Source of the DNA: Streptomyces sp. NRRL S-1022
Lineage (GTDB): Bacteria; Actinomycetota; Actinomycetes; Streptomycetales; Streptomycetaceae
NCBI RefSeq assembly: GCF_000720135.1
Contig: NZ_JOIU01000014.1
Coordinates: 181,044-245,043, forward strand
Direction: 5' to 3'
DNA: 64,000 nucleotides
Below are positions 1 through 64,000 of this stretch, piece by piece. A model generated the notes under the pieces. That model did not search any database. It had not been told where the DNA came from and saw nothing but the letters and a program-made list of their open reading frames with translations. The stretch's first letter is position 1, and each line of letters starts with the position of its first letter. A program made the position numbers and the translations under genes.

Positions 1-1
1 C

Positions 2-304
2 ATCGACGACTTCACCCAGCTCCTCGTCGACATCGTCGAGCACTTCGCCGACTACGACCGCGCCGAGCCCTACGACGTCGGCGGCGGCCCCTCCAACGAA
101 GTCAGCCTCCTCGACCTCATCAATGCCCTCGAAGACGCCACCGGCACCCAGCACCCCATCACCCACGACGCGCGGCTTCCCGGCGACCTCCAGCGCGTCG
201 TCACCGACAACACCGCCATCAGCAGCGTGCGCGGCTGGCAGCCCGCCACCGACTGGGCCGCCGGCGTCCGCGGCACCCTCGACTGGCTGGGGGCACAGTG
301 GTGA
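2..304 (+). CDS. NAD-dependent NDP-sugar epimerase, C-terminal part (CDP-paratose 2-epimerase-like)
   Basis: An open frame enters from the left edge and ends at TGA 302-304, giving about 100 residues of a C-terminus. It includes a GGGPSNEVSLLDLI segment that resembles the GG-N-VSL-EL signature near the end of CDP-paratose 2-epimerases and related extended short-chain dehydrogenases, followed by a helix ending in TLDWLGAQW. The NAD-binding N-terminus is outside the window. It overlaps the start of the glycosyltransferase downstream, so the two are probably co-translated and act on the same nucleotide sugar. Family level is likely; the exact substrate is inference. Confidence 0.75.
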   Translation: MDDFTQLLVDIVEHFADYDRAEPYDVGGGPSNEVSLLDLINALEDATGTQHPITHDARLPGDLQRVVTDNTAISSVRGWQPATDWAAGVRGTLDWLGAQW

Positions 305-1065
305 AGGTCGGCGTCATCATCCCCGCCCGCAACGCCCGGCCCTGGATCGGGGAGATGCTGGAGTCGGTGCGGGCCCAGACGCACCCGGCGCAGGCGTACC
401 TCGCCGAGGACCGGTCCGACGACGGCACCTTCGAGTGGGTGCGCGAGCGACCGGAGTTGTACGCCGGGATGGCCCGGAACCGGGTCCGTAGGGGCTGGGC
501 CGGCAGCCTGAACGCGGCGGCGAAGCTGGCCCTGGCCGACGGCTGCGACGCCCTGTTCACCGCGAGCGCAGACGACCGGCTGCACCCCGACTGCATCGCG
601 CGCTGTGCCGCGGTGCTGAGCGCGGATGGCGGCCGGGACTTCGTTGTGCCGTACGCGCAGCAGTTCGGTGAGGCGGACGTTGTGCAGGCCTCGTTGCCGG
701 ACGCGACGATTGAGGACTTCGTGCAGTGGCCGCCGCTGATCGACAAGGCGCTCATCCGTCGCGAGGTGTGGGAGCAGGTGGGCGGGTACAGCCCGAAGGC
801 CACGTTGCCCGGCAGCTACGGCTCGGCGGAGGACTGGGAGTTCTGGATCCGCGTGTGGAAGGCCGGCCTGACCCGGTACGCGGTGGTGGAGCAGCCGCTG
901 TACTTCGTGCGCGTCCACCCGGGCCAGCTGTCCCACGATCGTGGCGAGTGGCATGCGGCCACCGTCGGCCTGTTCCGCAAGCTCCACCCTGACCTGCCGT
1001 GGACGGCGGACTCGGGCGTCTGGCCGCCCCGGCACCGCACAACGAAGAGGAGCGGTCATGCATGA
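298..1065 (+). CDS. Glycosyltransferase family 2
   Basis: A protein of about 255 residues with a GT-A fold start (VGVIIPARNARPWIGEMLES), the RSDDGTFEW segment that follows the first nucleotide-binding strand in GT2 enzymes, and a TASADDRLHPD segment carrying the acidic metal-binding motif near residue 95. GTG codons at 298 and 301 are both possible starts; a GGGGG stretch just upstream may serve as the ribosome site. It overlaps the epimerase stop and its own TGA overlaps the next start. It should transfer a sugar from an activated donor. The acceptor could be phage protein, phage DNA or host cell wall and cannot be told from sequence. Confidence 0.8.
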   Translation: MVKVGVIIPARNARPWIGEMLESVRAQTHPAQAYLAEDRSDDGTFEWVRERPELYAGMARNRVRRGWAGSLNAAAKLALADGCDALFTASADDRLHPDCIARCAAVLSADGGRDFVVPYAQQFGEADVVQASLPDATIEDFVQWPPLIDKALIRREVWEQVGGYSPKATLPGSYGSAEDWEFWIRVWKAGLTRYAVVEQPLYFVRVHPGQLSHDRGEWHAATVGLFRKLHPDLPWTADSGVWPPRHRTTKRSGHA

Positions 1066-1678
1066 CCCACTGACCGTCGCATTCGAGATCCGCCGCCCCT
1101 GGCCGCAGACCGCCGACTGGCGCACCGAGCAAGCCGCCCGCGAAAACATCCGCTGGCGAATCAGCGGATCGTTCTGGGTGCTCGCCGGGCGCGGCCTGTA
1201 CTTCCCAGGCCTCATCACCATCTGGCACCGCGACCCGTCCGGCTACGACGACACCACCTGCCGGAAGAAGCGATGGCGGTTCCACCTGCACCACTGGCGG
1301 CTGCAGGTCCACCCCGTACAGCAGTGGCGGCGGCGCCTCCTCACCCGATGCGCCTGGTGCGGTGAACGCTCGCGCAAGGGCGACCCGGTGAACCATTCCC
1401 ACCAGTGGGACGGGCCGCGGGCGCGCTGGTGGCAGGGCGAGCGCGGGCTCTTTCATTCCGACTGCTCCGTCCTCGAGCGGGCTCATGGCACGTGCGTCTG
1501 TGACCGCCCTGTCCTGGACGGCCGCGACTATGGGCGCTGCGCGGTGTGTGACCGCTTTCGGCCCTTCGGCTTCACAGAGGCCAACCTCGCCCGTGCTCGC
1601 ACGCTGCAGGCGGTGCCGCGTGGTGCGCGCCGGAAGGACGTCGGCGAGACCCCCATCCGAGAGGAAGACACCCCATGA
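1058..1678 (+). CDS. Cys-rich hypothetical protein of the glycosyltransferase cassette
   Basis: A protein of 206 residues starting at ATG 1058, preceded by AGGAG, with an overlap of the preceding stop. Longer upstream frames run through the glycosyltransferase gene and were not used. The N-terminal half is rich in Trp and Arg. The second half holds CAWCGE, HSDC, CVCD and CAVCD motifs spaced like a zinc-binding domain. I do not recognise the family. Its position between two glycosyltransferase-like genes, with ATGA-type overlaps at both ends, suggests it works with them. Confidence 0.7.
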   Translation: MHDPLTVAFEIRRPWPQTADWRTEQAARENIRWRISGSFWVLAGRGLYFPGLITIWHRDPSGYDDTTCRKKRWRFHLHHWRLQVHPVQQWRRRLLTRCAWCGERSRKGDPVNHSHQWDGPRARWWQGERGLFHSDCSVLERAHGTCVCDRPVLDGRDYGRCAVCDRFRPFGFTEANLARARTLQAVPRGARRKDVGETPIREEDTP

Positions 1679-2541
1679 TCGACGGCAAGCGCGTCATCGC
1701 CTGGACCCCCTACGGCCGACGCCGCACCTACAGCATCCTCATCCGCCACCTCCAACGCGACGTCGAACGCGGCCTGATCGACGAGGTGTGGGCGTACATG
1801 AACACTGACCCGCAGGGCCAGGAAGACGACATCGCGTACGCCCACGAGCTCGCGGCCGAGCACCCGGGCTGGTTCCGGATCAAGCACCGGCCCGAAGGCG
1901 TCGACCTCGGCAACCTGCCCAAGCAGAGGTACACCGGGTTGGCCTACCGGGAGATGACCGACACCGACACCGTCTACCTCCGCTTCGACGACGACGTCGT
2001 CTACATCCACGACGACGCCATCACCAACCTCGTCCGCGCACGCATCCAGATGCCCGCCCCGACCGCGGTGTTCCCGGTGATCTTCAACAACGCGATCGTC
2101 AGCCACTTCCTCCAGGCCTGCGGCAAGGTCCCGATGGAGTGGGGCGTCGTCAACGCCTACTGCATGGACCCCATGGGCTGGGCGAACGGGCCGTTCGCAG
2201 TCAAGCTCCACGAGCTGCTTCTCGACCACATCGAGCGCAACGCCGTCCCGGACCTCTTCCTGTACCAGGACTTCCCCATCCAGCCCGGCACTCAGTTCTC
2301 CGTCTCCTGCTTCGCCAGCCTCGGCAGCATGTACGCCGACCTCGACCAGCCAGGCGTCCTCGTCCCCGACGAGGAAGAGTCCTGGCACACCGTGCACCAC
2401 CCGCTGGCCACCGGCGCCCCGAACATCCTCCGCGGCGACGCGATTGTCAGCCACTGGTCGTTCTTCCCGCAGCACCCGTTCCTCAACAACACCGGCCTCC
2501 TGGACCGCTACCGGGAGATCGCGGATAAGGCGGTGGCCTGA
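1675..2541 (+). CDS. Glycosyltransferase-like protein with DDD motif
   Basis: A protein of 288 residues. It opens with KRVIAWTPYGRRRTYSIL, a first-strand segment typical of glycosyltransferase-like proteins, and has VYLRFDDDVVYIHDDA near residue 100, where DDD would bind the metal and nucleotide sugar. The ATG overlaps the previous stop (ATGA) and a GAGGAAG ribosome site lies 9 bases upstream. It is the fourth gene of the cassette. GT-A type activity is inferred from the DDD motif and the neighbours; I cannot place it in a named family with certainty. Confidence 0.65.
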   Translation: MIDGKRVIAWTPYGRRRTYSILIRHLQRDVERGLIDEVWAYMNTDPQGQEDDIAYAHELAAEHPGWFRIKHRPEGVDLGNLPKQRYTGLAYREMTDTDTVYLRFDDDVVYIHDDAITNLVRARIQMPAPTAVFPVIFNNAIVSHFLQACGKVPMEWGVVNAYCMDPMGWANGPFAVKLHELLLDHIERNAVPDLFLYQDFPIQPGTQFSVSCFASLGSMYADLDQPGVLVPDEEESWHTVHHPLATGAPNILRGDAIVSHWSFFPQHPFLNNTGLLDRYREIADKAVA

Positions 2542-2774
2542 TGGCCGGGCAGATCAGCGTCGAGGACGCCTTCCCCACCTTCCAGAAGAAGGTCCGCGAG
2601 CTTTTCGAGGCCAACCTGCTTCTGCAGGCCCAGGTCGACGTCCTTGAACGGCGCGTCACCGAGCTCACCGAGGAGAACACCAGGCTCCAGCAGGCCAGCC
2701 CGGGCCGGCCCGAGTCCGGGCCCGGCGCCGGCCTCGCAGTGCCGCCGAGGCCGGAGCCGGACGAGCGAAGCTAG
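2541..2774 (+). CDS. Small coiled-coil protein
   Basis: A 77-residue protein whose ATG overlaps the preceding TGA. Residues about 10-50 form a leucine-rich heptad pattern (FQKKVRELFEANLLLQAQV), then a Pro/Gly-rich tail. It resembles short multimerisation proteins and may bring the cassette enzymes together, but that is a guess. It converges with the minus-strand gene that ends at 2771, overlapping it by 4 bases. Confidence 0.6.
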   Translation: MAGQISVEDAFPTFQKKVRELFEANLLLQAQVDVLERRVTELTEENTRLQQASPGRPESGPGAGLAVPPRPEPDERS

Positions 2775-2992
2775 AGGTTCTGGTGGCTCTCGTCGTACTT
2801 CACCAACGGAGCTGAGTCCACGTCGTCCCGCACCAGCAGCCGCTGCTTGAAGTCGATCATGAGGGCGTCCATGTCCGCGTCGTTCATGAAGTCACCGGGC
2901 GGCGCGGAGATCATCAGCATCTTGTTTCCGAACGGCCCGGACAGGTTGAAGCTGTAGATCGGGTACTCGCCGGTGTGGAGGTTGATGGCCAT
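2771..2992 (-). CDS. Small late-operon protein, unknown function
   Basis: A 73-residue acidic protein and the last gene of the late operon visible in the window. An AGGA ribosome site precedes ATG 2992. It contains a GEYPIYSFNLSGPFGNK segment and a C-terminal charged helix. It follows the fibre-like gene by 24 bases. In related phages, small tail-accessory or chaperone genes occupy this position; I do not recognise the family. Confidence 0.65.
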   Translation of the reverse strand: MAINLHTGEYPIYSFNLSGPFGNKMLMISAPPGDFMNDADMDALMIDFKQRLLVRDDVDSAPLVKYDESHQNL

Positions 2993-3016
2993 GCTGGGGT
3001 CCTGTCGATAGGCGGG

Positions 3017-3931
3017 TCAGGCGATCCGGGTCATCGTCATGTACGACCCGGCCTTGAGGGTGGTGCCGGACGCGTCGGACGCGTTCTGCGCCCACTGCAG
3101 CTGGAAGGTGCCGGCCGTTCCGCTTACGACGAGCCGGCCGTAGACCCGGGCCGCGGTGACGCTGGTGTTGCCGCAGCCGAAGCTGAGGTTGGCGCCGGCC
3201 GAGGTCGTGGCGAGCTTGCCGATCCACTCACCGTTGGCGCTGGTGCCTGCTGTGAGGTCGGTTGTGTGGGCTCCGGAGCCGTGCATGTCGAAGGTGGCGC
3301 CGGTGGGGCAGGTGAAGCTCATCTTGAAGTCGCCGACGAAGTCGGCTGCGTCGATCATGTACAGGTCCAGGGCGAAGGTGTACACCGCGTTCGCGACCAC
3401 GGGCAGGACGAGGTGGTCGTCGTTCTGCAGGGTGGCGCTGCTGGTGACGGTCTCGTCGGCGGTCTTGACGACGTACTGGGTCTGGCCGATGCCGCTGACG
3501 CTCAAGTTGCCGGCGACAGAGAGGCCGCTGCTGGCGGTGAGGGCCCCGTCGACGATGAGTGCGTCGTTGGTGCGGAGCACGTTGGCGGCGGAGCGGAACA
3601 GGTTGACGTCGACGCCGATGGTCAGCTGGGCGCTGGAGGCCAGCTTGAGGGTGGAGCCGAACGTGCCGGAGCTGTTGGGGATCTCCACCCATGAGCCGGA
3701 CGCCGGGGCGGTGCCGTTGGAGAAGTACGTGCGGTAGCTGGTGTCGGTCTCCATGATGGCTTTGCCGGCGTACGGCGAGGACGGCCGCGTCGACGAGGTC
3801 GCTGGCGCGAACCCCACGGCCGCGTCGACGCGGTCCCAGTTCTGGCCGATGTCCTGGGTGTAGTTGACCAGCTCTGAGCCGTCGCTCTTGGACTTGTACA
3901 GGCCGAGCCGGGTGGTGGACGGATCAGGCAC
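3017..3931 (-). CDS. Tail fibre or minor tail protein
   Basis: A 304-residue protein. GTG 3931 was chosen because GGAGGTG lies 6 bases upstream; the open frame extends further but would cross the neighbouring gene. The N-terminus (STTRLGLYKSKSDGSELVN, then a DIGQNWDRVD helix) is the type found in minor tail proteins of Streptomyces siphophages. The rest is Ser/Thr/Gly-rich beta structure with a C-terminal jelly-roll-like stretch ending KAGSYMTMTRIA. It is likely to be part of the adsorption apparatus. Function is by context and composition. Confidence 0.75.
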   Translation of the reverse strand: MPDPSTTRLGLYKSKSDGSELVNYTQDIGQNWDRVDAAVGFAPATSSTRPSSPYAGKAIMETDTSYRTYFSNGTAPASGSWVEIPNSSGTFGSTLKLASSAQLTIGVDVNLFRSAANVLRTNDALIVDGALTASSGLSVAGNLSVSGIGQTQYVVKTADETVTSSATLQNDDHLVLPVVANAVYTFALDLYMIDAADFVGDFKMSFTCPTGATFDMHGSGAHTTDLTAGTSANGEWIGKLATTSAGANLSFGCGNTSVTAARVYGRLVVSGTAGTFQLQWAQNASDASGTTLKAGSYMTMTRIA

Positions 3932-4136
3932 CGGGCACCTCCACGATGTCGTCGTTCGCCGTCTGGCACTGGCCGCAGTGCGCGCGCAGGCGGCCGTCCG
4001 CGTTGCGGTACATCGTGATCCGGTAGGTGACGCCCTCGACCGGGCAGCCAGGCGTGCGGCAGGTGACGTCCGCCTCAACGGTCGGCCACTCCTCCAAGGT
4101 GGGCCAGTCACCGTTGACATCAGGGGCTATCTGCAT
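3924..4136 (-). CDS. Small four-Cys protein in tail operon
   Basis: A 70-residue protein starting at ATG 4136, coupled to the upstream tail gene by a TAATG overlap. It contains CRTPGC and HCGQC pairs, a probable zinc-ribbon arrangement, separated by a short beta-rich segment. It overlaps the start of the fibre-like gene by 8 bases. The role is unknown; small zinc-ribbon proteins are common between tail genes of actinophages. Confidence 0.65.
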   Translation of the reverse strand: MQIAPDVNGDWPTLEEWPTVEADVTCRTPGCPVEGVTYRITMYRNADGRLRAHCGQCQTANDDIVEVPGA

Positions 4137-7036
4137 TAAATCCACCCAATCAGGAAGTAATCGATCGTTGTGGTTGTCGTGTTCGTGCGGGTCAGCCAGA
4201 TCGTCAGGCCACCGCTGCTGGGGCTGGCCGTACCGACGCCTGTGACCTGAGTGCCAGGCACGCTGGTCCGGGCCTGCGCGAAGGCGTAGAAAGTGTCGCC
4301 TGCGACGTTCAGTCCGGTGACCGAGACCGACGTCGGGGTGTTGGCGGCGGAGGGGATGATCTGGACGTTGCCGACGGCCCAGGACTGAGCCTGGAGCTTT
4401 CCGTTGAACTTGATCCATCCGTCCTGGTTGAAGGTGACGGAGTTCCACTTGGTGGTGTCCGCGCCGAACCAGCCGACCTCTGCCTGGTCGGACTTGGCCC
4501 AGAAGCTCCCGCCATAGTTCGCGATGGCGTTGGAGTACCAGGCAGCACGGATCCCCGTGTCGTCGGCAGCCGCGAAACCTCCCCGCGCGTGATAGATCGA
4601 GTCGCTGGGAGAGGTCGTCCACCGGCCGAACGTGGCCGTCGTCTCGTCCATCGCCATCGTGGAGAAGACCCCGCTCGCAGCCGGCGCGGTGGTGATCTGG
4701 ATCCCGGACGTGGCACTGGGGGTGCCCGTATTGTCGAAGCCCTGGATGAACGCATAGTTCGAGCCGGTCGTTGCGTACAGGCGGATCTCGGGGAGCAGCG
4801 CGGCGGTCGGGTTGATGACCAGGCGCTTCCCCGCAGTGCCAGACATGAGCTGCCCGACGATCGCGACGGAGCCGTCCGCGCTGGCGATGTTCACCGTCTG
4901 GGTTCCGTCAGCGCTGTAGGACTGCACGCCGGCCGAGGAGAGTTCGACGCGGGGCCCGGTGTCGCTCGTCTTGATGCGGGCACCGACGATCCAGTCCGCG
5001 GCGATGGTGCCGGCGGTGACCTTGGAGACGGTCAGGTCGGAGATGTGGGCGTCATCGATGAGGAGCGCGGTCGCGGTGGCAGCGTCCGACGGGCCGGACT
5101 TGTTGCCGGTCTTGTCGACGGCGACAACCCGGACGTACCGCGCGCTGGTCTCCTCGACCTGCACGGTGAACACGACGGGGATCTGCGCCTGGATCATGCC
5201 CGCGTTCGCCGGTGCCTTGCCCTTGAGGGTGGTGGCGTCCGGGGTGAACATGGGCTCGTAGGAGACGTGAATCTCCAGGTGGTCGAGGTCGCTCTCCAGG
5301 TTGAAGGTGCCGCCGCTCGACTGGCCGAGGGTATGCGTGACCTGTACGGCGATCCGGGACCCGGCCACCGATGGTGCGGCCGGTGTGGACGGTGGGATGT
5401 TGTCCGTGGACGCCACGAACGTCGTCGTCCCCGACCAGGCCCCCACGTTGCCTGCCTTGTCCACGGCGCGGATCTGCACGTCGTAGCCGATCCCCGGCGA
5501 CAGATCCTGCAGCTGCGCCGTGGTGGTGTCCCACGATGCGATCATGGTTTGCCACTTGGCGGTGGGGGCCGCGAACGGCTGCTTCCACACCTGCATGTCC
5601 TGCCAGCGGATCTGAGCGACGGATGCCCATGACGCCGGGTAGATCATGTCGGTGTCGACGGCGTACCGGATCTCGTAGTGGTCGCCATCCCGGATCGTGC
5701 TGCCGTCCACGTTGTTCGGGGCGTTCCACGAGAGTACGACCCTAGCTCGGGTGAAGCCGCGGGAGTCGAGGTAGGCGGAGCCGGTGAACGGCGTGATGAG
5801 CGTGGGCACGCCGGGGATGCTGGTGTCGGCGTTCGGGCGGGACCCGACCGGCTCTGAGCTGGTGCTGGTGAGCTGCCGGGAGAAGTCTCCGACGGTCACA
5901 GTGGACGTGCCGTCGGTCTCGAACTCGACGTACTGGGTCAGGTCGGTCCACGTGCCGTCACCGGCCCGGTAGGCGACCGTGTACCCCTTGGTGATGGACC
6001 AGTTGGTCTCGGTGACCTGCAGCTTGATCGGGTTGATCCGCAGGCCCCGGAACTGGATCTCTGTGGTCGTGTCGACCAGACCGCTGTCGGGGTCGTACAC
6101 CCACACCCGGTCGCCGACCTGGAAGGATCCGTGGACGTCGTAGTCGGCCGTGGACAGGGTGAGCGCGTTCCGGGTCGACGTGACCTGCGACAGGGCCAGC
6201 TGCGCGCGGGTGGCGGCGTTCGCAGTCGCCGTGTCCGACTCCGACACCAAGCGGGTGAGCTTGATCGGGTTGCCGTGGATGTCCTTGTACGGCGTGGCCG
6301 GCGAGATGTCCGCCGCCCCGGTGGCGATGCTGGTGCCCTCGCCCTCGGCGAGTAGGACCACGCGGGTGCTGTAGTCCTCCACGTCCCGGGTGACGTCGAT
6401 GGAGCCGGGCAGAGCGCGGAGGAACATGTCCTCGCCGGCGGCCTTGCTGGTGATGACGCACGTCGGGTTCGTGACGAACAGGCTGCTGTCCGGGCCGGCG
6501 TCGAGGGTGCCGTTGCCGTTGACCCGCCACGACACCGGCACGCTTGTGGTGGACATGGTGTCGCACACGTAGGTGATCGCCTCGCGGGGCGTCTCGTACT
6601 GGTGCCGGCCGGTGTACTGCCCGGCCACCGGGTAGACCGTGCCGACGGTGACCGGGTACGCCCCGCTGGCGGGGAGCAGCATGTTGATCGTGTCGGCGAA
6701 CGTCGCGGATGCTGGGGTGATCGCGTTCTCGTAGACGGCGCCCTTGTTGTCCTCGTCGCCGAGCCACATGGCCATGCCGACGCCGCCCACGGACAGGTCG
6801 TCCTGGGGGGTGGTGGTGCGGCCGTCGTCGCCGATCGTGCGGGTGCGGAGCACACCGACGTAGCGGGCCGTGCCAGGGCTGAGGAGGTTGTCGCCGTACT
6901 GCAGCGGATCCAGTCGGCCGGGCACGATCGCGATGTGCCCGAAGTAGTCGAGCTGGTCCAGCACATCGCGGGGCGTGTTGGGCTTGAGCTTGACCTCCCA
7001 CGAGCCGAGGGCCTTGAGGACTTCCTGGACGGCCAC
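4136..7036 (-). CDS. Tail tip/minor tail protein with fibronectin type III-like domains
   Basis: A 966-residue protein starting at GTG 7036 with GGAGGT upstream. The N-terminal 350 residues look like a tail hub/baseplate region. Residues about 400-640 hold two FN3-like repeats (LSPGIGYDVQIRAVDKAGN, later RYVRVVAVDKTGN). They are followed by DDAHISDLTVSKVTAGTI, a helical segment common before the receptor-binding part of siphovirus tip proteins. A Ser/Gly-rich beta C-terminus ends in FLIGWI. It should form the host-contacting tail tip. It lies directly downstream of the distal tail protein gene, as is usual. Confidence 0.85.
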   Translation of the reverse strand: MAVQEVLKALGSWEVKLKPNTPRDVLDQLDYFGHIAIVPGRLDPLQYGDNLLSPGTARYVGVLRTRTIGDDGRTTTPQDDLSVGGVGMAMWLGDEDNKGAVYENAITPASATFADTINMLLPASGAYPVTVGTVYPVAGQYTGRHQYETPREAITYVCDTMSTTSVPVSWRVNGNGTLDAGPDSSLFVTNPTCVITSKAAGEDMFLRALPGSIDVTRDVEDYSTRVVLLAEGEGTSIATGAADISPATPYKDIHGNPIKLTRLVSESDTATANAATRAQLALSQVTSTRNALTLSTADYDVHGSFQVGDRVWVYDPDSGLVDTTTEIQFRGLRINPIKLQVTETNWSITKGYTVAYRAGDGTWTDLTQYVEFETDGTSTVTVGDFSRQLTSTSSEPVGSRPNADTSIPGVPTLITPFTGSAYLDSRGFTRARVVLSWNAPNNVDGSTIRDGDHYEIRYAVDTDMIYPASWASVAQIRWQDMQVWKQPFAAPTAKWQTMIASWDTTTAQLQDLSPGIGYDVQIRAVDKAGNVGAWSGTTTFVASTDNIPPSTPAAPSVAGSRIAVQVTHTLGQSSGGTFNLESDLDHLEIHVSYEPMFTPDATTLKGKAPANAGMIQAQIPVVFTVQVEETSARYVRVVAVDKTGNKSGPSDAATATALLIDDAHISDLTVSKVTAGTIAADWIVGARIKTSDTGPRVELSSAGVQSYSADGTQTVNIASADGSVAIVGQLMSGTAGKRLVINPTAALLPEIRLYATTGSNYAFIQGFDNTGTPSATSGIQITTAPAASGVFSTMAMDETTATFGRWTTSPSDSIYHARGGFAAADDTGIRAAWYSNAIANYGGSFWAKSDQAEVGWFGADTTKWNSVTFNQDGWIKFNGKLQAQSWAVGNVQIIPSAANTPTSVSVTGLNVAGDTFYAFAQARTSVPGTQVTGVGTASPSSGGLTIWLTRTNTTTTTIDYFLIGWI

Positions 7037-7039
7037 CCG

Positions 7040-8257
7040 CTACCTCCGCACCCCGTAGACGGCTTCCGGCATGCACGCGATGTACTGGTTGCGCAGGTCC
7101 GTCGCCGCGTCCCCGGACACCGCGCTGCCGCCGCCGACGACGGCGCCGAGCCAGAAGTCCAGTGTCGTGACGTTCGTGCGCACCACGCCGCCGTTCGCAT
7201 GGCCGGTGAAGGTCCGCGCTGACCCGGCGACGAACCGGTTGCCGTCGGCGTCGTTGCTGGTGGCCGTGACGTAGCCGGCCGAGGCGAGGGCGGTCACGTT
7301 CGTCTCTGCGTTGACCAGGCGCACCTTCAGCTCGTCGGAGCTGGTGTTGCGCTGCATGTAGCCCTCGACGAACCGGCTGCCGCGGCGCAGCGTCAGGTCC
7401 ACGGTCAGGCGGCCGGGGCTGAGCCCTTTGGTCAGGCGCAGGATGGCCGCCTCGAAATCGTTGCGCAGCAGGGTGGCCCCGTCCCAGGTGACGATCTGGG
7501 TGCCGGAGGTGGCGAAAACCGCCCAGGGCTTCGAGCGGTAGGCGCCGCCGGTGTAGGACTGGACGTCGAGGCTGCCACCGCCGGACGCGGACCAGGTGAC
7601 GTTGACCAGCCCATTGGTCAAGGACCAGCCGGTCGCGGCCAGCGGCACGTCTGCGCCGTACACCTCCTGGCCGCCGGTCGTGGTGACGCGGACTCGGCCG
7701 GTCAGGTAGCTCGTCGGGGGGCAGCCCCAGCGGGGAGAGATGTTCGCCGGGACGCCGCGGTAGACGGTGATGGTGCCGTCGGCGCCGGTGCGGGTCATGG
7801 TGCTGGGGTTGGTGGCGCCGGTGACGTAGCCGTAGTGCCCGATGGGCGGGGCGTGCCAGCGTTCCCCGGCCAGAGCGAAGTCGTTGAGGCGGACGGCACC
7901 GGTGAGCCTGCTCTGGAGGTCGGTCTCGGCGTCGGAGCCGACCCGGTCCAGGGAGACCTTCCAGTCGGCGGTGACCATCTCGTTGCGGTACTCGATGTAC
8001 GTCGACGCTGCGGTCTTCACCGCGTAGTAGCCGTTGCGTTCCGGCTTGTCGGTGAAGGTGACCGCGATGACCTGGCCCGGGATGAGCGAGTTGATGCCGT
8101 CGTGGCGTGCGATGACCTGCGCGCGGGTGAGCGGCGGGGAGCTCTCCTGCCCTTCGAGGTCGAGGGCGCGGTCGTCACCGCCGGCCTCGGTCGCGGTAAA
8201 GGTCTCCCGCAGCGGGATCCGCCCGAGCTGGAGGTCGCCCCATCCGTACTGGGCCAT
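7040..8257 (-). CDS. Distal tail protein-like minor tail protein
   Basis: A 405-residue protein whose ATG overlaps the tape measure stop (TGATG). The N-terminal part is beta-rich (GWGDLQLGRIPLRETF, then an AVTFTDKPERNGYYAV segment) and matches in position and character the distal tail (Dit-like) proteins that cap the tail tube. The middle is a lectin-like beta region with several Trp residues. It sits between tape measure and tail tip genes, the standard place for Dit. Confidence 0.78.
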   Translation of the reverse strand: MAQYGWGDLQLGRIPLRETFTATEAGGDDRALDLEGQESSPPLTRAQVIARHDGINSLIPGQVIAVTFTDKPERNGYYAVKTAASTYIEYRNEMVTADWKVSLDRVGSDAETDLQSRLTGAVRLNDFALAGERWHAPPIGHYGYVTGATNPSTMTRTGADGTITVYRGVPANISPRWGCPPTSYLTGRVRVTTTGGQEVYGADVPLAATGWSLTNGLVNVTWSASGGGSLDVQSYTGGAYRSKPWAVFATSGTQIVTWDGATLLRNDFEAAILRLTKGLSPGRLTVDLTLRRGSRFVEGYMQRNTSSDELKVRLVNAETNVTALASAGYVTATSNDADGNRFVAGSARTFTGHANGGVVRTNVTTLDFWLGAVVGGGSAVSGDAATDLRNQYIACMPEAVYGVRR

Positions 8258-11200
8258 CAGCGCGCCCTCTCACGGTCGTAGTTGCGCAGCGCTTCCTTCA
8301 TCTCCACGACCAGTTCCTGCGCGGCCTGTCGGCGCGCGGAGCGGCTGGAGAAGTCGAACGTGCCGGACACGGTGATGTTCTCGATTGTCACGCTGCCCCC
8401 GGTCCGGCTGCTGGAGACGAGCTGCTCGAACATCTGCGTCTGCTGGGCGTCGAGGATCCGCTCCGGCCGGCGGGTAGCGTTCACGGCCATCGTGGCGCCG
8501 GGCTGGAGCAGCCCACCCGCGTCGTACTTCGTGGCCGGCGCGAAGCCCCATCGGCTGGTGAACATGGGGTCGCCAGCGCCGCGCGCCGTCCTGCCGTAGT
8601 GGACGCCGCGGCCGCCGGAGCTCTCGAAGTTGATCCCGGCCAGCGTGCCCGCCGTGTGGCCCACACCGGCGTTGGTGATCCCGATTTCGAAGGGGGACTT
8701 CAGGCCGCGGACCCAGCCGGACGGGCCGGAGTTCCCGACGAAGGCGCCGGTCGCCCAGCGGCGGTGCGGCTTCTCCCCGCGGATGACGCTCTCGATGGCG
8801 CTCATGAAACCCGAGCAGTCCCAGGACGGGTTGCCGTTGCCCGCCCACTGGTACGGGAGGCCACTCTGGGTCTTGGCCCAGGCGAGCGCGCGCTGCACCG
8901 CGGGTCCGCCCGTGGCCTTCTTGTCCTCGTCGCCGAGGAAGCCGAGCATGCTGTCGAGGGTGCGGTTCGTGAGGCCCTTCAGCAGGCCACCGAACCCGCC
9001 GCCGGGGATGGCGTTGACGAGCGGCCGGATCAGCGAGTTGATCGCCTTCTGCGCGGCCTTCTTCAGCCCGCCGATGACCAGGTCCTTGGCCCAGTCGAGA
9101 GCCCCGCCGAACAGGCCCTTGGCGCCGCTGGTCACGGTGCCGACGATGCCGCCGGACGCGAAGTGCTGTCCGCCGGCCTGCTCCCGTCGGCGCTCCTGCT
9201 GCTGGGTGGGGTTGCCGCCGGTGCGGGTGGGGTGGTCCTGGCCGAGCATGGCGTCGATGCCACGGTGCCCGCCGAGTTGGGCGACCTGTCGTTTGGACAG
9301 GATGCGTTCGCCGGGGGTGAGCATGGCAGGGACGGTGTCGGTGTTGCCGCTCCCGGGGACGACACCACCCCGGTTGAAGTTGAGGCTGATCGGGGGCAGG
9401 GTGAGCTTGGAGGAGATCTTTCCGGCGATCGTGTTCCACATGCTGCGCATGCCGCCGTACACGTTCTTGATGACCCACTTCACGGGAGAAGCGATCTTCG
9501 ACTTGATGCCGTCCCAGATCGTGCCGAGTGCGTTCCTCAGGTTGGAGAACGCGGTACGCATGCCCGACGCGAACGCGCTGATCTTTCCGCGGATGGTGGT
9601 GAGGATCCCGGAGATTTTGTCGCGGGCGCCATTCCACAGCGCCGACCACGTGTTGCTGATGGACGTCTTCAGGCCGGACACGCTGTTCTTCACCCACGAC
9701 CAGGCGCCCGTCACCGAGCTGCGCAGTCCGCCGTAGAAGCTGTCCCACTTGGACCGGACGGCGGTCCAAAGTCCCTTCCAGGTGTCCACGACCCAGTTCT
9801 TCAGGGTCGTGAAAATTTCCTTCGTCTTGGCCCAGAGGCTGCCGAACCATTTGATGATCGCCTTGACGAGGTCGGGAATGATGCTGTGCCCAACCAGCAC
9901 GTCGTAGAGCCACTTGAATTTGTCGACGATCCACTTCACGCCGTCGGTGATCGCCTTGGTGAACGTGGTGATCCATCCGATGACCGTGGTGATCACAGGC
10001 ACCAGGATCTGAATCGCGCCGGCGAGCACCGTGGTGAACAGCGTGGCCAGTTGCACGATCAGCGGCAGCAGCGGCTGAATGACCTGGAGCGCCAAGGTCA
10101 GCAGCGCGACCGTCAGCTGTGCGAGCGGCGGGATCAGCGGCAGCAGCGCCTGAATCAGGGGAGGGAACAAGGGCGCGAGCTGCCCCATGAACTTACCGAA
10201 CGCTGCGACGATGGGCACCAGCGCGCTGATCACTGGCATAAGGCCCTGCACCAGCGCCGAAATCAGCGGGGCAAGCGCGTCACCGAACGCTGAGATAACC
10301 GGCGCGACCGCAGTGATGACGGCCGCGATCAGATCGCCCAGCGGCTGCAGCAGGGGCGTCAGCGACTGCACCAGGTCGAGCACCAGGGCGGCGATGTTCG
10401 ACAGTACCGGCATGAGCGCGGTGATGATCGGGCCGAGCGCCTTGCCGAAGCCCTTCAGCAGCTGCACCAGGACCGGGCCAAGCTGGTTCGCGAGTTGGGA
10501 CACGAATGGGGCCATCTGCGCCAGCAAGGGGAGGGCCGCCTGCAGGGCTGCGCCGAGGACGCCGGCGAGCATCTTCCCGATGTCGGCGAGCGCCTTGAAG
10601 ATGGTGGTCAGTGCCTGCTGTACCTCGGGCATCGCCGTGATCCGGCGCAGCTCCTTGAAGACGCTGCCGAGCGAGCCGAGCGCGTCGCCGCCCGCTGCGC
10701 CTGCGGCCTTCATGACGTTGCCGAGGGTGCCGAAGATGTCGCCGATGAGGTGCCCGAACTGCACGGCGATGTCGAGCGCCTGATTGATGATCTTTTCGAG
10801 GTGGCCGTTCTTGGCTGACTGGTCGATCTGCTTGCTGATCCGGTCGAAGAACCCGCCGCTCGCGGTCGTGATCCGCTTGAAGGCCGGGGCCGCTGCCGTG
10901 CCGATCTGCGTCAGGCCGGTGATGAACTGTCCCGGAACCTTCGACAGGGGCTTGAGGGCGCCGTTGAGGCCCGCGAACAGCTTCTTCAGCTGTCCGGTCC
11001 GCCCCAGGTTGGTGACGGCGTCCATGGCGTTCTTCGCCATGCCGTTGAGGATGTTGGCCGTGCCGGTCAGGCCCGTGCGCAGCGACGGCAGGATGGCCGT
11101 GCTCATGGTCGAGAACTTCTGCCCGAGCCCGGCGAACAGGGAGTTCTGCACGCTCAGCTTCAGACCGCGCCACGCCTCCCGCTGGGCCACGACTGCGGAG

Positions 11201-13206
11201 ACGAACGCCCTCGCGTTCGGGGCGAGCTTGGCCATGGCGTCGGCGGTCTTGCTGGTGGCCTGGGCGCTGGAGTTCTGGGCTTCGGCCATGCTGCGGGCCG
11301 CGTCGGTTACGGCCTGCTGGGCGTCCTTGATCTGCCGAGCACCGTCGGCAGCCGCCTTGCGCTGCGCCTCGCGTGCGTCCGCCAGGTCACGCTCGGCCTT
11401 GGCGGTCTTGTCCGCGCCGTCCTGCGCGGTGTGTGCCTCGTCGGTGTGGGCGTCCTTGAGTTCCTTGGTCTTGTCCTTGACCTCCTGAGTGGCGTCGCGG
11501 ACCTTGTCCTTGGCGTCCTTCACGGTCTTGGAGCCCTCGACGCCCGCGGCGTTGGCATCGGCCGTCTGCTGCTGCAGCCGCGCGGTCTCAGTCTGCTGCT
11601 CCTCAAGGGCCTGCTTTGCTCGGTCGTACTGCAGCTGGGCCTTGTCGATCTCCTCTTGGGTGGCCTTGGCGCCCTTGGCCTTGACCGCGGCGAGTTCCTT
11701 CTCCGCGTCCTGGAGATCGAGGACCTTCTGCCGCTGGTCGAGCTGGGCATCGGCGAGCCGGGCGTTCAGGTCCTGCAAGTCCTCGGCGGCCTGCTTCCTC
11801 GCCGCCGTGAGGTCGAGCTGCGCCTGCTTCGCGGCGCGCTGGGCGTCCGCCAGGTCCCGCTCAGCTTGCTCGACCTGCTCGGCCGCACGTCGGTTGGCGT
11901 CCGCCACGTCCTGCACGGTCGACTTCAGGTTCCGCTGGGCGTCAGCAACCTGCCGGGCCGCCTGCACCCGGGCCTCGGCGGCCCGCTGCTCAGCGTCCTT
12001 CACGCCCTGTTGAGCCCGGGCCAGGCTGCGCTGTGCGTCCTCGACGCGGCGGGTGGCAGAGGCAGCGGCGTTGCCCGAGGACACGGCCGGCGCGAATGCC
12101 TGCTTGAAGGCGTCACCGACCCCGCTCGTGCCGATCTTGATGGCGGCGAACGCTGCGCCAAGTGACAGCACGGCGGGCACCGCGGTCAGCGCGGCCGGGG
12201 CCATCGCGGCCATCGCGGAACCCAGCGAAACCAGGGAGGGAAGGGCCTCCAGGGCAAGGGCGACGATGCTGGTGAGAGAACCCCTCAGCGCCCCCAGGGC
12301 ACCCGACAGGCCGCCGCTGAACAGGCTGCTGATACGGGACGCCGCCGAGCGGTCCACATCCGCCCGGATGGTGACCGAGCGCGTCCGGGTCAGGGCATCG
12401 AGGCTGGTACGCGCAGCGGTGGTGTTGAGGTTGACGCCGACGGTCATCTGCCTGCGCCGGGTGAGGTTGGCCAGGCTGTCGGCGGCCACGCGGGTGTCGA
12501 CGTCGATGCCGATGTTCACCTTGCGGCGCTGGGTGAGGTTCCTGATCTCGTCGGCGGCGACGCGAGTGTCTGCGCTGGCCCGGATGATGACGAAGCGATC
12601 GGCGGTCAGCCGGTCCAGTTTCTTCTTCGCCGCGTTGTAGGCGGCCTCGTTGATCTTCGGAGTGACGTCGACAGTCTGCTTGCCGGTCAACGCGGCGAGC
12701 TTGGTCCTCGCAGCCGCGTCGTCTACCTGCGCGGCAAGCTGGATGACCTGTGCCCTGACCAGGTTCTCCAGCTGGGCGATGGCCGCCGCGTCATCCACCT
12801 GGACCGTGAGCCTGACAGTGATGGGGCGGGCCAGCTTCGTCAGCGCGGACGCGGCGGCCTTGCCGTCCAGCTTGGCCGTCAGCCCGATAATGCGGGGCTT
12901 GCTGAGGGCGGTCAGGCCGCTCTTCGCCGCATTGCTGTCGAGCCTCGCGGTGAGCTTGACGGCGCGGTCTTTGACCAGGGTGCGCAGCGAGGCTGTGGCG
13001 GCTTTGTCGTCGAGCTTCCCTGCGATCTTGACAGTGCGGCTCTTGGCCAGTGCCGTCAGCTTGGTCCGGGCGTCCCTGTCGTCGAGCTTGGCCAGGATCG
13101 ACGCGCTGACCTTCTTTGTCCTCAGCCGGTCGATCGCGCGGTCGTAGGCGGTCTCGTCGGCTGTGACCTCGACGTAGCCCTCGGCGATTCGGAAGCTACC
13201 CGCCAC
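8257..13206 (-). CDS. Tape measure protein with C-terminal NlpC/P60-like domain
   Basis: A protein of 1,649 residues using GTG 13206, which has GGAGG at good spacing; an alternative TTG at 13221 has none. The N-terminus (about residues 33-295) is an array of roughly ten 24-residue repeats, pattern V-x-L-x-A-x-LD-xx-AA. Residues about 385-650 are a long Ala/Gln/Lys coiled coil, followed by a very hydrophobic Pro/Leu/Ile repeat region. Near the C-terminus, NPSWDCSGF supplies the probable catalytic Cys and GVGHTAGTL the His of an NlpC/P60-like peptidoglycan hydrolase. At about 1.5 angstrom per residue the length implies a tail near 250 nm. It sets tail length and probably cuts cell wall during DNA entry. 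Confidence 0.93.
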   Translation of the reverse strand: MAGSFRIAEGYVEVTADETAYDRAIDRLRTKKVSASILAKLDDRDARTKLTALAKSRTVKIAGKLDDKAATASLRTLVKDRAVKLTARLDSNAAKSGLTALSKPRIIGLTAKLDGKAAASALTKLARPITVRLTVQVDDAAAIAQLENLVRAQVIQLAAQVDDAAARTKLAALTGKQTVDVTPKINEAAYNAAKKKLDRLTADRFVIIRASADTRVAADEIRNLTQRRKVNIGIDVDTRVAADSLANLTRRRQMTVGVNLNTTAARTSLDALTRTRSVTIRADVDRSAASRISSLFSGGLSGALGALRGSLTSIVALALEALPSLVSLGSAMAAMAPAALTAVPAVLSLGAAFAAIKIGTSGVGDAFKQAFAPAVSSGNAAASATRRVEDAQRSLARAQQGVKDAEQRAAEARVQAARQVADAQRNLKSTVQDVADANRRAAEQVEQAERDLADAQRAAKQAQLDLTAARKQAAEDLQDLNARLADAQLDQRQKVLDLQDAEKELAAVKAKGAKATQEEIDKAQLQYDRAKQALEEQQTETARLQQQTADANAAGVEGSKTVKDAKDKVRDATQEVKDKTKELKDAHTDEAHTAQDGADKTAKAERDLADAREAQRKAAADGARQIKDAQQAVTDAARSMAEAQNSSAQATSKTADAMAKLAPNARAFVSAVVAQREAWRGLKLSVQNSLFAGLGQKFSTMSTAILPSLRTGLTGTANILNGMAKNAMDAVTNLGRTGQLKKLFAGLNGALKPLSKVPGQFITGLTQIGTAAAPAFKRITTASGGFFDRISKQIDQSAKNGHLEKIINQALDIAVQFGHLIGDIFGTLGNVMKAAGAAGGDALGSLGSVFKELRRITAMPEVQQALTTIFKALADIGKMLAGVLGAALQAALPLLAQMAPFVSQLANQLGPVLVQLLKGFGKALGPIITALMPVLSNIAALVLDLVQSLTPLLQPLGDLIAAVITAVAPVISAFGDALAPLISALVQGLMPVISALVPIVAAFGKFMGQLAPLFPPLIQALLPLIPPLAQLTVALLTLALQVIQPLLPLIVQLATLFTTVLAGAIQILVPVITTVIGWITTFTKAITDGVKWIVDKFKWLYDVLVGHSIIPDLVKAIIKWFGSLWAKTKEIFTTLKNWVVDTWKGLWTAVRSKWDSFYGGLRSSVTGAWSWVKNSVSGLKTSISNTWSALWNGARDKISGILTTIRGKISAFASGMRTAFSNLRNALGTIWDGIKSKIASPVKWVIKNVYGGMRSMWNTIAGKISSKLTLPPISLNFNRGGVVPGSGNTDTVPAMLTPGERILSKRQVAQLGGHRGIDAMLGQDHPTRTGGNPTQQQERRREQAGGQHFASGGIVGTVTSGAKGLFGGALDWAKDLVIGGLKKAAQKAINSLIRPLVNAIPGGGFGGLLKGLTNRTLDSMLGFLGDEDKKATGGPAVQRALAWAKTQSGLPYQWAGNGNPSWDCSGFMSAIESVIRGEKPHRRWATGAFVGNSGPSGWVRGLKSPFEIGITNAGVGHTAGTLAGINFESSGGRGVHYGRTARGAGDPMFTSRWGFAPATKYDAGGLLQPGATMAVNATRRPERILDAQQTQMFEQLVSSSRTGGSVTIENITVSGTFDFSSRSARRQAAQELVVEMKEALRNYDRERAR
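12330..13110 (-). repeat. About ten tandem 72-bp coding repeats in the tape measure gene
   Basis: The translated region shows successive 24-residue units such as VKIAGKLDDKAATASL, VKLTARLDSNAAKSGL, IGLTAKLDGKAAASAL and VRLTVQVDDAAAIAQL, each ending in a variable Leu/Arg-rich helix. One unit has three extra residues. The nucleotide copies have diverged, so this is an old protein-level repeat. The repeat unit is beta strand then helix. Boundaries are approximate. Confidence 0.8.
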
Positions 13207-13624
13207 CCTCTGTTCCTCCAACGCTCACGAGCCCCGGGAAGCGAGCCCGGAACTGGGTCAGCGAGACCTCACTGACCTCGCTGTCGCCGCGCCCGGCCGG
13301 GGCGGCGGTGCTCGTGCGGGTTGGGGTGGTGTTGCGGGCCGGCTGCTGGCGGTCGCGCTCGGCATCAGCGCGGGCCGCCATCACTCCGGTGTAGGCGGTC
13401 AGTCGGTGTGCCAGCGCGAAGTAGCGGCGGGCGTTGACGGTGGTGGCGTCGGCTTGCTCAAGGTCGATGCCGTAGATGGCCAGGAAGTCGGCGTCCAGGT
13501 CGTCCAGGTGGTCCAGGACCCAGGCGACTTCGGCGATGCGGTCCCAGACGGGCTCCGAGAGGTCCGGCCGGCCGAAGCCGTCGCGCAGGAGCCGCAGCCA
13601 CGCCGGGCCTACCGGGCCGTCGCT
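13196..13624 (-). CDS. Tail assembly chaperone, frameshift extension (gpT-like)
   Basis: This is the -1 frame part of a gpG-gpT type fusion. Reading the minus strand from the slippery GGGAAAA (13630-13624) gives KSDGPVGPAWLRLLRDGFG, an acidic WVLDHLDDLDADF helix, and RYFALAHRLTAYTG, then a basic Thr/Ala/Pro-rich tail ending at TAG 13196-13198, about 142 residues. It has no good start of its own and begins inside the upstream gene, so it should be made as a fusion of about 274 residues. Such fusions coat the tape measure protein before tail tube assembly. The stop lies 8 bases inside the tape measure start, which couples the two genes. Confidence 0.85.
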   Translation of the reverse strand, partial: SDGPVGPAWLRLLRDGFGRPDLSEPVWDRIAEVAWVLDHLDDLDADFLAIYGIDLEQADATTVNARRYFALAHRLTAYTGVMAARADAERDRQQPARNTTPTRTSTAAPAGRGDSEVSEVSLTQFRARFPGLVSVGGTEGGG

Positions 13625-14019
13625 TTTCCCTCCTCCTTCTCCCCGCGGCCGAGGGACAGGTCGACAACGATCTGGATGATCCGCTGCAGCTGCTCGTCCG
13701 TCAGAGCGCGCGAGGACTCCAGCGCCTCGTACGCTTCCTCGCCCAGCACCCGGGTCAGCAGGACCGGGGCGGCGAACTGCTCGCCCATCTCGCCGGCGGT
13801 GCGCAGGTACTGCAGGGCCACTCCGGGCGGGATGTCCTTGGGGATCGTGTACTCGGTGTCGCCTATGTAGAAGAGCGGCACGCGCTCTTCCTCGATGTCG
13901 TCGTCGGCGGCGATCCGGATCGGTTCGAAGTCGAGGGGCGTTGCGGCGCCGGTGGGCTTGGCCGCGGCGCGCTTTCGGGCCGCGGTGGTCTGCCGGGTGC
14001 GTGCGGGGGTGGATGCCAT
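13609..14019 (-). CDS. Tail assembly chaperone (gpG-like)
   Basis: A 136-residue protein starting at ATG 14019 with GAGGAG upstream. It has a basic N-terminal tail, a middle with FYIGDTEYTIPKDIPPG typical of actinophage tail assembly chaperones, and a C-terminal helical part ending in an EKEEGKATAR tail. The slippery heptamer lies seven codons before the stop. It lies between tail tube and tape measure genes, the conserved location for this chaperone pair. Confidence 0.88.
   Translation of the reverse strand: MASTPARTRQTTAARKRAAAKPTGAATPLDFEPIRIAADDDIEEERVPLFYIGDTEYTIPKDIPPGVALQYLRTAGEMGEQFAAPVLLTRVLGEEAYEALESSRALTDEQLQRIIQIVVDLSLGRGEKEEGKATAR
13624..13630 (-). other. -1 ribosomal frameshift slippery site GGGAAAA
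   Basis: On the minus strand the zero frame reads GAG GGA AAA GCG, giving the X XXY YYZ heptamer G GGA AAA. Slipping one base back puts ribosomes into the long -1 frame that stays open for 142 codons to 13196, while the zero frame stops at 13609-13611. The place, direction and product match the conserved G/T frameshift of siphovirus tail chaperones. Confidence 0.88.
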
Positions 14020-14063
14020 GGGTGGTGCTCCTCGGGATGGGCAGGGGCTGGGGGCGGCCGGGC

Positions 14064-14624
14064 CTAGGAGGTCTGGTCGACGATGTGGAAGGGGGCGATG
14101 CTGGCGCTGACGTAGTGGCCGCTCAGCTTGATCGGGATGAGGGTCTGCTTGTCCTTGGTGTAGGCCAGCTCGGTGGAGTCGGTGTTGAGCATCCGCCGGC
14201 CGATGACGCGGCGCCGGAACTGGTTCGGCGCGTACCCGTCCATGATCACGGCGAAGTAGTTCGGCTGCGTCGCCGAGCTGGACACGTTGGGGTCGTAGGA
14301 CTTCCAGCCCGCCCCGGACGCGGCGGTGCCACCGTTGAGGCTCATGGACAGGTTCTCCAGGGTGGCCTCGGCCAGCGACGTCTCGATGGTGAAGTCGACC
14401 TTCGTCAGGCGGGAGCCGACGCGGACGGTGATCTGGTCGACCTCCAGCTCCGAGTAGGTCTGGTCGACGCTGAGCTTGACGCCGTCCTGGGTGCCGCCCA
14501 GGTCCGTCCAGCTCGACGCCGGAGGCACGGCGTTGACCGCGGTGTCGGCCGGCTCGGTCGCGCCGAACGCCCCGCTGTACAGCGACGCCGGGCCCTGGAT
14601 GAGGTTGGTGGTGGTGACGGCCAT
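14064..14624 (-). CDS. Major tail (tube) protein
   Basis: A 186-residue protein with AAGGAGA before ATG 14624. The sequence is beta-rich with SLYSGAFGATEPADTAV near the start, a GTQDGVKLSVDQTYSELEV segment and VRVGSRLTKVDFTIETSL, a pattern common to actinophage tail tube subunits. Its size and position, after the tail terminator and before the assembly chaperones, fit the major tail protein. Confidence 0.85.
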   Translation of the reverse strand: MAVTTTNLIQGPASLYSGAFGATEPADTAVNAVPPASSWTDLGGTQDGVKLSVDQTYSELEVDQITVRVGSRLTKVDFTIETSLAEATLENLSMSLNGGTAASGAGWKSYDPNVSSSATQPNYFAVIMDGYAPNQFRRRVIGRRMLNTDSTELAYTKDKQTLIPIKLSGHYVSASIAPFHIVDQTS

Positions 14625-14627
14625 GGG

Positions 14628-14837
14628 TCAGCTCTCCTTGCTGAGGGCGGTCTTCTTCGGCGCGACGGCCGCGGGCTGCGGAGCGGGTTCGGGTGCGGCC
14701 GGGGCCGCGGTCGCCGGCGGTACCTCCTCGGTGGCGTCCTCCTCGACGAGGAGGCCCTGCCGCTGCAGGTCGACATACTCGGAGTTGTCGACCTCGATCT
14801 CCTGGTCGGGGCGCATGGTGGTGCGGACGGTCGGCAT
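14628..14837 (-). CDS. Small head-tail region protein with Pro/Ala-rich tail
   Basis: A 69-residue protein whose ATG overlaps the upstream stop (TGATG). The N-terminal 35 residues (RPDQEIEVDNSEYVDLQRQG) look like a small folded domain found in many actinophages between connector and tail tube genes. The C-terminal half is Ala/Pro-rich and probably disordered. The role is unknown. Confidence 0.65.
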   Translation of the reverse strand: MPTVRTTMRPDQEIEVDNSEYVDLQRQGLLVEEDATEEVPPATAAPAAPEPAPQPAAVAPKKTALSKES

Positions 14838-15061
14838 CAGCGGTAGTCCTCTCGGCGGAGCGGGAAGGTGTGGTGGGCGAACTGCGGGTGGAACCGGAGC
14901 TCGATGGTCTGCTCGGGCGGGATGCTCGGCGGGCACGGCACGATCCGGATCGGGCCGGCGAGCAGGAACTCAAGCTCCGGCCGGCTGTCGTGGACGATCG
15001 TCCGGCCGTTCCAGCTGAGGAGCTGCCCGTGCGGGGTGTCCTCCTGAATGGCCCACTTCAC
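14837..15061 (-). CDS. Small head-tail region protein
   Basis: A 74-residue protein. GTG 15061 was chosen because GGAGGTG lies 5 bases upstream and the start overlaps the previous stop (GTGA). It has a WNGRTIVHDSRPELEFLL segment and a Pro-rich middle. I do not recognise the family. It is translated with the tail terminator-like gene. Confidence 0.65.
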   Translation of the reverse strand: MKWAIQEDTPHGQLLSWNGRTIVHDSRPELEFLLAGPIRIVPCPPSIPPEQTIELRFHPQFAHHTFPLRREDYR

Positions 15062-15522
15062 GAGGGCACCTCCGTCCAGGCGATGACCAGGCCCGGGATG
15101 CTGTAACGGGCGTACGACGAGGGGTCGTCGGGCACACGCCGGGGCTCGCCGGTGGTGTATGCGGACAGCACCCGCGCGGCCGGGTAGCCGGTCGGCAGGG
15201 CGACCGTCTGGGGGATGGCCGGGTGGTCGTAGCAGGCGGCCTGGATCGCCTCGGCCAGGACGGCGGCCTTGTTCCATGGCGGCTTCTGGCTCTGGGGGTT
15301 GACCGCCCAGCAGTCGACGCCGATCGCGGGTTCGCGTAGCGGCACGTACAGGTTGGGGGTGCCGCCGGCCACGGTGAGGGTGACGAACCCGCCATCCGCC
15401 CAGCCGAGGCTGCCGTCCGTGCCCGGCTTGGGCAGGGTGGTGGCGACCCGGTCGCCGACCACGGTCTTCAGCCAGGCGGTGGCCACCAGCTCGTGGGTGG
15501 CGCGCAGCGGGGGTGTGCTCAT
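15058..15522 (-). CDS. Tail terminator/completion-like protein
   Basis: A 154-residue protein starting at ATG 15522, overlapping the preceding stop. The N-terminus (ATHELVATAWLKTVVGDRVA) and a central GVDCWAVNPQSQKPPWNKA segment, followed by a helix and beta strands, resemble the neck or tail-completion proteins that follow HK97 gp10-like genes. Size and order support a tail terminator. The assignment is by context more than sequence. Confidence 0.65.
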   Translation of the reverse strand: MSTPPLRATHELVATAWLKTVVGDRVATTLPKPGTDGSLGWADGGFVTLTVAGGTPNLYVPLREPAIGVDCWAVNPQSQKPPWNKAAVLAEAIQAACYDHPAIPQTVALPTGYPAARVLSAYTTGEPRRVPDDPSSYARYSIPGLVIAWTEVPS

Positions 15523-15890
15523 GCGGTCCTCCGCTGGAACAGGGCCGGCCGGAGGTACGGCTGAGCGTGGGTGCCGGGGTGGTTCACGCGGGCAACCGGG
15601 TGGTCGGCGCCCGGCCAGTGCAGCGCCTTCTTGTTACGCGGCAAGATGACGTGCGGGGCCGTGCCCATCTCGACGTCGGTGGCGTAGTTGCAGTCCAGCG
15701 AGCCGACCCGGAGGACCTTGTCGTGGACCTCGGCGCGGAGAGAGTCCGCGAGCCGGCCGGACCGCTTCGGCACGAAGTTCCGGGCGTCACCGAGGATGGC
15801 GGGGCCGATGGCGTGCTCCAGCCAATCGTTGATGGCTGCGTCGACGTGCGCGCGCGCTGACGGGTCGATCCGCATGCCGGATCGCGCCAT
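15519..15890 (-). CDS. HK97 gp10-like head-tail joining protein
   Basis: A 123-residue protein with GGAGGCGGCC upstream of ATG 15890. It contains FVPKRSGRLADSLRAEV, then APHVILPRNKKALHW and HPGTHAQPYLRPAL, the conserved pattern of HK97 gp10-type neck proteins (a strand/turn, an RNKKAL-W segment, and a Pro-Tyr-Leu-Arg-Pro-Ala-Leu end). It links the filled head to the tail. Confidence 0.82.
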   Translation of the reverse strand: MARSGMRIDPSARAHVDAAINDWLEHAIGPAILGDARNFVPKRSGRLADSLRAEVHDKVLRVGSLDCNYATDVEMGTAPHVILPRNKKALHWPGADHPVARVNHPGTHAQPYLRPALFQRRTA

Positions 15891-15961
15891 GGCCGCCTCC
15901 TCTCCGAAGGTGGTGTCGTGCTGGCCGGCCCGGTCTCCCCGGGCGTGGTGGCCGTGTGCTG

Positions 15962-16294
15962 TTAGGTGGTGCGCCGCAGGTCCAGCCGGAGATCGGCTGT
16001 GGCCGCGGGGTTCGCCATCGAGGAGACGGCGTCGACGATGTAGAGGGCGCCGGTGCGCTCGTCACGCACTCGGTCCTGGTCCTGGATGTCCGTGCCGGCC
16101 GCGACGCGGGCGATGGCGTAGCGGACGATGCGGGGGGTGGGGTCGTCGCGGGTGGTGACGCGGCGGGACTGCTCGGTCAGGGCGGCCGGGACCCCGGACG
16201 CGACCGGGGTGTCGGTGTCCACCTCATCGCCGTAGCCGTCGGTCGTCGTGCCCCGCAGCACGGCGATGGTGGTGGTGGCCAGAGCGATCGGCAT
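15962..16294 (-). CDS. Head closure/stopper-like connector protein
   Basis: A 110-residue beta-rich protein starting at ATG 16294, overlapping the upstream stop (TGATG). Segments such as ATTTIAVLRGTTTDGYGDEVD and DIQDQDRVRDERTGALYIVDAV match the small beta-barrel head-completion proteins of siphoviruses. It lies between the adaptor and the gp10-like gene. A gap of about 70 bases follows it. Confidence 0.65.
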   Translation of the reverse strand: MPIALATTTIAVLRGTTTDGYGDEVDTDTPVASGVPAALTEQSRRVTTRDDPTPRIVRYAIARVAAGTDIQDQDRVRDERTGALYIVDAVSSMANPAATADLRLDLRRTT

Positions 16295-16740
16295 CACGGG
16301 CCTCCGGTGTAAGGGGCCCAAACGAGCGAGTCGTCGGTGCCGTCGGACAGCGGGTCACCGAGCAGCGGGCCGGCGCCCTCGATGGCCGAGCGGATGTGCA
16401 CGGTCCGCGACCGCATCCACGACACCCGCTGCAGCGCCCGCTTGGCCATGGGAGCGAGGACCAGGCCGTCGCCGGTCAGCGTGGTGGAGACCTGGTCCTG
16501 CTGGATCTGCGTGGCATCCAGCCGCGTCTCCAGCCCGAACTGCCCTGCCAGCCACGCTGCCTGATAGGCGACGGCCCGGCCCAGCCAGTAGAGGTCGCGG
16601 CTCCGCATCCGCTCCGTGTCGGGGTAGACCCGGTTGGAGAAGACCTCGATCGCGGCCTGCGCCTGGGCAAGCTGCTGGTCCGTCACCGAGACGCCCGTGG
16701 CGTCGATGACGTCCTGCGCAGCGCACCAGGCCTGAACCAT
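16294..16740 (-). CDS. Head-tail connector/adaptor protein
   Basis: A 148-residue, mainly helical protein. The N-terminus (DVIDATGVSVTDQQLAQAQ, then IEVFSNRVYPDTERMRSRDLYWL) is the classic pattern of head-tail adaptors, which start with an alpha-helical domain of this type. A mixed C-terminal part follows. It is the first connector gene after the capsid region. Confidence 0.78.
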   Translation of the reverse strand: MVQAWCAAQDVIDATGVSVTDQQLAQAQAAIEVFSNRVYPDTERMRSRDLYWLGRAVAYQAAWLAGQFGLETRLDATQIQQDQVSTTLTGDGLVLAPMAKRALQRVSWMRSRTVHIRSAIEGAGPLLGDPLSDGTDDSLVWAPYTGGP

Positions 16741-16743
16741 GGG

Positions 16744-17202
16744 TCAGCCCTCGGCCTTGCTGCTGCTGGTGTCCTTGTCGTCGGCCTCGATGACGTCGCG
16801 CGGCGTGGTGGTGTCCTCGGGCTGGTGGTCGACGGAGGACGGCACGGTCTCCACCGAGTAGGTGAGGACGACCGAGACGCCGTCCGGGTGGTCCTCGGCG
16901 CCGTCGAACGAGGCCTCGCCGCGCGGGTGCAGTCCGCGCTGGATCGCCTCGTTGTGCACGGCGGCCTTGTTCGCCTCGTGCTGGTACTCCTCGCCCGTCC
17001 AGTTCCGGTCGTGGACGACGAACTCCTTGATGTGCCGCGTGCCCTCGGCGCCGTCGGCGGACCGTTCGTCGACCTCGACCTCGGGCGCGCCGGCCTTGGC
17101 GGGGAACTGCCGCTGCCGGACCTGCTCCGTGTCCTCGGCCTTGGCGGCCTGTTCCTGCTCGGTGCTGGCCGCCTTGCTGCTGGTGGTCTTCCTCGCTGCC
17201 AT
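16744..17202 (-). CDS. Hypothetical virion-region protein
   Basis: A 152-residue acidic protein with GGGAGGTG before ATG 17202. The N-terminal 35 residues are Lys/Ala/Glu-rich. The middle has HIKEFVVHDRNWTGEEYQHE and a beta segment DGVSVVLTYSVETV; the end is Asp/Ser-rich. It lies directly after the major capsid gene, where capsid decoration or small connector proteins are often found. I do not recognise the family. Confidence 0.65.
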   Translation of the reverse strand: MAARKTTSSKAASTEQEQAAKAEDTEQVRQRQFPAKAGAPEVEVDERSADGAEGTRHIKEFVVHDRNWTGEEYQHEANKAAVHNEAIQRGLHPRGEASFDGAEDHPDGVSVVLTYSVETVPSSVDHQPEDTTTPRDVIEADDKDTSSSKAEG

Positions 17203-17270
17203 GGCTCACCTCCCTGCTGTGTGGCCGTACCGCCCGGAGCCGGCGGGCGGTACGGCGTACTGGGGGTGGG

Positions 17271-18185
17271 TCAGCCGACGAGGATGCTGGCGCCGTTGGG
17301 GTGGCCGTAGGCCCAGCCGCGGCGGGCGCGCATCTTGAGGATTGACTCGTCGGTCAAAGCGCTGAGTCCATCCCTGCCGTCGATGAACACGGACTCCGGG
17401 CCGCTCCTCACGCCGAGGAGCATGAGCTCGGGGTTGACGAACGCCATGATCGGCCGACCGGTGGGGCTGGGCGTGGCGGTCGCGGAGATCTTCGCGCCGA
17501 GGCTCCAGCGGACGGGCACGCTGAAGATGGTGTCGGGGGTACCGGCGCCGTTCTCGTTGAAGATCGGACGGTTCTGGGAGTCGAGGACGCCACGCAGCGA
17601 CTTGCGGAAGGCCGGGTGGGCGATGGCGTACATCGACCCGGGGTCGAAGTAGTCGCCGGATTCCACGGCGCCGATCGCGGTGGAGAACTCGCTGTAGGTC
17701 GGCGCGCCCGAGCTGGAGGCAGTGACGATGTTCGTGCCGCCCGTGTAGCCGAGGGTGCCGTCGGTCGTGTTCAGCAGCTGGTACAGGCTGGTGAACGGGA
17801 CGGTGGTGCCGTTGCTGGCCGCGGACACGGCGAGCGTCGCGTTGTCGATCATCTTGGCGTAGGACTTCGACCAGCCCAGCATCTTGGCCTCGATGACGTT
17901 GGCCACCGAGTCGTCGATGTCCTCTTCCGCCAGCCTGGCCGCCTTGCCGAACTTCACCGCCGACAGCAGGACTTCGTCGTTGAGGCTGGTGTCCTCACCG
18001 TAGGCGCCGCCCTTGGCGACCACGTCGACGCCCATCCCGGCGGTGCGGGGGACGTGCTTGGTGTCGGAGCCCATGGGGATGCGGGAGGCGAGGGCTTCGA
18101 CGGCGGAGATTTGGTTGATGCTCTGGATGACCCGGCTGGTCTCGTACTCTTCCGGGATCCAGGCCTCAAGCGTATTGCGTGCCAC
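17271..18185 (-). CDS. Major capsid protein (HK97 fold)
   Basis: A 304-residue protein from GTG 18185, with GGAGGG 5 bases upstream. Features of HK97-type capsids are an N-terminal helix (LEAWIPEEYETSRVIQSINQ), a basic/Gly segment GMGVDVVAKGGAYGEDTS, the RLAEEDIDDSVANVIEA spine helix region, and a C-terminal part PELMLLGVRSGPESVFIDG, found in many actinophage capsids. It follows the scaffold gene after a 130-base gap that holds a hairpin and a repeated late motif. Confidence 0.9.
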   Translation of the reverse strand: MARNTLEAWIPEEYETSRVIQSINQISAVEALASRIPMGSDTKHVPRTAGMGVDVVAKGGAYGEDTSLNDEVLLSAVKFGKAARLAEEDIDDSVANVIEAKMLGWSKSYAKMIDNATLAVSAASNGTTVPFTSLYQLLNTTDGTLGYTGGTNIVTASSSGAPTYSEFSTAIGAVESGDYFDPGSMYAIAHPAFRKSLRGVLDSQNRPIFNENGAGTPDTIFSVPVRWSLGAKISATATPSPTGRPIMAFVNPELMLLGVRSGPESVFIDGRDGLSALTDESILKMRARRGWAYGHPNGASILVG

Positions 18186-18200
18186 GGGGGCCCTCCTGCG

Positions 18201-18245
18201 GGCGCGTGATGGGGAAGCTGGTCGGCTCGGGCCCCATCACGGGCG
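18201..18245. terminator. Hairpin in the capsid gene leader
   Basis: GTGATGGGG at 18206-18214 pairs with CCCCATCAC at 18232-18240, with a 17-base loop and further pairing of GGCGC/GGCGCC at the foot. It lies in the untranslated gap just upstream of the capsid ribosome site on the minus strand, so it could be a partial terminator, a processing site or a stabiliser of capsid mRNA. Confidence 0.5.
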
Positions 18246-18305
18246 CCTTCGCAAGCAAGGTCGTCAGCGCGATTCGATCACCGAATCAAAGCTCACAGGC
18301 TCAAT

Positions 18306-18316
18306 GTACCTTCGAA
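18306..18316 (-). promoter_or_regulatory. Late-operon motif copy before capsid gene
   Basis: The minus strand reads TTCGAAGGTAC just after the scaffold stop, in the 130-base gap before the capsid gene. A palindrome GATTCG-ATCAC-CGAATC follows at 18,271-18,287, then the leader hairpin. Confidence 0.45.
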
Positions 18317-18318
18317 CA

Positions 18319-19104
18319 TCAAGCTTTGCCCAGCAGCTTGGCTGCGTGGATCTCCGCCGTCGACCGCGGCTTGTTCGGCGCCGCCGGCCGGGGCGCCCCC
18401 GTGGGCCGCGGCTTCGGCTTCCGCTCCGGCACCGCAAACAGCTCCGGGTAATCCCGGGTCAGCTCGGCGATCGCCGCGTCCAGCCCGGACACGGCGCCGT
18501 CCTCGTCGACGTCCAAGCCGTCGAGGTCCACCAGCTTGAGTAGCCGCTTCAGCCGCGACTCGCCCTTGTCCCGCGCGGTCTCCGCGTTCGGGTCCTTCTC
18601 GTCCTGTAGGAACGCCAACGCCCCCGCCTCGACGAGTGCGCCCCGTACCGCGGTCCGCACCAGGGGAGTGCGGTACCGCTTCTCGCCCTCCTCGCGGGCC
18701 TCGCGCAGCGCCTTCTCGTGCTCGGTCTCGTCGCCGCGCGCCTTCTCCTCCAGCTCCTTGTTCCGCAGCCGGTGCCGCTTGGCGTCCTCGTTGGCCTTCT
18801 TCAGCGCGGCCTGCGTTCGCGCCCACTCGTCCTTGGAGGGCGGCTTGAACTCCTCGTCCGGCTCGGTCTTCTTCGCCGGCGGTTTCGGCTTCGGTGTCTC
18901 CTCCGGCTCCTCGTCCGGGGCTTCGTCCGGGTCCGTCTCCGCCTCAGGCTCCTCGTCGGGGACCTCGATGTCCGGCCCGCCGTCGTCGGTCTCGGCGCCG
19001 CCAGCGATGATGTGGATCGGCCGGCCGTCGGTGCGGTAGCCGAGGATCGTGCCCGGCGGCAGGCTGATGCTGTCGGCTTGGTCGTCGGTGGGGTGGATGC
19101 CCAT
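18319..19104 (-). CDS. Capsid scaffolding protein
   Basis: A 261-residue protein with GGGAGAAC before ATG 19104. A short N-terminal beta domain (PPGTILGYRTDGRPIHIIAGG) is followed by an acidic Pro-rich linker. Then come a highly charged coiled coil (about residues 85-150), DKGESRLKRLLKLVDLDGLD, and a basic C-terminal tail. This composition and its position directly before the capsid gene are typical of siphovirus scaffolds. No protease domain is seen in or next to it. Confidence 0.82.
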   Translation of the reverse strand: MGIHPTDDQADSISLPPGTILGYRTDGRPIHIIAGGAETDDGGPDIEVPDEEPEAETDPDEAPDEEPEETPKPKPPAKKTEPDEEFKPPSKDEWARTQAALKKANEDAKRHRLRNKELEEKARGDETEHEKALREAREEGEKRYRTPLVRTAVRGALVEAGALAFLQDEKDPNAETARDKGESRLKRLLKLVDLDGLDVDEDGAVSGLDAAIAELTRDYPELFAVPERKPKPRPTGAPRPAAPNKPRSTAEIHAAKLLGKA

Positions 19105-19168
19105 GGTGTTCTCCCATCACGGGGTCGGCGGCGGCCCATCGGCGGGCGCCGGGGTCTGCGCTGGAGCC

Positions 19169-19480
19169 CTACCGCACGGGCTCGTAGGTGGCCTCGAAGA
19201 TGTCCGGCTTGCAGGGGTAGTGCTCGCCTTGCACGCCAGTGATGATCCAGTCGCCGGGGCAGACGGTGTGCCCACCTTCGAGGGTGTCGATCCACCCATG
19301 CTCGTGCCAGGTTCGGCCGCACAGCTCGTGGGTCTTGGTTCCCTCGTACTCCGCCTCAGGGCGGCGGAAATATCGGACGACTGCGCCTTCTCGATCGGCT
19401 GGCCCATCGTCGGGGTGGTCGCCGTTCCGGTGCCACTGGTGGGCTTCGATCTCGACGGGCTTTTTGCGGAACTTCGGCAT
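19169..19480 (-). CDS. PGDYG-type small phage protein
   Basis: A 103-residue protein with AGGAG 9 bases before ATG 19480. It starts with FRKKPVEIEAHQWHRNGD and has HTVCPGDWIITGVQGEHYPCKP followed by IFEATYEPV, the conserved core of the small PGDYG-type proteins widespread in phages. The biochemical role is not known. It lies between the MuF-like and scaffold genes. Confidence 0.75.
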   Translation of the reverse strand: MPKFRKKPVEIEAHQWHRNGDHPDDGPADREGAVVRYFRRPEAEYEGTKTHELCGRTWHEHGWIDTLEGGHTVCPGDWIITGVQGEHYPCKPDIFEATYEPVR

Positions 19481-19500
19481 GGGGTTCGGCTCCTTGAGTG

Positions 19501-20517
19501 TCAGGCGGCGGCCGGGAAGCGGCCGGTTCGGAGTGCGGCGCGGGCGCGGGCCTCGACCGCAGGCAGAAGGTCATCAACGGCCCGCAGCAGCTCCCGCGCG
19601 GCACGCAGCCGGACAGCACGAGACTCCGACGGCCGGCCGACGCCGTAGCCGATGGACCGCTCGGCCTCGCGACGCAGCGCCTCCGGGAACGGTGTCCCGG
19701 ACGTCTTCCACGCGTCACTCCAGGGAACGGCGCGGCAGCGGCAGTGCGCGTGCAGCGGCGGCCCGTCCACCCCGGCCGCCCGGGCGCGGCGCTGGCGCGG
19801 GTCCCAGGACAGGCCGCCCGGGAACGGCTCGCCCGGCGGGGCGGTCCGGCCGGTGTAGGCCAGGCAGCGCACGCACGCATCGGCCTCCGACACCCACACC
19901 CGCAGCGGCGCGGTCGCGCGGACGACGACGTCCAGCCCTTGGTGGACCGCGGTATTGATGACCCACGCGATGTGCGCACGCACGGCCGGCAGGACGGCCC
20001 GGGCGGCGCCGAGCCCGGCCAGCATGTGCGACCACCGCGACACCCGGTCCGGGTGCAGCAGGAACAGGGCGCGGTCGCGGCGTTCGGCCACCATGTCCCG
20101 GACGCGGCGCGCCTCAGCCAGCAGGACGCGACTCACCGACGGCACGCGCGGCTCCCTGCGCCCCCGGCCGGACGCGGCACGCACGAACTCGGAGCCCTGC
20201 CGCACCCCCATGACCAGCGCGGGCCCCAGCCCATCGGCCAGCACCGCGGGCGCCCGACGCGCGAGGTCATCCAGCAGCCGGACGGCGGCGGCCCGGGTCG
20301 CTGCAACGATGCGGCGCAGTACGTCCCCGGGCGCGGCCGGCTGGTTCGGGCCGCCGTACGCGCGGGTCCACGCGGTGAGCGTGCGGCGAACGAGCTCCTC
20401 GAACGCGCGGTCCATCCCGAGCAGGGCCCGCCCGGCGAGCCGGTTCTCCAGGTCGACGACCTCGCCCGTGTGGTCGTCCTGCACCAGGCGGGTGAGGTGC
20501 TCGCTGGAGTACGGCAT
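19501..20517 (-). CDS. MuF-like minor capsid protein
   Basis: A 338-residue protein starting at ATG 20517, overlapping the portal stop. It is strongly helical and Arg/Ala-rich. In its second half, CVRCLAYTGRTAPPGEPFPG is followed by PPLHAHCRCRAVPW, the Cys-Cys ... His-Cys-Cys arrangement of Mu F-like head morphogenesis proteins. These proteins are packaged in small numbers near the portal and often injected. The order portal then MuF is conserved. Confidence 0.82.
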   Translation of the reverse strand: MPYSSEHLTRLVQDDHTGEVVDLENRLAGRALLGMDRAFEELVRRTLTAWTRAYGGPNQPAAPGDVLRRIVAATRAAAVRLLDDLARRAPAVLADGLGPALVMGVRQGSEFVRAASGRGRREPRVPSVSRVLLAEARRVRDMVAERRDRALFLLHPDRVSRWSHMLAGLGAARAVLPAVRAHIAWVINTAVHQGLDVVVRATAPLRVWVSEADACVRCLAYTGRTAPPGEPFPGGLSWDPRQRRARAAGVDGPPLHAHCRCRAVPWSDAWKTSGTPFPEALRREAERSIGYGVGRPSESRAVRLRAARELLRAVDDLLPAVEARARAALRTGRFPAAA

Positions 20518-22043
20518 CAGCTCTCCTCCTGTGCCTGCGCGAGCGCTTCAAGGTCGTCGATGGCGCCGGTCATGAGCGCGGTGACCTGCTCGGAGGTGAT
20601 GACGCCGAGCGCGGCCGCGGAGCCGAGCTTCTGCGCGGAGTCGGCGAGCGATGCGAGGACGTCGACGCGGCGCTGCAGCTCGGCGTCGTCCGTACCCGAG
20701 AGCCACGCATCAACCTGCTCAGCGCGGTAGCCGGCCTCCATCAGCGCCTGGCGCCGAGGTACGCCGGCCTCGATCTTCGCCTTGACGGTCTGCCAGCCCT
20801 CGGCCGTCGACACGGACCGGGCCGGTACCCAGTCGACGTTGACGACCGGGTCCTCGATGCCGAGGCGGCGCAACGCGAAAACGAACGCCTCATGCAGGGC
20901 GGCGCCGTAGCTGGTCTGCCGGTTCTCCACCTTCGAGATGAACGGTCCGTCCTCCTCGCGGTAGGACTCGCCTGAGCGCTGGCTCGACTGGGGGTCGAAC
21001 AGGCGCAGCGGTGTCTCGGTGATCTGGGCCATGGCCCGCACGTTGAACATGATCGGGTCGAGGAACACCTGCGGGTTCGCGGCGTCGAACTGACCGACGG
21101 CCTTGTAGCCGCGCAGCAGCCACATCTCGCCCGGCCCGGCCTTCAAGCTGCTGTCCTCCCCCGAGTCGCTCGGCCCGAGGCCCTTCTCGTTGAGGGGCCA
21201 GTCGCCGTCATCCCAGTCACCGGGCTCAAGGTCGCTGGTGTCGGTAGTGGAGGTCTCGGTCAAGGCGTAGCGCTGCGGTGCGCCCTGGTAGTCGACCGTC
21301 CCCATGTGCGTGGCCTGCAATTTGGTGATCGCGTTCTGCGGGCCGTACGCGCCATAGTGCTCGGGCACGCCGTAGGGGCGATCGTTGCGGAAGTGGAAGA
21401 CCGGCTGTTCGTTCCAGTCGTGCTCGATCGACCAGGACTCGGGGTCCTCTGGGTCGGCCGGCCAGGGGTGCCAGTCGCCGGCCTGGTCACCGCGCGAGTT
21501 CTCCCCGGTGGTCCAGCGTTCGGTGCGGTCGTCGTACAGCAGCTCGACACGCTCGTACCGGCCTTCGCACCACTTCTTGATGGTGAAATTCTTCTTGCGC
21601 GGGTTGTCCTCGCTGTAGAAGACGCGCACCGTCTGCGGAGAGTTGTAGAACATCTCGACCCGGACGACGTTGCCTTGGGCGTCCTCGACGGGCAGCACCA
21701 TGAGGTAGGCGTCGCCGTACTCGCCGGCCCGGCGGAACAGATCCGGCAACTCGATGTTGAGCTGGTTGTCCTGCCAGATCTTCGAGATGAGGGTGTTGGT
21801 GTCCTCGTCGGGGCTGGTGATCGAGGCGACCTTCAGCCGGTTGGTGATGGCGTTCACCGGCGTTTTGGCGAAGTTGAGGTCGAAGTCGATGCGGTGAGCG
21901 GCGAGGGCACGGCGCAGGCGGACGCTGGTGAAAACCTCGGGGACCTTGCCGTCGTAGTACAGGGCGGCCTGGTCGTAGCCGGGACGGGAGCCTTCCAGCT
22001 CTTCGATTCCGAGCATGAGGTCGGCGAGCGACTCGTCATCCAA
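20517..22043 (-). CDS. Portal protein (SPP1 gp6-like)
   Basis: A 508-residue protein. The start is TTG 22043 with GGAGGACG 5 bases upstream. Conserved portal features include a LALADLMLGIE-like helical start, a DEDTNTLISKIWQDNQL segment, FNNDRPYGVPEHYG-like regions near the middle, and a long helical C-terminus with LSGTDDAELQRRVDVLASL. It forms the dodecameric DNA entry vertex. It sits between terminase and MuF genes. Confidence 0.9.
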   Translation of the reverse strand: MDDESLADLMLGIEELEGSRPGYDQAALYYDGKVPEVFTSVRLRRALAAHRIDFDLNFAKTPVNAITNRLKVASITSPDEDTNTLISKIWQDNQLNIELPDLFRRAGEYGDAYLMVLPVEDAQGNVVRVEMFYNSPQTVRVFYSEDNPRKKNFTIKKWCEGRYERVELLYDDRTERWTTGENSRGDQAGDWHPWPADPEDPESWSIEHDWNEQPVFHFRNDRPYGVPEHYGAYGPQNAITKLQATHMGTVDYQGAPQRYALTETSTTDTSDLEPGDWDDGDWPLNEKGLGPSDSGEDSSLKAGPGEMWLLRGYKAVGQFDAANPQVFLDPIMFNVRAMAQITETPLRLFDPQSSQRSGESYREEDGPFISKVENRQTSYGAALHEAFVFALRRLGIEDPVVNVDWVPARSVSTAEGWQTVKAKIEAGVPRRQALMEAGYRAEQVDAWLSGTDDAELQRRVDVLASLADSAQKLGSAAALGVITSEQVTALMTGAIDDLEALAQAQEES

Positions 22044-22058
22044 TGCGTCCTCCCACCC

Positions 22059-22069
22059 GTGACCTTTGA
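22059..22069 (-). promoter_or_regulatory. Late-operon motif variant before portal gene
   Basis: The minus strand reads TCAAAGGTCAC, a copy of the late motif with one extra base, about 15 bases before the portal start. The plus strand immediately next to it carries TTCGAAGGAT (22,070-22,079), so two half-copies lie back to back here. Confidence 0.4.
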
Positions 22070-22122
22070 TTCGAAGGATAGACGGTCATTCGAGTGGCGT
22101 CATGCGTCACGACATGCGCCTC

Positions 22123-22133
22123 GTGCCTTCGAA
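22123..22133 (-). promoter_or_regulatory. Late-operon motif copy between terminase and portal
   Basis: The minus strand reads TTCGAAGGCAC ten bases after the terminase stop. The 100-base gap 22,044-22,142 is the only untranslated space between terminase and portal, and it holds two motif copies. Confidence 0.42.
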
Positions 22134-22142
22134 ATGAAGCCG

Positions 22143-23750
22143 CTACGCGTACGCCGCCGTACGAGCAGACGGCGCCGCCCGCTTCATTGGCGGCATGAAC
22201 CGGCGCACCGCCGACCCCACCGCGTCGACCATGTCGTCGTTCGGGCCCTTCGGGAACGTGCACATCTGCTGCTCCAGCTCCGGCAGTCTGCGCGCGTGCA
22301 GCACCCGGCCCCGCTGATACAGGCCGAGCAGCCCCTCCGCCCGCGCGAACTTCGGCTCGTTCTGGTGGACCGTCTTCACCTTCACCGGCATGTCGTGCAG
22401 GATCGCCTGCCAGGCGTCGCCGCCCTGGTTGACCTCGATCAGGATCAGCCCGATCCGCGGGAACTCATCCAGCAGCGCGAGGACACGGTCGCGGAGCTCC
22501 GGGCCCGGCCGCACCTTCAGCGCCATCGCCGCGTGCACGGTGCATCGTTGGCGCTGGGCCGACCAGGACACGACGGCCAGTCCGGTGAAGTCGGACGCCC
22601 GCTTCGCAGTGGTGGCCGGGTCGATGCTCAGCATCATGTGGGTGATCGGGTCTGCGCCGGTAATCGGGTCAACCCGGTCGGCGATGTTCAGGGTGCCGTC
22701 GAGGCGGTCCAGCACGGCCGGCGGCTCCGGGTAGCGGAAGTCGTCCGGCGTCCACAACGCCCCGTCCGCGGCCAAGGGGTCGTTCGCCATGTTCTTCGCA
22801 TAGCTGCGGGTGTGCCGGATCTCCAGCAGGTAGCCGATCGGCCACTTCGCCGGCCACATCGACCGCTCCGTGCCGTCCGGGCGCTGCACGATCGGCAGGC
22901 TGTGGTGCGCGCGGATGCCCTCGTCCCGGATCCAGTCCTCGACGTGGACGCCCTTCGCTGCCTTCACCAGCTGGTGGATGATGCTGCCCGGCATGGTGAC
23001 AGTCCCGCAGATCGCGACGCGGGCGTAGATGTTCAGCGGCAGGATCGCGTCCAGCAGGGTGGTGAGCCGCTTCGCCGCGAGCTGCGCGGAGTACGACGCC
23101 TCGTCCGGCTCGATGTCGTCGCACAGCAGCAGGTCGGGGCGTTTCTCCTCGACCTTCATGCCGAGCGCGCTGGAGTCGATGCCGTGCGCGGCGAAGATGA
23201 ACCCGGACTTGGCGATGTACATGCTCTGGGTGTCGGCGACGTTCTGCCCGGACGGGCGCTTGGCCGCGGTGCAAAGGTCGGGGAAGTCGCGGCGGAGCAG
23301 GGCGTTGCCGTCCAGCTCGCGTTTGAACGTGGACAGGTGCCGCTCAGCCTGCGTGGCCGCTGAGGCGAACGCGGCGGCGAAGCGGACGTGGCCGTGCGCG
23401 GCGGCCCACATCGGCAGGATGAGGAACCACCAGGTCGTTTTGCCCGTGTTGCGGGGGGCGATCCAGGCGTCGCGTTCCTCGGCTGGGCCGGCGGGCGGCC
23501 GTATCCAGCGGCGGGCGGCGCGGCACCAGGCGAGGTGGGCATCCCCGAAGCTGATCCGGCCTTCCTCGTCTTTGAGGTGGTGGCGGAGGTAGACGAGGGC
23601 GAACAGCAGTGGGTCGAGGCGGGTGAGGACGCGCCGGCCTTCGGGGTCGGCGAGGAGCCGAGGGTCGAACTGGGCGAGGTAGGCGTCCAGGTCGAAGGTC
23701 TCGGCGTCCAGGCCGCGGAGGTAGCCGGGTGTGCGGGTTGCGGTCGTCAC
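22143..23750 (-). CDS. Terminase large subunit
   Basis: A 535-residue protein starting at GTG 23750. The ATPase domain has a Walker A-like APRNTGKTTW at about residues 98-107 and Walker B LLLCDDIE at about 207-214. The nuclease domain has MLSIDPATTAKRASDF near residue 375 and FPKGPNDDMVDAVG near 510, which supply the metal-binding acidic residues. It cuts and pumps phage DNA into the portal. It lies 4 bases downstream of the small subunit gene. Confidence 0.95.
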   Translation of the reverse strand: MTTATRTPGYLRGLDAETFDLDAYLAQFDPRLLADPEGRRVLTRLDPLLFALVYLRHHLKDEEGRISFGDAHLAWCRAARRWIRPPAGPAEERDAWIAPRNTGKTTWWFLILPMWAAAHGHVRFAAAFASAATQAERHLSTFKRELDGNALLRRDFPDLCTAAKRPSGQNVADTQSMYIAKSGFIFAAHGIDSSALGMKVEEKRPDLLLCDDIEPDEASYSAQLAAKRLTTLLDAILPLNIYARVAICGTVTMPGSIIHQLVKAAKGVHVEDWIRDEGIRAHHSLPIVQRPDGTERSMWPAKWPIGYLLEIRHTRSYAKNMANDPLAADGALWTPDDFRYPEPPAVLDRLDGTLNIADRVDPITGADPITHMMLSIDPATTAKRASDFTGLAVVSWSAQRQRCTVHAAMALKVRPGPELRDRVLALLDEFPRIGLILIEVNQGGDAWQAILHDMPVKVKTVHQNEPKFARAEGLLGLYQRGRVLHARRLPELEQQMCTFPKGPNDDMVDAVGSAVRRFMPPMKRAAPSARTAAYA

Positions 23751-23754
23751 CGGG

Positions 23755-24306
23755 TCAGGCCTCGGTCGGGCCGTCGAGGATCTGCTGCTCTTCCAACTCG
23801 GTGCGGGCCTTGGCCTCGCGGAGCATCTCCTGCAGTTCGAGGTCCTGCTGCGTCACCTCGTGCACCGTGGCGTCGACCTTCGTCGGCTGGTCGAGGCCGA
23901 ACAGCTTCCGGAAGCTTTCGCGCGCGCGGAGCGCCCGGTCGACCGCGCGGAGCTTGATGTCGTAGTCCGGGAGCGGGTTGCCTTCGGCGTCGTAGACGAT
24001 CCGGCCGTGGGAGACCATGACGTGGTCGGCCTGGAGGATGTCGAGCACCTCGTCGTACATCGCTTCGAGGCGGGAGGCTTCCATCTCGACGAGCTCTTTG
24101 GCCGGGCCGAGGCAGGCGTCGCGGAGGGCGTTGCGGACGGCTCGGATGGCGCCGGCTTTGTCGATGCCGAGTTCGTCGGCGATCTGCTGGTAGGTCCAGT
24201 GCTGGGCGCGGAGTTTGGCCGCGTGGGCGTCGCGTTTGGCTCCTTGGAGGGTGCGGGTGTATCGGCCGCGGCCGTCGCGGTCGTCCTGGTGCGGGTTGCC
24301 TGCCAT
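23755..24306 (-). CDS. Terminase small subunit
   Basis: A 183-residue protein with GAGGAGGGG upstream of ATG 24306. The N-terminal helix-turn-helix (LRAQHWTYQQIADELGIDKAG) should bind the packaging site; a helical oligomerisation region with LVEMEASRLEAMYDEVLDI follows. It is the first gene of the late operon, with a copy of the late motif 22 bases upstream. Confidence 0.88.
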   Translation of the reverse strand: MAGNPHQDDRDGRGRYTRTLQGAKRDAHAAKLRAQHWTYQQIADELGIDKAGAIRAVRNALRDACLGPAKELVEMEASRLEAMYDEVLDILQADHVMVSHGRIVYDAEGNPLPDYDIKLRAVDRALRARESFRKLFGLDQPTKVDATVHEVTQQDLELQEMLREAKARTELEEQQILDGPTEA

Positions 24307-24327
24307 GGTGCGCCCCTCCTCATCTGG

Positions 24328-24338
24328 GTACCTTTGAA
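24328..24338 (-). promoter_or_regulatory. Late-operon motif TTCAAAGGTAC upstream of terminase
   Basis: The minus strand reads TTCAAAGGTAC just upstream of the terminase ribosome site. Close relatives occur in the other two large gaps of the late operon (22,059-22,069, 22,123-22,133 and 18,306-18,316). Shared spacing to late gene starts suggests a transcription or RNA-level control element. This is pattern-based only. Confidence 0.45.
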
Positions 24339-24387
24339 TCGTAGGCGAACAACTTGTGTGATCTTTGTTTCTGCGGCGAGGAGTGGG

Positions 24388-24594
24388 GTGCTGGCTATGG
24401 TGTCCGACCGAGGCGGCCGCTACGGGTTCGTGTACCGATCCAGGCAGAAGGTCTACCGGGCGCTGCGCCGCAAGGGCATGTCGAAGTCCAGGGCGGCACG
24501 CATCTCCAATGAAGGCTTCACGAGGGCTGGACGTAGCCTGATGGCGCGCAAGGCCGCGAAGACGCGGCAGATGCGCGGGCGGAAGCGGCGCTGA
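24388..24594 (+). CDS. Small very basic protein
   Basis: A protein of 65-68 residues, with GTG 24388 (GAGGAG 4 bases upstream) or ATG 24397 as start. The sequence is dominated by Arg/Lys (RYGFVYRSRQKVYRALRRKG, SKSRAARISNEG) and ends RGRKRR. Similar short basic proteins occur in Streptomyces; the charge suggests nucleic acid binding. It is transcribed away from the terminase, and a strong terminator follows. Confidence 0.7.
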   Translation: MLAMVSDRGGRYGFVYRSRQKVYRALRRKGMSKSRAARISNEGFTRAGRSLMARKAAKTRQMRGRKRR

Positions 24595-24614
24595 CGCCAG
24601 GGTGGTGGGTGGCG

Positions 24615-24649
24615 GAGGCCCCGGAGCCGGGCGGTGGCTCCGGGGCCTC
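24615..24649 (+). terminator. Rho-independent-type terminator
   Basis: GAGGCCCCGGAGCC (24,615-24,628) pairs perfectly with GGCTCCGGGGCCTC (24,636-24,649) around a 7-base loop, 20 bases after the stop of the small basic gene. There is no T-run, as is usual in Streptomyces. Confidence 0.8.
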
Positions 24650-24757
24650 ACGTATCCGAGGGCTGATCTGTGGGAACCGGTGTCTGCTGTCGGTGGCCGG
24701 CGGTAGCATCCCGGCACCGCGCGCGCTGGGGAGCGTGCGCTCTGTTGGGGGGTTGTG

Positions 24758-24961
24758 ATGGGTGGAGGCTGTAGGGACTGTCGGACGTGCACGATGCCGG
24801 GGTTCGCTCGGCTCGGGCAGGACTGGGCGGTCGGGTTCATGCATCTGATGACGGCGGGGATCTCGTGGGTGGTGAAGCGGGGTGGGCTGCGGCATTGTCC
24901 GCAGTGCAGGCATCTGTATTCGCGTCATCAGCGGCGGTCGGATGGGTCGTTCATCGACTGA
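24758..24961 (+). CDS. Small Cys-rich protein (zinc-ribbon type)
   Basis: A 67-residue protein, ATG 24758 (or GTG 24755), with GGGGGG upstream. It begins GGGCRDCRTCTMPGFARLG and ends HCPQCRHLYSRHQRR, giving CxxC pairs at both ends with a hydrophobic helix (AVGFMHLMTAGISWVV) between. I know similar short proteins from Streptomyces genomes but no function. It is flanked by two terminators, so it is an independent unit inserted between late and accessory genes, a moron-like position. Confidence 0.72.
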   Translation: MGGGCRDCRTCTMPGFARLGQDWAVGFMHLMTAGISWVVKRGGLRHCPQCRHLYSRHQRRSDGSFID

Positions 24962-24974
24962 TTGCGCGCAGGAC

Positions 24975-25008
24975 GAAGGCCCCGCACTCGGGCGTGTGCG
25001 GGGCCTTC
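24975..25008. terminator. Bidirectional terminator between convergent genes
   Basis: GAAGGCCCCGCAC (24,975-24,987) pairs with GTGCGGGGCCTTC (24,996-25,008). It lies between the plus gene ending at 24,961 and the minus gene ending at 25,022, so it can serve both. Confidence 0.8.
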
Positions 25009-25021
25009 AGTTCGCTCGGGG

Positions 25022-25234
25022 TCAGGCGTTGGGGATCTCATCGGCGGTGACGGTCTCGAAGTGCCGCCACCGGCCGCCCTCCCACTGCTCGACGCGCGCG
25101 GTGTCGGCGGGGCTGGCGCCTCCGAGAGCGGCGCGGATCAGGGTGTAGGCCTTGGCTTCGCTGGTGTGGGCGGACTCGGCGCGAACGTCGGGTCCGGTGA
25201 GGATCACGCGCCACGGCTTGCGGGGCTTGGTCAT
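25022..25234 (-). CDS. Small hypothetical phage protein
   Basis: A 70-residue protein with AGGACG before ATG 25234. The sequence (PRKPWRVILTGPDVRAESAH, then YTLIRAALGG, RVEQWEGGRWRHFETV) looks like a small beta-alpha domain. I do not recognise the family. It is the last gene of a minus-strand run of small genes that starts at 26,970. Confidence 0.68.
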   Translation of the reverse strand: MTKPRKPWRVILTGPDVRAESAHTSEAKAYTLIRAALGGASPADTARVEQWEGGRWRHFETVTADEIPNA

Positions 25235-25260
25235 GGGGTTCGTCCTGTGGTGTCGGGCGG

Positions 25261-25425
25261 TCAGGCGGCGGCGCGTTCGGCGCGGCGCCGGTGGATGCGG
25301 TTGGACAGGATGATGGGCCGCGCCTTGGAGTCTCGGTAGCCGAACGGCACCATCGCGCGCGTCTCAGCCTGCCGGTCGGCTGCTGCCTCGCTTTTGCGCT
25401 CCAGGATGGTCTGCAGGTTCGTCAC
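25261..25425 (-). CDS. Small hypothetical protein, 54 residues
   Basis: GTG 25425 is preceded by AAAGGA at 8 bases. The product starts VTNLQTILERKSEAAADRQ, has MVPFGYRDSKARPIILS and ends in a basic RIHRRRAERAAA helix. Codon use is normal for the region and it fills the gap between neighbours in the same direction. Function unknown. Confidence 0.6.
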   Translation of the reverse strand: MTNLQTILERKSEAAADRQAETRAMVPFGYRDSKARPIILSNRIHRRRAERAAA

Positions 25426-25481
25426 GGCAGCGGTCCTTTCGGTGGCGGTGGGTTGAGCGTATGGCGGGGGTCAAGCGGCGA

Positions 25482-25506
25482 GGGCCCGCTCCCTGTGAGC
25501 GGGCCC
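25482..25506 (-). terminator. Terminator hairpin
   Basis: GGGCCCGCTC (25,482-25,491) pairs with GAGCGGGCCC (25,497-25,506) with a 5-base loop, directly downstream of the minus gene ending at 25,514. Confidence 0.7.
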
Positions 25507-25513
25507 GGGCCGG

Positions 25514-25756
25514 TCAGGCGCGGGTGAGGCGGGCGAAACTCTCGGTGAACTCCGCGATCAGGGCGAGGGCCCCGTCCGGGTCGTCGGCCGTCCAGCAGCA
25601 GACGGGCTGGCTGTACGGGGTCTCGGAGTCGTCCGGGTCCGTGTTCAGCCACCACGACTCGACGGTGATCCGGCCGTCGGGGAGGGTCTGGGCGGTGATG
25701 AACCCGCCGGGCAGCGGGGTGAACGGGGGGACGGTCGTGGTGGCGACAGTGGCCAT
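25514..25756 (-). CDS. Small hypothetical protein
   Basis: An 80-residue protein from ATG 25756. The N-terminus is Thr/Pro-rich, then beta segments GGFITAQTLPDGRITVESWW and a C-terminal helix ALALIAEFTESFARL, with adjacent Cys residues in PVCCWTADD. I do not recognise the family. Confidence 0.65.
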   Translation of the reverse strand: MATVATTTVPPFTPLPGGFITAQTLPDGRITVESWWLNTDPDDSETPYSQPVCCWTADDPDGALALIAEFTESFARLTRA

Positions 25757-25769
25757 GGGGGTTCTCCTC

Positions 25770-25934
25770 TCACGCCGCGAGGGCGAGGCGGGCGGCGCGC
25801 TTCCACTGCTGCCGCTCGCCGCGCTTCACGCGCCGGCGGGCGGTCCTGCGGTCGCGGCCGGGGGCCTGTCCGCAGCAGTGGCAGTCGCGTCCGCCGGGGC
25901 CGTCGGGGCAGTTGCGGCCGATCATGCGAGGCAT
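25770..25934 (-). CDS. Small basic Cys-rich protein, 54 residues
   Basis: ATG 25934 has GGAGA upstream. The product has NCPDGPGGRDCHCCGQAPG near the start, a possible zinc knuckle, then a very basic helix RDRRTARRRVKRGERQQWKR. It is a typical small accessory gene of Streptomyces phages, probably nucleic-acid binding. No function assigned. Confidence 0.65.
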   Translation of the reverse strand: MPRMIGRNCPDGPGGRDCHCCGQAPGRDRRTARRRVKRGERQQWKRAARLALAA

Positions 25935-25950
25935 TCGCGTCTCCGTTCGA

Positions 25951-26295
25951 TCAGGCGGCGGGCCGGTACGGGCCCCAGCTGCCGGTCATCACAGGGTTGT
26001 GCGGCCGGTCCTCGACCTCCAGGGGCAGGTCGGACCAGACGAGGTGGGTGATGCCGAGGTCGATGGCGGCGGCCACGCGGTGGTGCCCGTCGACCAGCCA
26101 GGGCTGCCCGTTGTGGGTGCGGATCATGATGGGGAGTGCGATGCCGTCCTGGCGGATCTCGTCCAGCAGCTCGGCATAGTGCTCGGAGCGCCGCTTGTGG
26201 TCGAGGACGTCCTGGACGGTGATGCAGTCGGGGGTGTCGTCGTCGTCCGGGGTGAGCATGTCCAGGACGGTCACGGTGGGGATGATGCCGAGCAT
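25951..26295 (-). CDS. ParB-like nuclease-domain protein
   Basis: A 114-residue protein with GGAGA before ATG 26295. It has an EHYAELLDEIRQDGIALPIMI segment followed by WLVDGHHRVAAAIDLGITHL, the ParB/Srx-fold pattern with the GHHR signature. It lacks a DNA-binding helix-turn-helix and a C-terminal dimer domain, so it is a single-domain ParB-fold protein rather than a partition protein. No ParA gene is nearby. Such proteins in phages may act as nucleases, CTP-binding adaptors or regulators. Confidence 0.78.
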   Translation of the reverse strand: MLGIIPTVTVLDMLTPDDDDTPDCITVQDVLDHKRRSEHYAELLDEIRQDGIALPIMIRTHNGQPWLVDGHHRVAAAIDLGITHLVWSDLPLEVEDRPHNPVMTGSWGPYRPAA

Positions 26296-26313
26296 TTCGG
26301 AGTCTCCGTTCGG

Positions 26314-26622
26314 TCAGGTGGTGATGGTCCAGCGGGTGAGGCTGCCGTCGCCGTGGCGGATGGTCCGGGTGGTTCCGTCGGCGGTGACGTCCCAGCCCCG
26401 GAGGAGCGCACTGGCGGCTTCCGCCTGGACGTGGCCGCCGCACACGGTGGGCTGGCCGGCGGGCTGCCAGGTGCGGCCGTTGTCGTGGCTGATGTGGTCG
26501 ATGTAGCGGGCGTCCTCGTCCAGGTCGGTGACACGGGGGTCGGCGTGGACGGTGCGGTGGTGGTCGGCGTAGTCGCGGGAGGACTGGGTGGGAACCAGGC
26601 GGCGGGTGGTGGACGGGTTCAC
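26314..26622 (-). CDS. Small hypothetical protein
   Basis: A 102-residue protein. It has a charged N-terminus, DLDEDARYIDHISHDNGRTW and a C-terminal beta-rich part with ALLRGWDVTADGTTRTI. I do not recognise the family. It is co-directional with the ParB-like gene. Confidence 0.62.
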   Translation of the reverse strand: MNPSTTRRLVPTQSSRDYADHHRTVHADPRVTDLDEDARYIDHISHDNGRTWQPAGQPTVCGGHVQAEAASALLRGWDVTADGTTRTIRHGDGSLTRWTITT

Positions 26623-26631
26623 GGCGGGCTC

Positions 26632-26970
26632 CTAGGCGGCGAGGGCGAGGCGCGCGGCGGCGGTGCGGTACGCGGGCTTGCGGGGCCGGTAGATGACGGC
26701 GATCGCGGCGACCTCGGCCGGGGTGTAGCGGGTGCAGGCGCGGGCGCGGCCGTGGGTGTAGGAGACGGAGGGGGTGCCGGTGACGCCGGCCTTGGTCGCG
26801 TTCTTCCGGAGGGAGCCGGCGACCGAGCGGGCCTCGCGCGGGGCGAGGCCGGCGGCGATGCAGTGGGTGGCGAGGGTGCCGGTGCCGGTGCGGCGGATGC
26901 GGCCCTGGGCGGAGGTCTGGGTGCGGCGGGCGCGGAGGGTGGCGCGGCGGGTGCGGTTGGCGGCGATCAT
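26632..26970 (-). CDS. Basic hypothetical protein under RHH control
   Basis: A 112-residue protein from ATG 26970 with GAGGGGG upstream; a longer frame reaching into the operator region was not used. It is Arg/Ala/Thr-rich with a basic N-terminus (MIAANRTRRATLRARR) and AGLAPREARSVAGSLRKNA in the middle. It is the first gene of the leftward run 26,970-25,022 and begins 19 bases from the first TGTACGTACA palindrome. Confidence 0.62.
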   Translation of the reverse strand: MIAANRTRRATLRARRTQTSAQGRIRRTGTGTLATHCIAAGLAPREARSVAGSLRKNATKAGVTGTPSVSYTHGRARACTRYTPAEVAAIAVIYRPRKPAYRTAAARLALAA

Positions 26971-26988
26971 TTGGTCCCCCTCGTTCTT

Positions 26989-27058
26989 GGTGTACGTACA
27001 CCGTAGCGCGAGGTGTACGTACACCGCAAGGGGTTCGGGCTATCCAGCTGTACGTACA
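26989..27058. promoter_or_regulatory. Three TGTACGTACA operators between divergent genes
   Basis: The perfect 10-base palindrome TGTACGTACA occurs at 26,991-27,000, 27,014-27,023 and 27,049-27,058. The first two extend to GGTGTACGTACACC. Centres are 23 and 35 bases apart. The array fills the 106-base gap between the minus gene at 26,970 and the plus ribbon-helix-helix gene at 27,077, so it is probably the binding site of that regulator and controls both promoters. Confidence 0.8.
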
Positions 27059-27076
27059 CCCGGTACCGTGGGAGAC

Positions 27077-27301
27077 ATGCCAAGCAGCCCGAAGACCCAG
27101 CACCGCTCAGTCCGCATCAGCGACGACGACTGGGCCGACCTGCTCGCCGCCGCGAAAACCCAAGGCAGCGACCGGGGCACAGTCATCAAGGACCTCGTCG
27201 CCTGGTATCTACGCCGGCCCGGCGCGACCATGCCGAAGCGGCCCGAGTCGGGCTCCTGGAAGCCGGAGCGCCCGGCGAGCAGCGAGGAGAAGACCGCATG
27301 A
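27077..27301 (+). CDS. Ribbon-helix-helix DNA-binding protein
   Basis: A 74-residue protein from ATG 27077 with GGGAG close upstream. The first 45 residues have the ribbon-helix-helix pattern: a short strand HRSVRISDDDWADLLAAA, a turn at GSDRG, then helix TVIKDLVAWYLRR. The C-terminal tail is Pro/Lys-rich. RHH proteins bind short palindromes cooperatively as dimers, which matches the three operators directly upstream. It is probably an autoregulator that also controls the leftward genes. Confidence 0.8.
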   Translation: MPSSPKTQHRSVRISDDDWADLLAAAKTQGSDRGTVIKDLVAWYLRRPGATMPKRPESGSWKPERPASSEEKTA

Positions 27302-27534
27302 ACGAGAGCGTCGACCCCTATGAGCTGCGCGCCCGACTGCACCGCATTGCGGCCGGTCAACTGCGCGCGGCCGCCGCCGTGCTGGCCACGAAGTCGATGA
27401 GGCAGTTCACCGACGCCTTCAACGCGGGCGTGACGCGAGACGTGGCCCAGCATCCCGACTTGGCCGAGCTGAACGCGCAGATGGACGGCTTCTACGGCGC
27501 GGGCCCGGTGCGCCCGGACGAGGAGCCCACGTGA
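27298..27534 (+). CDS. Small helical protein downstream of RHH regulator
   Basis: A 78-residue protein whose ATG overlaps the regulator stop (ATGA). It is mainly helical (DPYELRARLHRIAAGQLRAA, FTDAFNAGVTRDVAQHPDL). Tight coupling to the regulator suggests a shared role. I do not recognise the family. Confidence 0.65.
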   Translation: MNESVDPYELRARLHRIAAGQLRAAAAVLATKSMRQFTDAFNAGVTRDVAQHPDLAELNAQMDGFYGAGPVRPDEEPT

Positions 27535-27722
27535 ACCTGAAGGCATTCCTGCGCACGATGCTCCGTCGGCCCCGCGGCGGTGCCGTCACGCACCGGCCAG
27601 ACGATAGCCCCCTGATCGCCCTCAGTCCCGGCCGCCCGATCACGGACCCTGATGAAGCCGAAGCACTGGGGCTGACCGCCAACGCCAGAACGATGCGCGC
27701 AAACGAGGAGCCAACGCAATGA
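27531..27722 (+). CDS. Small hypothetical protein
   Basis: A 63-residue protein starting at GTG 27531, overlapping the preceding stop by 4 bases. A basic N-terminus (NLKAFLRTMLRRPRGG) is followed by a Pro-rich middle and DPDEAEALGLTANA. It is the third gene of a four-gene coupled unit. Confidence 0.6.
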   Translation: MNLKAFLRTMLRRPRGGAVTHRPDDSPLIALSPGRPITDPDEAEALGLTANARTMRANEEPTQ

Positions 27723-27937
27723 TCGTTCCTCTGCTGCTCAGTCTCACCGTCCTCTACGGCGCAGCGTGCGGCCTGTACGGCACCACACCGCACGCGCCGC
27801 TGATCCTCCGCTGGCCGCTGCCGATCTGGAACCGGATCGCGCACGACTGGCGGCGCCCCCGTCCGCGGCCCGACTACGCGCGGATCGCCCGACTCGAACG
27901 CGAACTCGGCATCGGGGACGACATTCCCACCGCATGA
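27719..27937 (+). CDS. Small membrane protein
   Basis: A 72-residue protein, ATG 27719 overlapping the previous stop. One N-terminal membrane segment (IVPLLLSLTVLYGAACGLYG) is followed by a basic cytoplasmic tail RRPRPRPDYARIARLERELG. It ends the RHH operon and a strong terminator follows. Confidence 0.65.
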   Translation: MIVPLLLSLTVLYGAACGLYGTTPHAPLILRWPLPIWNRIAHDWRRPRPRPDYARIARLERELGIGDDIPTA

Positions 27938-27941
27938 CGAC

Positions 27942-27970
27942 GGCCCCGCCCGGACACCCGGTGCGGGGCC
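27942..27970 (+). terminator. Terminator of RHH operon
   Basis: GGCCCCGC (27,942-27,949) pairs with GCGGGGCC (27,963-27,970), loop 13 bases, four bases after the last stop of the operon. It also faces the end of the minus gene at 27,983. Confidence 0.75.
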
Positions 27971-27982
27971 GCTGCAGTGGTG

Positions 27983-28462
27983 TTACTCCCCGTCCAACTG
28001 TGCAGCGAGCGCGTTGAACGCGGTCACGTACTGGTTCGCTGCCCGGAGCGTGCTCGACTCCGGCGTCACCTTGTACGTCTGTGCCGCACCGTTCCCGAAC
28101 ACCACATTGATCACCGCGGCGCCCTTGTTCTTCCGACCCGTCATCGCAGCCGAGGCTCCCAACGTCGCCGCGCCGGCAATCAGCCGCGTGGCCGTCCATG
28201 CCTTGTGCGCGCCTGCGTCGATGAACTCAGCCTGCCCTCCGCGGATCGGGCCCAGGCTGGTCTGCCCCATCTTGGAGGCCGGCCAAGGACGCATGAGGGC
28301 TGCCTGGTTCATGGTCACCTCGGCGGGGTGGTCTTCTCGCCAGATCTTCAGTTCGAGGCGTTCCTCCGCGCGCTGGTCGGCTGCTGCCTGTCGCTGCTTG
28401 CGGCGTTCCTCGCGGGCGGCGGCGCGCTCGGCTGCCTTCTCTGGGTCTCGGTTGAACAGCAT
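27983..28462 (-). CDS. Hypothetical protein with charged coiled coil and glycine-rich middle
   Basis: A 159-residue protein from ATG 28462. Residues 5-45 are a dense charged helix (EKAAERAAAREERRKQRQA). Later comes a glycine/alanine-rich stretch LIAGAATLGASAAMTGRKNKG and a beta part AAVINVVFGNGAAQTYKV. The pattern resembles surface or membrane-associated small proteins. I do not recognise the family. Confidence 0.65.
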   Translation of the reverse strand: MLFNRDPEKAAERAAAREERRKQRQAAADQRAEERLELKIWREDHPAEVTMNQAALMRPWPASKMGQTSLGPIRGGQAEFIDAGAHKAWTATRLIAGAATLGASAAMTGRKNKGAAVINVVFGNGAAQTYKVTPESSTLRAANQYVTAFNALAAQLDGE

Positions 28463-28561
28463 GGTGCCCCCCTTGCGTTGTTGATCGGAGCATCATCTGG
28501 GTTTCGGGAGGCGCGTGATGGCGTCGTCACAGGACTGTGACCCTGCGGCGGCGCAGCAGTA

Positions 28562-28593
28562 GACCCCGCCACGACGGGGGGCGTGGCGGGGTC
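28562..28593 (-). terminator. Terminator of the transfer-like operon
   Basis: GACCCCGCCACG (28,562-28,573) pairs perfectly with CGTGGCGGGGTC (28,582-28,593). It lies 18 bases after the stop of the minus gene ending at 28,611, closing the operon that runs from about 34,380. Confidence 0.8.
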
Positions 28594-28610
28594 AGGGTTC
28601 AGTGTGGCAG

Positions 28611-29063
28611 TCAGCCGTGGTGCGTGATGTCAGTACGGCCGAACCACTTCTGCGTCACGTGCGTCTCGTGGCGGACGTTCACCACGCTCCGCCCGCGCAC
28701 ACTGCCGGCAGCGAGGAGCAGCGCGGCCAGCATTGCCAGCCCGCTCGTCCCCATAAGGGCCACCCCGGCGGCCAGCTCGTGCAGCCCGAAGCCGACCCCC
28801 GCGCCCGCTGCGCCGACACCGACGCCGCCAGCGAGCATGCGCTGTGCGAGCGGATCGAAAAGCGGCTGCGGGGTCAAGTCCCGCGGTGCCGGCATGGGCA
28901 TCGGCTGAACGTACTCCCTCAGCACCGGCACCATCACGTTCGGGTCGGCCCCGGACGGCACCCAGGCAACCGCGGGCCGTTCGGCGCGCAGCTCGACGCC
29001 AGCGGGGTGGACGGGACGCTGCTCGACGGCTGGGGCGTAGCGCTGGTAGGGCTCGGACAGCAT
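28611..29063 (-). CDS. Small membrane protein next to the FtsK-like gene
   Basis: A 150-residue protein whose ATG overlaps the translocase stop (TGATG). The first 80 residues are Pro-rich and probably cytoplasmic. Two hydrophobic segments follow (MLAGGVGVGAAGAGVGFGLHE, then ALMGTSGLAMLAALLLAAG), then a tail with HETHVTQKWFGRTD. Coupled translation suggests it works with the translocase at the membrane. Confidence 0.68.
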   Translation of the reverse strand: MLSEPYQRYAPAVEQRPVHPAGVELRAERPAVAWVPSGADPNVMVPVLREYVQPMPMPAPRDLTPQPLFDPLAQRMLAGGVGVGAAGAGVGFGLHELAAGVALMGTSGLAMLAALLLAAGSVRGRSVVNVRHETHVTQKWFGRTDITHHG

Positions 29064-31159
29064 CACGACTCCTGAGAGCGGTCGGGGCGGACGGCGTAAC
29101 GGCCGAAGCGGGGCTTGTGGACGCGCGAGTCCGCGGCGAGCCACCGGCCGATCGTGGCCGCGTGCGGGACTTCCTGGGCGGGATGCTGGCGGGCGAAGCA
29201 GTCACGGATCGCCTCAGGACCGATGCCGTCTGGGCCAGCCTTCTCGACGATGCGGTAGACCATCTCGCGGCGCGGGTCACCGTCTTCCCCGCCCGGCGCG
29301 GGCTGCTGGGGATCGACAGTGGGCGGCTTCCAAGTCAGGCCGCCGCCGCTGAGGATCTCCTGGAACCGAGCGTCAAGGTCGCCGTCGCGGCTGCTGGTCT
29401 CGCTCATCGCCTCGTGCAGGCGGCGGCGGGCGGCCTCGGCCTGGTCGATCGTGGCCTGCGCGTCGCCGCCGGCCGGGGTGATGCCCCAGTCCGCGGTGAT
29501 GCCTCGGCCGCGCGGCGTGGGAGGCTCCGGGGTGGACTCGACGACCGGCGTGGGCTCGGGGGCGGGCCCGCCGAAGAGGTGGTCGGTTCCGATCCATCGC
29601 TTCTCGTACGCTTCGCCGGCCGCGCGGCGGGACAGCTCGTCGAGCTCGGGGTGTCGCTCGGCGGTCGCGCGGACGATGTCGAGGATCTGCGACGGGCGCA
29701 TCCGGTACACCTTCATCGGGTGGACCTGGCCGTCGCCGTCCCGGACGAGTGCGCACCCCGGGTAGGGGGCGTCTTCCGCGCTGGCGTTGTGGTTGTAGCC
29801 GAAGAAGTAGTTCAGCTCGGAGTCGTCGGCGACCTTCATCCCGGCCTTGAACGTGGACTGCTTCAGGATCTGCGGGTCGGACAGGACGTCCTGGGTGGCG
29901 CGTAGACCGCTGGTGGTCTCGTTGACCGCGGCGGCGCGGGCGATCTCCAGGGTCTGGATCAAGTTGTCGGCGATCGCGCGCAGCGTGTCGTTGCGCCGGG
30001 ACCGGGTGGAGAAGATCTCCGCGCCCTCGTCGTTGAAGACACGGATCTCCGGGACCTCGGCGTCCACCGGGAGTTTGTCGTCGTTGGCGGCGATCTCCCG
30101 ATCCTGATAGCCGACCTTCCTCGCCTTCGCGACCCGCACTAGCGCGGTCGCCATGCCGAGCGCCTGCTCCGGGGTATCGGCCACCCAGTCGATCGGCGGC
30201 CGGCCCGGCTTGCCCGCGGCGGCCCACGCGCGCATCCACTTCAGGGCGAGGCCCCCGCCGTTGAGGTCGATGACCCAGGTGATCGAGTCGACCATCCTGC
30301 ACTGGTTGGCGATCATCACGTTGAGCAGGTTCGTCTTACCCGACCCGCGCTGCCCGACGACCAGCATGGACGCCTGCCGGTTGACCGGCCCCTCCGGCAT
30401 GCCGTCGCGGAGGATGCCTAGCGGGGCGGGCGCGTTGACGGTGAGCGGCGAGTAGTCCTCCGGGTAGTACACGTCCTCGACGAGCCTGTTGACGGTCGAG
30501 ACGTGGATGAGGACTGCGCCGCGGTGCGCGCCGGGCCCGACGTCGACGCCGCACCCTTCGGGGAGGCGGGCGTCCGCGGCGAGCTGCTCCTTGTAGACGG
30601 CGACGTCCTTCCAGCGGGTGCCGCCGGCGCCGCACTCGCCGTCGAGGCTGAACCCGCCGCCGCCGTCCCACACCTCGACGCCGACGATCTGCACGACCGC
30701 CCCGGCGCAGACGCGGACGATGCGGTCTTCCCACTCGTCCGCGATGGCTTTGCGCTTGCCGTCCAGGGTGGCGCGCCGGGCGGCGGCTTCCTTCTCCGCG
30801 CGTTGTTCCTCGGCTTTCTCCTCGACGTGGTGTGCACCGGCCATCGCTGCGCCGAGGCCGAGGATGCCGGCGAGGAGGCTGCCCATGCCCCACTGCGACC
30901 ACGGCCCGGAGACGATGGCCCACGAGCACCAGCCGCCGGCACCCAGCCAGCCCGCGGCGCGCAGCGCGAGCGTGGCCGTGGTGACGTTGTGGCGGCGGCC
31001 GGCGATGTGGCTGCCGGCCAGGCCGGCGCCCGCGGTGAGGGCGGCCCATTCCCACGGCATGCCGAGGGTGTGGCCGGCGTAGCCGACGGCGAGCGCGGCG
31101 GCACCGGTGTTGATGGGACCGGTGATGGCGCCGTGCTTGGCGTCCCAGTCGAGGTTCAC
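29063..31159 (-). CDS. FtsK/SpoIIIE/TraB-like DNA translocase
   Basis: A 698-residue protein. GTG 31159 was chosen because GGAG lies upstream and it does not overlap the previous gene; the open frame allows 15 more residues. Two or more N-terminal membrane segments (about residues 17-115) precede an ATPase core with Walker A VVGQRGSGKTNLLN at about 267-280, WVIDLNGGG after it, and EIRVFNDEGAEIF as Walker B. The C-terminal 70 residues (YRIVEKAGPDGIGPEAIRDC ... RWLAADSRVHKPRFGRY) look like a winged helix, as in FtsK gamma domains and Streptomyces TraB. This type of protein moves double-stranded DNA across or along membranes. Confidence 0.85.
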   Translation of the reverse strand: MNLDWDAKHGAITGPINTGAAALAVGYAGHTLGMPWEWAALTAGAGLAGSHIAGRRHNVTTATLALRAAGWLGAGGWCSWAIVSGPWSQWGMGSLLAGILGLGAAMAGAHHVEEKAEEQRAEKEAAARRATLDGKRKAIADEWEDRIVRVCAGAVVQIVGVEVWDGGGGFSLDGECGAGGTRWKDVAVYKEQLAADARLPEGCGVDVGPGAHRGAVLIHVSTVNRLVEDVYYPEDYSPLTVNAPAPLGILRDGMPEGPVNRQASMLVVGQRGSGKTNLLNVMIANQCRMVDSITWVIDLNGGGLALKWMRAWAAAGKPGRPPIDWVADTPEQALGMATALVRVAKARKVGYQDREIAANDDKLPVDAEVPEIRVFNDEGAEIFSTRSRRNDTLRAIADNLIQTLEIARAAAVNETTSGLRATQDVLSDPQILKQSTFKAGMKVADDSELNYFFGYNHNASAEDAPYPGCALVRDGDGQVHPMKVYRMRPSQILDIVRATAERHPELDELSRRAAGEAYEKRWIGTDHLFGGPAPEPTPVVESTPEPPTPRGRGITADWGITPAGGDAQATIDQAEAARRRLHEAMSETSSRDGDLDARFQEILSGGGLTWKPPTVDPQQPAPGGEDGDPRREMVYRIVEKAGPDGIGPEAIRDCFARQHPAQEVPHAATIGRWLAADSRVHKPRFGRYAVRPDRSQES

Positions 31160-31179
31160 AGCGTGCTCCAGTCGGCGAG

Positions 31180-32652
31180 TCAGAGGTTGGCGGAGACGTC
31201 CCACATGCGCTCGCCGGTGCGGGGGTTCTCCAGGCGGGCAATGTCGACGTCGTGGAGCTGGCGGAAGGCGGGCGTGAGTTCGGTGGCGAGTTCGGCCGCC
31301 TTGAGTTGCAGACCGTGGATCTGCCGCATGATCTCCACGATGTTCGGGTGGAGCGGCCAGCTCGCGTCCGCGTTCTCGACGGTCGTGGCCAGCGCCTCGG
31401 CGTGGATACGCAGGGCCTCCTCCAGGCCGGCGAAGTCCTGGCCGACCTGCAGCATCCCTTGCGGCTGGTAGGCGGCGGCGGCGCGGGCCATCTCGGTGGC
31501 GGCGGCGACGAAGTGGTGCCCTCCGGACATGGCGGTTCCTCCTGTGAACGTGACGGGGGTGGTAGGGCGCCGCACAGTGGCGGCGATGGACGGCTCGGGT
31601 GCGGTGTCCTGCTCGGCGCGGTTCTTACGGCGTCGCTTCCACACCGCCTTGAGTCGGTCGAGTGCGGCGGCGCGCCCGCGGCCCAGGAGGGTCCAGGCGC
31701 TGGCACCGAGCGCGCAGATGCCGTCCCACAGTGCGCCGCTGGCGCGGCGGGCCTGCTTCGCGGCGGCCTTGCTTGCGCGGGTGACGAGGGGGCGGCCGGC
31801 GCGGTAGGCGGCGCGGGCCGCCCGGTTGGCGGCGGCCTTCAGTGCGTGGCCGGTGCTGGAGGTGCGGGTCTTGGGTGTGGTGGTCTTGCCGGTGTTCTTC
31901 CCGGCGAGGTCTTTCGCGGCCTGCTTCAGCGCCTTCTTCGCGGTCTTCTGAGCCGCCTTCTGCGCGGCGGCTTCCGCCTTCTTCTGCTGCCGCTTCGTCG
32001 CGCCCGGGGTGTGGCTGCCGGAGCGGTGGCGGCCAGGTCCGCTGTGGTGGCTCGGACCGCTCTTGCGGAAGAGTCCGCCACCGGCGCGCTGACTCCCGCC
32101 ACCCGCCACGCCACGGGAGCCGCCGCGCGAGCCGAGCCCGGACGAGCCGCCACCGCTACGCGACAGCGGACCGCTCGCACCGCTACCGGAGCGCGTAGCG
32201 CCACCGCTACGACCGCCACGCCAGCCGCTACCCGACCCGCTACCGCCGCGTCCGCCGCCCGTCCCGGACCCGCTACGCAGGCCGCTACCAGCGCCGCTAC
32301 GCAGGCTGGAGGCAGTAGCGCGCCCGGCTTTCACCGTGGCGCGGCGGCGGAGCGTCGCGGCCGTAGCGCCCGCCACGATCACCGCTCCGGTAGCGGCCGC
32401 GGCGACCGGCCCGCCGACGTTGTACGCGGCGGTCGCGGCCAGGCTGGTGGCGTTGCCGGCGCCGGCGAGGACGGGGGCCATGGGCAGGCCGCGGGTGCGG
32501 CGCCGGCGGGTCTGCTGCTCGGGGAGCTCGGGGACGGGCCATTCGGAGGGCCAGGCCAGGACGGGGGACGGCCGGGCGGTGCCCTGTGTGGGGGGATCGG
32601 GTGGGGTGTCGCTGGTGGGCGTGGTCTCGGGGGCGGTCTTGGTGCGGGCCAC
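31180..32652 (-). CDS. Spd-like membrane protein with Ser/Gly/Arg repeat region
   Basis: A 490-residue protein from GTG 32652 with GGAG upstream. One hydrophobic segment (VGGPVAAAATGAVIVAGATAA) near residue 90 is followed by about 100 residues of Arg/Ser/Gly repeats, a long Lys/Ala helix, and a C-terminal helical domain (AAATEMARAAAAYQPQGMLQ ... LQLKAAELATELTPAF). Proteins of this make-up accompany the TraB translocase in Streptomyces conjugative elements (spread genes). It is immediately upstream of the FtsK-like gene. The Spd assignment is inference from context. Confidence 0.62.
   Translation of the reverse strand: MARTKTAPETTPTSDTPPDPPTQGTARPSPVLAWPSEWPVPELPEQQTRRRRTRGLPMAPVLAGAGNATSLAATAAYNVGGPVAAAATGAVIVAGATAATLRRRATVKAGRATASSLRSGAGSGLRSGSGTGGGRGGSGSGSGWRGGRSGGATRSGSGASGPLSRSGGGSSGLGSRGGSRGVAGGGSQRAGGGLFRKSGPSHHSGPGRHRSGSHTPGATKRQQKKAEAAAQKAAQKTAKKALKQAAKDLAGKNTGKTTTPKTRTSSTGHALKAAANRAARAAYRAGRPLVTRASKAAAKQARRASGALWDGICALGASAWTLLGRGRAAALDRLKAVWKRRRKNRAEQDTAPEPSIAATVRRPTTPVTFTGGTAMSGGHHFVAAATEMARAAAAYQPQGMLQVGQDFAGLEEALRIHAEALATTVENADASWPLHPNIVEIMRQIHGLQLKAAELATELTPAFRQLHDVDIARLENPRTGERMWDVSANL
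32153..32300 (-). repeat. Eight copies of GTAGCGG heptamer inside the Spd-like gene
   Basis: On the plus strand CCGCTAC begins at 32,153, 32,180, 32,204, 32,225, 32,237, 32,270, 32,282 and 32,294; read on the coding strand these are GTAGCGG in one direction. They encode Arg/Gly-Ser-Gly, always with AGC and with a T-ending GGT or CGT codon before it, although T-ending codons are rare here. The uniform choice suggests selection on the DNA sequence too. Confidence 0.6.
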
Positions 32653-32724
32653 GACGGTGCTCCGTTCACTGCGACTGTGACTCTGACTGCAGTCGGACTC
32701 TGATCGGGTGGGGGTTTCCGCTGC

Positions 32725-32862
32725 TCAGGGGGCGGACGGGGGGCGGGTTTGACTGCGGCTGCGGTCACGGTCACGGTCACGGCGCGCCTTGTCGTCGGCG
32801 TGAGCCATCACAAGGAAGACGATCGTGATCAAGGTCAAGGCGATGGCGGCGGCGAGAAGCAT
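32725..32862 (-). CDS. Small single-span membrane protein, 45 residues
   Basis: ATG 32862 is preceded by GAAGGAA. The product has one membrane helix (LLAAAIALTLITIVFLVMAH) and a polar tail made of alternating Arg-Asp and Arg-Ser (KARRDRDRDRSRSQ). It lies between the two Spd-like genes in the same direction. It resembles the small membrane proteins found in Streptomyces spread operons. Confidence 0.65.
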   Translation of the reverse strand: MLLAAAIALTLITIVFLVMAHADDKARRDRDRDRSRSQTRPPSAP

Positions 32863-32877
32863 GAGGTTCCTTCGGGG

Positions 32878-33873
32878 TCAGGCGGCGCGGGGGCCGGGCA
32901 GGGCGGGGTTCTCGGCTTCGACCTGGCGGCGGATCTTCCCGGCCTGCGCCCGGCTGTTCGCCAGCCCGGCCTCGCCTAGGGCGTCGACGATCGCGCCCTC
33001 GGTGGGCCGGTGGCCGAGGTTCAGCCACAGGCCGCGGACGACGTACTGCGGGGTGCCAGGCTCGTAAGCCGGCACCGTCTGATCGGTAGTGGCATCGGGC
33101 ATGGTGGCGGGCTCGGCGGGTGGCGTAGCGGTCTTCTCTGGCGTGGTGGCACGCGACGGCTTCGGGGTGGCGGTGGCGGGCGTGGCCGGTCGTGGCGTGG
33201 CGGCGGGCGTAGTGGGCGCCGCTACAGGCGGTAGAGCGGGGGCGCTACTGAACATGGCGGCGAGCGCCGTGTTGGCGCCGTCAACGATGCGGGTGTTCTG
33301 CACGTCGGTGAGCGCGCTACCGAGGGTGGCGTCGCTATCGCCGAGGCGCCCCATGAGCCGCCACGCCGCGAGCGCCGACGCTTTTCGCACCCACTTCCAG
33401 GGGTGGCGTTCGGCGCGTGCCCGGTGGTAGGCGATCCTGCGCAGCACGGCGGCATTGCGCCGCTGCGCCTCGATGTCGACGCCGGTGCGGTGCACGACGA
33501 TCCGGCGGGCGAGGAAGCTGATGCCCTCCGCCGAGGCGGTCATCGCGAGCGGGGTGAGGGCGAACACGATGGCCTCGGTTGGGGTCGGGGCGATCGCCAG
33601 GCCCATGACGGACGCGGCGGCCGGCAGGAGCCACAGTGCAGCGCGGATCGCGAGGGGCGCGGCCTGACCGAGCATGGTGACGCCGATCATGACGAGAGCG
33701 GCGACGAGGGTTGCGCCTTCGCCAGCGGCGACGACGCCGAGGGCGGTCTCCTTGCGGTGGAGGACGGAGCCGGCGTTGGCGTAGGTGCCGATGGCGCCGC
33801 CGATACCGACGGCGATCATCGGGATGGTGGCGATGGCGAGGACGGTGATCTGTCCCTTGGTCAGCTTCTTCAC
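32878..33873 (-). CDS. Polytopic Spd-like membrane protein
   Basis: A 331-residue protein. GTG 33873 was chosen because GGAG lies 8 bases upstream; the longer frame has no ribosome site. Four or so membrane segments occupy residues 1-130 (VLAIATIPMIAVGIGGAIG, ALVMIGVTMLGQAAPLAI, ALWLLPAAASVMGLAIA). A basic linker, a Pro/Thr/Ala-rich low-complexity stretch and a C-terminal helical domain with GEAGLANSRAQAGKIRRQVE follow. Overall architecture matches conjugation spread proteins of actinomycete elements and membrane partners of FtsK-like translocases. Confidence 0.65.
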   Translation of the reverse strand: MKKLTKGQITVLAIATIPMIAVGIGGAIGTYANAGSVLHRKETALGVVAAGEGATLVAALVMIGVTMLGQAAPLAIRAALWLLPAAASVMGLAIAPTPTEAIVFALTPLAMTASAEGISFLARRIVVHRTGVDIEAQRRNAAVLRRIAYHRARAERHPWKWVRKASALAAWRLMGRLGDSDATLGSALTDVQNTRIVDGANTALAAMFSSAPALPPVAAPTTPAATPRPATPATATPKPSRATTPEKTATPPAEPATMPDATTDQTVPAYEPGTPQYVVRGLWLNLGHRPTEGAIVDALGEAGLANSRAQAGKIRRQVEAENPALPGPRAA

Positions 33874-33895
33874 GGTGACGGCTCCGTGGAACGGG

Positions 33896-34105
33896 TCAGC
33901 GGTAGCGCCAGGCGAGGGCGGCCAGACCGGCGGCAATCAGGGTGGGGGCGGTGAGTTGTGCGTAGAGGCCCGCGATGGTGCAGAGGGTGAAGCCGTAGCG
34001 GGCGACGGGCGAGCACAGGGTGTTGACGAGGGGTGAGTGGGCGCGGATGCGGTGGCGGCGGCGTCTGCATTGGGGGCAGGGCGCGCGGCGCGCGGTACGG
34101 GTCAT
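33896..34105 (-). CDS. Small membrane protein with CxxC
   Basis: A 69-residue protein with GAGGAAG before ATG 34105. It starts with a basic CPQCRRRRHR motif and has a hydrophobic C-terminal part (FTLCTIAGLYAQLTAPTLIA, then GLAALAWRYR). It belongs to the same leftward unit as the Spd-like genes. Confidence 0.65.
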   Translation of the reverse strand: MTRTARRAPCPQCRRRRHRIRAHSPLVNTLCSPVARYGFTLCTIAGLYAQLTAPTLIAAGLAALAWRYR

Positions 34106-34130
34106 GGCGGGCTTCCTCGCGGGAGTGGGT

Positions 34131-34172
34131 GCCGGGCTGGCGGGACGAGGGGTTGGGTACCGCCAGCCCGGC
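34131..34172. terminator. Strong hairpin in transfer-like operon
   Basis: GCCGGGCTGGCGG (34,131-34,143) pairs perfectly with CCGCCAGCCCGGC (34,160-34,172), 13 base pairs with a 16-base loop, between the tiny gene ending at 34,190 and the gene starting at 34,105. It could reduce read-through into the membrane genes. Confidence 0.65.
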
Positions 34173-34189
34173 GGTCGGTGGGGTGGGGG

Positions 34190-34261
34190 TCAGCCTTGCG
34201 GGTGGGGGCGGGGCGGGCGGATGGGGAGCGGTTCTTTGGCTCGCTCGTGCTCGGCGCTCAT
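34190..34261 (-). CDS. Possible tiny protein, 23 residues
   Basis: ATG 34261 overlaps the stop of the upstream 40-residue gene (TGATG). The product is MSAEHERAKEPLPIRPPRP plus five residues. The overlap pattern matches the coupled genes of this phage, but the short length makes it uncertain. Confidence 0.4.
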   Translation of the reverse strand: MSAEHERAKEPLPIRPPRPHPQG

Positions 34262-34380
34262 CGGCCGGCAGGGCGGGGCGTGAGCTTCCGCTCCAGGCGG
34301 GCCAGGGCCTGCTGCGCGGCGGGCGGCAGCGGCTCGGTGCGCGGGGTGGGCGGTTGGGGTTGGGGCTGGGTACGCTGCAT
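34258..34380 (-). CDS. Small Pro/Gln-rich protein, 40 residues
   Basis: ATG 34380 has AGGAG 8 bases upstream. The product is Pro/Gln-rich at first (RTQPQPQPPTPRTEPLPP), then a helix AAQQALARLERKLTPR. A longer frame upstream runs through a hairpin and was rejected. Role unknown. Confidence 0.5.
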   Translation of the reverse strand: MQRTQPQPQPPTPRTEPLPPAAQQALARLERKLTPRPAGR

Positions 34381-34413
34381 GCGGTCACTCCTGGTCACGT
34401 CAGGCGGTGGCTG

Positions 34414-34445
34414 GCCCGGACGGGAGTTGCACCTCCCGTCCGGGC
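34414..34445 (+). terminator. 13-bp hairpin followed by T-rich sequence
   Basis: GCCCGGACGGGAG (34,414-34,426) pairs with CTCCCGTCCGGGC (34,433-34,445), loop TTGCAC, then ATTTCTTGTT on the plus strand. The structure reads as a plus-strand terminator, yet no plus gene ends here. It may protect the promoter of the gene at 34,545 from upstream transcription, or act as an attenuator for the leftward leader. Confidence 0.6.
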
Positions 34446-34489
34446 ATTTCTTGTTGAGCGAGCAGTGGTGGCTGCTGCCCAGTACCGAC

Positions 34490-34509
34490 TGTACGGGATA
34501 CCCCGTACA
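34490..34509. promoter_or_regulatory. Palindromic operator TGTACGGG-ATAC-CCCGTACA
   Basis: A perfect 8-base inverted repeat with a 4-base spacer lies 36 bases before the helix-turn-helix gene at 34,545, in the gap between divergent units. The outer TGTAC...GTACA matches the ends of the RHH operators at 27 kb but the centre differs. Confidence 0.68.
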
Positions 34510-34544
34510 CTGGCAATGCGGCCTGCCCACGGAAGGGACAGGGC

Positions 34545-34832
34545 ATGGAAGAGGAGGTGCAGCGCGTGCTGGACGCTCTCGCAGGTCTCTCAGAGATCGA
34601 CGATCCGAAGACGCGCGCGCTCGCTGTGGCGAGGGTGCTGAAGGAGTGGCCCGAGCACAGTAAGGCGCTACGGGAGGTACGGCGGCAGGCCGTGCTGGAG
34701 CTGCTGGCGCCCGACGATGCCTCCGTCCGGAAGGTCGCGAAGGAGCTAGGCGTGTCGCCGACGACGGTCCAGGACATCGCGGCGGGCTACTCGCGGTCCG
34801 GGAAGGATCGCGCGAAGAAGACCGAGGAGTAG
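34545..34832 (+). CDS. Helix-turn-helix regulatory protein
   Basis: A 95-residue protein with GAAGGGA upstream of ATG 34545. A helical N-terminal half (VQRVLDALAGLSEIDDPKTR) precedes a clear helix-turn-helix near residues 60-82 (ASVRKVAKELGVSPTTVQDI). It resembles sigma region 4-like or small plasmid regulators. The palindrome upstream suggests autoregulation and control of the leftward transfer-like operon. Confidence 0.75.
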   Translation: MEEEVQRVLDALAGLSEIDDPKTRALAVARVLKEWPEHSKALREVRRQAVLELLAPDDASVRKVAKELGVSPTTVQDIAAGYSRSGKDRAKKTEE

Positions 34833-34834
34833 GC

Positions 34835-35050
34835 GTGGCGAGGAACGAGTACCACTATGTGATCACCCTCCAATTCCAGAAGGAGGGCGTGCCTGGCGTC
34901 AATGCGAACACCGTCACGGGCACGGTCGCGGCCCGGCGCGGCGAGGACCGTCAGGCCCTGTATCAGCGCCTCCTGAAGCACGCCATGGCCGCTCTGGAAG
35001 CGGACAACGCGGTGACCTTGTTCTTCGACCTCGCACCCAACGGCCTGTAG
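34835..35050 (+). CDS. Small hypothetical protein
   Basis: A 71-residue protein starting at GTG 34835, two bases after the regulator stop. A small mixed domain: strand EYHYVITLQFQKEG, TVTGTVAARRGEDRQALYQR, helix and a final strand AVTLFFDLAPNGL. It forms a two-gene unit with the regulator. Family not recognised. Confidence 0.65.
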   Translation: MARNEYHYVITLQFQKEGVPGVNANTVTGTVAARRGEDRQALYQRLLKHAMAALEADNAVTLFFDLAPNGL

Positions 35051-35068
35051 CCGCGCCGGACAGACGAG

Positions 35069-35099
35069 AGCCCCTGCCGTTCCCAGGCCGGCAGGGGCT
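35069..35099 (+). terminator. Terminator
   Basis: AGCCCCTGCCG (35,069-35,079) pairs with CGGCAGGGGCT (35,089-35,099), then TTCGTC, 19 bases after the two-gene unit ends. The rest of the 208-base gap up to 35,258 shows no gene or clear motif. Confidence 0.78.
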
Positions 35100-35258
35100 T
35101 CGTCATGCTCAGGCGGGTTCCATGCGCCGGTAGCAGCGCTGCCGGTGCGCGAGCAGCGTGTCCGCCCGGCAGCACTCCCAGGATCACACCGGTGTCAAGC
35201 CGCCCCGGTCGGCCGTACCCGGCGCGCCGCTGCCAGCGTGGTGCGGGAGGCTGGCCGT

Positions 35259-35465
35259 ATGCCTGTGGTGATCGTGTACCCGCCCGATGAGCAGGGCGGC
35301 CGGCGCGTCCGGATCGACGGCGAGATCGCGGGCAGAGCGTTCGACCTCGGCGACGTGGTCGAGTTCCTACGCCGGGCCGGCCTGGAAGGCGTGGACGATA
35401 CGGACGTGGTGCGCGCGGACTGGATCGAATGGCGGGATGGTGGGCCACTCGTGTGGGAGCACTGA
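35259..35465 (+). CDS. Small hypothetical protein
   Basis: A 68-residue protein, ATG 35259, with GGGAGG 8 bases upstream. It begins MPVVIVYPPDEQGGRRVRID, then a helix VVEFLRRAGLEG and WIEWRDGGPLVWEH. It is probably a small alpha/beta phage protein; family not recognised. Confidence 0.65.
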   Translation: MPVVIVYPPDEQGGRRVRIDGEIAGRAFDLGDVVEFLRRAGLEGVDDTDVVRADWIEWRDGGPLVWEH

Positions 35466-35474
35466 CCGGCAGGC

Positions 35475-35732
35475 TCAGCCGTGGTACCAGGGGCAGGCCT
35501 CGCAGCGGCTGTTCGTGCAGACGACCTTTTCGTCGTCCGGGTGGGCCGGGTTGGCGCCGCGGCGGAGGCCGTAGCAGCCGCACTCGGGGCACGGCCCTTT
35601 CGGACCGGGCTTGGTCGCTGAGAGCCATTCGTTGAACGGCTGGGGCATGGGCCACCGCTCGCGGTCGGGGTGGTGGTCGGCTTTCCACTGTTCGAAGTTG
35701 GTGACGGCGGGCTGTTCGCTGTTTTCGGTCAT
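35475..35732 (-). CDS. Small four-Cys protein
   Basis: An 85-residue protein from ATG 35732 with GGGAGGG upstream. The N-terminal half has EQWKADHHPDRERWPMPQPF. The C-terminal half has CPECGCYGLRRG and VVCTNSRCEACPWY, a probable zinc-binding pair. It converges with the plus gene ending at 35,465. Confidence 0.65.
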   Translation of the reverse strand: MTENSEQPAVTNFEQWKADHHPDRERWPMPQPFNEWLSATKPGPKGPCPECGCYGLRRGANPAHPDDEKVVCTNSRCEACPWYHG

Positions 35733-35934
35733 GGCTGGTTTCCCTCCCCTTGGGTGAGGGATCATGCTGCGCCCGTGTGCCGTGTAGTTCAAGGGTGCAT
35801 ACAGCTACCGTTCCGGCCACGGCGGGCGTAGCTTCATGGTCCCGCGAAGGGGCGCACCTTGGGGGTGCACCACCATGGCCCGCTGGCTGGATCCCGGCCG
35901 GCGGGCCGCTGTTGTGGCGGGCGTCTCCGCTCGC

Positions 35935-35951
35935 GTGCACTCGGAGTGCAC
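35935..35951. promoter_or_regulatory. Palindrome GTGCACT-CGG-AGTGCAC
   Basis: A perfect 7-base inverted repeat 24 bases before ATG 35976. The same divergent gap (35,733-35,975) also has GGTGCACC at 35,864-35,871. It is a probable regulatory site for the plus gene; the protein that binds is unknown. Confidence 0.55.
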
Positions 35952-35975
35952 ACGGCGTCGCGGGGCTCCGCGAGT

Positions 35976-36338
35976 ATGCAGGTCATGGAGACGACGACCG
36001 ACCGAGCCTGTACCGCGCTTCTCGCCCTGCGCCGCAGCATCGTCGCGGGCGAGTGCTTCCCTGACTGGACGGTGGCTAGCCCGAGCGGGCACCTGATCGG
36101 CCTCATCATCGAGACGCCTTACGGCGGGCCGCGCCACCGGCTGAAGACTGCCGTCCGCGATCAGACGGTGGCGGCATGGGTGACGGCGGGCTGGATCACG
36201 CTCGGCGCCGAGGAGCCGCTGCCGGAGTACGAGGGGAGCCGGCCTGGGCTGCGGTGGGAGCCGGGGCGTGTGGGCCGCCGGCTGGTGTTGACGGAGGCGG
36301 GGCGTGAGCTCGCGGGGTGGCGGCCGGTTGAGTGGTGA
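35976..36338 (+). CDS. Winged-helix-like hypothetical protein
   Basis: A 120-residue protein; ATG 35976 or ATG 35985 could start it, and no good ribosome site is seen, so it may be leaderless. It has an N-terminal helix CTALLALRRSIVAGE, beta segments WTVASPSGHLIGLIIETPYG, and a C-terminal RRLVLTEAGRELAGW that resembles the end of a winged-helix domain. A transcription or repair accessory role is possible, not shown. Confidence 0.6.
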   Translation: MQVMETTTDRACTALLALRRSIVAGECFPDWTVASPSGHLIGLIIETPYGGPRHRLKTAVRDQTVAAWVTAGWITLGAEEPLPEYEGSRPGLRWEPGRVGRRLVLTEAGRELAGWRPVEW

Positions 36339-36345
36339 CGCACGA

Positions 36346-36373
36346 CCGCCCCGTCTCGGTGGAGGCGGGGCGG
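36346..36373 (+). terminator. Terminator
   Basis: CCGCCCCG (36,346-36,353) pairs with CGGGGCGG (36,366-36,373) just after the gene ending at 36,338. The remaining gap up to 36,517 holds nothing I can name. Confidence 0.65.
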
Positions 36374-36517
36374 AAGGCGGTGCGCTGGGTAGCCACTCCG
36401 GCGCGAGGCCCGGTGCCGCGCGGACATGACCTCCCTGAGGCCACCCACACCGGGCGGAGCAGGCCTACCCCCGGCAGGGGCCGGGATCAGCTTGCGCATC
36501 CCAGGATGCCACGGCCG

Positions 36518-36643
36518 TCAAGCCGGGCGCTCAGGGTTCCAGCGGGCGGGCTTCAAGCTGAGCCGTCCGTCCGGGAGTCGGTCCCACCAGTAGGGCCGGT
36601 GGAACAGCCAGACGACGCGCAGCGCATCAGGGCCCCAGATCAC
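36518..36643 (-). CDS. Small Trp-rich protein, 41 residues
   Basis: GTG 36643 overlaps the stop of the upstream gene (GTGA). The product reads VIWGPDALRVVWLFHRPYWW, then DRLPDGRLSLKPARWNP. No separate ribosome site is visible, so translation would be coupled. Short, but in phase with the overlap style of this operon. Confidence 0.5.
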   Translation of the reverse strand: MIWGPDALRVVWLFHRPYWWDRLPDGRLSLKPARWNPERPA

Positions 36644-37029
36644 TTCGGCAGGTGGAGGTCGGGCTGGTCGCAGCAGTGTCGGGTGTGGTCCTCGACGGTG
36701 GCGGTGGTCGGGCAGTAGTACAGGCGGCCGGTCGGTTGGGTCGCTGCCGGCGTGGGCTGGTCGAGGGCTTGGATGGTGGGGCAGGGCCAGGGCACGCCGT
36801 GGCTGCCGGTGCATTCGTCGCAGAGGCCGTAGCTGTTGACGTGCAGGGCTCGAACGCGGGCGATCGCGCCCTGGAGTTCTTCGACGCGTCCGGCGTAGCT
36901 GCCGGCGGCGATGTCGGCGGATTCTGCTTCGGCCCAGGCGCGGCATTCGGCGCGGAGGGCGTCGAGGTCGCGGTACAGCTGGTCGAGTTCGGCGTCGTTG
37001 ATCGTGGATGCGGTCTTGCGGTCGGTCAC
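36640..37029 (-). CDS. Hypothetical protein with coiled coil and Cys cluster
   Basis: A 129-residue protein starting at GTG 37029, overlapping the previous stop. The N-terminal 65 residues form a charged helix (DAELDQLYRDLDALRAECRA). The rest has GLCDECTGSHGVPWPCPT and a terminal HTRHCCDQPDLH, a likely metal-binding arrangement. Typical of small phage genes of this region; family not recognised. Confidence 0.65.
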   Translation of the reverse strand: MTDRKTASTINDAELDQLYRDLDALRAECRAWAEAESADIAAGSYAGRVEELQGAIARVRALHVNSYGLCDECTGSHGVPWPCPTIQALDQPTPAATQPTGRLYYCPTTATVEDHTRHCCDQPDLHLPK

Positions 37030-37220
37030 TGCTGCGGCTCCTTGCTGGCGCAGGTCTTGCAGACGTCTTCAACGCCGCCGTCGACGGGGTTGAGTTGATC
37101 GCGGGTGCAGTACTCGAAGCAGAGGCAGCACATGATCCGACCGTCCGTGAGACGGTCGAGGCGGGTGTAGCTGCCCCCGTTGGCAAGGGGCACGGTGAGG
37201 AAGTCAACGCGCTGGGTCAT
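37026..37220 (-). CDS. Small zinc-ribbon-like protein
   Basis: A 64-residue protein from ATG 37220. Beta strands VDFLTVPLANGGSYTRL are followed by MCCLCFEYC and VCKTCASK, two Cys pairs of a treble-clef or zinc-ribbon type. It overlaps the next gene by 4 bases. Confidence 0.65.
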   Translation of the reverse strand: MTQRVDFLTVPLANGGSYTRLDRLTDGRIMCCLCFEYCTRDQLNPVDGGVEDVCKTCASKEPQQ

Positions 37221-37275
37221 GCTGTTCCGTTCGTCGGGCGCCTGTGCGGGCGCTGGAGGGGCTGTCGTGGGCGGG

Positions 37276-37467
37276 CTACCAGCCCTCGGTGAAGTGCGGG
37301 GCGTCGACGCTGATGTAGCGGTTGTCGCCGAGCGGTCGGGCGCGGACCCAGTCACGGCGCGGGTGGAGGGCGCGGGGTCCGTAGCAGTGGCGGCAGATCC
37401 AGTAGCGCCATCCCTGGGGCTCCCACGGGTGTGGGCCAACGCTGGTTGTGGGCTCGGTGTCGTTCAC
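37276..37467 (-). CDS. Small CxxC protein
   Basis: A 63-residue protein starting at GTG 37467 with GAGGAGAA upstream. It has HPWEPQGWRYWICRHCYGPRA, then a basic linker and NRYISVDAPHFTEGW. One CxxC pair is visible. Function unknown. The gap 37,468-37,621 upstream holds no gene I can support. Confidence 0.62.
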   Translation of the reverse strand: MNDTEPTTSVGPHPWEPQGWRYWICRHCYGPRALHPRRDWVRARPLGDNRYISVDAPHFTEGW

Positions 37468-37621
37468 GGGCTTCTCCTCGGATCAGCTGTACGGCCTCTG
37501 TGAGGCTCTGCGGGTGGGTCTGGCGTTGCGAGACCCGCGCGGGCGCCTGTTCGGCGCTCCTGGGGACCGCGTAGCCCCGTCCCGGGCCCCGGCCGCCCAC
37601 ACGACAGCCGGGGCAAGTGGG

Positions 37622-37912
37622 TCAGGGGCGGGCGCGGCGCTTGGCGGCCCAGTCCGGGTCGTACTGCGGCGCCGGGCTACGGGGCGGTGGCGGGTCGTTG
37701 CGGTGCTGCCAGGCGTGCCAGCCCTGCACCGGGTGGGCGACCAGCCAGCCCAGGTTCTCGGCGGACAGCACGGTGAACATCACGGCGTAGCGCCAGCCGG
37801 TGGGCTTGCCGTACTTCTGCCAGTTCGCCCAGTCGGAGAGGCGGTGGCCGAGCCGGGCCCGGCCGAGGAGGTAGCCAACGGCCAGGGTGGCGAGGGCGTA
37901 CAGCCAGGCCAT
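37622..37912 (-). CDS. Small membrane protein
   Basis: A 96-residue protein. The N-terminal membrane helix AWLYALATLAVGYLLGRA is followed by a Trp-rich region (DWANWQKYGKPTGWRYAVMF) and a second hydrophobic stretch, then a Pro-rich basic tail. Related short proteins are common in Streptomyces phages. Function unknown. Confidence 0.66.
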   Translation of the reverse strand: MAWLYALATLAVGYLLGRARLGHRLSDWANWQKYGKPTGWRYAVMFTVLSAENLGWLVAHPVQGWHAWQHRNDPPPPRSPAPQYDPDWAAKRRARP

Positions 37913-37913
37913 G

Positions 37914-38081
37914 TCAGCCCTCCCCGCAGGCGTGCTCGTCGGGGTCGAAGCGCTGCCCGTTCTCGTCGTGCAGGACGAGTCCGTCGTCCACGTCGTACCA
38001 GCCGTCTCCGCTGGCGCCGCAGTTGCCGCACTCCCAGCGGCCGGCGAGGCTGATCCCGGTGAATCCTCCGCTGCTGCTCAC
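37914..38081 (-). CDS. Small acidic Cys protein, 55 residues
   Basis: GTG 38081 overlaps the upstream stop (GTGA). The product has GRWECGNCGASGDGWYDVDD, then LVLHDENGQRFDPDEHACGEG, a CxxC with a distant His/Cys. It looks like a degenerate zinc finger. The end is one base before the next gene. Confidence 0.6.
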   Translation of the reverse strand: MSSSGGFTGISLAGRWECGNCGASGDGWYDVDDGLVLHDENGQRFDPDEHACGEG

Positions 38082-38605
38082 GACTGCGTCTCCTCCTCGC
38101 TGTCGGCCGCGGGCTGGGGCGCCACAGGAGCGGGCGGGTCGGCGTCGATGCCGAGGATGTGCACCGGGTCCATCGGCGGTCGCTTGGGCTTCCGCTGGTC
38201 CTCGCCCACCAGGCGGGCCTTGCGGCGCAGCTCCTGCTCGGTGATCACGCCGCCCCACTCGGCTGCTTCGTCGGCCAGCGCGCGGTACAGGTCGGCGAGC
38301 GCGTCCGTCGGCGCCACAGGGGCGGTCTGCTGCTGCGCCCCGGCGGCCATACGGCGCAGCTCGTCGGCGGCATCCTTGCGGCCGAGCGCGTAGGGCGAGT
38401 TGCGGGGTTCGTCCGGCCATTGCGCGAAGAACCGTTCCATGTCCGCGTCCAGCGCGTCGGCTGCCTGCCCGAGGATTGCGGCCCGCTGGTCGGCGGCGGG
38501 CGCCATACCAGCAGCGGGTGAGCAGCGCGGGCACTCCCAGTCCGGGCCGGGAGCGGTCTTCTGGCCGCGGCACGTGTGCCGGGTCGGGGTGGTCTGTTCG
38601 GTCAC
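38078..38605 (-). CDS. Hypothetical protein
   Basis: A 175-residue protein starting at GTG 38605. The first 35 residues hold HTCRGQKTAPGPDWECPRCSP, a Cys pair; then helices AAILGQAADALDADMERFFA, and a region typical of phage accessory proteins ending in acidic residues. Family not recognised. Confidence 0.62.
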   Translation of the reverse strand: MTEQTTPTRHTCRGQKTAPGPDWECPRCSPAAGMAPAADQRAAILGQAADALDADMERFFAQWPDEPRNSPYALGRKDAADELRRMAAGAQQQTAPVAPTDALADLYRALADEAAEWGGVITEQELRRKARLVGEDQRKPKRPPMDPVHILGIDADPPAPVAPQPAADSEEETQS

Positions 38606-38651
38606 GGTGGTCTCCGTTCAGGGGGCCGGGTGGCCCCCACGGGCGGGAAGG

Positions 38652-38822
38652 TCAGGCGTCGTCTCGGGCGGCCTTGGGCCGGCGCTTCCGGCAGGCGGTC
38701 TTGTTGGCGCAGACGGTGATCCGGATGCCGTGCTCCTTGTTGGCGAGGGTCCGGAAGCCGCGGGTTCCGGACCGGCCGCACTGCTCGCAGCGGCGGCTGC
38801 TCTGTGTGGTGTCGGCGCTCAC
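38652..38822 (-). CDS. Small zinc-finger-like protein, 56 residues
   Basis: GTG 38822 overlaps the previous stop (GTGA). It has RRCEQCGRSGTRGFRTL, then ITVCANKTACRKRRPK, a four-Cys finger with a basic tail. This pattern would suit binding to nucleic acid. Confidence 0.64.
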   Translation of the reverse strand: MSADTTQSSRRCEQCGRSGTRGFRTLANKEHGIRITVCANKTACRKRRPKAARDDA

Positions 38823-39055
38823 CGCGACCCCCCAGCGGGCAGCCGGTCGAGGGCCTCGGCGATCGCCGCGCGCTCCACCTCGTCGTCGTGCATCGGCCGG
38901 TTCCAGCGGCAGTTCGCGCACCAGAACTCGGCGGGCTCCGGCTGCGGCTGGAAGTCCCGGCACAGCGGGTTCGGGTTCTGCGGGACGTTGCGGGCGGCGC
39001 GCGCGGCCGGGCTGTTGTCCCACCGTGCGGGCGAGGTGGCGGGCTGCTCGGTCAT
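38819..39055 (-). CDS. Small hypothetical protein, 78 residues
   Basis: ATG 39055 starts a protein with ARAARNVPQNPNPLCRDFQP and AEFWCANCRWNRPMHDD, another CxxC element, then a helix VERAAIAEALDRL. It is coupled to the following gene. Family not recognised. Confidence 0.62.
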   Translation of the reverse strand: MTEQPATSPARWDNSPAARAARNVPQNPNPLCRDFQPQPEPAEFWCANCRWNRPMHDDEVERAAIAEALDRLPAGGSR

Positions 39056-39090
39056 GGTGTTCCTCCGGGTGGTCGTGATGGACTGGGTCC

Positions 39091-39125
39091 GGCCGGCCCG
39101 CGTGATTGGTGCACGCGGGCCGGCC
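39091..39125 (-). terminator. Terminator after methyltransferase
   Basis: GGCCGGCCCGCGTG (39,091-39,104) pairs perfectly with CACGCGGGCCGGCC (39,112-39,125), directly after the methyltransferase stop at 39,136. Confidence 0.8.
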
Positions 39126-39135
39126 TTCGTGCGGG

Positions 39136-40092
39136 TCACGCGGCGAGCGGGAGCCTGGTGCGCGCGGCGGCCCGCAGCACCGTGTACGCGGTGACGCCCT
39201 GAAGCGCGACGACACCGTTCCCGCCGAGCTTGATCCGCTGCGAGCGCGGGATACCGGGCCGGTCGGTGAGGCCGGCGGGGTATCCCATCAGCCAGTCGGT
39301 GAAGTCGGGGGAGATCCGCCTGTCGCCGCGCGCAGTGAGGGACGCCGGGGCGGGGGCGGGCCGGCCGACGATCCTCCCCCACCGGTGGATGGCCTCCGCG
39401 TAGTCGTGTTCGGGTCCGAGTTCCGGGGCGCGCCAGTCCTCGTCGAGGCGCCAGGCGATCGCCGGCAGGTACCAGCCGCCCTTGCCGTCGCGCTGGTTGG
39501 GGCCGCCGTTGGGTCCGTCGGAGGCTTTCGGGGTGGGGAGCAGGCGGGCCGGCGAGTACAGGGCGGGCGGGGCGGGGACTTCGACGGTGACCCCGTGGCC
39601 GGGGATGGCGTAGCCGAGGAAGCGGGGTCGGGTGTGGGCGGCGCCCACGTCGCCGGCGCGGGTGATCGTCCAGTACAGGTCGTAGCCGAGCCGGTTGAGG
39701 TGGTCGGAGACGACGTCGAGGCCGCGGCGGCGCAGTGCGGCGACGTTTTCCAGGTACACCTCGTCGGGTTCGAGTTCGCGGACGGCGGCGGCCACGTTCC
39801 GCCACAGGCCGGAGCGGGGGTCGTCGAGACCGAGGCGGTGGCCGTTGTTGCTGATCCCCTGGCAGGGCCAGCCGGCGATCAGCGTGCGCGGCCGGTGTGC
39901 GTCCTGGACCTGTCGCCAGTCGATCGTGGTGATGTCGCCGAGGTTCGGGATGCCTGGCATGCGGTGGGCGAGGACGGTGGAGGCGTGTGGGTCGGCCTCG
40001 GCGTACACGACGGTCTGGGTGCCGGCCAGCTTGTGGACGGCGTGGTCGAGTTCACCGACGCCGGTGCAGAGGCTGATCGCGGGGTGGGTCAC
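39136..40092 (-). CDS. C5 cytosine-specific DNA methyltransferase
   Basis: A 318-residue protein starting at GTG 40092 with GGAGA upstream. Motif I is SLCTGVGELD near residue 7. Motif IV is LIAGWPCQGISNNG with the catalytic Cys at about 77. Motif VI is EVYLENVAAL near 115. Later, HTRPRFLGYAIP corresponds to motif VIII and KLGGNGVVALQG to motif X. No restriction enzyme gene is next to it, so it probably modifies phage DNA to avoid host restriction. Confidence 0.9.
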   Translation of the reverse strand: MTHPAISLCTGVGELDHAVHKLAGTQTVVYAEADPHASTVLAHRMPGIPNLGDITTIDWRQVQDAHRPRTLIAGWPCQGISNNGHRLGLDDPRSGLWRNVAAAVRELEPDEVYLENVAALRRRGLDVVSDHLNRLGYDLYWTITRAGDVGAAHTRPRFLGYAIPGHGVTVEVPAPPALYSPARLLPTPKASDGPNGGPNQRDGKGGWYLPAIAWRLDEDWRAPELGPEHDYAEAIHRWGRIVGRPAPAPASLTARGDRRISPDFTDWLMGYPAGLTDRPGIPRSQRIKLGGNGVVALQGVTAYTVLRAAARTRLPLAA

Positions 40093-40124
40093 GTGCTGTC
40101 TCCGGTGTGGTGGTGGGTGGCTGC

Positions 40125-40451
40125 TCACGCGGCCGGGGCAGGCCGGGCGGCGTCCTCGGCGAGGCGGCGGAGGCGGATGGCGCAGCACTCGGAGGTGTGG
40201 GCGGCGGCCTCGCGGAGCGTCTCGCTGCGGACGGCGGCCAGCTGGGCGCGGAGGCGGTGGATTTCGGCGACGAGCGTGGCCTGACCGGCTTCGATGCGGT
40301 ACAGCCGGTCCATCTCGTCGGAGAGGCACTCGTACAGGTGCTCGGCGAGGAGCTCGCGGTCGATGCCATCGGCGCCGTCGAGGTACAGGTCGACGGCGGT
40401 GCGGATCGCGGTGCGGGTCTCGGCGAGCTGCTGGGTGGCCGGGTCGGTCAC
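40125..40451 (-). CDS. Helical hypothetical protein
   Basis: A 108-residue protein starting at GTG 40451, almost all helix (ATQQLAETRTAIRTAVDLYL, EMDRLYRIEAGQATLVAEIH, RLRAQLAAVRSETLREAA), with adjacent Cys residues in HTSECCAIRLRR. It is probably a coiled-coil oligomer; role unknown. Confidence 0.62.
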   Translation of the reverse strand: MTDPATQQLAETRTAIRTAVDLYLDGADGIDRELLAEHLYECLSDEMDRLYRIEAGQATLVAEIHRLRAQLAAVRSETLREAAAHTSECCAIRLRRLAEDAARPAPAA

Positions 40452-40463
40452 GGTGGGGCTCCT

Positions 40464-40619
40464 TCAGGCGGTGTCGTACTCGCGGGTGGTGGCGGTGATG
40501 GTCGGCTTGTAGTGGCCGATGGCGGCCTCGATGAGGTAGCGGATCTCGTCGGCCTCCTCCTCGGTGGCGAGGTCACAGATGTCGACGGTCAGGTCGACGG
40601 CGTAACGGCGGTCGGTCAT
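40464..40619 (-). CDS. Small hypothetical protein, 51 residues
   Basis: ATG 40619 begins MTDRRYAVDLTVDICDLATE, followed by an acidic helix DEIRYLIEAAIGHYKPTI and TATTREYDTA. It is a small alpha/beta fold embedded in a very long unrelated open frame. Codon use fits a real gene and spacing to neighbours is tight. Confidence 0.58.
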   Translation of the reverse strand: MTDRRYAVDLTVDICDLATEEEADEIRYLIEAAIGHYKPTITATTREYDTA

Positions 40620-40630
40620 GGCGGGGCTCC

Positions 40631-40861
40631 TCAGGCGATGTGGCGGTAGCCGGTGCTGGTGGGCTTGAAGCGGTCGAGACGGATCCGGGTACGGCGGCCG
40701 GGCTTGGTGCCGTTGTGGCCGGCACCGCGGGGGACGACGAGTTCGACGGTGGCGTGGGTGTCGTCGATGCCGACGATCCGCACGCGCCGGCCGTAGCCGC
40801 GGGGGTCGTTGTCCTGCCAGATCTGGCCGACAGCGGGAGTCGGGGTCGGCGGGGTGGTCAT
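40631..40861 (-). CDS. Small protein of the VGQIWxDNDPR type
   Basis: A 76-residue protein with the pattern AVGQIWQDNDPRGYGRRVRI, then RRTRIRLDRFKPTSTGYRHI. I recognise this as a small domain common in Streptomyces and its phages (possibly DUF6354). It should be a single beta-barrel-like fold. Function unknown. Confidence 0.68.
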   Translation of the reverse strand: MTTPPTPTPAVGQIWQDNDPRGYGRRVRIVGIDDTHATVELVVPRGAGHNGTKPGRRTRIRLDRFKPTSTGYRHIA

Positions 40862-40945
40862 GGTGGGCCTTTCCGGGTGTGTAGGCGGGCGTGTGGCGGC
40901 CTGGCGGGTGGCGGGTGGGGGTGTGACGGGTATGTGGTGCGGCGG

Positions 40946-42181
40946 TCAGGTGATCTGGTGGTTCGTGGGGTGCTCGCTGCTGCGGGGGAACTCGTCCCAG
41001 GTGCGGCCGTCGAGCTCGCGGCCGGCGTGCTTTTTGCCCCAGCGGCGGATGGTGGCGGTGCCGTTGGGGAGGCCGACTCGTTCGAGGGACCAGGGCTTGT
41101 GGCCGATCTCGTGGATCCAGTAGCGGCGCTCGCCGTCTTCGTCGATCCAGTTGCCGGTGTGGACGTGGGTGGCGCCGCGGGCTTCGCTGTCGGCCTTGGC
41201 GGTGGCGAGTTGTTCGTCGGTGCCTTGCCAGCCGGTGTTGGGGTCGCAGATCCGGACTTGGAAGGGGGCGGGGCCCCATTCGCCCCACTGTTTGAAGAAG
41301 AACGGCACTTCGGCCTGCTGGCATTGGTCTCGGATGGTGCGCACCCAGTCCGGGTGCACTGCTCGCGCCTTCGGGCCGGACTCGCCGCCGACGATGACCC
41401 AGTCGATCCGCGGGCCGGTCGACAACGGGGTCATGGTGAGGCCGGTGTTGGTGGTCGTGGCTTTCGATTCGTCCCAGTAGGGGCGCCCGGTCAGCCAGTA
41501 CGTGAGCTTCGGCCGGCCACGCCCGGGGACGATCGGGCCGTCGAGGTCGATGGGGCCGAGGAGCGGTTCGCAGGACAGGAAGCGGACGGCAGCCGGGGTG
41601 TCGAGGAGGGCGGGGATGCGGAGGTCGGCGTACTTCTGGTTCTCGACGCTGGTGCCGATCCACACGTTCGGGAGCGGCCAGCCGGCGCGGTGGTAGATGC
41701 CGTGTTCCAGGCCGGGGACGTAGGTCTCGCTGTGGGAGGTGGCGGCCCACTCCATGGCGGCGCGGAAGTGCTCGCCGTCTGGGTGGCCGTGCGTGCAGCG
41801 TTCGCCCAGGATTCGGGCTGCGCGGTCGGGGCGCTTGGTCAAGATCTGGTAGGTGTGCTGGGGCGTGGCGGCCATGACGGCGAACACCTGGGCGAGGAAC
41901 TCGCGGGGGACGCGGGCGTGGAACAGGTCGCTCATGCTGTTGACGAAGATCTTGCGGGGCTTCTTCCAGCGCAGCGGCTGGGTCAGGGCGTCGACGTGTG
42001 TGGCGATCCCGAAGCCGGGTCCGGAGGTGCGGGGGTCGCCGTCGGTCTGGTACTTGGCCTGTCCCATGCCCTTGAGGCGCTTGGCCATGGTGAGGGCGTA
42101 GCAGTTGTCGCATCCGGGGCTGATGCGGTTGCAGCCGGTGGTGGGGTTCCAGACTTCGTCGGTCCATTCGATGGCGGTCAT
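40946..42181 (-). CDS. Phage Gp37/Gp68 family protein (DUF5131)
   Basis: A 411-residue protein. The N-terminus [19 protein letters not shown] followed by SPGCDNCYA gives Cys at about 17, 24 and 27, the hallmark of the family. [28 protein letters not shown] and [11 protein letters not shown] follow, all conserved. The three-Cys cluster and barrel-like pattern recall radical SAM enzymes, and metal or Fe-S binding is likely. The reaction is not known. It is found in many phages near DNA metabolism genes, as here. Confidence 0.88.
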
Positions 42182-42213
42182 GGGGTTCCTCCGTTGTGCG
42201 GGTTGGGTGGTGG

Positions 42214-44019
42214 TCAGGCGGCGTCGTGGGGTGCGTCATTCGTGGGGTGTGTGGGCCTGTCGGGGTGGCTGCCGGTGGCGGGGTCGCAGCCGATGTGGGT
42301 GTCGTATCCGCGGGCTGCCCAGTCGGGGTTGATGGGGTGGTCGCAGATGGTGCACAGGGGGGTGTCTTCGACCTGTGTTGCGGGGGTGGCCTTCCCCGGG
42401 CCCTTCCCCCCTTCCCCCCTCTTAGGGGGGGAAGGGGTGGGGGAACCTGGGTTCCCCGGGGGTTCCCCGGGGGTTCCCCGGGAATGTTTGACCTGGGGTT
42501 TTGCGATTCCCCCTTGATCATCGGGGGATTCCCCCGGGGAACCTGTTCCGGGGATGGTCGGGGGAACATTCGGGGGAACCTGGTTTGTCCGGTTTTTCCG
42601 CGCGCGGACAGCGGCCTCGATCCGCTCCTTCCGCACCGAGATCCCCGCGTCCGCGAGCGCCGCCCGGGTCCGCGGATTGCCCGCATCGTCCGGCAGCCCG
42701 AGACGGTCGAGCTGCTGGATCAGCCACTCCACCGAGCCCTCCGCCGGCGCTACGTCGTCGTACTCCGCGAGGACGTGCCGGGTCTGCCCGGGCAGGTACC
42801 GGTTGCCGTCCGTGCGCGCGTACCGCATGACGGTGAAGCTGTCCGGGCCGATACCGGTGCGGGTGTGGGTGCGCTTGAGGACGAGGGTGCCGCCGCCCTG
42901 GGCGCGCAACTCCCACACGTGGTCGACGTCCTGGGTCTTCGCCGAGGAGCCGCGGGCACCGCGCTCGCCGTCCTTGCCCATGTGGTCCAGGCGGATCGAG
43001 GCGATCCCGGCTCGCTTGAGGGGCAGGAGGGTGTGCCGGTACAGGGCGAGCCAGGTGTCCGCGTCGTTCTCGGGCCCGCTGATGAACCGGGAGACGGTGT
43101 CGAGGCAGACGACTTGAGCCTCCACCTCGGCGACCATCGCGAGGAGGTCGGCGCCGCCGCCCGCGGTGTCCAGAGGGCGGATCGGGGGGAAGCTGGCGTA
43201 GGTGAGCAGGCCCATGCGGCCCGGGCCGGCGCCGTAGGAGATGAACCGTTCCTGGATGTCCTGGTGGCCGTTCTCGGCGTCGACGTACAGCACGCTGATC
43301 GGGGCCTGCGGGCGGTCTCCGAGGAAGGACTGGCCGGTGGCCATCCGCCACAGCCACTCCTGCACGAACAGGGACTTGCCGGCCTTGCCGTCGCCGACGA
43401 CGGTGATCTGCTGCCCGGGGCCCATGAGCTTCCCGGGCAGGAGTTCGACCTGGCCGAAGTCGGTGGCGAAGAACGGATCCCACTCCAGGAAGGCGCCGGT
43501 CAGGTGCGACGGGCCGTGCCCGAGGACGGTGCGGCGCTCCTCACGCTGGCGGAAGTCGTCAGCGAGCTTGGCCAGTTCCTCCGCAGTGGCGCCGGCGGCG
43601 ATGGCCGCCTTGGTCGCGTTGGCCTGCTCGTCGTGGCGGCGGACGACGGCGATCTCGGCGATCCGCTCGGCGAAGGCCTGCGCCATGCTGCCAGGGATGG
43701 TCTGTGCGCCGAGGCGTTCGAGGAGGCGCCCGTTCTCGACCTCGCGGAGCCGTTTGAGTTTCTCGATCTCGGCGCGGACGGTGACCGGGTGGAGCTGCTT
43801 GTTCTCGGCGACCATGCCGCCGACGACGTCCCAGATGAGCCGGATGGCCGGCTGGTAGATGTCGTCGCGGTCGAGGACTTGTGCGCACTCCAGGTAGGCG
43901 GTGCGGTCGTGCATGATGACGCCGCCGACGTAGTTCTCGGCCTCAGCATCATGGGGGCTGGTCCGGTTGAGGCCGTCCTGGTCCGCCGTGTCGCGGGTCA
44001 TGTGGCGGACGTTGTCCAC
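42214..44019 (-). CDS. DnaB-N/RepA-type replicative helicase
   Basis: A 601-residue protein from ATG 44019. Residues 20-125 resemble the DnaB N-terminal domain ([15 protein letters not shown], then [16 protein letters not shown]). The RecA-like domain has Walker A GDGKAGKS at about 209-216, VLYVDAEN at 243-250 and [14 protein letters not shown] near 300. This is the RepA/KaiC type of hexameric ATPase. Residues about 480-546 are a Gly/Pro-rich linker encoded by GC-rich repeats, and the end has [10 protein letters not shown] and HIGCDP. It should load at the phage origin and unwind DNA. Confidence 0.85.
42392..42580. repeat. GTTCCCC/GGGGAAC repeat cluster inside helicase gene
   Basis: Three tandem 11-base units GTTCCCCGGGG, GTTCCCCGGGG, GTTCCCCGGGA lie at 42,451-42,483. 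Around them are TTCCCC or GGGGAA elements at 42,392, 42,404, 42,412, 42,439, 42,507, 42,536, 42,561 and 42,572. The cluster is in the linker between the ATPase and the C-terminal Cys motif. Iterated sites inside an initiator or helicase gene are a known form of phage replication origin (as in lambda O), so this is a candidate origin. Confidence 0.55.
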
Positions 44020-44034
44020 TGGGCGGTCCTCCGG

Positions 44035-44337
44035 TTAGAAGAGCGTGCTGGGTGCGGTGGTGCAGCGGTGCGTGAGGAGGTGCTGGTGCGGGCAGTCCGG
44101 CGGGTGCCGGCCGGTGGTCCAGTGCAGCCGGAGCGGGCCGTGGCGGGGGCGGGGCAGGCACCACACGAGGTCGTCGGGTGTGCTCGCCTCGGCGGCCGGC
44201 CCGTAGGGGCGCTGCTCGTCCGGTGGGAGGAGGTCGACCCGGGCTTGGAGGGCCGCGGTGTGACCGACCCACTGGACGAGCAGCGGTCGGCCGCAGGAGG
44301 GACAGCGGTCGGTGCCGTCCCGCCTGCGGCCGGCCAT
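44035..44337 (-). CDS. Small Cys/His-rich protein
   Basis: A 100-residue protein from ATG 44337, overlapping the upstream stop. It begins GRRRDGTDRCPSCGRPLLVQ with a CxxC, and later has HPPDCPHQHLLTHRC. It is likely a zinc-binding protein. It lies 16 bases before the helicase gene, so it may work in replication. Confidence 0.65.
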   Translation of the reverse strand: MAGRRRDGTDRCPSCGRPLLVQWVGHTAALQARVDLLPPDEQRPYGPAAEASTPDDLVWCLPRPRHGPLRLHWTTGRHPPDCPHQHLLTHRCTTAPSTLF

Positions 44338-45152
44338 CAGGCCGGGATCCCGTTCAGGACCTGCGTGTCGATGCCCTCGGCGATCTGCTTGAGTACGTCG
44401 GCGAACGCGGCCTTCGCGCGCTCCTCCGGCTGCTCCAGCTTGAAGCCGAGGGCGAGCTGGCCGCGGTCGATGCGGTACCGGAACCGGCAGCGGATCTTGT
44501 ACGCGGCGGCGCCCTCGAACGGCGGGACGGCGATCTCGAAGACCTCGGGGATCGTCAGGTCGCCCTTCGCACCCGCGGTGGCCTTGGTGTCCTCGGTGAA
44601 GACGAACTTCCGCTCACCGGACTGCAGGCGGGTCCCGGACTGGAACTCGGCCTTGGTGGTGGCCTTGATGGACTGGGCGATCTCCAGCATGGTCGCGGCG
44701 TCCGGGGTGACCAGCTCGGGCAGGTGGTCCTCCAGGAAGTTCGCGAACTCGTCCTGGCCGACGAGGCGTCCGTCGAGGGTGAGCCACTGCTGCCAGGCCT
44801 TGGTGCGGCGCAGGCCGAGGACGAGGCGGTGGTCGCCGAAGTCGGGCTCGTTGGTGGAGTGGGCGTTGAGGACGGCGGTGACGGTGAGCTGCTCGACGTC
44901 GGAGTAGACCTCGCTGGCGTCGTCGTGGTGCTTGGCCCAGTAGGTGAGGAAGCTGGTGGCGTCGCGGACAGTGGTGGTGCCGGTCTTGCGGTCGATACGG
45001 CCGGTGTAGCGGGAGCCGGTGAGGTCGACGGTCTGGACCTGGCCGTCGGCGGTGGCGACGAGGTAGATGCTGCCGGGTTCGACCGGCTTGGGGGCGAGGG
45101 CCTGCTGGGCGAGGCCGGTGATCGCCTGCACGTTGTCGGTGGTGTTGGTCAC
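44337..45152 (-). CDS. DUF2303 family protein (YfdQ-like)
   Basis: A 271-residue protein. Typical features are an N-terminal helix, YLVATADGQVQTVDL, a TSFLTYWAKHHDDASEVYSD segment, HRLVLGLRRTKAWQQW, QDEFANFLEDHLPEL, and a C-terminal part FEIAVPPFEGAAAYKIRCRF. This is the DUF2303 pattern, common in phages and prophages near recombination and replication genes. Molecular function unknown. Confidence 0.85.
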   Translation of the reverse strand: MTNTTDNVQAITGLAQQALAPKPVEPGSIYLVATADGQVQTVDLTGSRYTGRIDRKTGTTTVRDATSFLTYWAKHHDDASEVYSDVEQLTVTAVLNAHSTNEPDFGDHRLVLGLRRTKAWQQWLTLDGRLVGQDEFANFLEDHLPELVTPDAATMLEIAQSIKATTKAEFQSGTRLQSGERKFVFTEDTKATAGAKGDLTIPEVFEIAVPPFEGAAAYKIRCRFRYRIDRGQLALGFKLEQPEERAKAAFADVLKQIAEGIDTQVLNGIPA

Positions 45153-45155
45153 GGG

Positions 45156-45530
45156 TCAGATGTCCTTGATCTCGCCGGTGGTGGTGTTGATGTCGCGCAC
45201 GTCGAACGCCTGCATCTGGCGGGGGTCGTTGCGGGTGGGCCGGCCGTCGTCGTCGACGAAGTACATGGACGGCGGGGCGATCGCCTTGGGGGCCTTGACC
45301 TCGGAGTCGATGCCGACGAGGAGGGGGGCGCCGTCGACGTGGCCCTTGGGGGGTTCGACGGAGACCTTGATGGTCAAGGAGCCCTTGCGGCCGTGCTCCT
45401 GGACGGCGGCGAGCAGCTGGTGGAACTCGTCGCTGATCTGCTCGTGGGCTTCGCCGCGGCTGTGCTGGATGAGGAAGACGGCGAACTCGCCGTCGTGGTC
45501 CTTGGCGGTTTCGTGGTGCTGGATGGTCAT
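45156..45530 (-). CDS. Hypothetical protein upstream of DUF2303
   Basis: A 124-residue protein from ATG 45530; the ribosome site is weak (AAAGG about 13 bases upstream). A helix-rich start (FLIQHSRGEAHEQISDEFHQ) is followed by strands KGSLTIKVSVEPPKGHVD and VFDDDGRP-like turns, ending TTTGEIKDI. It is first in the leftward replication operon and usually pairs with DUF2303 genes. Function unknown. Confidence 0.66.
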   Translation of the reverse strand: MTIQHHETAKDHDGEFAVFLIQHSRGEAHEQISDEFHQLLAAVQEHGRKGSLTIKVSVEPPKGHVDGAPLLVGIDSEVKAPKAIAPPSMYFVDDDGRPTRNDPRQMQAFDVRDINTTTGEIKDI

Positions 45531-45652
45531 GTGTTGGGGGTACCTTTCTGGTAAATGGCGCGGATGGCGGTGGCCCGGACTGGGCATGGCGAGGAACTTG
45601 CAGGTCGCGGCCGGAAGTTGGGCGTCTCTGCTGCTTGTGATTCTACCCCGGG

Positions 45653-45706
45653 GTGTATAGTCACCCGCAATACGTACGGCATACACGCAGGTTGCGAGGG
45701 GTGTAT
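45653..45706. promoter_or_regulatory. GTGTAT/ATACAC inverted and direct repeats before second RHH-like gene
   Basis: GTGTAT at 45,653-45,658 and ATACAC at 45,681-45,686 form an inverted pair; a further GTGTAT lies at 45,701-45,706, and TACGTA at 45,671-45,676 lies between them. The cluster fills the gap between the divergent genes at 45,530 and 45,737, so it is a candidate operator for the encoded RHH-like protein. Confidence 0.55.
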
Positions 45707-45736
45707 GTCTCCTGCACAGTCAGCTACTCTGTCGAC

Positions 45737-45949
45737 ATGACGACGAAGGGAACCCCGGGCCGCATGGTCCGCATCGACGACGAGGTGTGGGGGGCGTACG
45801 GGGAGCTGTGCGAGGCGGAGGGGACTTCCCGCGCCGATGACATCCGTCGTCACGTCCACTCGCGCGTAGCCGCCTGGCGCAAGAGGCAGGCCCTGGAGCG
45901 CCGGCTCAAGCACCTCAGCGATGAACCCGCTGACGGCGACATCCTCTGA
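45737..45949 (+). CDS. Second ribbon-helix-helix-like regulator
   Basis: A 70-residue protein from ATG 45737. The N-terminal strand GRMVRIDDEVWGAYGELCEA, turn EGTSRA and helix DDIRRHVHSRVAAWRKR fit the ribbon-helix-helix plan; the tail is charged. No clear ribosome site is seen. It is transcribed away from the replication operon and followed by a terminator, as expected for a dedicated regulator of that operon. Confidence 0.72.
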   Translation: MTTKGTPGRMVRIDDEVWGAYGELCEAEGTSRADDIRRHVHSRVAAWRKRQALERRLKHLSDEPADGDIL

Positions 45950-45974
45950 TCGCATATCCCCTCCCCTCTCTCCG

Positions 45975-46001
45975 AGCCCCGCACCGTGCTGGTGCGGGGC
46001 T
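45975..46001. terminator. Bidirectional terminator
   Basis: AGCCCCGCACC (45,975-45,985) pairs with GGTGCGGGGCT (45,991-46,001), then TTCGTCG. It separates the RHH-like gene from the minus gene ending at 46,018. Confidence 0.8.
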
Positions 46002-46017
46002 TCGTCGTCCGTGGTGG

Positions 46018-46479
46018 TCAGCGGGAGCTCTCGCCGGACGCCTGGTTGTCGGTGACGGTCAGTTCCCAGATGTCACCGGGCTCGTCGCCCTGGGCGTGGA
46101 TCACCCCGTTGGCGACGTGGTCGAAGGTGAATTCCTCGAACCCGGGCAATCCCTTGGCCGCAGCGCCCGGCCTCAGGAAGTGGTCGATCAGGTACTGCAT
46201 CCATGCGGTGGCCTCGTAGAACTTCTCGCTGCCGTTCCAGCGAATGGCGGTGCCGTCTTCGGTCGGCTCCCAGTCACACCACAGGCCGGGCTGGCCCTGG
46301 GGCGGGAGGTTGTAGTCGCCGCGCTCGACCTCGTTGTAGGCGTAGTCGCGCGCGGAGTACGGGCCCTCGGGCCGCCGGTGGCGGCGGCTGTCGGCGAAGC
46401 CGCGGAGGAACGCGATCTCGTGCGGGTTGAGGGGCGTGGCGATGGTGACGTGGCCCTCGAAGGTGGTGGAGTAGCCCAT
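46018..46479 (-). CDS. Hypothetical phage protein
   Basis: A 153-residue protein from ATG 46479. It starts with a FEGHVTIATPLNPHEIAFLRG segment, then RGDYNLPPQGQPGLWCDWEP, helix WMQYLIDHFLRPG and DHVANGVIHAQGDEPGDIWEL. I recognise similar proteins in Streptomyces phages and chromosomes but no function. It ends the early run that starts at 49,503. Confidence 0.7.
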   Translation of the reverse strand: MGYSTTFEGHVTIATPLNPHEIAFLRGFADSRRHRRPEGPYSARDYAYNEVERGDYNLPPQGQPGLWCDWEPTEDGTAIRWNGSEKFYEATAWMQYLIDHFLRPGAAAKGLPGFEEFTFDHVANGVIHAQGDEPGDIWELTVTDNQASGESSR

Positions 46480-46504
46480 CGTGGTGTTCTCCTTGGTGGT
46501 GGTG

Positions 46505-46531
46505 GCCCCGCCGAATTGGCCTCGGCGGGGC
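46505..46531 (-). terminator. Terminator between small early genes
   Basis: GCCCCGCCGA (46,505-46,514) pairs with TCGGCGGGGC (46,522-46,531), seven bases after the stop of the minus gene ending at 46,538. Confidence 0.72.
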
Positions 46532-46537
46532 GCCCGT

Positions 46538-46777
46538 TCATGCGGCCAGCGGTTGCTGAGCGCCCGGGCAGGTGTGGGTGGTGCGGATGGTGGCTGCGAA
46601 CCGCTTCACCGCGGCCGCCCCGGACACCGGGCCCTCGACCGTCTGGCAGCGCAGGCACTCGTAGCGGGCGCGCGGGGCACGCCGGTAGGTGATCTGGCCG
46701 ACGCGGTCGCCGTTCTTGTTCTCGAAGCCGTCGCCGCAGTCCACGAACAGGCCGCCGACCACAACGCGGGCCGTCAC
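46538..46777 (-). CDS. Small Cys-rich protein downstream of HNH gene
   Basis: A 79-residue protein; GTG 46777 overlaps the preceding stop (GTGA). It has ARVVVGGLFVDCGDGFENKN, then RYECLRCQTVEG and TIRTTHTCPGAQ, a four-Cys/His pattern with a beta hairpin. It is probably zinc-binding. Function unknown. Confidence 0.62.
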   Translation of the reverse strand: MTARVVVGGLFVDCGDGFENKNGDRVGQITYRRAPRARYECLRCQTVEGPVSGAAAVKRFAATIRTTHTCPGAQQPLAA

Positions 46778-47355
46778 GCGGCATCCCGCCTTGCTTGCGA
46801 CCGGGCGTCCCGGGTCCGCTTGCATGCCTGGCAGTAGGCCCGTCCGTCCGCCGCGACCCGGCCGTGCTCGGCCTGGTCGTGGTCGTTCTGGCACCGCTCT
46901 CGCAGCGCACGGCCGCCCTGCAGATAGCGCAGCTGCTCCCGGTTGCGGCGCCGGCCCGGCGCGTCCTCGACGTGCTCGGGCGCGACGCAGTGCTGCATGC
47001 CGCAGTCGGCGCGGACCTGTCCGACCGGGTCGCGGCCGGTGCGGATCCGGAAGGCGATCGCGGCGGCGGAGTGGTGTCGGTAGCCGTGGGAGAGCAGCGG
47101 CCTGCTGCTGGTGGGGCTGCGTTCGCCGGTCCACTCCACGTGCCCGCCGGGGAGTGGCTTGGTGTACTCGCGCCAGCGGTCTTCGATCGTGGCGGTCGCG
47201 ATCGCTCGGACGTGTGCGGGCAAGCCGAGGTCGTTGCGGATGCCGCGGACGCGGGCTCGGTCGACGTGGAGGTCGGCGGCTATCTGGTTGACCGGGCGGC
47301 CGGCGCGGAGGGCGGCGATGATCTGCTCGCGGCTGGCGTTGGCGTGGTTGGCCAT
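46774..47355 (-). CDS. HNH endonuclease-like protein with N-terminal HTH
   Basis: A 193-residue protein, ATG 47355 overlapping the previous stop. An N-terminal helix-turn-helix (EQIIAALRAGRPVNQIAADL) precedes an HNH-like domain with GHVEWTGERS, YRHHSAAAIAFRI, GQVRADCGMQHC and VAPEHVED, then a Cys motif ADGRAYCQACKR. It looks like a phage HNH protein with a DNA-binding head; it may nick DNA at replication forks or be a former homing endonuclease. Confidence 0.72.
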   Translation of the reverse strand: MANHANASREQIIAALRAGRPVNQIAADLHVDRARVRGIRNDLGLPAHVRAIATATIEDRWREYTKPLPGGHVEWTGERSPTSSRPLLSHGYRHHSAAAIAFRIRTGRDPVGQVRADCGMQHCVAPEHVEDAPGRRRNREQLRYLQGGRALRERCQNDHDQAEHGRVAADGRAYCQACKRTRDARSQARRDAA

Positions 47356-47801
47356 CAGGCAGCCACCTCCGTTGCCTTCTGGCGGTTCTTGCGCCTGCGC
47401 TGAGCGGCGTTGTTACACGCCCTGCAACGGCGGTAGCCGGATCCGGTGTAGGTGTTCTGCGGCGTGTACTCGTGGCCGTTCGGGCAGTGAGTGCGGGCAT
47501 CGACTCCACTGGCTCGCGACCGTGCCCGTGCGGAGTTCTCAGCCGCCGTGACCGGTTCCAGGTGGGCCGGTTCGACACAGAGACGGTTTCCGCAGAGATG
47601 ATCGAGCTGCAGCCCAACGGGTATCGGGCCCACCTGAGCCTCGTAGGAGACACGGTGGACAAGCGCTGGCCGCCTGCGAATCGTGTCGTAGATCTGTCCG
47701 TAGCCTGATCCGCAGACCTTGCCAGTCCAGACCAGGCAGGCACCCTCGCGGCGCGTCTTCTGGGTGAGGCGTTGAAAGATGGGGATGCGCTGCCGTGCCA
47801 T
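47355..47801 (-). CDS. HNH homing endonuclease-like protein
   Basis: A 148-residue protein from ATG 47801 with GGGGAGGT upstream, in TAATG overlap with the resolvase stop. It has GACLVWTGKVCGSGYGQIYD, HRVSYEAQVGPIPVGLQLDH, LCGNRLCVEPAHLEPVTAAEN, the standard HNH core with a His-Cys metal site, and a C-terminal HCPNGHEYTPQN and RRCRACNNAAQRR zinc segment. Two HNH genes in tandem imply recent spread of this gene type here. Confidence 0.85.
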   Translation of the reverse strand: MARQRIPIFQRLTQKTRREGACLVWTGKVCGSGYGQIYDTIRRRPALVHRVSYEAQVGPIPVGLQLDHLCGNRLCVEPAHLEPVTAAENSARARSRASGVDARTHCPNGHEYTPQNTYTGSGYRRCRACNNAAQRRRKNRQKATEVAA

Positions 47802-48409
47802 TAGCGACCTCCCCACTGAGAGATCTGCTCACGCTCGGGCCACTGGCAGCCGGCCAGCGCCGCCCGGTGACCATCCGGTACCTCGGCCAACGGCACGCCG
47901 AGCCAGTCCAGCCCCATGGCACGCAGGATCAGCGCGTCCGCCTCGTCGTCGGTCGGGAGGATTGCTCCGTACCGGTGCTGCGCCGCCGCGAGCACGGCGG
48001 CCTTGCGGCTACCGCCGTTGCCAGTGGCGTACTTGGCGCGGGACATCGGCGGGATGACGGCGACGGGGATGCCGCGGGCGCAGAGGCCGTCGATGATGAG
48101 CCACCACAGGCCACCTCGGTCCCAGACGGATCCGCCCACACTGTGGTGGGAGGGTCCTTCGACGCAGGCGAGGTCGACGGTGCCGACTTCGGTGAGGACG
48201 GTGTCGAGGATGTGTCGCATGCGGGTGCGACGCTGGAGGATGGTGTCGCGGCGGCGTCCGGTGGTGGGGACGCGAGTGGTGCCGCCGAGGGTGGAGATGC
48301 CGGTGCCGGTGAGGCTGATGTCGAGTCCGGCGACGCGGTATGAGGGCCGGGGCTCGGCCGCCGCGGGGGCGGCCGGCGCCTCGGAGGTGACGTCAAACAG
48401 CGTGCTCAC
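47801..48409 (-). CDS. RuvC-like Holliday junction resolvase
   Basis: A 202-residue protein from GTG 48409. The RNase H-like fold is marked by YRVAGLDISLTGTGI (first catalytic Asp at about 30), LACVEGPSHHSVGG (Glu near 84), and a DDEADALILRAMG segment near 153-165 with the last acidic residues. AVIPPMSRAKYATGNGGSRK before it is typical of phage RuvC-like enzymes. It should cut branched DNA formed in recombination or before packaging. Confidence 0.82.
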   Translation of the reverse strand: MSTLFDVTSEAPAAPAAAEPRPSYRVAGLDISLTGTGISTLGGTTRVPTTGRRRDTILQRRTRMRHILDTVLTEVGTVDLACVEGPSHHSVGGSVWDRGGLWWLIIDGLCARGIPVAVIPPMSRAKYATGNGGSRKAAVLAAAQHRYGAILPTDDEADALILRAMGLDWLGVPLAEVPDGHRAALAGCQWPEREQISQWGGR

Positions 48410-48612
48410 GCCTGCTCTCCTTCCTGCTGGTTGTCACGAACGGCCTGCAACAACCGCTCCAGGCCTGCGTCGTGTACGGGCACCGGCGGCAGCTGGGCCA
48501 GCGCGGCGTCGACCTTCGCCGACGCGGCCACCCAGGCCCGCCGCACCCGGCGGACCACAACGACCAGACAGACCACGCCGGCCAACGCGGCGACGATGAC
48601 GGCGGGGCTCAC
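48406..48612 (-). CDS. Small membrane-anchored protein
   Basis: A 68-residue protein; GTG 48612 overlaps the upstream stop. An N-terminal membrane segment VSPAVIVAALAGVVCLVVVV is followed by a charged helix and VHDAGLERLLQAVRDNQQEG. It belongs to a chain of coupled genes 49,503 to 46,538. Function unknown. Confidence 0.62.
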   Translation of the reverse strand: MSPAVIVAALAGVVCLVVVVRRVRRAWVAASAKVDAALAQLPPVPVHDAGLERLLQAVRDNQQEGEQA

Positions 48613-48893
48613 GCGACGGCCCCCTTCCGGCTGGTGCGCTGCCGCGCGCGGCGGCCGGCATTGGCCGCCCGGCACCGCTTACAGCGGCAACCGCGCCGGT
48701 AGCCGAGCAGCCCGTGCTCCGCCGGCGGGTGCGCGTCCGGGTGGCTGGACGGGAGGAGCCCGAGCATGGCCAGGAGCCGGGTGCAGTCGGCCTTGTCCGT
48801 GGCCTCGGCGGCGACGTACAGCTGGGCCTTGCGCTGCTCCGCGCTGGGGATGTCGACGGGCCCGAGCTGGCTGGCGGTGAAGTCCTTGGACAT
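48609..48893 (-). CDS. Hypothetical protein with Cys/basic tail
   Basis: A 94-residue protein from ATG 48893. Helices EQRKAQLYVAAEATDKADCT and RLLAMLGLLPSSHPD precede GYRRGCRCKRCRAANAGRRA, a Cys-rich basic tail that may bind nucleic acid. Coupled to genes on both sides. Confidence 0.63.
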   Translation of the reverse strand: MSKDFTASQLGPVDIPSAEQRKAQLYVAAEATDKADCTRLLAMLGLLPSSHPDAHPPAEHGLLGYRRGCRCKRCRAANAGRRARQRTSRKGAVA

Positions 48894-49108
48894 CAGGCAC
48901 CGCCCTGCTGGTGGCCCTCGGCGCAGCGGACGATGGTGCCGTGGCGGGTGGCCGCGGTCTCGACGCCGCCGCACGCGACGCAGGTCACGAACTCCTGGGG
49001 GGTGATCGCGCCGTGCGGGCGAGCGCGGTGCTGGCCGGTCGGGGCGACGATCTGCGCGCAGATCCGCAGCAGGGCGGGGAGTCGGAGGATGGTCTCGCGG
49101 GTCGTCAT
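48893..49108 (-). CDS. Small Cys-containing protein
   Basis: A 71-residue protein, ATG 49108 overlapping the preceding stop. It has TRETILRLPALLRICAQIVA, then EFVTCVACGGVETAATRHG and IVRCAEGHQ, a CxxC ... Cys-His finger. Family not recognised. Confidence 0.62.
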   Translation of the reverse strand: MTTRETILRLPALLRICAQIVAPTGQHRARPHGAITPQEFVTCVACGGVETAATRHGTIVRCAEGHQQGGA

Positions 49109-49503
49109 GCTGGGTCCTCCTTCGGGGCCTTGTAGCCGGGCTGCCAGCGGCTGCTGTCCTGGATGGCTTGGGGCTTGAGGCCGACGGCGTCGTCGAGGCG
49201 GCGCTGCAGGCCGTCGGCACGCTTCCTCTCGGCCTCGTAGAGCGATCGCCAGTCCTTGCGTGAGCCCTTCTCATGAGCGGCGAGCTGCTCGCGGGCCACG
49301 GTGAGGTCGTGGGTGAGGCACTCGTTGACGATCGCGGTGTCCGTGTACCGCTCGTTCAGGGCGGCGTACTGGTCGGTGGCTTTGCGGGCGACGGCCCGCT
49401 GGGTGTCGCGGTCCTTCGCGAACTGGTCGCGCTCGCTGCGAATGCGTTCTCGGTCGGCGAGGACGGCCTCGTGTTCCGTGCGGGAGACGAACGGCAACTT
49501 CAT
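49105..49503 (-). CDS. Coiled-coil protein
   Basis: A 132-residue protein from ATG 49503, mostly charged helix (RTEHEAVLADRERIRSERDQ, TQRAVARKATDQYAALNERY, DWRSLYEAERKRADGLQRRL). It probably forms a dimeric coiled coil. The terminator before it separates it from the RecT gene. Confidence 0.65.
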   Translation of the reverse strand: MKLPFVSRTEHEAVLADRERIRSERDQFAKDRDTQRAVARKATDQYAALNERYTDTAIVNECLTHDLTVAREQLAAHEKGSRKDWRSLYEAERKRADGLQRRLDDAVGLKPQAIQDSSRWQPGYKAPKEDPA

Positions 49504-49545
49504 CGGTGGCTCTCCGTTCGGGGCTTCGTGTGGTGTGCTGGGCGC

Positions 49546-49578
49546 CGGCCGCCCCGCGATTCGGGCGCGGGGCGGCCG
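49546..49578 (-). terminator. Terminator after recT-like gene
   Basis: CGGCCGCCCCGCG (49,546-49,558) pairs perfectly with CGCGGGGCGGCCG (49,566-49,578), 13 bases after the RecT-like stop at 49,591. Confidence 0.82.
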
Positions 49579-49590
49579 TATAGGAGCGGG

Positions 49591-50475
49591 CTACGCGGGG
49601 GGCTGGGCGACGGTCGGCCAGGTCTGGTCCGGCTCGTCGTCGACGAACTCGCCCTCGATCGGACCCTCGTCGTCCAAGCCGTCCGTACCGTCAGCGGGGA
49701 TGTCCGCGTGCGGCTGCGGCAGCGTCGGCGCGAACCCGGACGGGAGTTCCTTCGCGACCTCGGCTTGGGCGCGGAGCTGCTCGCGCATGTACTCGGCGCT
49801 GGTCGGCACCCACTTGGCGAGGCGGCGGGCGGCCGTCTTCAGCCACATCGCTTCCTCATTGGTGTTCCACGGCGAGTAGTCGGCGCCCTTGCCGGACGCG
49901 CTGTCTGACTTGGCCTTGGCATCCATGACTTGCTGCCGGTTGAGGATGACCACCTTCGAGGTGGCGCCGTCCTTCATGACCGCGTAGGCGTACACGCCGA
50001 CCAGGTCGCCGCGGTCGCCGCCGAACCAGTCGACGTCGTGGACCGGGCGCTCGTCGCGGCCGATGACGTACCGGAAGGTGTCGTTCGCGCGGACCGTCTC
50101 CACCACGACCGACGACACGGCGCCAGCCCGGTAGATGAGTTCGACGATGCCTTGGTAGCCGACGATCCCTTGGATGATGAACTTGTAGCCGTGGGCCTTG
50201 GACTTCCGCGGGGTCAGGTAGAACTGCTCGGTGCCGGGCTCCAGGCCGAGGCGGGCGGCGGTCTTCAGCTCCCGCAGGAAGACGCCGACGTCGGTCTTCG
50301 CGGCCTGCTCCAGCATCGGGTTGCCGCGGATGGCGCCGACAGCGAGGCGAATCCACTGGTCGGCGTTGACGTGGGAGGGGACGAGGGCGGCGTATTCCTC
50401 ACGGTACTGCTCGACCATGGCGCCGGGCCCGGTGTCGCGGACGGCGACGGCGTTGGAGACGGTGTTCTCGGTCAT
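49591..50475 (-). CDS. recT: RecT single-strand annealing protein
   Basis: A 294-residue protein from ATG 50475. RecT features: an N-terminal helix, AVGAIRGNPMLEQAAKTDVG, FLRELKTAARLGLEPG, a FYLTPRKSKAHGYKFIIQGI segment and GYQGIVELIYRAGAV, then SPWNTNEEAMWLKTAARRLAK and an acidic tail. It anneals complementary DNA strands during recombination-dependent replication or repair. Its partner exonuclease is three genes upstream. Confidence 0.93.
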   Translation of the reverse strand: MTENTVSNAVAVRDTGPGAMVEQYREEYAALVPSHVNADQWIRLAVGAIRGNPMLEQAAKTDVGVFLRELKTAARLGLEPGTEQFYLTPRKSKAHGYKFIIQGIVGYQGIVELIYRAGAVSSVVVETVRANDTFRYVIGRDERPVHDVDWFGGDRGDLVGVYAYAVMKDGATSKVVILNRQQVMDAKAKSDSASGKGADYSPWNTNEEAMWLKTAARRLAKWVPTSAEYMREQLRAQAEVAKELPSGFAPTLPQPHADIPADGTDGLDDEGPIEGEFVDDEPDQTWPTVAQPPA

Positions 50476-50714
50476 CGGTTCTCTCCGAGGTGGACGCGGG
50501 CGATGTCGTGGGCGTGTTCGATGAGGCCCTCGTTCGGGCCGGTCGCGCGGATGCCGCCTGCTCGGGCGACGAGGCGGCCGCACGTTTCGAGGAAGTAGGC
50601 GACGGTGGCGACGAGTTCGGGAGAGAGCGGTACTTCGCGCTTCGCTTTCGCGCAGCCATCGGCTCGTCTCGTCAGGTCGGCGGCGGCGATGAGGAGCTGT
50701 TCTGCCTCGGTCAT
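50472..50714 (-). CDS. Small helical protein between recombination genes
   Basis: An 80-residue helical protein starting at ATG 50714 (EAEQLLIAAADLTRRADGCA, LVATVAYFLETCGRLVARAG, IEHAHDIARVHLG). It overlaps the recT start. Family not recognised. Confidence 0.65.
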   Translation of the reverse strand: MTEAEQLLIAAADLTRRADGCAKAKREVPLSPELVATVAYFLETCGRLVARAGGIRATGPNEGLIEHAHDIARVHLGENR

Positions 50715-50992
50715 CGGGCGTTCTCCTCGTCGAGGACGGTGCGGTAGGTGGCTCGGACGAACCGGGTGCCGAGGACGCGGTTGACGGTTTCGCTGATGGC
50801 CTTGCGGAGCTCCTCGATGAGCTCCTCACGGGCGGCGTCGGTCAGCTTGTCGCCGGTGGCGACGTGGACCGCGGCGTCGAACTCGCCGGTGACCGCCTGG
50901 AACGCGAAGGACGGGCCGACCAGCAGGTCGGCGGCGTCGATCGCGGACTCCCACTCGCGGGTCGTCATAGGGCGTAGGGGATGCTCGGTCAT
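50711..50992 (-). CDS. Hypothetical protein between recombination genes
   Basis: A 93-residue protein from ATG 50992, with MTTREWESAIDAADLLVG, a beta-like DAAVHVATGDKLTD part and a long helix REELIEELRKAISETVNRVL. Coupled to both neighbours by overlaps. Family not recognised. Confidence 0.65.
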   Translation of the reverse strand: MTEHPLRPMTTREWESAIDAADLLVGPSFAFQAVTGEFDAAVHVATGDKLTDAAREELIEELRKAISETVNRVLGTRFVRATYRTVLDEENAR

Positions 50993-51002
50993 CGGGCGTT
51001 CC

Positions 51003-51353
51003 TCAGTGGGTGTAGTCGGCGTCGGGCGCGGGGTTCTCGTCGCGGTGGTCTCCGCCGAACCGGAGAGCAACGACCTCGTCGTGCGTTGAGCCGTCGTCGT
51101 AGCGGTGGTTGAAGAGGGCGGCGAACTGGTCGCGGTAGGTGTCGCCTTCGTCGGAGGCGCCCCAGCCCTCCTTGCTGCCGTCGGGCAGGAAGGCGTAGGA
51201 CACGTAGCCGTTGAGCGGCGCGGGGATCGGCCCGACGACGAGCGGTCGCAGGCTCTCGGGCAGCGACGCGCGGAAGGCGTCGATGTCTGGCAGGCCGCCT
51301 GGGCGGATGTCGGAGGTGGTGACGACGATGGCGTCGTGGACGATGCGTCCCAT
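51003..51353 (-). CDS. Hypothetical protein
   Basis: A 116-residue protein from ATG 51353, overlapping the exonuclease stop. It has HDAIVVTTSDIRPGGLPD, a VVGPIPAPLNGYVSYAFLPD segment, GDTYRDQFAALFNHRYDDG and an acidic end. Similar short genes of phages occur next to YqaJ-type nucleases; function unknown. Confidence 0.65.
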   Translation of the reverse strand: MGRIVHDAIVVTTSDIRPGGLPDIDAFRASLPESLRPLVVGPIPAPLNGYVSYAFLPDGSKEGWGASDEGDTYRDQFAALFNHRYDDGSTHDEVVALRFGGDHRDENPAPDADYTH

Positions 51354-52276
51354 CAGCGGTTCCTTCGGGTGCGTGCAGGCATGAGGGAGTAGGTGGCGCC
51401 GTCGCGGACGGTGCGGGTGGCGATCCGCTGGCGCTCGCAGACGGCGCGCTGGCCGGTGCCGATGGCGTCCAGCAGCAGGCCCTTGCAGGTGGTCAGCTCG
51501 TCCTCCGCCGACCAGGCCGCGTCCTGCGCGGCGTGGAAGCGGTCGCGCAGCAGGGTGGGGATCTCGACGTCGACCGGGTCCAGGCCCTCGGGGATCTCAC
51601 GGATCGCCTGGTAGGTGGCGGAGTGGCCGTCGATGTCTGGGCGGACACCGTGCGCGAGGTCGTCCATGAACTGGGCGCCGGCATTCCGCAGCAGCGTCGC
51701 TTCCGCCTCGTCGTAGGTGACGACGTACTCGCGGTAGTCCGAGAGCCCGATCAGCACTGCGACGTAGCAGGTGGTCAGGCGGAGGACGTCGAGGTACCAG
51801 AGGCATTGGGCCCGGTACCAGACGGGGATCTGGTCGGTGCCTTCCTCGCCCCAGCCTTCGTCGTCGTAGGCGGTCTTCGCCTCCAGCAGCGCGGCGGGTT
51901 CGGCGGTGCCGGGCTTGTACAGCAGCCGGTCCGGGTTGCCGATCTGCCAGGTCCGCCCGGTCACCGCGTAAGTGGCGGAGTCGTGGACGATCCACTCGGG
52001 GTGGAGCTCAGTGAACTCGGAGCAGATGGTGGGCTCGTGCTTCTTCCCCCACCGCATCTGCGGGGACTCCTCGACCGGGCCGATCAGTCCCTTCTTCCTG
52101 TGCCACAGGGAGAACCGGGACTCGTGAGGGGAGAGCCCGAGGACGGCGGCGATCTCGCTGCCGCCGATCCCCTGCGCGCGGGCGGCGTGCCACTCGGGGC
52201 TGCCAGGCTCGAACCAGCCGAGGACGACCGGGCCGGCGGCCGGGGCCTGAGCCCCAGCCCGCGCGGTCGCCGTCAT
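51353..52276 (-). CDS. YqaJ-type viral exonuclease
   Basis: A 307-residue protein from ATG 52276. YqaJ motifs are visible: EWHAARAQGIGGSEIAAVLG, LWHRKKGLIG, MRWGKKHEPTICSEF (Glu), IGNPDRLLY (Asp) and ALLEAKTAYDDEGWGE (Glu-x-Lys). RAQCLWYLDVL follows. This is the PD-(D/E)XK nuclease that produces 3' single strands for RecT. The two form a lambda Exo/Beta-like pair. Confidence 0.92.
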   Translation of the reverse strand: MTATARAGAQAPAAGPVVLGWFEPGSPEWHAARAQGIGGSEIAAVLGLSPHESRFSLWHRKKGLIGPVEESPQMRWGKKHEPTICSEFTELHPEWIVHDSATYAVTGRTWQIGNPDRLLYKPGTAEPAALLEAKTAYDDEGWGEEGTDQIPVWYRAQCLWYLDVLRLTTCYVAVLIGLSDYREYVVTYDEAEATLLRNAGAQFMDDLAHGVRPDIDGHSATYQAIREIPEGLDPVDVEIPTLLRDRFHAAQDAAWSAEDELTTCKGLLLDAIGTGQRAVCERQRIATRTVRDGATYSLMPARTRRNR

Positions 52277-52476
52277 CAGGCGGGACCGCCCTTCGAGGTG
52301 GTGGGGAGGCTGGCGACGGCGTCGGCCCGCGTCCCGTCGGCGCTCGGAGCCGGGCCCCAGACTGCGTTGCCGTACGCCTCCTGGTGGCGGGCGGCGATGG
52401 CACGGGCCGCGTCACGACCGCAGCGGATCTCACCGCGCTCGATCTGGCCGAGAACGCGTTGCGTGTCGGACGTCAT
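52276..52476 (-). CDS. Small hypothetical protein, 66 residues
   Basis: ATG 52476 starts MTSDTQRVLGQIERGEIRCG, followed by helix RDAARAIAARHQEAYGNAVW and a Ser/Thr-rich tail. It overlaps the exonuclease start (TGATG). Role unknown. Confidence 0.6.
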   Translation of the reverse strand: MTSDTQRVLGQIERGEIRCGRDAARAIAARHQEAYGNAVWGPAPSADGTRADAVASLPTTSKGGPA

Positions 52477-52718
52477 GAGCGGCCGTCCTTCCTGGTGTTG
52501 AGCGTGTAGAACCGGCCGTCGGCCGGGCCGTTCGCGGTCAGGTGGCCGCGCCGGGCCAGCTCGGCCAGGTCCCGGCGGGCGGTGCCGCGCTGCGTCGGAC
52601 CGCCGGTCCGACGGCGCAGCTTCTGCAGGCGCCCGGCGGACCACAGCTGGTCGGGGTGGGCTCGGATGAGGTCGAGGAGTTCGGCGAGCCGGGTCTCGTG
52701 GTTGGAAGGCGTGCTCAT
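52473..52718 (-). CDS. Winged-helix DNA-binding protein
   Basis: An 81-residue protein from ATG 52718. Helix RLAELLDLIRAHPDQLWSAG, recognition-like segment TQRGTARRDLAELARRGHL and wing TANGPADGRFYTL match the DeoR/winged-helix plan. It is probably a transcriptional or replication regulator within the early operon. Confidence 0.72.
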   Translation of the reverse strand: MSTPSNHETRLAELLDLIRAHPDQLWSAGRLQKLRRRTGGPTQRGTARRDLAELARRGHLTANGPADGRFYTLNTRKDGRS

Positions 52719-52906
52719 CGGCGTGCACCTCCCGGGTGCGGGGCGCACGCGATCCCGATCAGGCAGACCGCGGCGGCGGCGAGGACACCCACGGCCTGGG
52801 CGGCCGGCCCGGTGAACGGGACCGCGGCGGCCATGGACGCCAGCACGGCGGCCGTGGTGATGACGGCCCAGTGCAGGGCCCAGCGGGCGGTACGGCGCGC
52901 GCTCAT
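52715..52906 (-). CDS. Small two-span membrane protein
   Basis: A 63-residue protein from ATG 52906 with hydrophobic segments LHWAVITTAAVLASMAAAVP and AVGVLAAAAVCLIGIAC. It is coupled to neighbours by 4-base overlaps. In early operons, small membrane proteins sometimes act in exclusion, but nothing here shows that. Confidence 0.62.
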   Translation of the reverse strand: MSARRTARWALHWAVITTAAVLASMAAAVPFTGPAAQAVGVLAAAAVCLIGIACAPHPGGARR

Positions 52907-53286
52907 GCCGCCGCCCCGCCCTGGCGGCGCTGCGCGGGGACCGCCGCCACAGGAGCCGGAGCCGCCGCGTGCAGCCGGTCGGCCAGCTGCCGCAGCGCCT
53001 TGCCCCGGACCGGGACCTCGTAGCCGACGGCCGTGGCCAGCTTCTCGACGAGCAACTGCTCCGGCTTCCAGCCGTCGTGCTCGCGGGAGGTGGCCCGGTC
53101 CTCGACCATCTCCATGAACTGGTCGAGGAGGTTGGGGTCGTCCGCGATGGTCGTGACGACGTAGGTGAAGTAGTCCTCGAAGTCCAGGAGGAGGCCGTCG
53201 GGGATGCGGCGGGTGTAGATGCGCATCGGCTCGGTGATGGCCGGCTTGCGGAGGATGCGGTGCCAGTACAGGCGGATGCGGTTCAT
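52903..53286 (-). CDS. Hypothetical helical protein
   Basis: A 127-residue protein from ATG 53286. It has IRLYWHRILRKPAITEPMRI, an acidic DFEDYFTYVVTTIADDPN, then helix LRQLADRLHAAAPAPV and an Ala/Gln tail. Family not recognised. Confidence 0.62.
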   Translation of the reverse strand: MNRIRLYWHRILRKPAITEPMRIYTRRIPDGLLLDFEDYFTYVVTTIADDPNLLDQFMEMVEDRATSREHDGWKPEQLLVEKLATAVGYEVPVRGKALRQLADRLHAAAPAPVAAVPAQRRQGGAAA

Positions 53287-53540
53287 CGGGTCACCTCGGC
53301 GGTGGGAGTGGAGAGAAGGAGGAGCAGCGCGGCGACCGACACGGCGGCGGCGCGGCGGGCGTCCTGCGCGGCGTGACGGGCGTTCGCCGCCTCGACGAGC
53401 ACGCGGTCACCCACGGCCTGCCAGTCCTTGATGAGCAGGTAGTCCGCGTCGGCCCACAGCAGGACCGGCAGGGACACGGCGGCGCTCGCGCTGACACCGA
53501 GCGACAGGAACGCGGCCCAGTCCGCGACGGCTGCGGCCAT
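53283..53540 (-). CDS. Small membrane protein
   Basis: An 85-residue protein from ATG 53540 (GTG 53543 is also possible). There are N- and C-terminal hydrophobic segments (AAFLSLGVSASAAVSLPVLL and AAAVSVAALLLLLSTP) around a charged helix with AANARHAAQDARR. Coupled to both neighbours. Confidence 0.62.
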   Translation of the reverse strand: MAAAVADWAAFLSLGVSASAAVSLPVLLWADADYLLIKDWQAVGDRVLVEAANARHAAQDARRAAAVSVAALLLLLSTPTAEVTR

Positions 53541-54163
53541 CACGCACCGCCCGTCTGCGGCAGGTCCCGCCCGGTCCGGTAGTCGTGATGCACCGACGCG
53601 TAGTGCTCGCCCTCACCGGCCGGCGCGAGCATCCTCGACAGCCGACCCCCCGACGCTTCCGCCTTCGCGGTCAGCGCGTAAGCGATCGGGTCCTCGTCCA
53701 CCGGCCGGTCCCGGCCGGCGAGCTGCCGCTCCAGACCGGCGATCCGGTCCCGCTGGACGCGCAGTGTCTCGGCCGCCTCGGACAGCGACTCGTTCGTCGA
53801 GTGCCGCTCCGCCTCCAGCTCGGCCACACGGTCCAGCAGCCACTCGACCGCCGGCGCCACCCGCTCGTGAATCACGATGTCGGCCGGGACCCGGCGCGGC
53901 CCGTCGGCCGGGGCCAGCAGCCCCCGCACCGCGAGAAGGTCCGCCTCGGCGGCGATCAGCCGAACGCGGCGCCGTTCACGCTGCGCCTCCAGCTCCTCGA
54001 CCTGCTTCCGCAAGCGCACCAACTCGGCGGCTTCGCCCGGCGAGACCAGCATGCCCAGCCCGTACAGCGTGTCGGCGGCCTGCGATCCCATCTCCTCCGC
54101 CGACAGCGCCCACGCCGTCCACATGTGGCGTCGGGCCGCAGCCAGCAACTCCTCGCGCTTCAT
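53540..54163 (-). CDS. Coiled-coil early protein
   Basis: A 207-residue protein from ATG 54163. Residues 60-90 (ELVRLRKQVEELEAQRERRR) and 115-160 (VEWLLDRVAELEAERHSTNE, LRVQRDRIAGLERQLAG) are strong coiled coils; the end has ALTAKAEASGGRLSRML and a His-rich tail. Family not recognised. Confidence 0.65.
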   Translation of the reverse strand: MKREELLAAARRHMWTAWALSAEEMGSQAADTLYGLGMLVSPGEAAELVRLRKQVEELEAQRERRRVRLIAAEADLLAVRGLLAPADGPRRVPADIVIHERVAPAVEWLLDRVAELEAERHSTNESLSEAAETLRVQRDRIAGLERQLAGRDRPVDEDPIAYALTAKAEASGGRLSRMLAPAGEGEHYASVHHDYRTGRDLPQTGGA

Positions 54164-54510
54164 GCCGCAGCCGCCACGGTGCCCTCGGTGGTGAGCGTCC
54201 ACGCCCGGAACGGAACGCCGTCCAGCACCCCGTCCGCGAACGTGAAGAGGTTGTACGGCCCCGGGTGCGGGCGATTCGCCACAGAGATCTCAGCGGTCTG
54301 GGCGAAGCTCTGCACGTTCTCGATCGACTCGTGGAAGTACAACTCCACACCGATCGGCCTGTCGTAGGTCCCCGGCACGTAGTCGAAGCCGTTGGCGGTG
54401 ATCTGGATACCGCGGGGTGTGACGGGCGAGATGGACGTGAGCTTCTCCGCGACGGACAGCGCGGCCATCAGGCCGGCGGCGCCGGGGCGGAAGGTAACCT
54501 GTGTGGTCAC
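54160..54510 (-). CDS. Hypothetical protein
   Basis: A 116-residue protein; GTG 54510 has AGAGAGG upstream, and a longer frame was rejected because it crosses the next gene. Helix AAGLMAALSVAEKLTSISPV is followed by strands PRGIQITANGFDYVPG and VELYFHESIENVQSFAQ. Family not recognised. Confidence 0.62.
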   Translation of the reverse strand: MTTQVTFRPGAAGLMAALSVAEKLTSISPVTPRGIQITANGFDYVPGTYDRPIGVELYFHESIENVQSFAQTAEISVANRPHPGPYNLFTFADGVLDGVPFRAWTLTTEGTVAAAA

Positions 54511-54528
54511 GGGGACCTCTCTTCTCTG

Positions 54529-54600
54529 GTTGATGGGGTCGCCGAGTCGTGGGGTCGCCAGGCCGGTCAAAGCGGGCGGCCCTTCGGCGTTGATGGGGTC
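54529..54600. repeat. Direct repeat GTTGATGGGGTC
   Basis: The 12-mer GTTGATGGGGTC occurs at 54,529-54,540 and 54,589-54,600, flanking the 48 bases between the two early genes. It may be a local duplication or a control site; nothing else supports either. Confidence 0.5.
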
Positions 54601-54775
54601 AGGCGGCGCGGGCCGCCGACGGCGGCGGGCTGATCGCGCGGTGGCCGGGGCGGGCCATGATCCGCCGCAGCTTCTCCACCACCTCGGCGCTGGGCTCCGG
54701 GGCCTCGGCGACGCGCTCGTGGATGTGGGCGATGACGTCGTCACCAAGGAGCGCGCGACGCTCTTCGCGGGTCAC
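54599..54775 (-). CDS. Small helical protein after Cro-like gene
   Basis: A 58-residue protein; GTG 54775 overlaps the stop of the Cro-like gene (GTGA). It reads VTREERRALLGDDVIAHIHE, then APEPSAEVVEKLRRIMARPG and an Ala/Pro tail. I recognise no family, but the length, charge and coupling are like other real genes here. Confidence 0.62.
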   Translation of the reverse strand: MTREERRALLGDDVIAHIHERVAEAPEPSAEVVEKLRRIMARPGHRAISPPPSAARAA

Positions 54776-55014
54776 GCGGCGGCCTCAGCGGGTGCGTTGT
54801 CCTCGTCTTCGACCTGGTCCATCAGGGTGCGAATGTCCTGGTCATATGCCGTGGACAGTCGAAGCGCCGAGTTCAGGTCAGGTTGCGCGGACCCGTCGAC
54901 GTATCGATAAACGGACGAGATGCTCACGCCCGTGCGCTTGGCGATGGCGTAAGGCGTCTTGTCGCCGTGCTGGGCGGCGATGGCCCGGAGCTTGGCGACG
55001 TTGAGTCGGTACAC
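54772..55014 (-). CDS. Cro-like helix-turn-helix regulator, first early gene
   Basis: An 80-residue protein; GTG 55014 is preceded by GGAGGGAGGGA. The XRE-type helix-turn-helix is at residues 4-40 (LNVAKLRAIAAQHGDKTPYA, then IAKRTGVSISSVYRYVDGSA). The C-terminal helix has LRLSTAYDQDIRTLMDQVED. It heads the leftward early operon and faces the repressor gene across the operator array, the arrangement of a Cro protein. Confidence 0.8.
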   Translation of the reverse strand: MYRLNVAKLRAIAAQHGDKTPYAIAKRTGVSISSVYRYVDGSAQPDLNSALRLSTAYDQDIRTLMDQVEDEDNAPAEAAA

Positions 55015-55049
55015 GTGGATGTCCCTCCCTCCGCAGGTAGCGGGGCAGT

Positions 55050-55065
55050 TTCCCTGTCGAGGGAA
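55050..55065. promoter_or_regulatory. Operator O1, TTCCCT-GTCG-AGGGAA
   Basis: A perfect inverted repeat extending to 9-base arms (AGTTTCCCT/AGGGAAACT, 55,047-55,068), 33 bases before the Cro-like start. Confidence 0.85.
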
Positions 55066-55084
55066 ACTCAAGCACAGAGTTTCC

Positions 55085-55100
55085 CTCCCTGACAAGGGAA
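55085..55100. promoter_or_regulatory. Operator O2, CTCCCT-GACA-AGGGAA
   Basis: One mismatch to the TTCCCT-N4-AGGGAA pattern, centred 35 bases from O1. A half-site AGGGAA follows at 55,111-55,116. Confidence 0.72.
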
Positions 55101-55193
55101 TGTGCGCACGAGGGAAGGGCAAATTTCGAGACGAACGACAGTTCGATAGGGATGTGGCCAGCGTCAATGCAGGTCAGTGGCCGAATGGGCACT

Positions 55194-55209
55194 TTCCCCA
55201 GGGAGGGAA
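55194..55209. promoter_or_regulatory. Operator O4, TTCCCC-AGGG-AGGGAA
   Basis: One mismatch to the pattern, on the repressor side of the divergent gap, centred 26 bases from the last operator. Confidence 0.72.
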
Positions 55210-55219
55210 TCAGTGACTA

Positions 55220-55235
55220 TTCCCTCTCCAGGGAA
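55220..55235. promoter_or_regulatory. Operator O5, TTCCCT-CTCC-AGGGAA
   Basis: A perfect copy ending 15 bases before the repressor ATG, so binding here would block its own promoter or ribosome access. Confidence 0.82.
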
Positions 55236-55250
55236 GTAGAGTTTGGGGAC

Positions 55251-55709
55251 ATGACGGAAGCCACCCCCCAGGGACGCGTGCAGAGGTTCTGCGCGCTGGT
55301 CCTCCCCGCGCTCGAAGCAGCCGGCTACACCGGCTACGGGTCGCAACAACGCCTCGTAGCCGACACCGGCATGAACAAGAGCACCGTCTCCCGTCTGCTC
55401 AACGGCGAGCAGATTCCCCACGTCAAGTTCTTCCCGGCCCTGGCCAAGGCCGCCAGGCTGGACCCCGTTGAACTGCTCGTTGCGGCAGAGGTCTTGCCGC
55501 CTGAGTACCTGGAGTCTCAACAGACACTGTCCGAAAACAATCAGTCACAGGTAGGCTCGGGTTCAATCACTCCGGAGGAAGCGGCGGAGCGACTGGGCAT
55601 CCATGACGACGTAGGCCGGTTCACGTTCTTCGCCGTGATCGACAAGCTCAAAAGCCCTCAACCAGAGGGCGACGCCGAACACCCCGGAGGTACGGCCGCA
55701 CAGATCTAA
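55251..55709 (+). CDS. CI-like phage repressor (XRE family)
   Basis: A 152-residue protein from ATG 55251. The helix-turn-helix spans about residues 28-60 (SQQRLVADTGMNKSTVSRLL, then NGEQIPHVKFFPALAKAARL). The C-terminal half is polar and contains ITPEEAAERLGIHDDVG. No LexA-type protease motif is visible, so induction probably does not use RecA-driven self-cleavage. It lies opposite the Cro-like gene with operators between, so it is the likely lysogeny repressor. Confidence 0.82.
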   Translation: MTEATPQGRVQRFCALVLPALEAAGYTGYGSQQRLVADTGMNKSTVSRLLNGEQIPHVKFFPALAKAARLDPVELLVAAEVLPPEYLESQQTLSENNQSQVGSGSITPEEAAERLGIHDDVGRFTFFAVIDKLKSPQPEGDAEHPGGTAAQI

Positions 55710-55723
55710 CCCGGGGGTGCGCA

Positions 55724-56275
55724 TTGGAGTTCACGGCCACCAGCAAGGCCGCCGCAGCGATGGCCGCGGTGACCCTCATCTCGGGGTTCGCGGCCATCCT
55801 CCACAGCACATCCACCGACGACGTGGCAGGCGCCATCGGCGGAGCCTGCCTCGTCATGGTGGCCCTGACCATTATCATCTGTGTCCTGGTCCGGCACTGG
55901 ATCTGCAACACGAACACCGAGCGCGCGATTCTCGCCGCCGCCCAGCGCGAAGCCCAGGCCGAACGCAGCCGCTACTTCGCCGCCCAGGCCGCCCTGGAGA
56001 ACGAGATGGGCCGCCTCAACCGGGACATGGCCGCAGAGCGGGCCCGCATAGCCCGCTCTCTTGCTGCCGAGCAAGCCAAAGTTCGAGCCAAATTCGAAGA
56101 AGAGCGAGCACAGCTGGCGGCCGAAGCCTTCCGCACAGGCGTCGAAATGGAACGGGCCGGCATGCTCAAGCCCGGGGCTGAGAAGACACAGGGTGTCCTC
56201 ATACGCTTCCCGCGCCACCCCGAGCACGCCGCGGAGCAGGAACGCTCCCGCGAGCACGGGAATGTCGGTCCCTGA
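55724..56275 (+). CDS. Membrane protein with long coiled coil
   Basis: A 183-residue protein; TTG 55724 with GGGGGTG upstream is the only suitable start. Two membrane segments (AAMAAVTLISGFAAILHS and AGAIGGACLVMVALTIIICVL) are followed by a coiled coil of about 90 residues (REAQAERSRYFAAQAALENE, MAAERARIARSLAAEQAKVR) and a polar tail. It is co-transcribed with the repressor and so probably made in lysogens, a typical place for a superinfection exclusion gene. It overlaps the 3' end of the integrase gene by 77 bases on the other strand. Confidence 0.7.
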   Translation: MEFTATSKAAAAMAAVTLISGFAAILHSTSTDDVAGAIGGACLVMVALTIIICVLVRHWICNTNTERAILAAAQREAQAERSRYFAAQAALENEMGRLNRDMAAERARIARSLAAEQAKVRAKFEEERAQLAAEAFRTGVEMERAGMLKPGAEKTQGVLIRFPRHPEHAAEQERSREHGNVGP

Positions 56276-57839
56276 ACCCCGGTTCTCCGACGAACGACAT
56301 CCTGATTCGGTTCGGATCCAGCTTGCGAGAACCTCGGTTGCTCGCCTTGTACAGCCGGACGGTCACGACTTGTCGGATCACCTCTCGCTTCTGCTCAAGC
56401 GACAACCCAAGCATTCCAAGCTGTGTGTCGGTGGCCGGGCGGCCGTTCCAGACCGACTCCGGGTCTGAAGCGTCGAGGAGCGAGAGCAGGAGAGGCGACA
56501 CGCCCGTCATCTTCTGGAGTTTCTTCTGTTCCTGCTCCAGCTTCGGCAGCAGTCGTTGCTCAAGAGAGGCCAGCGACGACGCGGACAACTTGAATCGGCC
56601 CGTCTCCTCGACGAACTCCTCGGCCTGCTGCCGGGCCTCAGCCAGCTGCTCCTCGTAGGCGTTGATCCGACGCTGCGCCGCCTCGACCTCCTGCTTGACG
56701 TTCCCCTCCTCCGGAACCAATGCTGCGCGCGCCTGCGCCTTGTTGAGAAACCAGGAGATGACCGCTTCTTCGACGTATGCATCGAGTACTTCTTCAGTGA
56801 TGGTCACGTCACCCTTTGACTCGCACGTCACGGCCGGACGGCGACCGCCTGTCCGCGGCAGGGCACACAGCCACGGCTCGTCGCCGCACTCGCCGCACAC
56901 CCCCAAGTACGTCAACAGGTGCGAGACCTCCGTTCCCCGCTGTGTTCGGCGGGCGGGGTCCGTGAGTTCTGCAGTCACCCGGTTAAACATCGCTCGGCCC
57001 TCAGGGGTGTCAAGCCCCTTGATAGGGGCCCACGCTGCCTTCAGCCAGACCCCTCGGTGTTGCCGCTCTCCGAGGTACGCACGGTTCATCACCATGCGTC
57101 GGACGATCATGTCCGTCCACTCCACTCCGTCTGGCCGGTCTGCCTGGCGTTCCGATTTCAGCCAGCGGGTCACGGACCGGATCGAGTGGCCGGCGTCAAC
57201 ACGCTGAATCGACTCGAAGACGAACCTTCCACGCGCATCCTCATGCTGGCCGACGCAGCGTCTACGCCCGCTCACCACCTTGTAGTCGCGCGTGTATCCG
57301 TACTGGGACTTGCCGTGCGGCATGCCGGCTTCCGCCTGGGTTGCCGCCGTACGCAGGTTCTGTGCGCGAATACCTTCGGCTTCGTCCTCGGCGTCGACAG
57401 CGTGCAGGGCGGTGGCCTTGAGGTCGTCACGCTTGCTGAGGTCGTAGACCTGGCCGTTGTAGCAGAGCAGGGCGTTGGCCTTGAGGCAGGCGTTCCGCAG
57501 TCGGACGTATGCCTCCAAGTCACGGTAGTAGCGCGCGGCGTTGTAGGCGACGACGATGCGTCGTACGCCTGGCTCCACGCCGCCGTTGACGATGGCGTCG
57601 AGGAGGGCCTCGAAGTCGTCGCGGGTCTTTTTGCCGTGCCGGCTGGCGGATACGTCGGTGTCGTTGAACTCTCGGACGATTCGCCAGTTGCACTTGTCGC
57701 ACAGGGTGCGGCCGACGGCGAGTTGGGCCTCTACGGAGTCACCACTCTTGATCCAGTCGTCTGAGTTGCGGCCGTAGAGGAACGCTTCGAAGCGCACGCC
57801 GGGGATGACCAAGTGGAGGTACTCGGGCGCGTAGGGCAT
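56199..57839 (-). CDS. int: Large serine integrase
   Basis: A 546-residue protein from ATG 57839. The resolvase domain begins FEAFLYGRNSDDWIKSGDSV, with the catalytic Ser near residue 26, then RRIVVAYNAARYYRDLEAYV and a conserved helix. A recombinase domain contains HGKSQYGYTRDYK. The zinc-ribbon domain has YLGVCGECGDEPWLCALPR and a Cys in AVTCES, followed by a long coiled coil (about residues 390-450). This is a large serine integrase of the phiC31/TP901 type, which recombines attP with attB. It lies about 40 bases from the host junction, as is usual for such enzymes. Confidence 0.95.
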   Translation of the reverse strand: MPYAPEYLHLVIPGVRFEAFLYGRNSDDWIKSGDSVEAQLAVGRTLCDKCNWRIVREFNDTDVSASRHGKKTRDDFEALLDAIVNGGVEPGVRRIVVAYNAARYYRDLEAYVRLRNACLKANALLCYNGQVYDLSKRDDLKATALHAVDAEDEAEGIRAQNLRTAATQAEAGMPHGKSQYGYTRDYKVVSGRRRCVGQHEDARGRFVFESIQRVDAGHSIRSVTRWLKSERQADRPDGVEWTDMIVRRMVMNRAYLGERQHRGVWLKAAWAPIKGLDTPEGRAMFNRVTAELTDPARRTQRGTEVSHLLTYLGVCGECGDEPWLCALPRTGGRRPAVTCESKGDVTITEEVLDAYVEEAVISWFLNKAQARAALVPEEGNVKQEVEAAQRRINAYEEQLAEARQQAEEFVEETGRFKLSASSLASLEQRLLPKLEQEQKKLQKMTGVSPLLLSLLDASDPESVWNGRPATDTQLGMLGLSLEQKREVIRQVVTVRLYKASNRGSRKLDPNRIRMSFVGEPGFRDRHSRARGSVPAPRRARGGAGSV

Positions 57840-57844
57840 GGGGG

Positions 57845-57885
57845 CATCCTAGCCCTAAGGGGTATGCCTAAAGGACTTTGTGGGG
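57845..57885. other. Right attachment junction (attachment core region)
   Basis: The integrase start codon and the host gene are separated by about 40 bases. The host reading frame can be followed left to 57,872, and then meets TAA at 57,869-57,871. CCCTAAGGGG (57,853-57,862) and AAAGGACTTT (57,870-57,879) are imperfect inverted elements of the sort found in serine integrase sites. The exact crossover bases cannot be fixed without the left junction. Confidence 0.72.
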
Positions 57886-59185
57886 CCAGAACATCACCCA
57901 GAACACGGCCGTGCAGAAGGCCCAGTACGACTTCTGGCACAACGCCCACGGCCTGCAGGACGCCTTCCTGGCCACCGCCCAGGCCACCATGGCCCATCTG
58001 CGCCGGAACCTGAGCGCGGAGGAGTTCGCGGGGATCGCCGGCTTCGACCCGTACAACGAGCCGTACGCCGGCGGCTACGACTCCGGGCAGACCTCCCGCA
58101 CCTGGGAACGCGACCTGCTCTGGCCGTTCTACGCGCGGTTCCGGGCGCGCATGGACGCCGCCGGCTGGCAGGACAAGCCCGCCTTCGTCGAGCCGAACCT
58201 CTTCTGGAACGCCAACATCTCCACCCAGAAGCAGGAGGGCGGCCTGCTCGACGCGGGCGCGCTCGGCCCGGGCTACGTCCTCAACACCCACTTCTACGAC
58301 CAGAAGGCCATCTCCGGCATCCTGATGTGGGGCAAGGCGGCCGACGGCCAGTACGCCGCCGACTTCGCCGCCGTCCGCGACCGGGCCGCGGCCGCCGGCA
58401 CCGCCGCCGTGGTCAGCGAGTTCGGCCACCCCCTGTCCGGCACGGTCTCCGACAAGGCGCCGACCGTGCTGAAGGCCATGTACCAGGCCCTCGACTCGCG
58501 CCTGCCCGGCGCGAGCTGGTGGGCCCGGCCGGCCGCCTCCGGCCCGGTGCTCTCCGGCACCCAGTGGCAGTGGGACCTCTACCACGGCCGGCACCACGAG
58601 CCGATGAACGGCAACCCCGGCAAGGTGCTGACCACCGGGGACGCCTGGAACGACGAGGACCTGTCGGCGGTACGGCTCGACGACTCCGGCAACCCCCTCC
58701 TGCGCCAGGACGCGCGTCTCCTGGACCGCCTCTACCCGGGCGCCACGGCCGGCACCACCCTCGCCTTCACCTACGAGGACCGCTCCCGCGACGGCTCCAC
58801 CACCCTCACCTGGAACCCGGTGCCCGGCTCCCTGCCGAACACGGCGGAACTCGTCGGCACGGGCCAGTACGGGCTGCTCGTGTGGCGCTCCGGCGACGGC
58901 ACCGCACCCACCGAGCTGCATCTGCCGGCGTCCTTCCCGACCGCCGCCACCACGGTCGTCTCCGACCTCGGCACGGTCCACGGCCCGCCCGCGTACACCT
59001 CCGCCACCCCGGTCGCCGCGGCCCCGGAGCCGGGCGGCACGGGCAGCCGCCGGCTGCTGCTCACCGACGCGGACTCCGGCGTCCTGCACTACGCCCTGGT
59101 CACCAACGGCGCCACCGCCCCCTCGGCGGACCTGCTGGCCGCGGCGAAGGCCGAGCTGGCCGCGTGGGCGTCGGCGCGCTTCTGA
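57872..59185 (+). pseudogene. GH5 endoglycoceramidase-like gene, C-terminal part, split by the prophage
   Basis: A 435-residue open fragment that starts without a start codon at the junction and ends at TGA 59,183-59,185. FDPYNEPYAGGYD holds the acid/base Glu of family GH5 and VVSEFGHPLS the nucleophile Glu. GYVLNTHFYDQKAI is typical of endoglycoceramidases. The C-terminal third is a beta domain (TLAFTYEDRSRDG ... VLHYALVTNG). The N-terminal barrel strands and signal peptide should lie beyond the left end of the prophage. The split gene is probably not functional while the prophage is present. Excision would restore it. Confidence 0.85.
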
Positions 59186-59195
59186 CGGCGGCGGT

Positions 59196-59233
59196 GTGGC
59201 CTCCGGGGTGAGTGGGGGCATCCCGGAGGCCAC
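59196..59233. terminator. Bidirectional terminator
   Basis: GTGGCCTCCGGG (59,196-59,207) pairs with CCCGGAGGCCAC (59,222-59,233), in the gap between the convergent GH5 and beta-propeller genes. Confidence 0.78.
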
Positions 59234-59247
59234 GGCCCGGTGGCGCG

Positions 59248-60501
59248 TCAGCTGCCGCCGGGGCCGGTCCAGCCGGCCTGCACATGGCCGAGCCGGACCC
59301 GCTGCGGGTGGTCGCCGACCGGGACCGACACCACCTTCCGGCCGGTGGCGAAGTCGATCGCCGTCACCTGGTCGGCACCGCTCTCGGAGACGATGCAGTC
59401 CTTGCCGTCGCCGCTGACCGTCGCCCAGTACGGCTTGGACGCCGTCACCAGCGGCCCTTCCTGGAGCGAGGCGCGGTCGACCACGGTCGCGTAGTCGTCC
59501 ATGGTGCCCGCGACACACAGCTTGGTGCCCTCGGGGTTCATCGAGATCCCGTGGTGGCGCGAGTCGTTGACCCAGGTGGTGCGGTCCTCGCTGGTCGCCG
59601 GGTTCTTCGGCAGCGTCTTCATCTGGGTGATCTTGTCGGCCGCGACGTCGTACTCCAGGAAGCCGTTGAAGAACGACACCTGGAAGTACAGCTTGGACTC
59701 GTCGGGGGAGAAGACGGCCGGGCGGACCGCGTCGGAGAAGTCCTTCAGCCCGTACGCGTCCAGCCGCTGCCGCATGTCGACGACCTTGACCTGCTTGTAC
59801 GTCGTCGCGTCCACGACCGTGATGCGCCGGTCGCCCTTGGTCCAGTCCCAGCCCGGGTCGTCCAGAGCGGTGTTGACGTCACCGATGGACATGTTCCAGA
59901 TGTACTTGCCGTCCCGGGTGAAGATGTTCTCGTGCGGCTTGTCGCCGGTCGCGAACGACCCCAGCTGCTTGCCGGTGACGATGTCGAGCACGTGGACGGT
60001 GTTCGCGGTCGAGGCCGAGACCGCCACCCGGGTCCCGTCCGGCGAGACCGCCATGTGGTCGGCCCGGTAACCGGCCACCGGGAAACGCCAGTTGACCTTT
60101 CCGGTGGCCAGGTCTATGGAGACGACGTCCGCGAAACTCGGCCGGGACACCACCACCGAGCGGCCGTCCGGCGTCGAGTACATGTCGTCTGCGAACTGGT
60201 CGTGGCCCTCGCCGACGCTGTTGCGGATCGCCTGGAAGTAGATCCACTTGATCGGATCCGCGTTGATCTCGGCCATCCGCGCGTCCTTGTCGGGGACGAC
60301 GTCGACGCGGCCGACCTTCGCGAAGTCGCCGGAGGAGCGGATGACATCGGCGGTGCCGTCCCAGTTGTTGCCGACGAACAGCACCTCGCGCAGGCCGTCG
60401 GGGGCCGCGGAGGCTGCGGAGGCGGCGGTCGCGGGGCCGGCGACGGTCAGGGCGAGGGCGGCGGCCACGGAGCACAGGTGCCTGGTTCTGGAGGCAGGCA
60501 T
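59248..60501 (-). CDS. Secreted YncE-like beta-propeller protein
   Basis: A 417-residue protein from ATG 60501 with GAGGAAAG upstream. A Sec-type signal peptide (RTRHLCSVAAALALTVAGPA then Ala-rich cleavage region) precedes repeated blades such as DHMAVSPDGTRVAVSASTAN, TVHVLDIVTGKQLGSFATGD and ATVSGDGKDCIVSESGADQV. Seven-bladed propellers of this type are extracellular and bind ligands or partners; the exact role is unknown. Confidence 0.8.
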   Translation of the reverse strand: MPASRTRHLCSVAAALALTVAGPATAASAASAAPDGLREVLFVGNNWDGTADVIRSSGDFAKVGRVDVVPDKDARMAEINADPIKWIYFQAIRNSVGEGHDQFADDMYSTPDGRSVVVSRPSFADVVSIDLATGKVNWRFPVAGYRADHMAVSPDGTRVAVSASTANTVHVLDIVTGKQLGSFATGDKPHENIFTRDGKYIWNMSIGDVNTALDDPGWDWTKGDRRITVVDATTYKQVKVVDMRQRLDAYGLKDFSDAVRPAVFSPDESKLYFQVSFFNGFLEYDVAADKITQMKTLPKNPATSEDRTTWVNDSRHHGISMNPEGTKLCVAGTMDDYATVVDRASLQEGPLVTASKPYWATVSGDGKDCIVSESGADQVTAIDFATGRKVVSVPVGDHPQRVRLGHVQAGWTGPGGS

Positions 60502-60552
60502 GACGGCTCTCTTTCCTCGGGGGAATCTGAACACGAGCGCATTCACAGTGAA

Positions 60553-60568
60553 CTTACTGAAAAGTAAG
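60553..60568. promoter_or_regulatory. Palindrome CTTACT-GAAA-AGTAAG, candidate TetR operator
   Basis: An inverted repeat with 6-base arms in the 142-base gap between the divergent beta-propeller and TetR genes. TetR regulators usually bind such sites next to their own gene. Confidence 0.62.
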
Positions 60569-60643
60569 GAAGGGGCGGCCTTCTCGACAAGATGTGTGCA
60601 CGACAAGATTGGGGTCCGGCGGAGGTGTGACGGAGGGGGACGC

Positions 60644-61306
60644 GTGGGGGGCAGGCTCAGAGCGCCGACGGGACGGTACGGCGGCCGGTCCGCCGTGGAA
60701 CGGCAGGCCGAACGGCGCCGCCGCTTCCTCGACGCGGCCCTGCGCCTGTTCGGCGACACGCCCGGCTACCGCGGCACCACGGTCGCCGCGCTCAGCCAGG
60801 CGGCGGGCCTGTCCACACGCCAGTTCTACGAGGAGTTCCGCACTCTGGAGGACGTCCTCGCCGCGCTGCACCTGGAGGTCAACGGCTGGGCCGAACAGGC
60901 CGTCCTGGCCGCCCTCGCCACCGCGGACGGCCTGCCGCTGGCCGAGCGCGTCACCGTGCTCTTCCGCGCCTACGCCCGCGACGTCACCTGCGACCCGCGC
61001 CGCATCCGCATCGCGTTCGTTGAGGTCATCGGGGTCAGTGACCGCCTGGAGGAGCAGCGGCTCGCCCGCCGCGCCCGCTGGGTCGACGTCATCCGCGCCG
61101 AGGCGGACGCGGCCGTGGCCCGCGGCGAGGCGGCGCCCCGCGACTACCGCCTCGCGGCGACGGCCTTCATCGGCAGCGTCAACGGCCTGCTGCACGACTG
61201 GACCGCCGGCTGGGTCGACGCCACGCTCGACGAGGTGGTGGACGAGCTGGTCCGGCTGCTGCTGGCGATGCTCCGGCCGGAGGGCTGGCGGCCCGGGCCC
61301 TCCTGA
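60644..61306 (+). CDS. TetR family transcriptional regulator
   Basis: A 220-residue protein; GTG 60644 has GGAGGGGGA 5 bases upstream and was preferred over longer frames. The N-terminal DNA-binding domain has RRRRFLDAALRLFGDTPGYR, then TTVAALSQAAGLSTRQFYEE and FRTLEDVLAALHLEV, the classic TetR helix-turn-helix. The C-terminal ligand domain is Ala/Arg-rich. It faces the beta-propeller gene across a palindrome, so it may repress that gene, itself, or the dehydrogenase downstream. Confidence 0.88.
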   Translation: MGGRLRAPTGRYGGRSAVERQAERRRRFLDAALRLFGDTPGYRGTTVAALSQAAGLSTRQFYEEFRTLEDVLAALHLEVNGWAEQAVLAALATADGLPLAERVTVLFRAYARDVTCDPRRIRIAFVEVIGVSDRLEEQRLARRARWVDVIRAEADAAVARGEAAPRDYRLAATAFIGSVNGLLHDWTAGWVDATLDEVVDELVRLLLAMLRPEGWRPGPS

Positions 61307-61415
61307 CCGGGCCCGCCCAGGTCATCGGGGGTGCGCCCGGGTTCGGCGCGCGGGATCGGGCCGGACCTGGTCTGCTGGTGCGGAGGACCGTCGTACCCGT
61401 ACTCGGGAGAGACCC

Positions 61416-62441
61416 ATGAGTACCTATCGAGTCGCGCAGGTGACCGAGCCGAACGGCGCCTTCGAGCTGGTCGAACGCGAGGTGCCGCAGCCGGGACCGG
61501 GCCATGTGCGGATCGCCGTCGAGGCGTGCGGGATCTGCCACAGCGACGCCCTCTTCCTCAACGGCCAACTGCCCGGCGTGTCCTTCCCGGAAGTGCCCGG
61601 GCACGAGATCGCCGGGCGCGTCGAGGAGCTCGGCCAAGGGGTGCGGGAGTACGGCTGGCAGGTCGGCGACCGGGTGGCCGTGGGCTGGTTCGGCGGCAGC
61701 TGCGGCCACTGCACGCCCTGCCGCGAGGGCGACTTCATCGTGTGCCGGAACCTGAAGGTGCCGGGCTGGGCCTACGACGGCGGCTTCGGCGAGAAGGTGA
61801 TCGCACCCGCCGACGCCCTCGCCCGCATTCCCGAAGGGCTGGCCGCGCACGACGCCGGACCGATGGCCTGCGCGGGCGTGACCACGTTCAACGGGCTGCG
61901 GCGCAGCTCCGCCCGGCCCGGGGACCTGGTCGCGGTGCTCGGGCTCGGTGGCCTGGGGCACCTCGGCGTGCAGTACGCCGTCGCCATGGGCTTCGAGACC
62001 GTAGGCATCGCCCGGGGCGGCGAGAAGGCCGGCTTCGCCAAGCAGCTGGGCGCCCACCACTACGTCGACAGCACCTCCGGCACCCCCGTCGCCGAGGCCC
62101 TGCAGTCCCTCGGCGGCGCCAAGGTGGTGCTGGCCACCGCCGGGAACTCCGAGGCCATCACGGCCACCGTGGACGGCCTGGCCCACCGCGGCGAACTGGT
62201 CGCCATCGGCGCGGACAGCGCGCCGCTCGGCATCAGTCCGGCTCAGCTGCTCATGTCCGGCCGCGTGGTGCGCGGGCACCCGTCCGGCACCTCGCAGGAC
62301 GTGGAGGACACCATGGCGTTCAGCGTCCTGCACGGCATCCGCCCGACGACCGAGCCGGTCCCGCTGGAGCAGGCCGGACAGGCGTACGACAAGATGCTCT
62401 CCGGCGCCGCCCGCTTCCGGATGGTGCTCACCATGGCCTGA
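61416..62441 (+). CDS. Zinc-dependent alcohol dehydrogenase
   Basis: A 341-residue protein from ATG 61416 with GGGAGAG upstream. Catalytic zinc site: EACGICHSDALF (Cys) and PGHEIAGRVEELG (His-Glu). Structural zinc site: GGSCGHCTPCREGDFIVC with four Cys. The NAD(P) fold has VAVLGLGGLGHLGVQYAVAM. It oxidises or reduces alcohols and aldehydes; substrate unknown. It lies 110 bases downstream of the TetR gene. Confidence 0.92.
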   Translation: MSTYRVAQVTEPNGAFELVEREVPQPGPGHVRIAVEACGICHSDALFLNGQLPGVSFPEVPGHEIAGRVEELGQGVREYGWQVGDRVAVGWFGGSCGHCTPCREGDFIVCRNLKVPGWAYDGGFGEKVIAPADALARIPEGLAAHDAGPMACAGVTTFNGLRRSSARPGDLVAVLGLGGLGHLGVQYAVAMGFETVGIARGGEKAGFAKQLGAHHYVDSTSGTPVAEALQSLGGAKVVLATAGNSEAITATVDGLAHRGELVAIGADSAPLGISPAQLLMSGRVVRGHPSGTSQDVEDTMAFSVLHGIRPTTEPVPLEQAGQAYDKMLSGAARFRMVLTMA

Positions 62442-62449
62442 CACCCCGC

Positions 62450-62935
62450 GGTCCCCGCGACCGTCCCGGTCCTGCGCCCCTGCCGCCGGCCGGCCCGCAC
62501 CAGCGTCGCGGACAGGGCGTCCACGGTCAGGCGGCGCAGCGGTACGACGGCCGGGGCGGCCAGCCGGGCGGACCGGAAACCCGCGTCGAACCGGACCGGC
62601 ACCGGCACGGCCGGCACCCGGCGCGCGGCCCCGCCGTGGTGGTGCCGGCGCCCGCGTGGTGAACCACGGCGGCCGTCCGCGGGAACAACACCGCGTGCGG
62701 CACCTCGCCGATGGTCGGCATGTCGTCCCCGCCGGCCGCGAGTCCGCCCCGGCCGCGCCGGATCACCCCCGCGCAGCCCGGCCCGACGAACACCGGCGGT
62801 GGCCCGGCGGCGACGAAGTCCTCCAGGTGCCGGGGGAGCCGGGTCCGCCGGCCGAAGCAGGGGGCGGTGGCGCCCCGGGAACCCGCCGTCATGGTCGCAA
62901 CGCGCACGACGGCCAGTCCCGCGCCCCGCCAGTCC
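62450..62935 (-). pseudogene. Decayed macrolide/UDP-type glycosyltransferase
   Basis: Pieces of a GT1 (MGT-type) glycosyltransferase C-terminal half appear in two frames: LPRHLEDFVAAGPPPVFVGP, then TIGEVPHAVLFPRTAAVVHH and HAGAGTTTAG in one frame, and RVPAVPVPVRFDAGF and PAVVPLRRLTVDALSATLVR in another. Compared with the family, the region between PVFVG and TIGEVPHAVLF is shortened and the frame changes after the HHAGAGTT motif. No intact start or N-terminal half is present. Boundaries are approximate. Confidence 0.72.
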
Positions 62936-62939
62936 CGCG

Positions 62940-63275
62940 CTAGGCGGCGGCCGACACCACCAGCAGTACCGCCGCCAGCAGCGCGCACCCCAGCACACAG
63001 CAGGCCAGCAGGCGTCCGCGCAGCGCCCGGTACCTGGCCTCGTACGCCTGCCTGAGTTCCTCCGCCCGTTCGGCCGTGCGGTGCCACGAGAGGCGGGCCA
63101 GCGCCAGGTACTCGGCCTCGAACTGCCGCTCCACGTCCTGCCGCTGACTGTCGGTGAGCCGGCCCAGCCGGGCACCGAGGCGTGCGGCGGCGGTACGGCC
63201 CTCCTCCCGTGCGGCGGCCAGCAGCAGGTGCCCCTCGATCTGCCGGACCAGGTCGCTCTCGTCGTGGGCCGTCAC
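62940..63275 (-). CDS. Small membrane protein next to cytochrome oxidase
   Basis: A 111-residue protein; GTG 63275 overlaps the end of the oxidase gene (GTGA). A charged helical N-terminal two-thirds ([40 protein letters not shown]) is followed by a C-terminal membrane segment [20 protein letters not shown]. It looks like a tail-anchored helical protein. Its coupling to ctaD suggests a role in oxidase assembly or stability, unproven. Confidence 0.7.
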
Positions 63276-64000
63276 GGCGCGGTCAACTCCCGTTCCCGCA
63301 CCGCCGGGTGGTGCAGGTCGAACGCCGGGGACTCCGAACGGATCCGCGGCAGGGCGACGAAGTTGTGCCGGGGCGGCGGGCAGGAGGTCGCCCACTCCAG
63401 GGAGCGGCCGTAGCCCCACGGGTCGTCCACGCCGACCGGCTCGCCGTACCTCGCCGTCCTCCACACGTTGTAGAGGAAGGGCAGCAGGGACGCGCCGAGC
63501 AGGAACGAGGACACCGAGGAGACCGTGTTGAGCGTGGCGAACCCCTCGGCCGCCAGGTAGTCCGGGATCCGGCGCTGCATGCCTTCGGCGCCCAGCCAGT
63601 GCTGGACCAGGAAGGTGCCGTGGAAGCCGGTGAACAGCGTCCAGAAGGTGATCTTGCCGAGGCGCTCGTCCAGCATCTTGCCGGTCATCTTGGGCCACCA
63701 GAAGTGGAAGCCGGCGAACATCGCGAAGACGACCGTACCGAACACCACGTAGTGGAAGTGGGCCACCACGAAGTACGAGTCGGAGACGTGGAAGTCGATC
63801 GGCGGGGAGGCGAGCATGACGCCGGTCAGCCCGCCGAAGACGAAGGTGACGAGGAACCCCATGACCCACAGCATCGGCGTCTCGAAGGAGAGACTTCCCC
63901 GCCACATGGTGCCGATCCAGTTGAAGAACTTCACGCCGGTCGGGACGGCGATGAGGAACGTCATGAAGGAGAAGAACGGCAGCAGCACACCGCCGGTGAC
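63272..64000 (-). CDS. ctaD: Cytochrome c oxidase subunit I, C-terminal part
   Basis: A frame of 243 codons runs off the right edge. Conserved membrane segments include [40 protein letters not shown] and [20 protein letters not shown], where the HFHY His residues bind haem. [15 protein letters not shown] and a C-terminal cytoplasmic tail follow. This is the catalytic subunit of the aa3 oxidase. The N-terminal part is outside the window. It marks a normal host locus. Confidence 0.93.

Follow-up and report, generated by a model that had tools for sequence, protein, structure and literature searches.

Gene content of the block and of the prophage around it

The window analysed here (a 64,000-nucleotide stretch of contig 14 in the 8.9-Mb genome of Streptomyces sp. 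NRRL S-1022) contains a leftward operon that encodes, in order, proteins of 69 aa, 331 aa (orf352), 45 aa, 490 aa, 698 aa (the ATPase) and 151 aa. The operon begins with the 69-aa protein (orf69; 33896..34105, minus strand, supported by its reading frame and coding pattern), for which PHROG and NCBIfam returned no match and Pfam a single one below cut-off. It is followed by orf352 (32878..33873, minus strand), a multi-span membrane protein of 331 aa read from a GTG at 33873, which matched phrog_16651 (E 1e-61) and had no Pfam match of its own; DUF2637 (E 1.5e-37) was called for the gene occupying the same place in NBC_01177. The 45-aa protein (orf45; 32725..32862, minus strand) has one membrane span by hydropathy, and the 490-aa protein (orf490; 31180..32652, minus strand) joins a Gly/Ser/Ala-rich N-terminal part to a C-terminal domain that we term the partner domain. 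The TraB/FtsK-like membrane ATPase (29063..31159, minus strand, GTG start at 31159) has its stop overlapped by the 151-aa protein (s151; 28611..29066, minus strand), which carries two membrane segments by hydropathy and a DUF6251 match below the Pfam cut-off, and whose homologues adjoin the ATPase in close relatives. An original prediction, made by reading the sequence, had described at least five membrane or Spd-like genes in this block. Besides the ATPase, hydropathy supported orf352, orf45 and s151 as membrane proteins and orf490 weakly, whereas orf69 stayed under the threshold and none of the scanned block proteins matched a Spd profile in Pfam, NCBIfam or PHROGs (spd genes are characterized as highly diverse in a passage of PMC4170104).

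The terminator said to close the operon was recovered by folding as a 12-bp hairpin after the block (about 28562..28593, minus strand), but it lacks a T tract and was not picked up by the terminator scan. At the opposite side, the anticipated regulator and palindrome were both located: an HTH_23 protein (34545..34832, plus strand, Pfam) is divergent to the block, and an operator-like palindrome (TGTACGGGATACCCCGTACA, 34490..34509) overlaps a leftward promoter-like site, the single such site in 28000-36000, on the same strand as the block and directed into it. Among eight relatives examined, palindromes of other sequence occupy the same stretch in three (L142, L156, L164; arms of 10 or 11 bp), shorter ones in another three (L141, L166, L154), and none of at least 6 bp was found there in L014 and L015; that the palindromes differ between relatives would fit a regulator with changing operator specificity.

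The block is part of a 71.6-kb prophage (window positions about -13731 to 57891, the left end thus lying 13.7 kb outside and to the left of the window), whose ends were mapped against three insert-free relatives, in all of which the alignment runs unbroken across both of them. Comparison with the empty sites placed the attL core at about -13731 to -13718 and the attR core at 57878..57891 (plus strand), as imperfect 14-bp cores (TTCTGGGGGCACAA and TTGTGGGGCCAGAA; empty site TTCTGGGGGCAGAA). A serine integrase is encoded at the right end (56199..57839, minus strand), and the predicted head and tail genes were recognised, on the minus strand, as the terminase large subunit (22143..23750, phrog_38, E 4e-70), portal protein (20517..22043, phrog_104, E 3e-57), major capsid protein (17271..18185, phrog_10, E 1.5e-16) and tape measure protein (8257..13221, phrog_4197, E 4e-123), with further prophage matches to head morphogenesis, scaffold and tail families. 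Judged by its genes, the element has what typifies a temperate tailed phage (integrase, att sites, terminase, portal, capsid and tail genes). It also holds DnaB/RecE-type genes, and no AICE-type Rep (RepSA/RepAM/Prim-Pol) was present among the prophage proteins scanned; hence it is a prophage sharing a Tra module and not an AICE, as the latter is defined by integrase, AICE-type Rep and Tra.

The ATPase, its partner domain and the repeat array

The ATPase gene has no internal stop and encodes the Walker A motif GQRGSGKT. Its AlphaFold model (mean pLDDT 80) contains four N-terminal helices (residues 10-130), of which one segment only passed the hydropathy cut-off, and ends in helices (630-676) and a strand (688-690) with a pLDDT of about 90, so that in the predicted structure the C-terminus has winged-helix-like elements. 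The best structural matches of the motor were TcpA and FtsK (the listed fold matches spanning residues 145-520 only), in line with the membrane-anchored FtsK/TraB-like enzyme originally described. In sequence comparison, TraB of pIJ101 aligned with 56.6 bits (E 1.7e-12, 25-26% identity, co-linear over 260 aa of the motor), as against 29.6 bits or less for four host FtsK-like proteins, which supports a TraB-like ATPase. The expected profile matches were obtained in part: beside this TraB match, the Pfam FtsK_SpoIIIE model (PF01580) gave 17.7 bits, below its cut-off of 24 (a score above which was the criterion used in an AICE census), and SpdB had no counterpart. Within four homologues scanned, only that of pSQ10 exceeded the PF01580 cut-off (25.8 bits), and those of G117, pZL12 and Galactica had no FtsK match; precomputed PF01580 annotations were absent from all 240 homologues listed, though some are named 'FtsK domain-containing'.

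The partner domain (31180-31530, minus strand) comprises 116 aa, possibly read from an internal start, and is modelled as a helical bundle (pLDDT 87), for which the fold search returned no informative match. It adjoins the ATPase in phages, plasmids and AICE-type loci and was matched in 136 loci compared (many of them overlapping or duplicate), the most distant matches being those of pZL12 (56 aligned residues, E 1e-4), phiM2 and P1312. At E 1e-3 it was undetected in the pSQ10, pTH1, NBC_01483 and S. albidoflavus loci. When records were retrieved by the partner domain alone, 15 of the 16 plasmids carried the ATPase and all five phages were of the Hiyaa type. Homologues of orf352 occur in 15 phage records, and in none of the eight ATPase-bearing phage records.

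Pairwise dN/dS against five relatives was 0.20, 0.20, 0.22, 0.25 and 0.39 for the ATPase and 0.15-0.25 for the partner domain; the terminase reached 0.13 in the one relative with an aligned TerL. We take these low values of ATPase and partner as a sign that the core pair is maintained under purifying selection, orf352 (0.22-0.60) and s151 (0.24-0.58) being less constrained. Chance or artefact can be ruled out as an origin of the block, given that the reading frames of the operon are uninterrupted and retained in relatives, with both members of the core pair under purifying selection.

Within orf490 lies a direct-repeat array (32153..32300, minus strand; 8 x GTAGCGG, or CCGCTAC on the plus strand), built from the only 7-mer with at least 6 copies in 260 bp across the 71.6-kb prophage. 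Its cluster count was reached in 0, 1, 2 and 5 of 500 synonymous-codon nulls (four runs), while the count for orf352, attained by 225-291 of 500 nulls, amounts to nothing. In many close relatives the corresponding position holds an array of their own, and in some the upstream gene contains one in reverse complement. With the motif chosen blindly, the top motif of the ATPase-adjoining gene exceeded the synonymous-codon null (p<0.05) in 12 of 25 loci (in some of which it differs from the array motif), and the reverse complement in the upstream gene did so in 7 of the 25 loci; neither passing set includes the window's prophage (p 0.09 and 0.38). A comparison of motifs within and between loci was matched by 0 of 10000 permutations, the related loci not being independent. 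The strict controls support the relatives' arrays in only part of the loci.

In AICE-type loci, an array lies no more than 200 bp after the ATPase stop in 40 of 57 cases (190 of 5336 background windows), and at none of 23 phage-clade loci does one stand just after the ATPase. The AICE arrays track the type of replication gene, and the prophage motif is identical to repeats associated with elements of the DUF3631 type, so the array could equally well be an origin or a clt. With controls passed in part and the window's prophage failing the blind test, the array is not upheld as a proven clt; it may be considered a clt-like or origin-like candidate site.

Distribution of the ATPase and partner among mobile elements

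Of 295 Streptomyces genomes sampled, 51 had a homologue of the ATPase (E<=1e-60), at 62 listed places, four of which are the window's prophage and phage-type relatives; genomic context was examined for 57 of the other 58. A tblastn tally of 51 AICE-type loci recovered the partner in all 51 and phage structural homologues in none (with structural queries taken from the window's prophage and NBC_01177 only), together with replication-gene homologues in 46 (20 of these calls resting solely on a G218 protein without Pfam match) and a tyrosine integrase in 24. Six loci for which both flanks were available likewise had the partner and no phage structural match. One element (G117) showed Prim-Pol, DUF3631, HTH_17 and Phage_integrase in Pfam, which serve as AICE marks in the portion of PMC3218068 that deals with them. 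Plasmids with both ATPase and partner include pFQ12, pADI95-16c, pDSM40587, pAGRA3207_2 and a 27.9-kb plasmid; the ATPase is also present on pSQ10 and pTH1. Phage-borne copies were found in Hiyaavirus, P1312, pZL12, NBC_01177, NBC_01483 and an 86-kb element of S. albidoflavus, and that of phiM2 was counted as such by its record name. ATPase and partner recur on several phage backbones that are unrelated to one another, that of pZL12 among them. One plasmid holds a member of the ATPase family plus another FtsK-annotated protein, which suggests that the two may do different jobs.

The close relatives comprise 30 distinct loci (at least 47% identity, own prophage included), among which six near-copies (L016, L058, L149, L150, L159, L160) were not recounted; L142 appears identical to the G248 place, and L014 and L020 are possibly near-copies of each other. 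In 19 of the 30, the stretch examined contains a match to a terminase, portal or tape-measure protein (several at only 25-30% identity), two (L144, L145) matched PHROG families of unknown function only, and nine had no phage match in that stretch (L014, L017, L020, L143, L154, L155, L157, L158, L163), all except L143 being viral contigs by collection. Several terminase types are represented among the ATPase-bearing close relatives, and the ATPase is absent from five of six other genomes that share the prophage's own terminase type, the sixth having a partial match of 31%. Considering both observations, the cassette is accessory and was presumably exchanged between phage backbones.

A quick tree of 84 rows (many with long branches, so that joins are possibly false and deep joins unsure) placed the window's ATPase with those of the close relatives, NBC_01177 and G149, with Hiyaavirus basal (SH-aLRT 86). 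The original prediction had named a phage-only ATPase clade as the outcome that would speak against it, and this was found by half: the nearest clade, as just delimited, showed no AICE or phage-free plasmid member, whereas its sister is a clade of plasmids, AICEs and other phages. P1312, pZL12 and phiM2 sit on long branches between plasmid rows. All 57 chromosomal rows received a collective AICE label, among them five of the 51 tallied loci (L092, L099, L115-L117) that have no replication match (L115-L117 cluster with a plasmid). The phage label changes seven times, at least five of the changes being forced by starred branches, and with such repeated change a purely phage-specific ATPase clade was upheld only in part. 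The overall pattern suggests that a TraB-type transfer or spread cassette has been exchanged between phages, plasmids and AICEs.

Proposed function and relation to known systems

Considering that the ATPase-partner pair is common to plasmids and AICE-type elements, we regard the block as a conjugation-type module, and, from gene content and homology, as probably a TraB-type module for the transfer or spread of double-stranded DNA in a temperate Streptomyces phage. The N-terminal helices would anchor the ATPase in the membrane, where it would oligomerise into an FtsK-like ring; its winged-helix-like domain would read element-specific repeated DNA, and the motor would drive the phage genome, excised as a circle, across a cross-wall or a contact between hyphae. 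Assembly of the membrane complex may be aided by orf352 and the 116-aa helical domain, and the HTH protein would repress the operon at the palindrome. The virus may accordingly be one that also moves through the mycelium without particles, which the gene set suggests and does not prove. Taken together, the observations of the original prediction were partly confirmed and its interpretation of a hybrid element partly supported. In our own appraisal we counted against the transfer module the missing Spd matches, the nearest clade without AICE or phage-free plasmid, the lower constraint on orf352 and s151, the absence of orf352 homologues from the eight ATPase-bearing phage records, the four loci with undetected partner, the array motif shared with AICE repeats that follow the replication gene type, and the plasmid that combines the ATPase with another FtsK-annotated protein.

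A narrower form of the same explanation, overlapping it, is that the module acts inside one mycelium, carrying phage DNA through cross-walls during infection or after induction and not between colonies. The presence of the ATPase in isolated phages (Galactica, Keanu, Hiyaa, Spocter, P1312) and of membrane partners that resemble a spreading complex in composition only would agree with this, yet pZL12-like elements and AICEs depend on reaching new hosts, and we hold such a restriction to be somewhat unlikely. The FtsK fold would also fit a role in segregating or placing phage DNA within the host, for instance along the hypha, with no cell-to-cell transfer; segregation was suggested for the homologue ORF63 in the part of PMC4569894 devoted to it by the authors of P1312, and ftsK figures among actinophage genes potentially manipulating host development in a passage of PMC10117723. 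Since the ATPase-partner pair accounts for much of the content of small plasmids and AICE-type elements, and TraB of pIJ101 is a better match to the ATPase than the four host proteins are, we judge this unlikely. It is more improbable still that the block, as a moron, re-uses an FtsK/HerA-type ATPase in host takeover, superinfection exclusion or defence: the PHROG category of the family is indeed 'moron, auxiliary metabolic gene and host takeover', but the only PADLOC match (mad8, E 3e-5) is limited to residues 265-408 around the P-loop of a motor whose nearest folds are TcpA and FtsK, and the pair resides on plasmids and AICE-type elements as well.

Extending the transfer module to a whole lineage of Streptomyces prophages yields a bolder proposal, possible and on balance doubtful: that the lineage is dual-mode, travelling both as virions and as naked double-stranded DNA via hyphal contacts, by means of a TraB-type machine that repeated module exchange has made common to AICEs and plasmids as well, and with lineage-specific operon arrays as loading sites. 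As most members escape the Pfam FtsK model, conjugative phages and AICEs would then be under-counted. The translocase family occurs in 51 of the 295 sampled genomes, with members mostly under that cut-off; should the module prove functional, it would let a temperate phage settle in the mycelium of its natural host without lysis, and would place phages and AICEs in a single network for exchanging modules of dsDNA transfer.

The hybrid idea is preceded by pZL12, an established plasmid-phage for which a later publication reports, in a section of PMC3583192, a tra gene that is required, plus two neighbours, and the window's prophage is therefore not the first of its kind. Both have a phage gene set, a homologous ATPase and a membrane gene upstream (with a weak C-terminal partner domain in pZL12, E 1e-4), but the upstream regulator of pZL12, by description a plasmid-phage, is of the GntR type and its ATPase only 26% identical, whereas the window's prophage integrates by a serine integrase and has an HTH_23 regulator. 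NBC_01483, a circular 87.9-kb element, is related to pZL12 and has no detected partner domain. NBC_01177 shares terminase, portal, capsid and tape-measure genes and the same block, but was deposited as a 51.7-kb circular plasmid, with only 49% identity in the ATPase and 58% in the partner. The isolated Streptomyces phages of Hiyaavirus (Hiyaa, Galactica, Keanu, Spocter) have an ATPase 35-36% identical with the partner domain upstream, in a different phage genome of 81-83 kb; we found no reported function for their FtsK-like translocase operon. AICE-type Streptomyces elements resemble the prophage in the ATPase (33-42% identical) with its adjoining partner, and differ by Prim-Pol/DUF3631/DUF3987-type replication genes, tyrosine integrases and zero phage structural matches. 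TraB of the rolling-circle plasmids pIJ101 and pSVH1 has the same FtsK-like motor, and membrane and winged-helix features such as the model of the ATPase suggests are described for pSVH1 in PMC3583192, in the passage on its TraB, although the alignment with pIJ101 TraB is confined to the motor and the block has no Spd-profile partners. The window's prophage represents a variant that sits in the chromosome and has other control genes, in a wider family liable to be missed when counts rest on PF01580.

Phage relatives of the terminase and of a membrane protein

The satellite phage MiniFlayer and the Streptomyces phage Mulchroom have terminases that share 37-44% identity with the one encoded by the prophage (window 22143-23750). 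Homologues of a membrane protein encoded in the ATPase block (window 32878-33873) were recovered from 15 Streptomyces phage records, and from none of the eight phage records that carry the ATPase. On the tail side, the prophage contains ORFs at window 298-1065 and, left of the window, at about -4065 to -2992 that by eye resemble glycosyltransferase and nucleotide-sugar epimerase genes; in the related loci L014, L017, L020 and L142, epimerase-like ORFs are located downstream of the ATPase.

Variation within the ATPase family

Some family members carry an additional C-terminal domain, which for the homologues P0089, P0090, P0099 and P0102 corresponds to Pfam FtsK gamma according to the protein listing, and which for P0069 and the ATPases of loci L019, L145, L159 and L161 was assigned by eye or by name. 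Plasmid pDSM40587 (L010) encodes both a family ATPase and a second FtsK/SpoIIIE-annotated protein (L010 10734-12842 and 19575-21755); thus, two translocases coexist on this element.

Repeat arrays in the prophage and in AICEs

Directly downstream of the ATPase, 30 of the 57 AICE-type loci harbor CGACAAG arrays (e.g., right after the ATPase stop in L062), which we regard as candidate clt sites (the TraB recognition repeats) for the AICE group bearing them. Among AICEs, the CCGCTAC motif tracks the type of replication gene, and in the AICE-type loci L102, L147 and L084 arrays of this 7-mer lie downstream of the ATPase at a distance of 5-7 kb. Arrays of CCGCTAC occur both in DUF3631-type AICEs and in the prophage block (window 32153-32300); in the prophage the array is coding, whereas those in DUF3631-type AICEs look non-coding.
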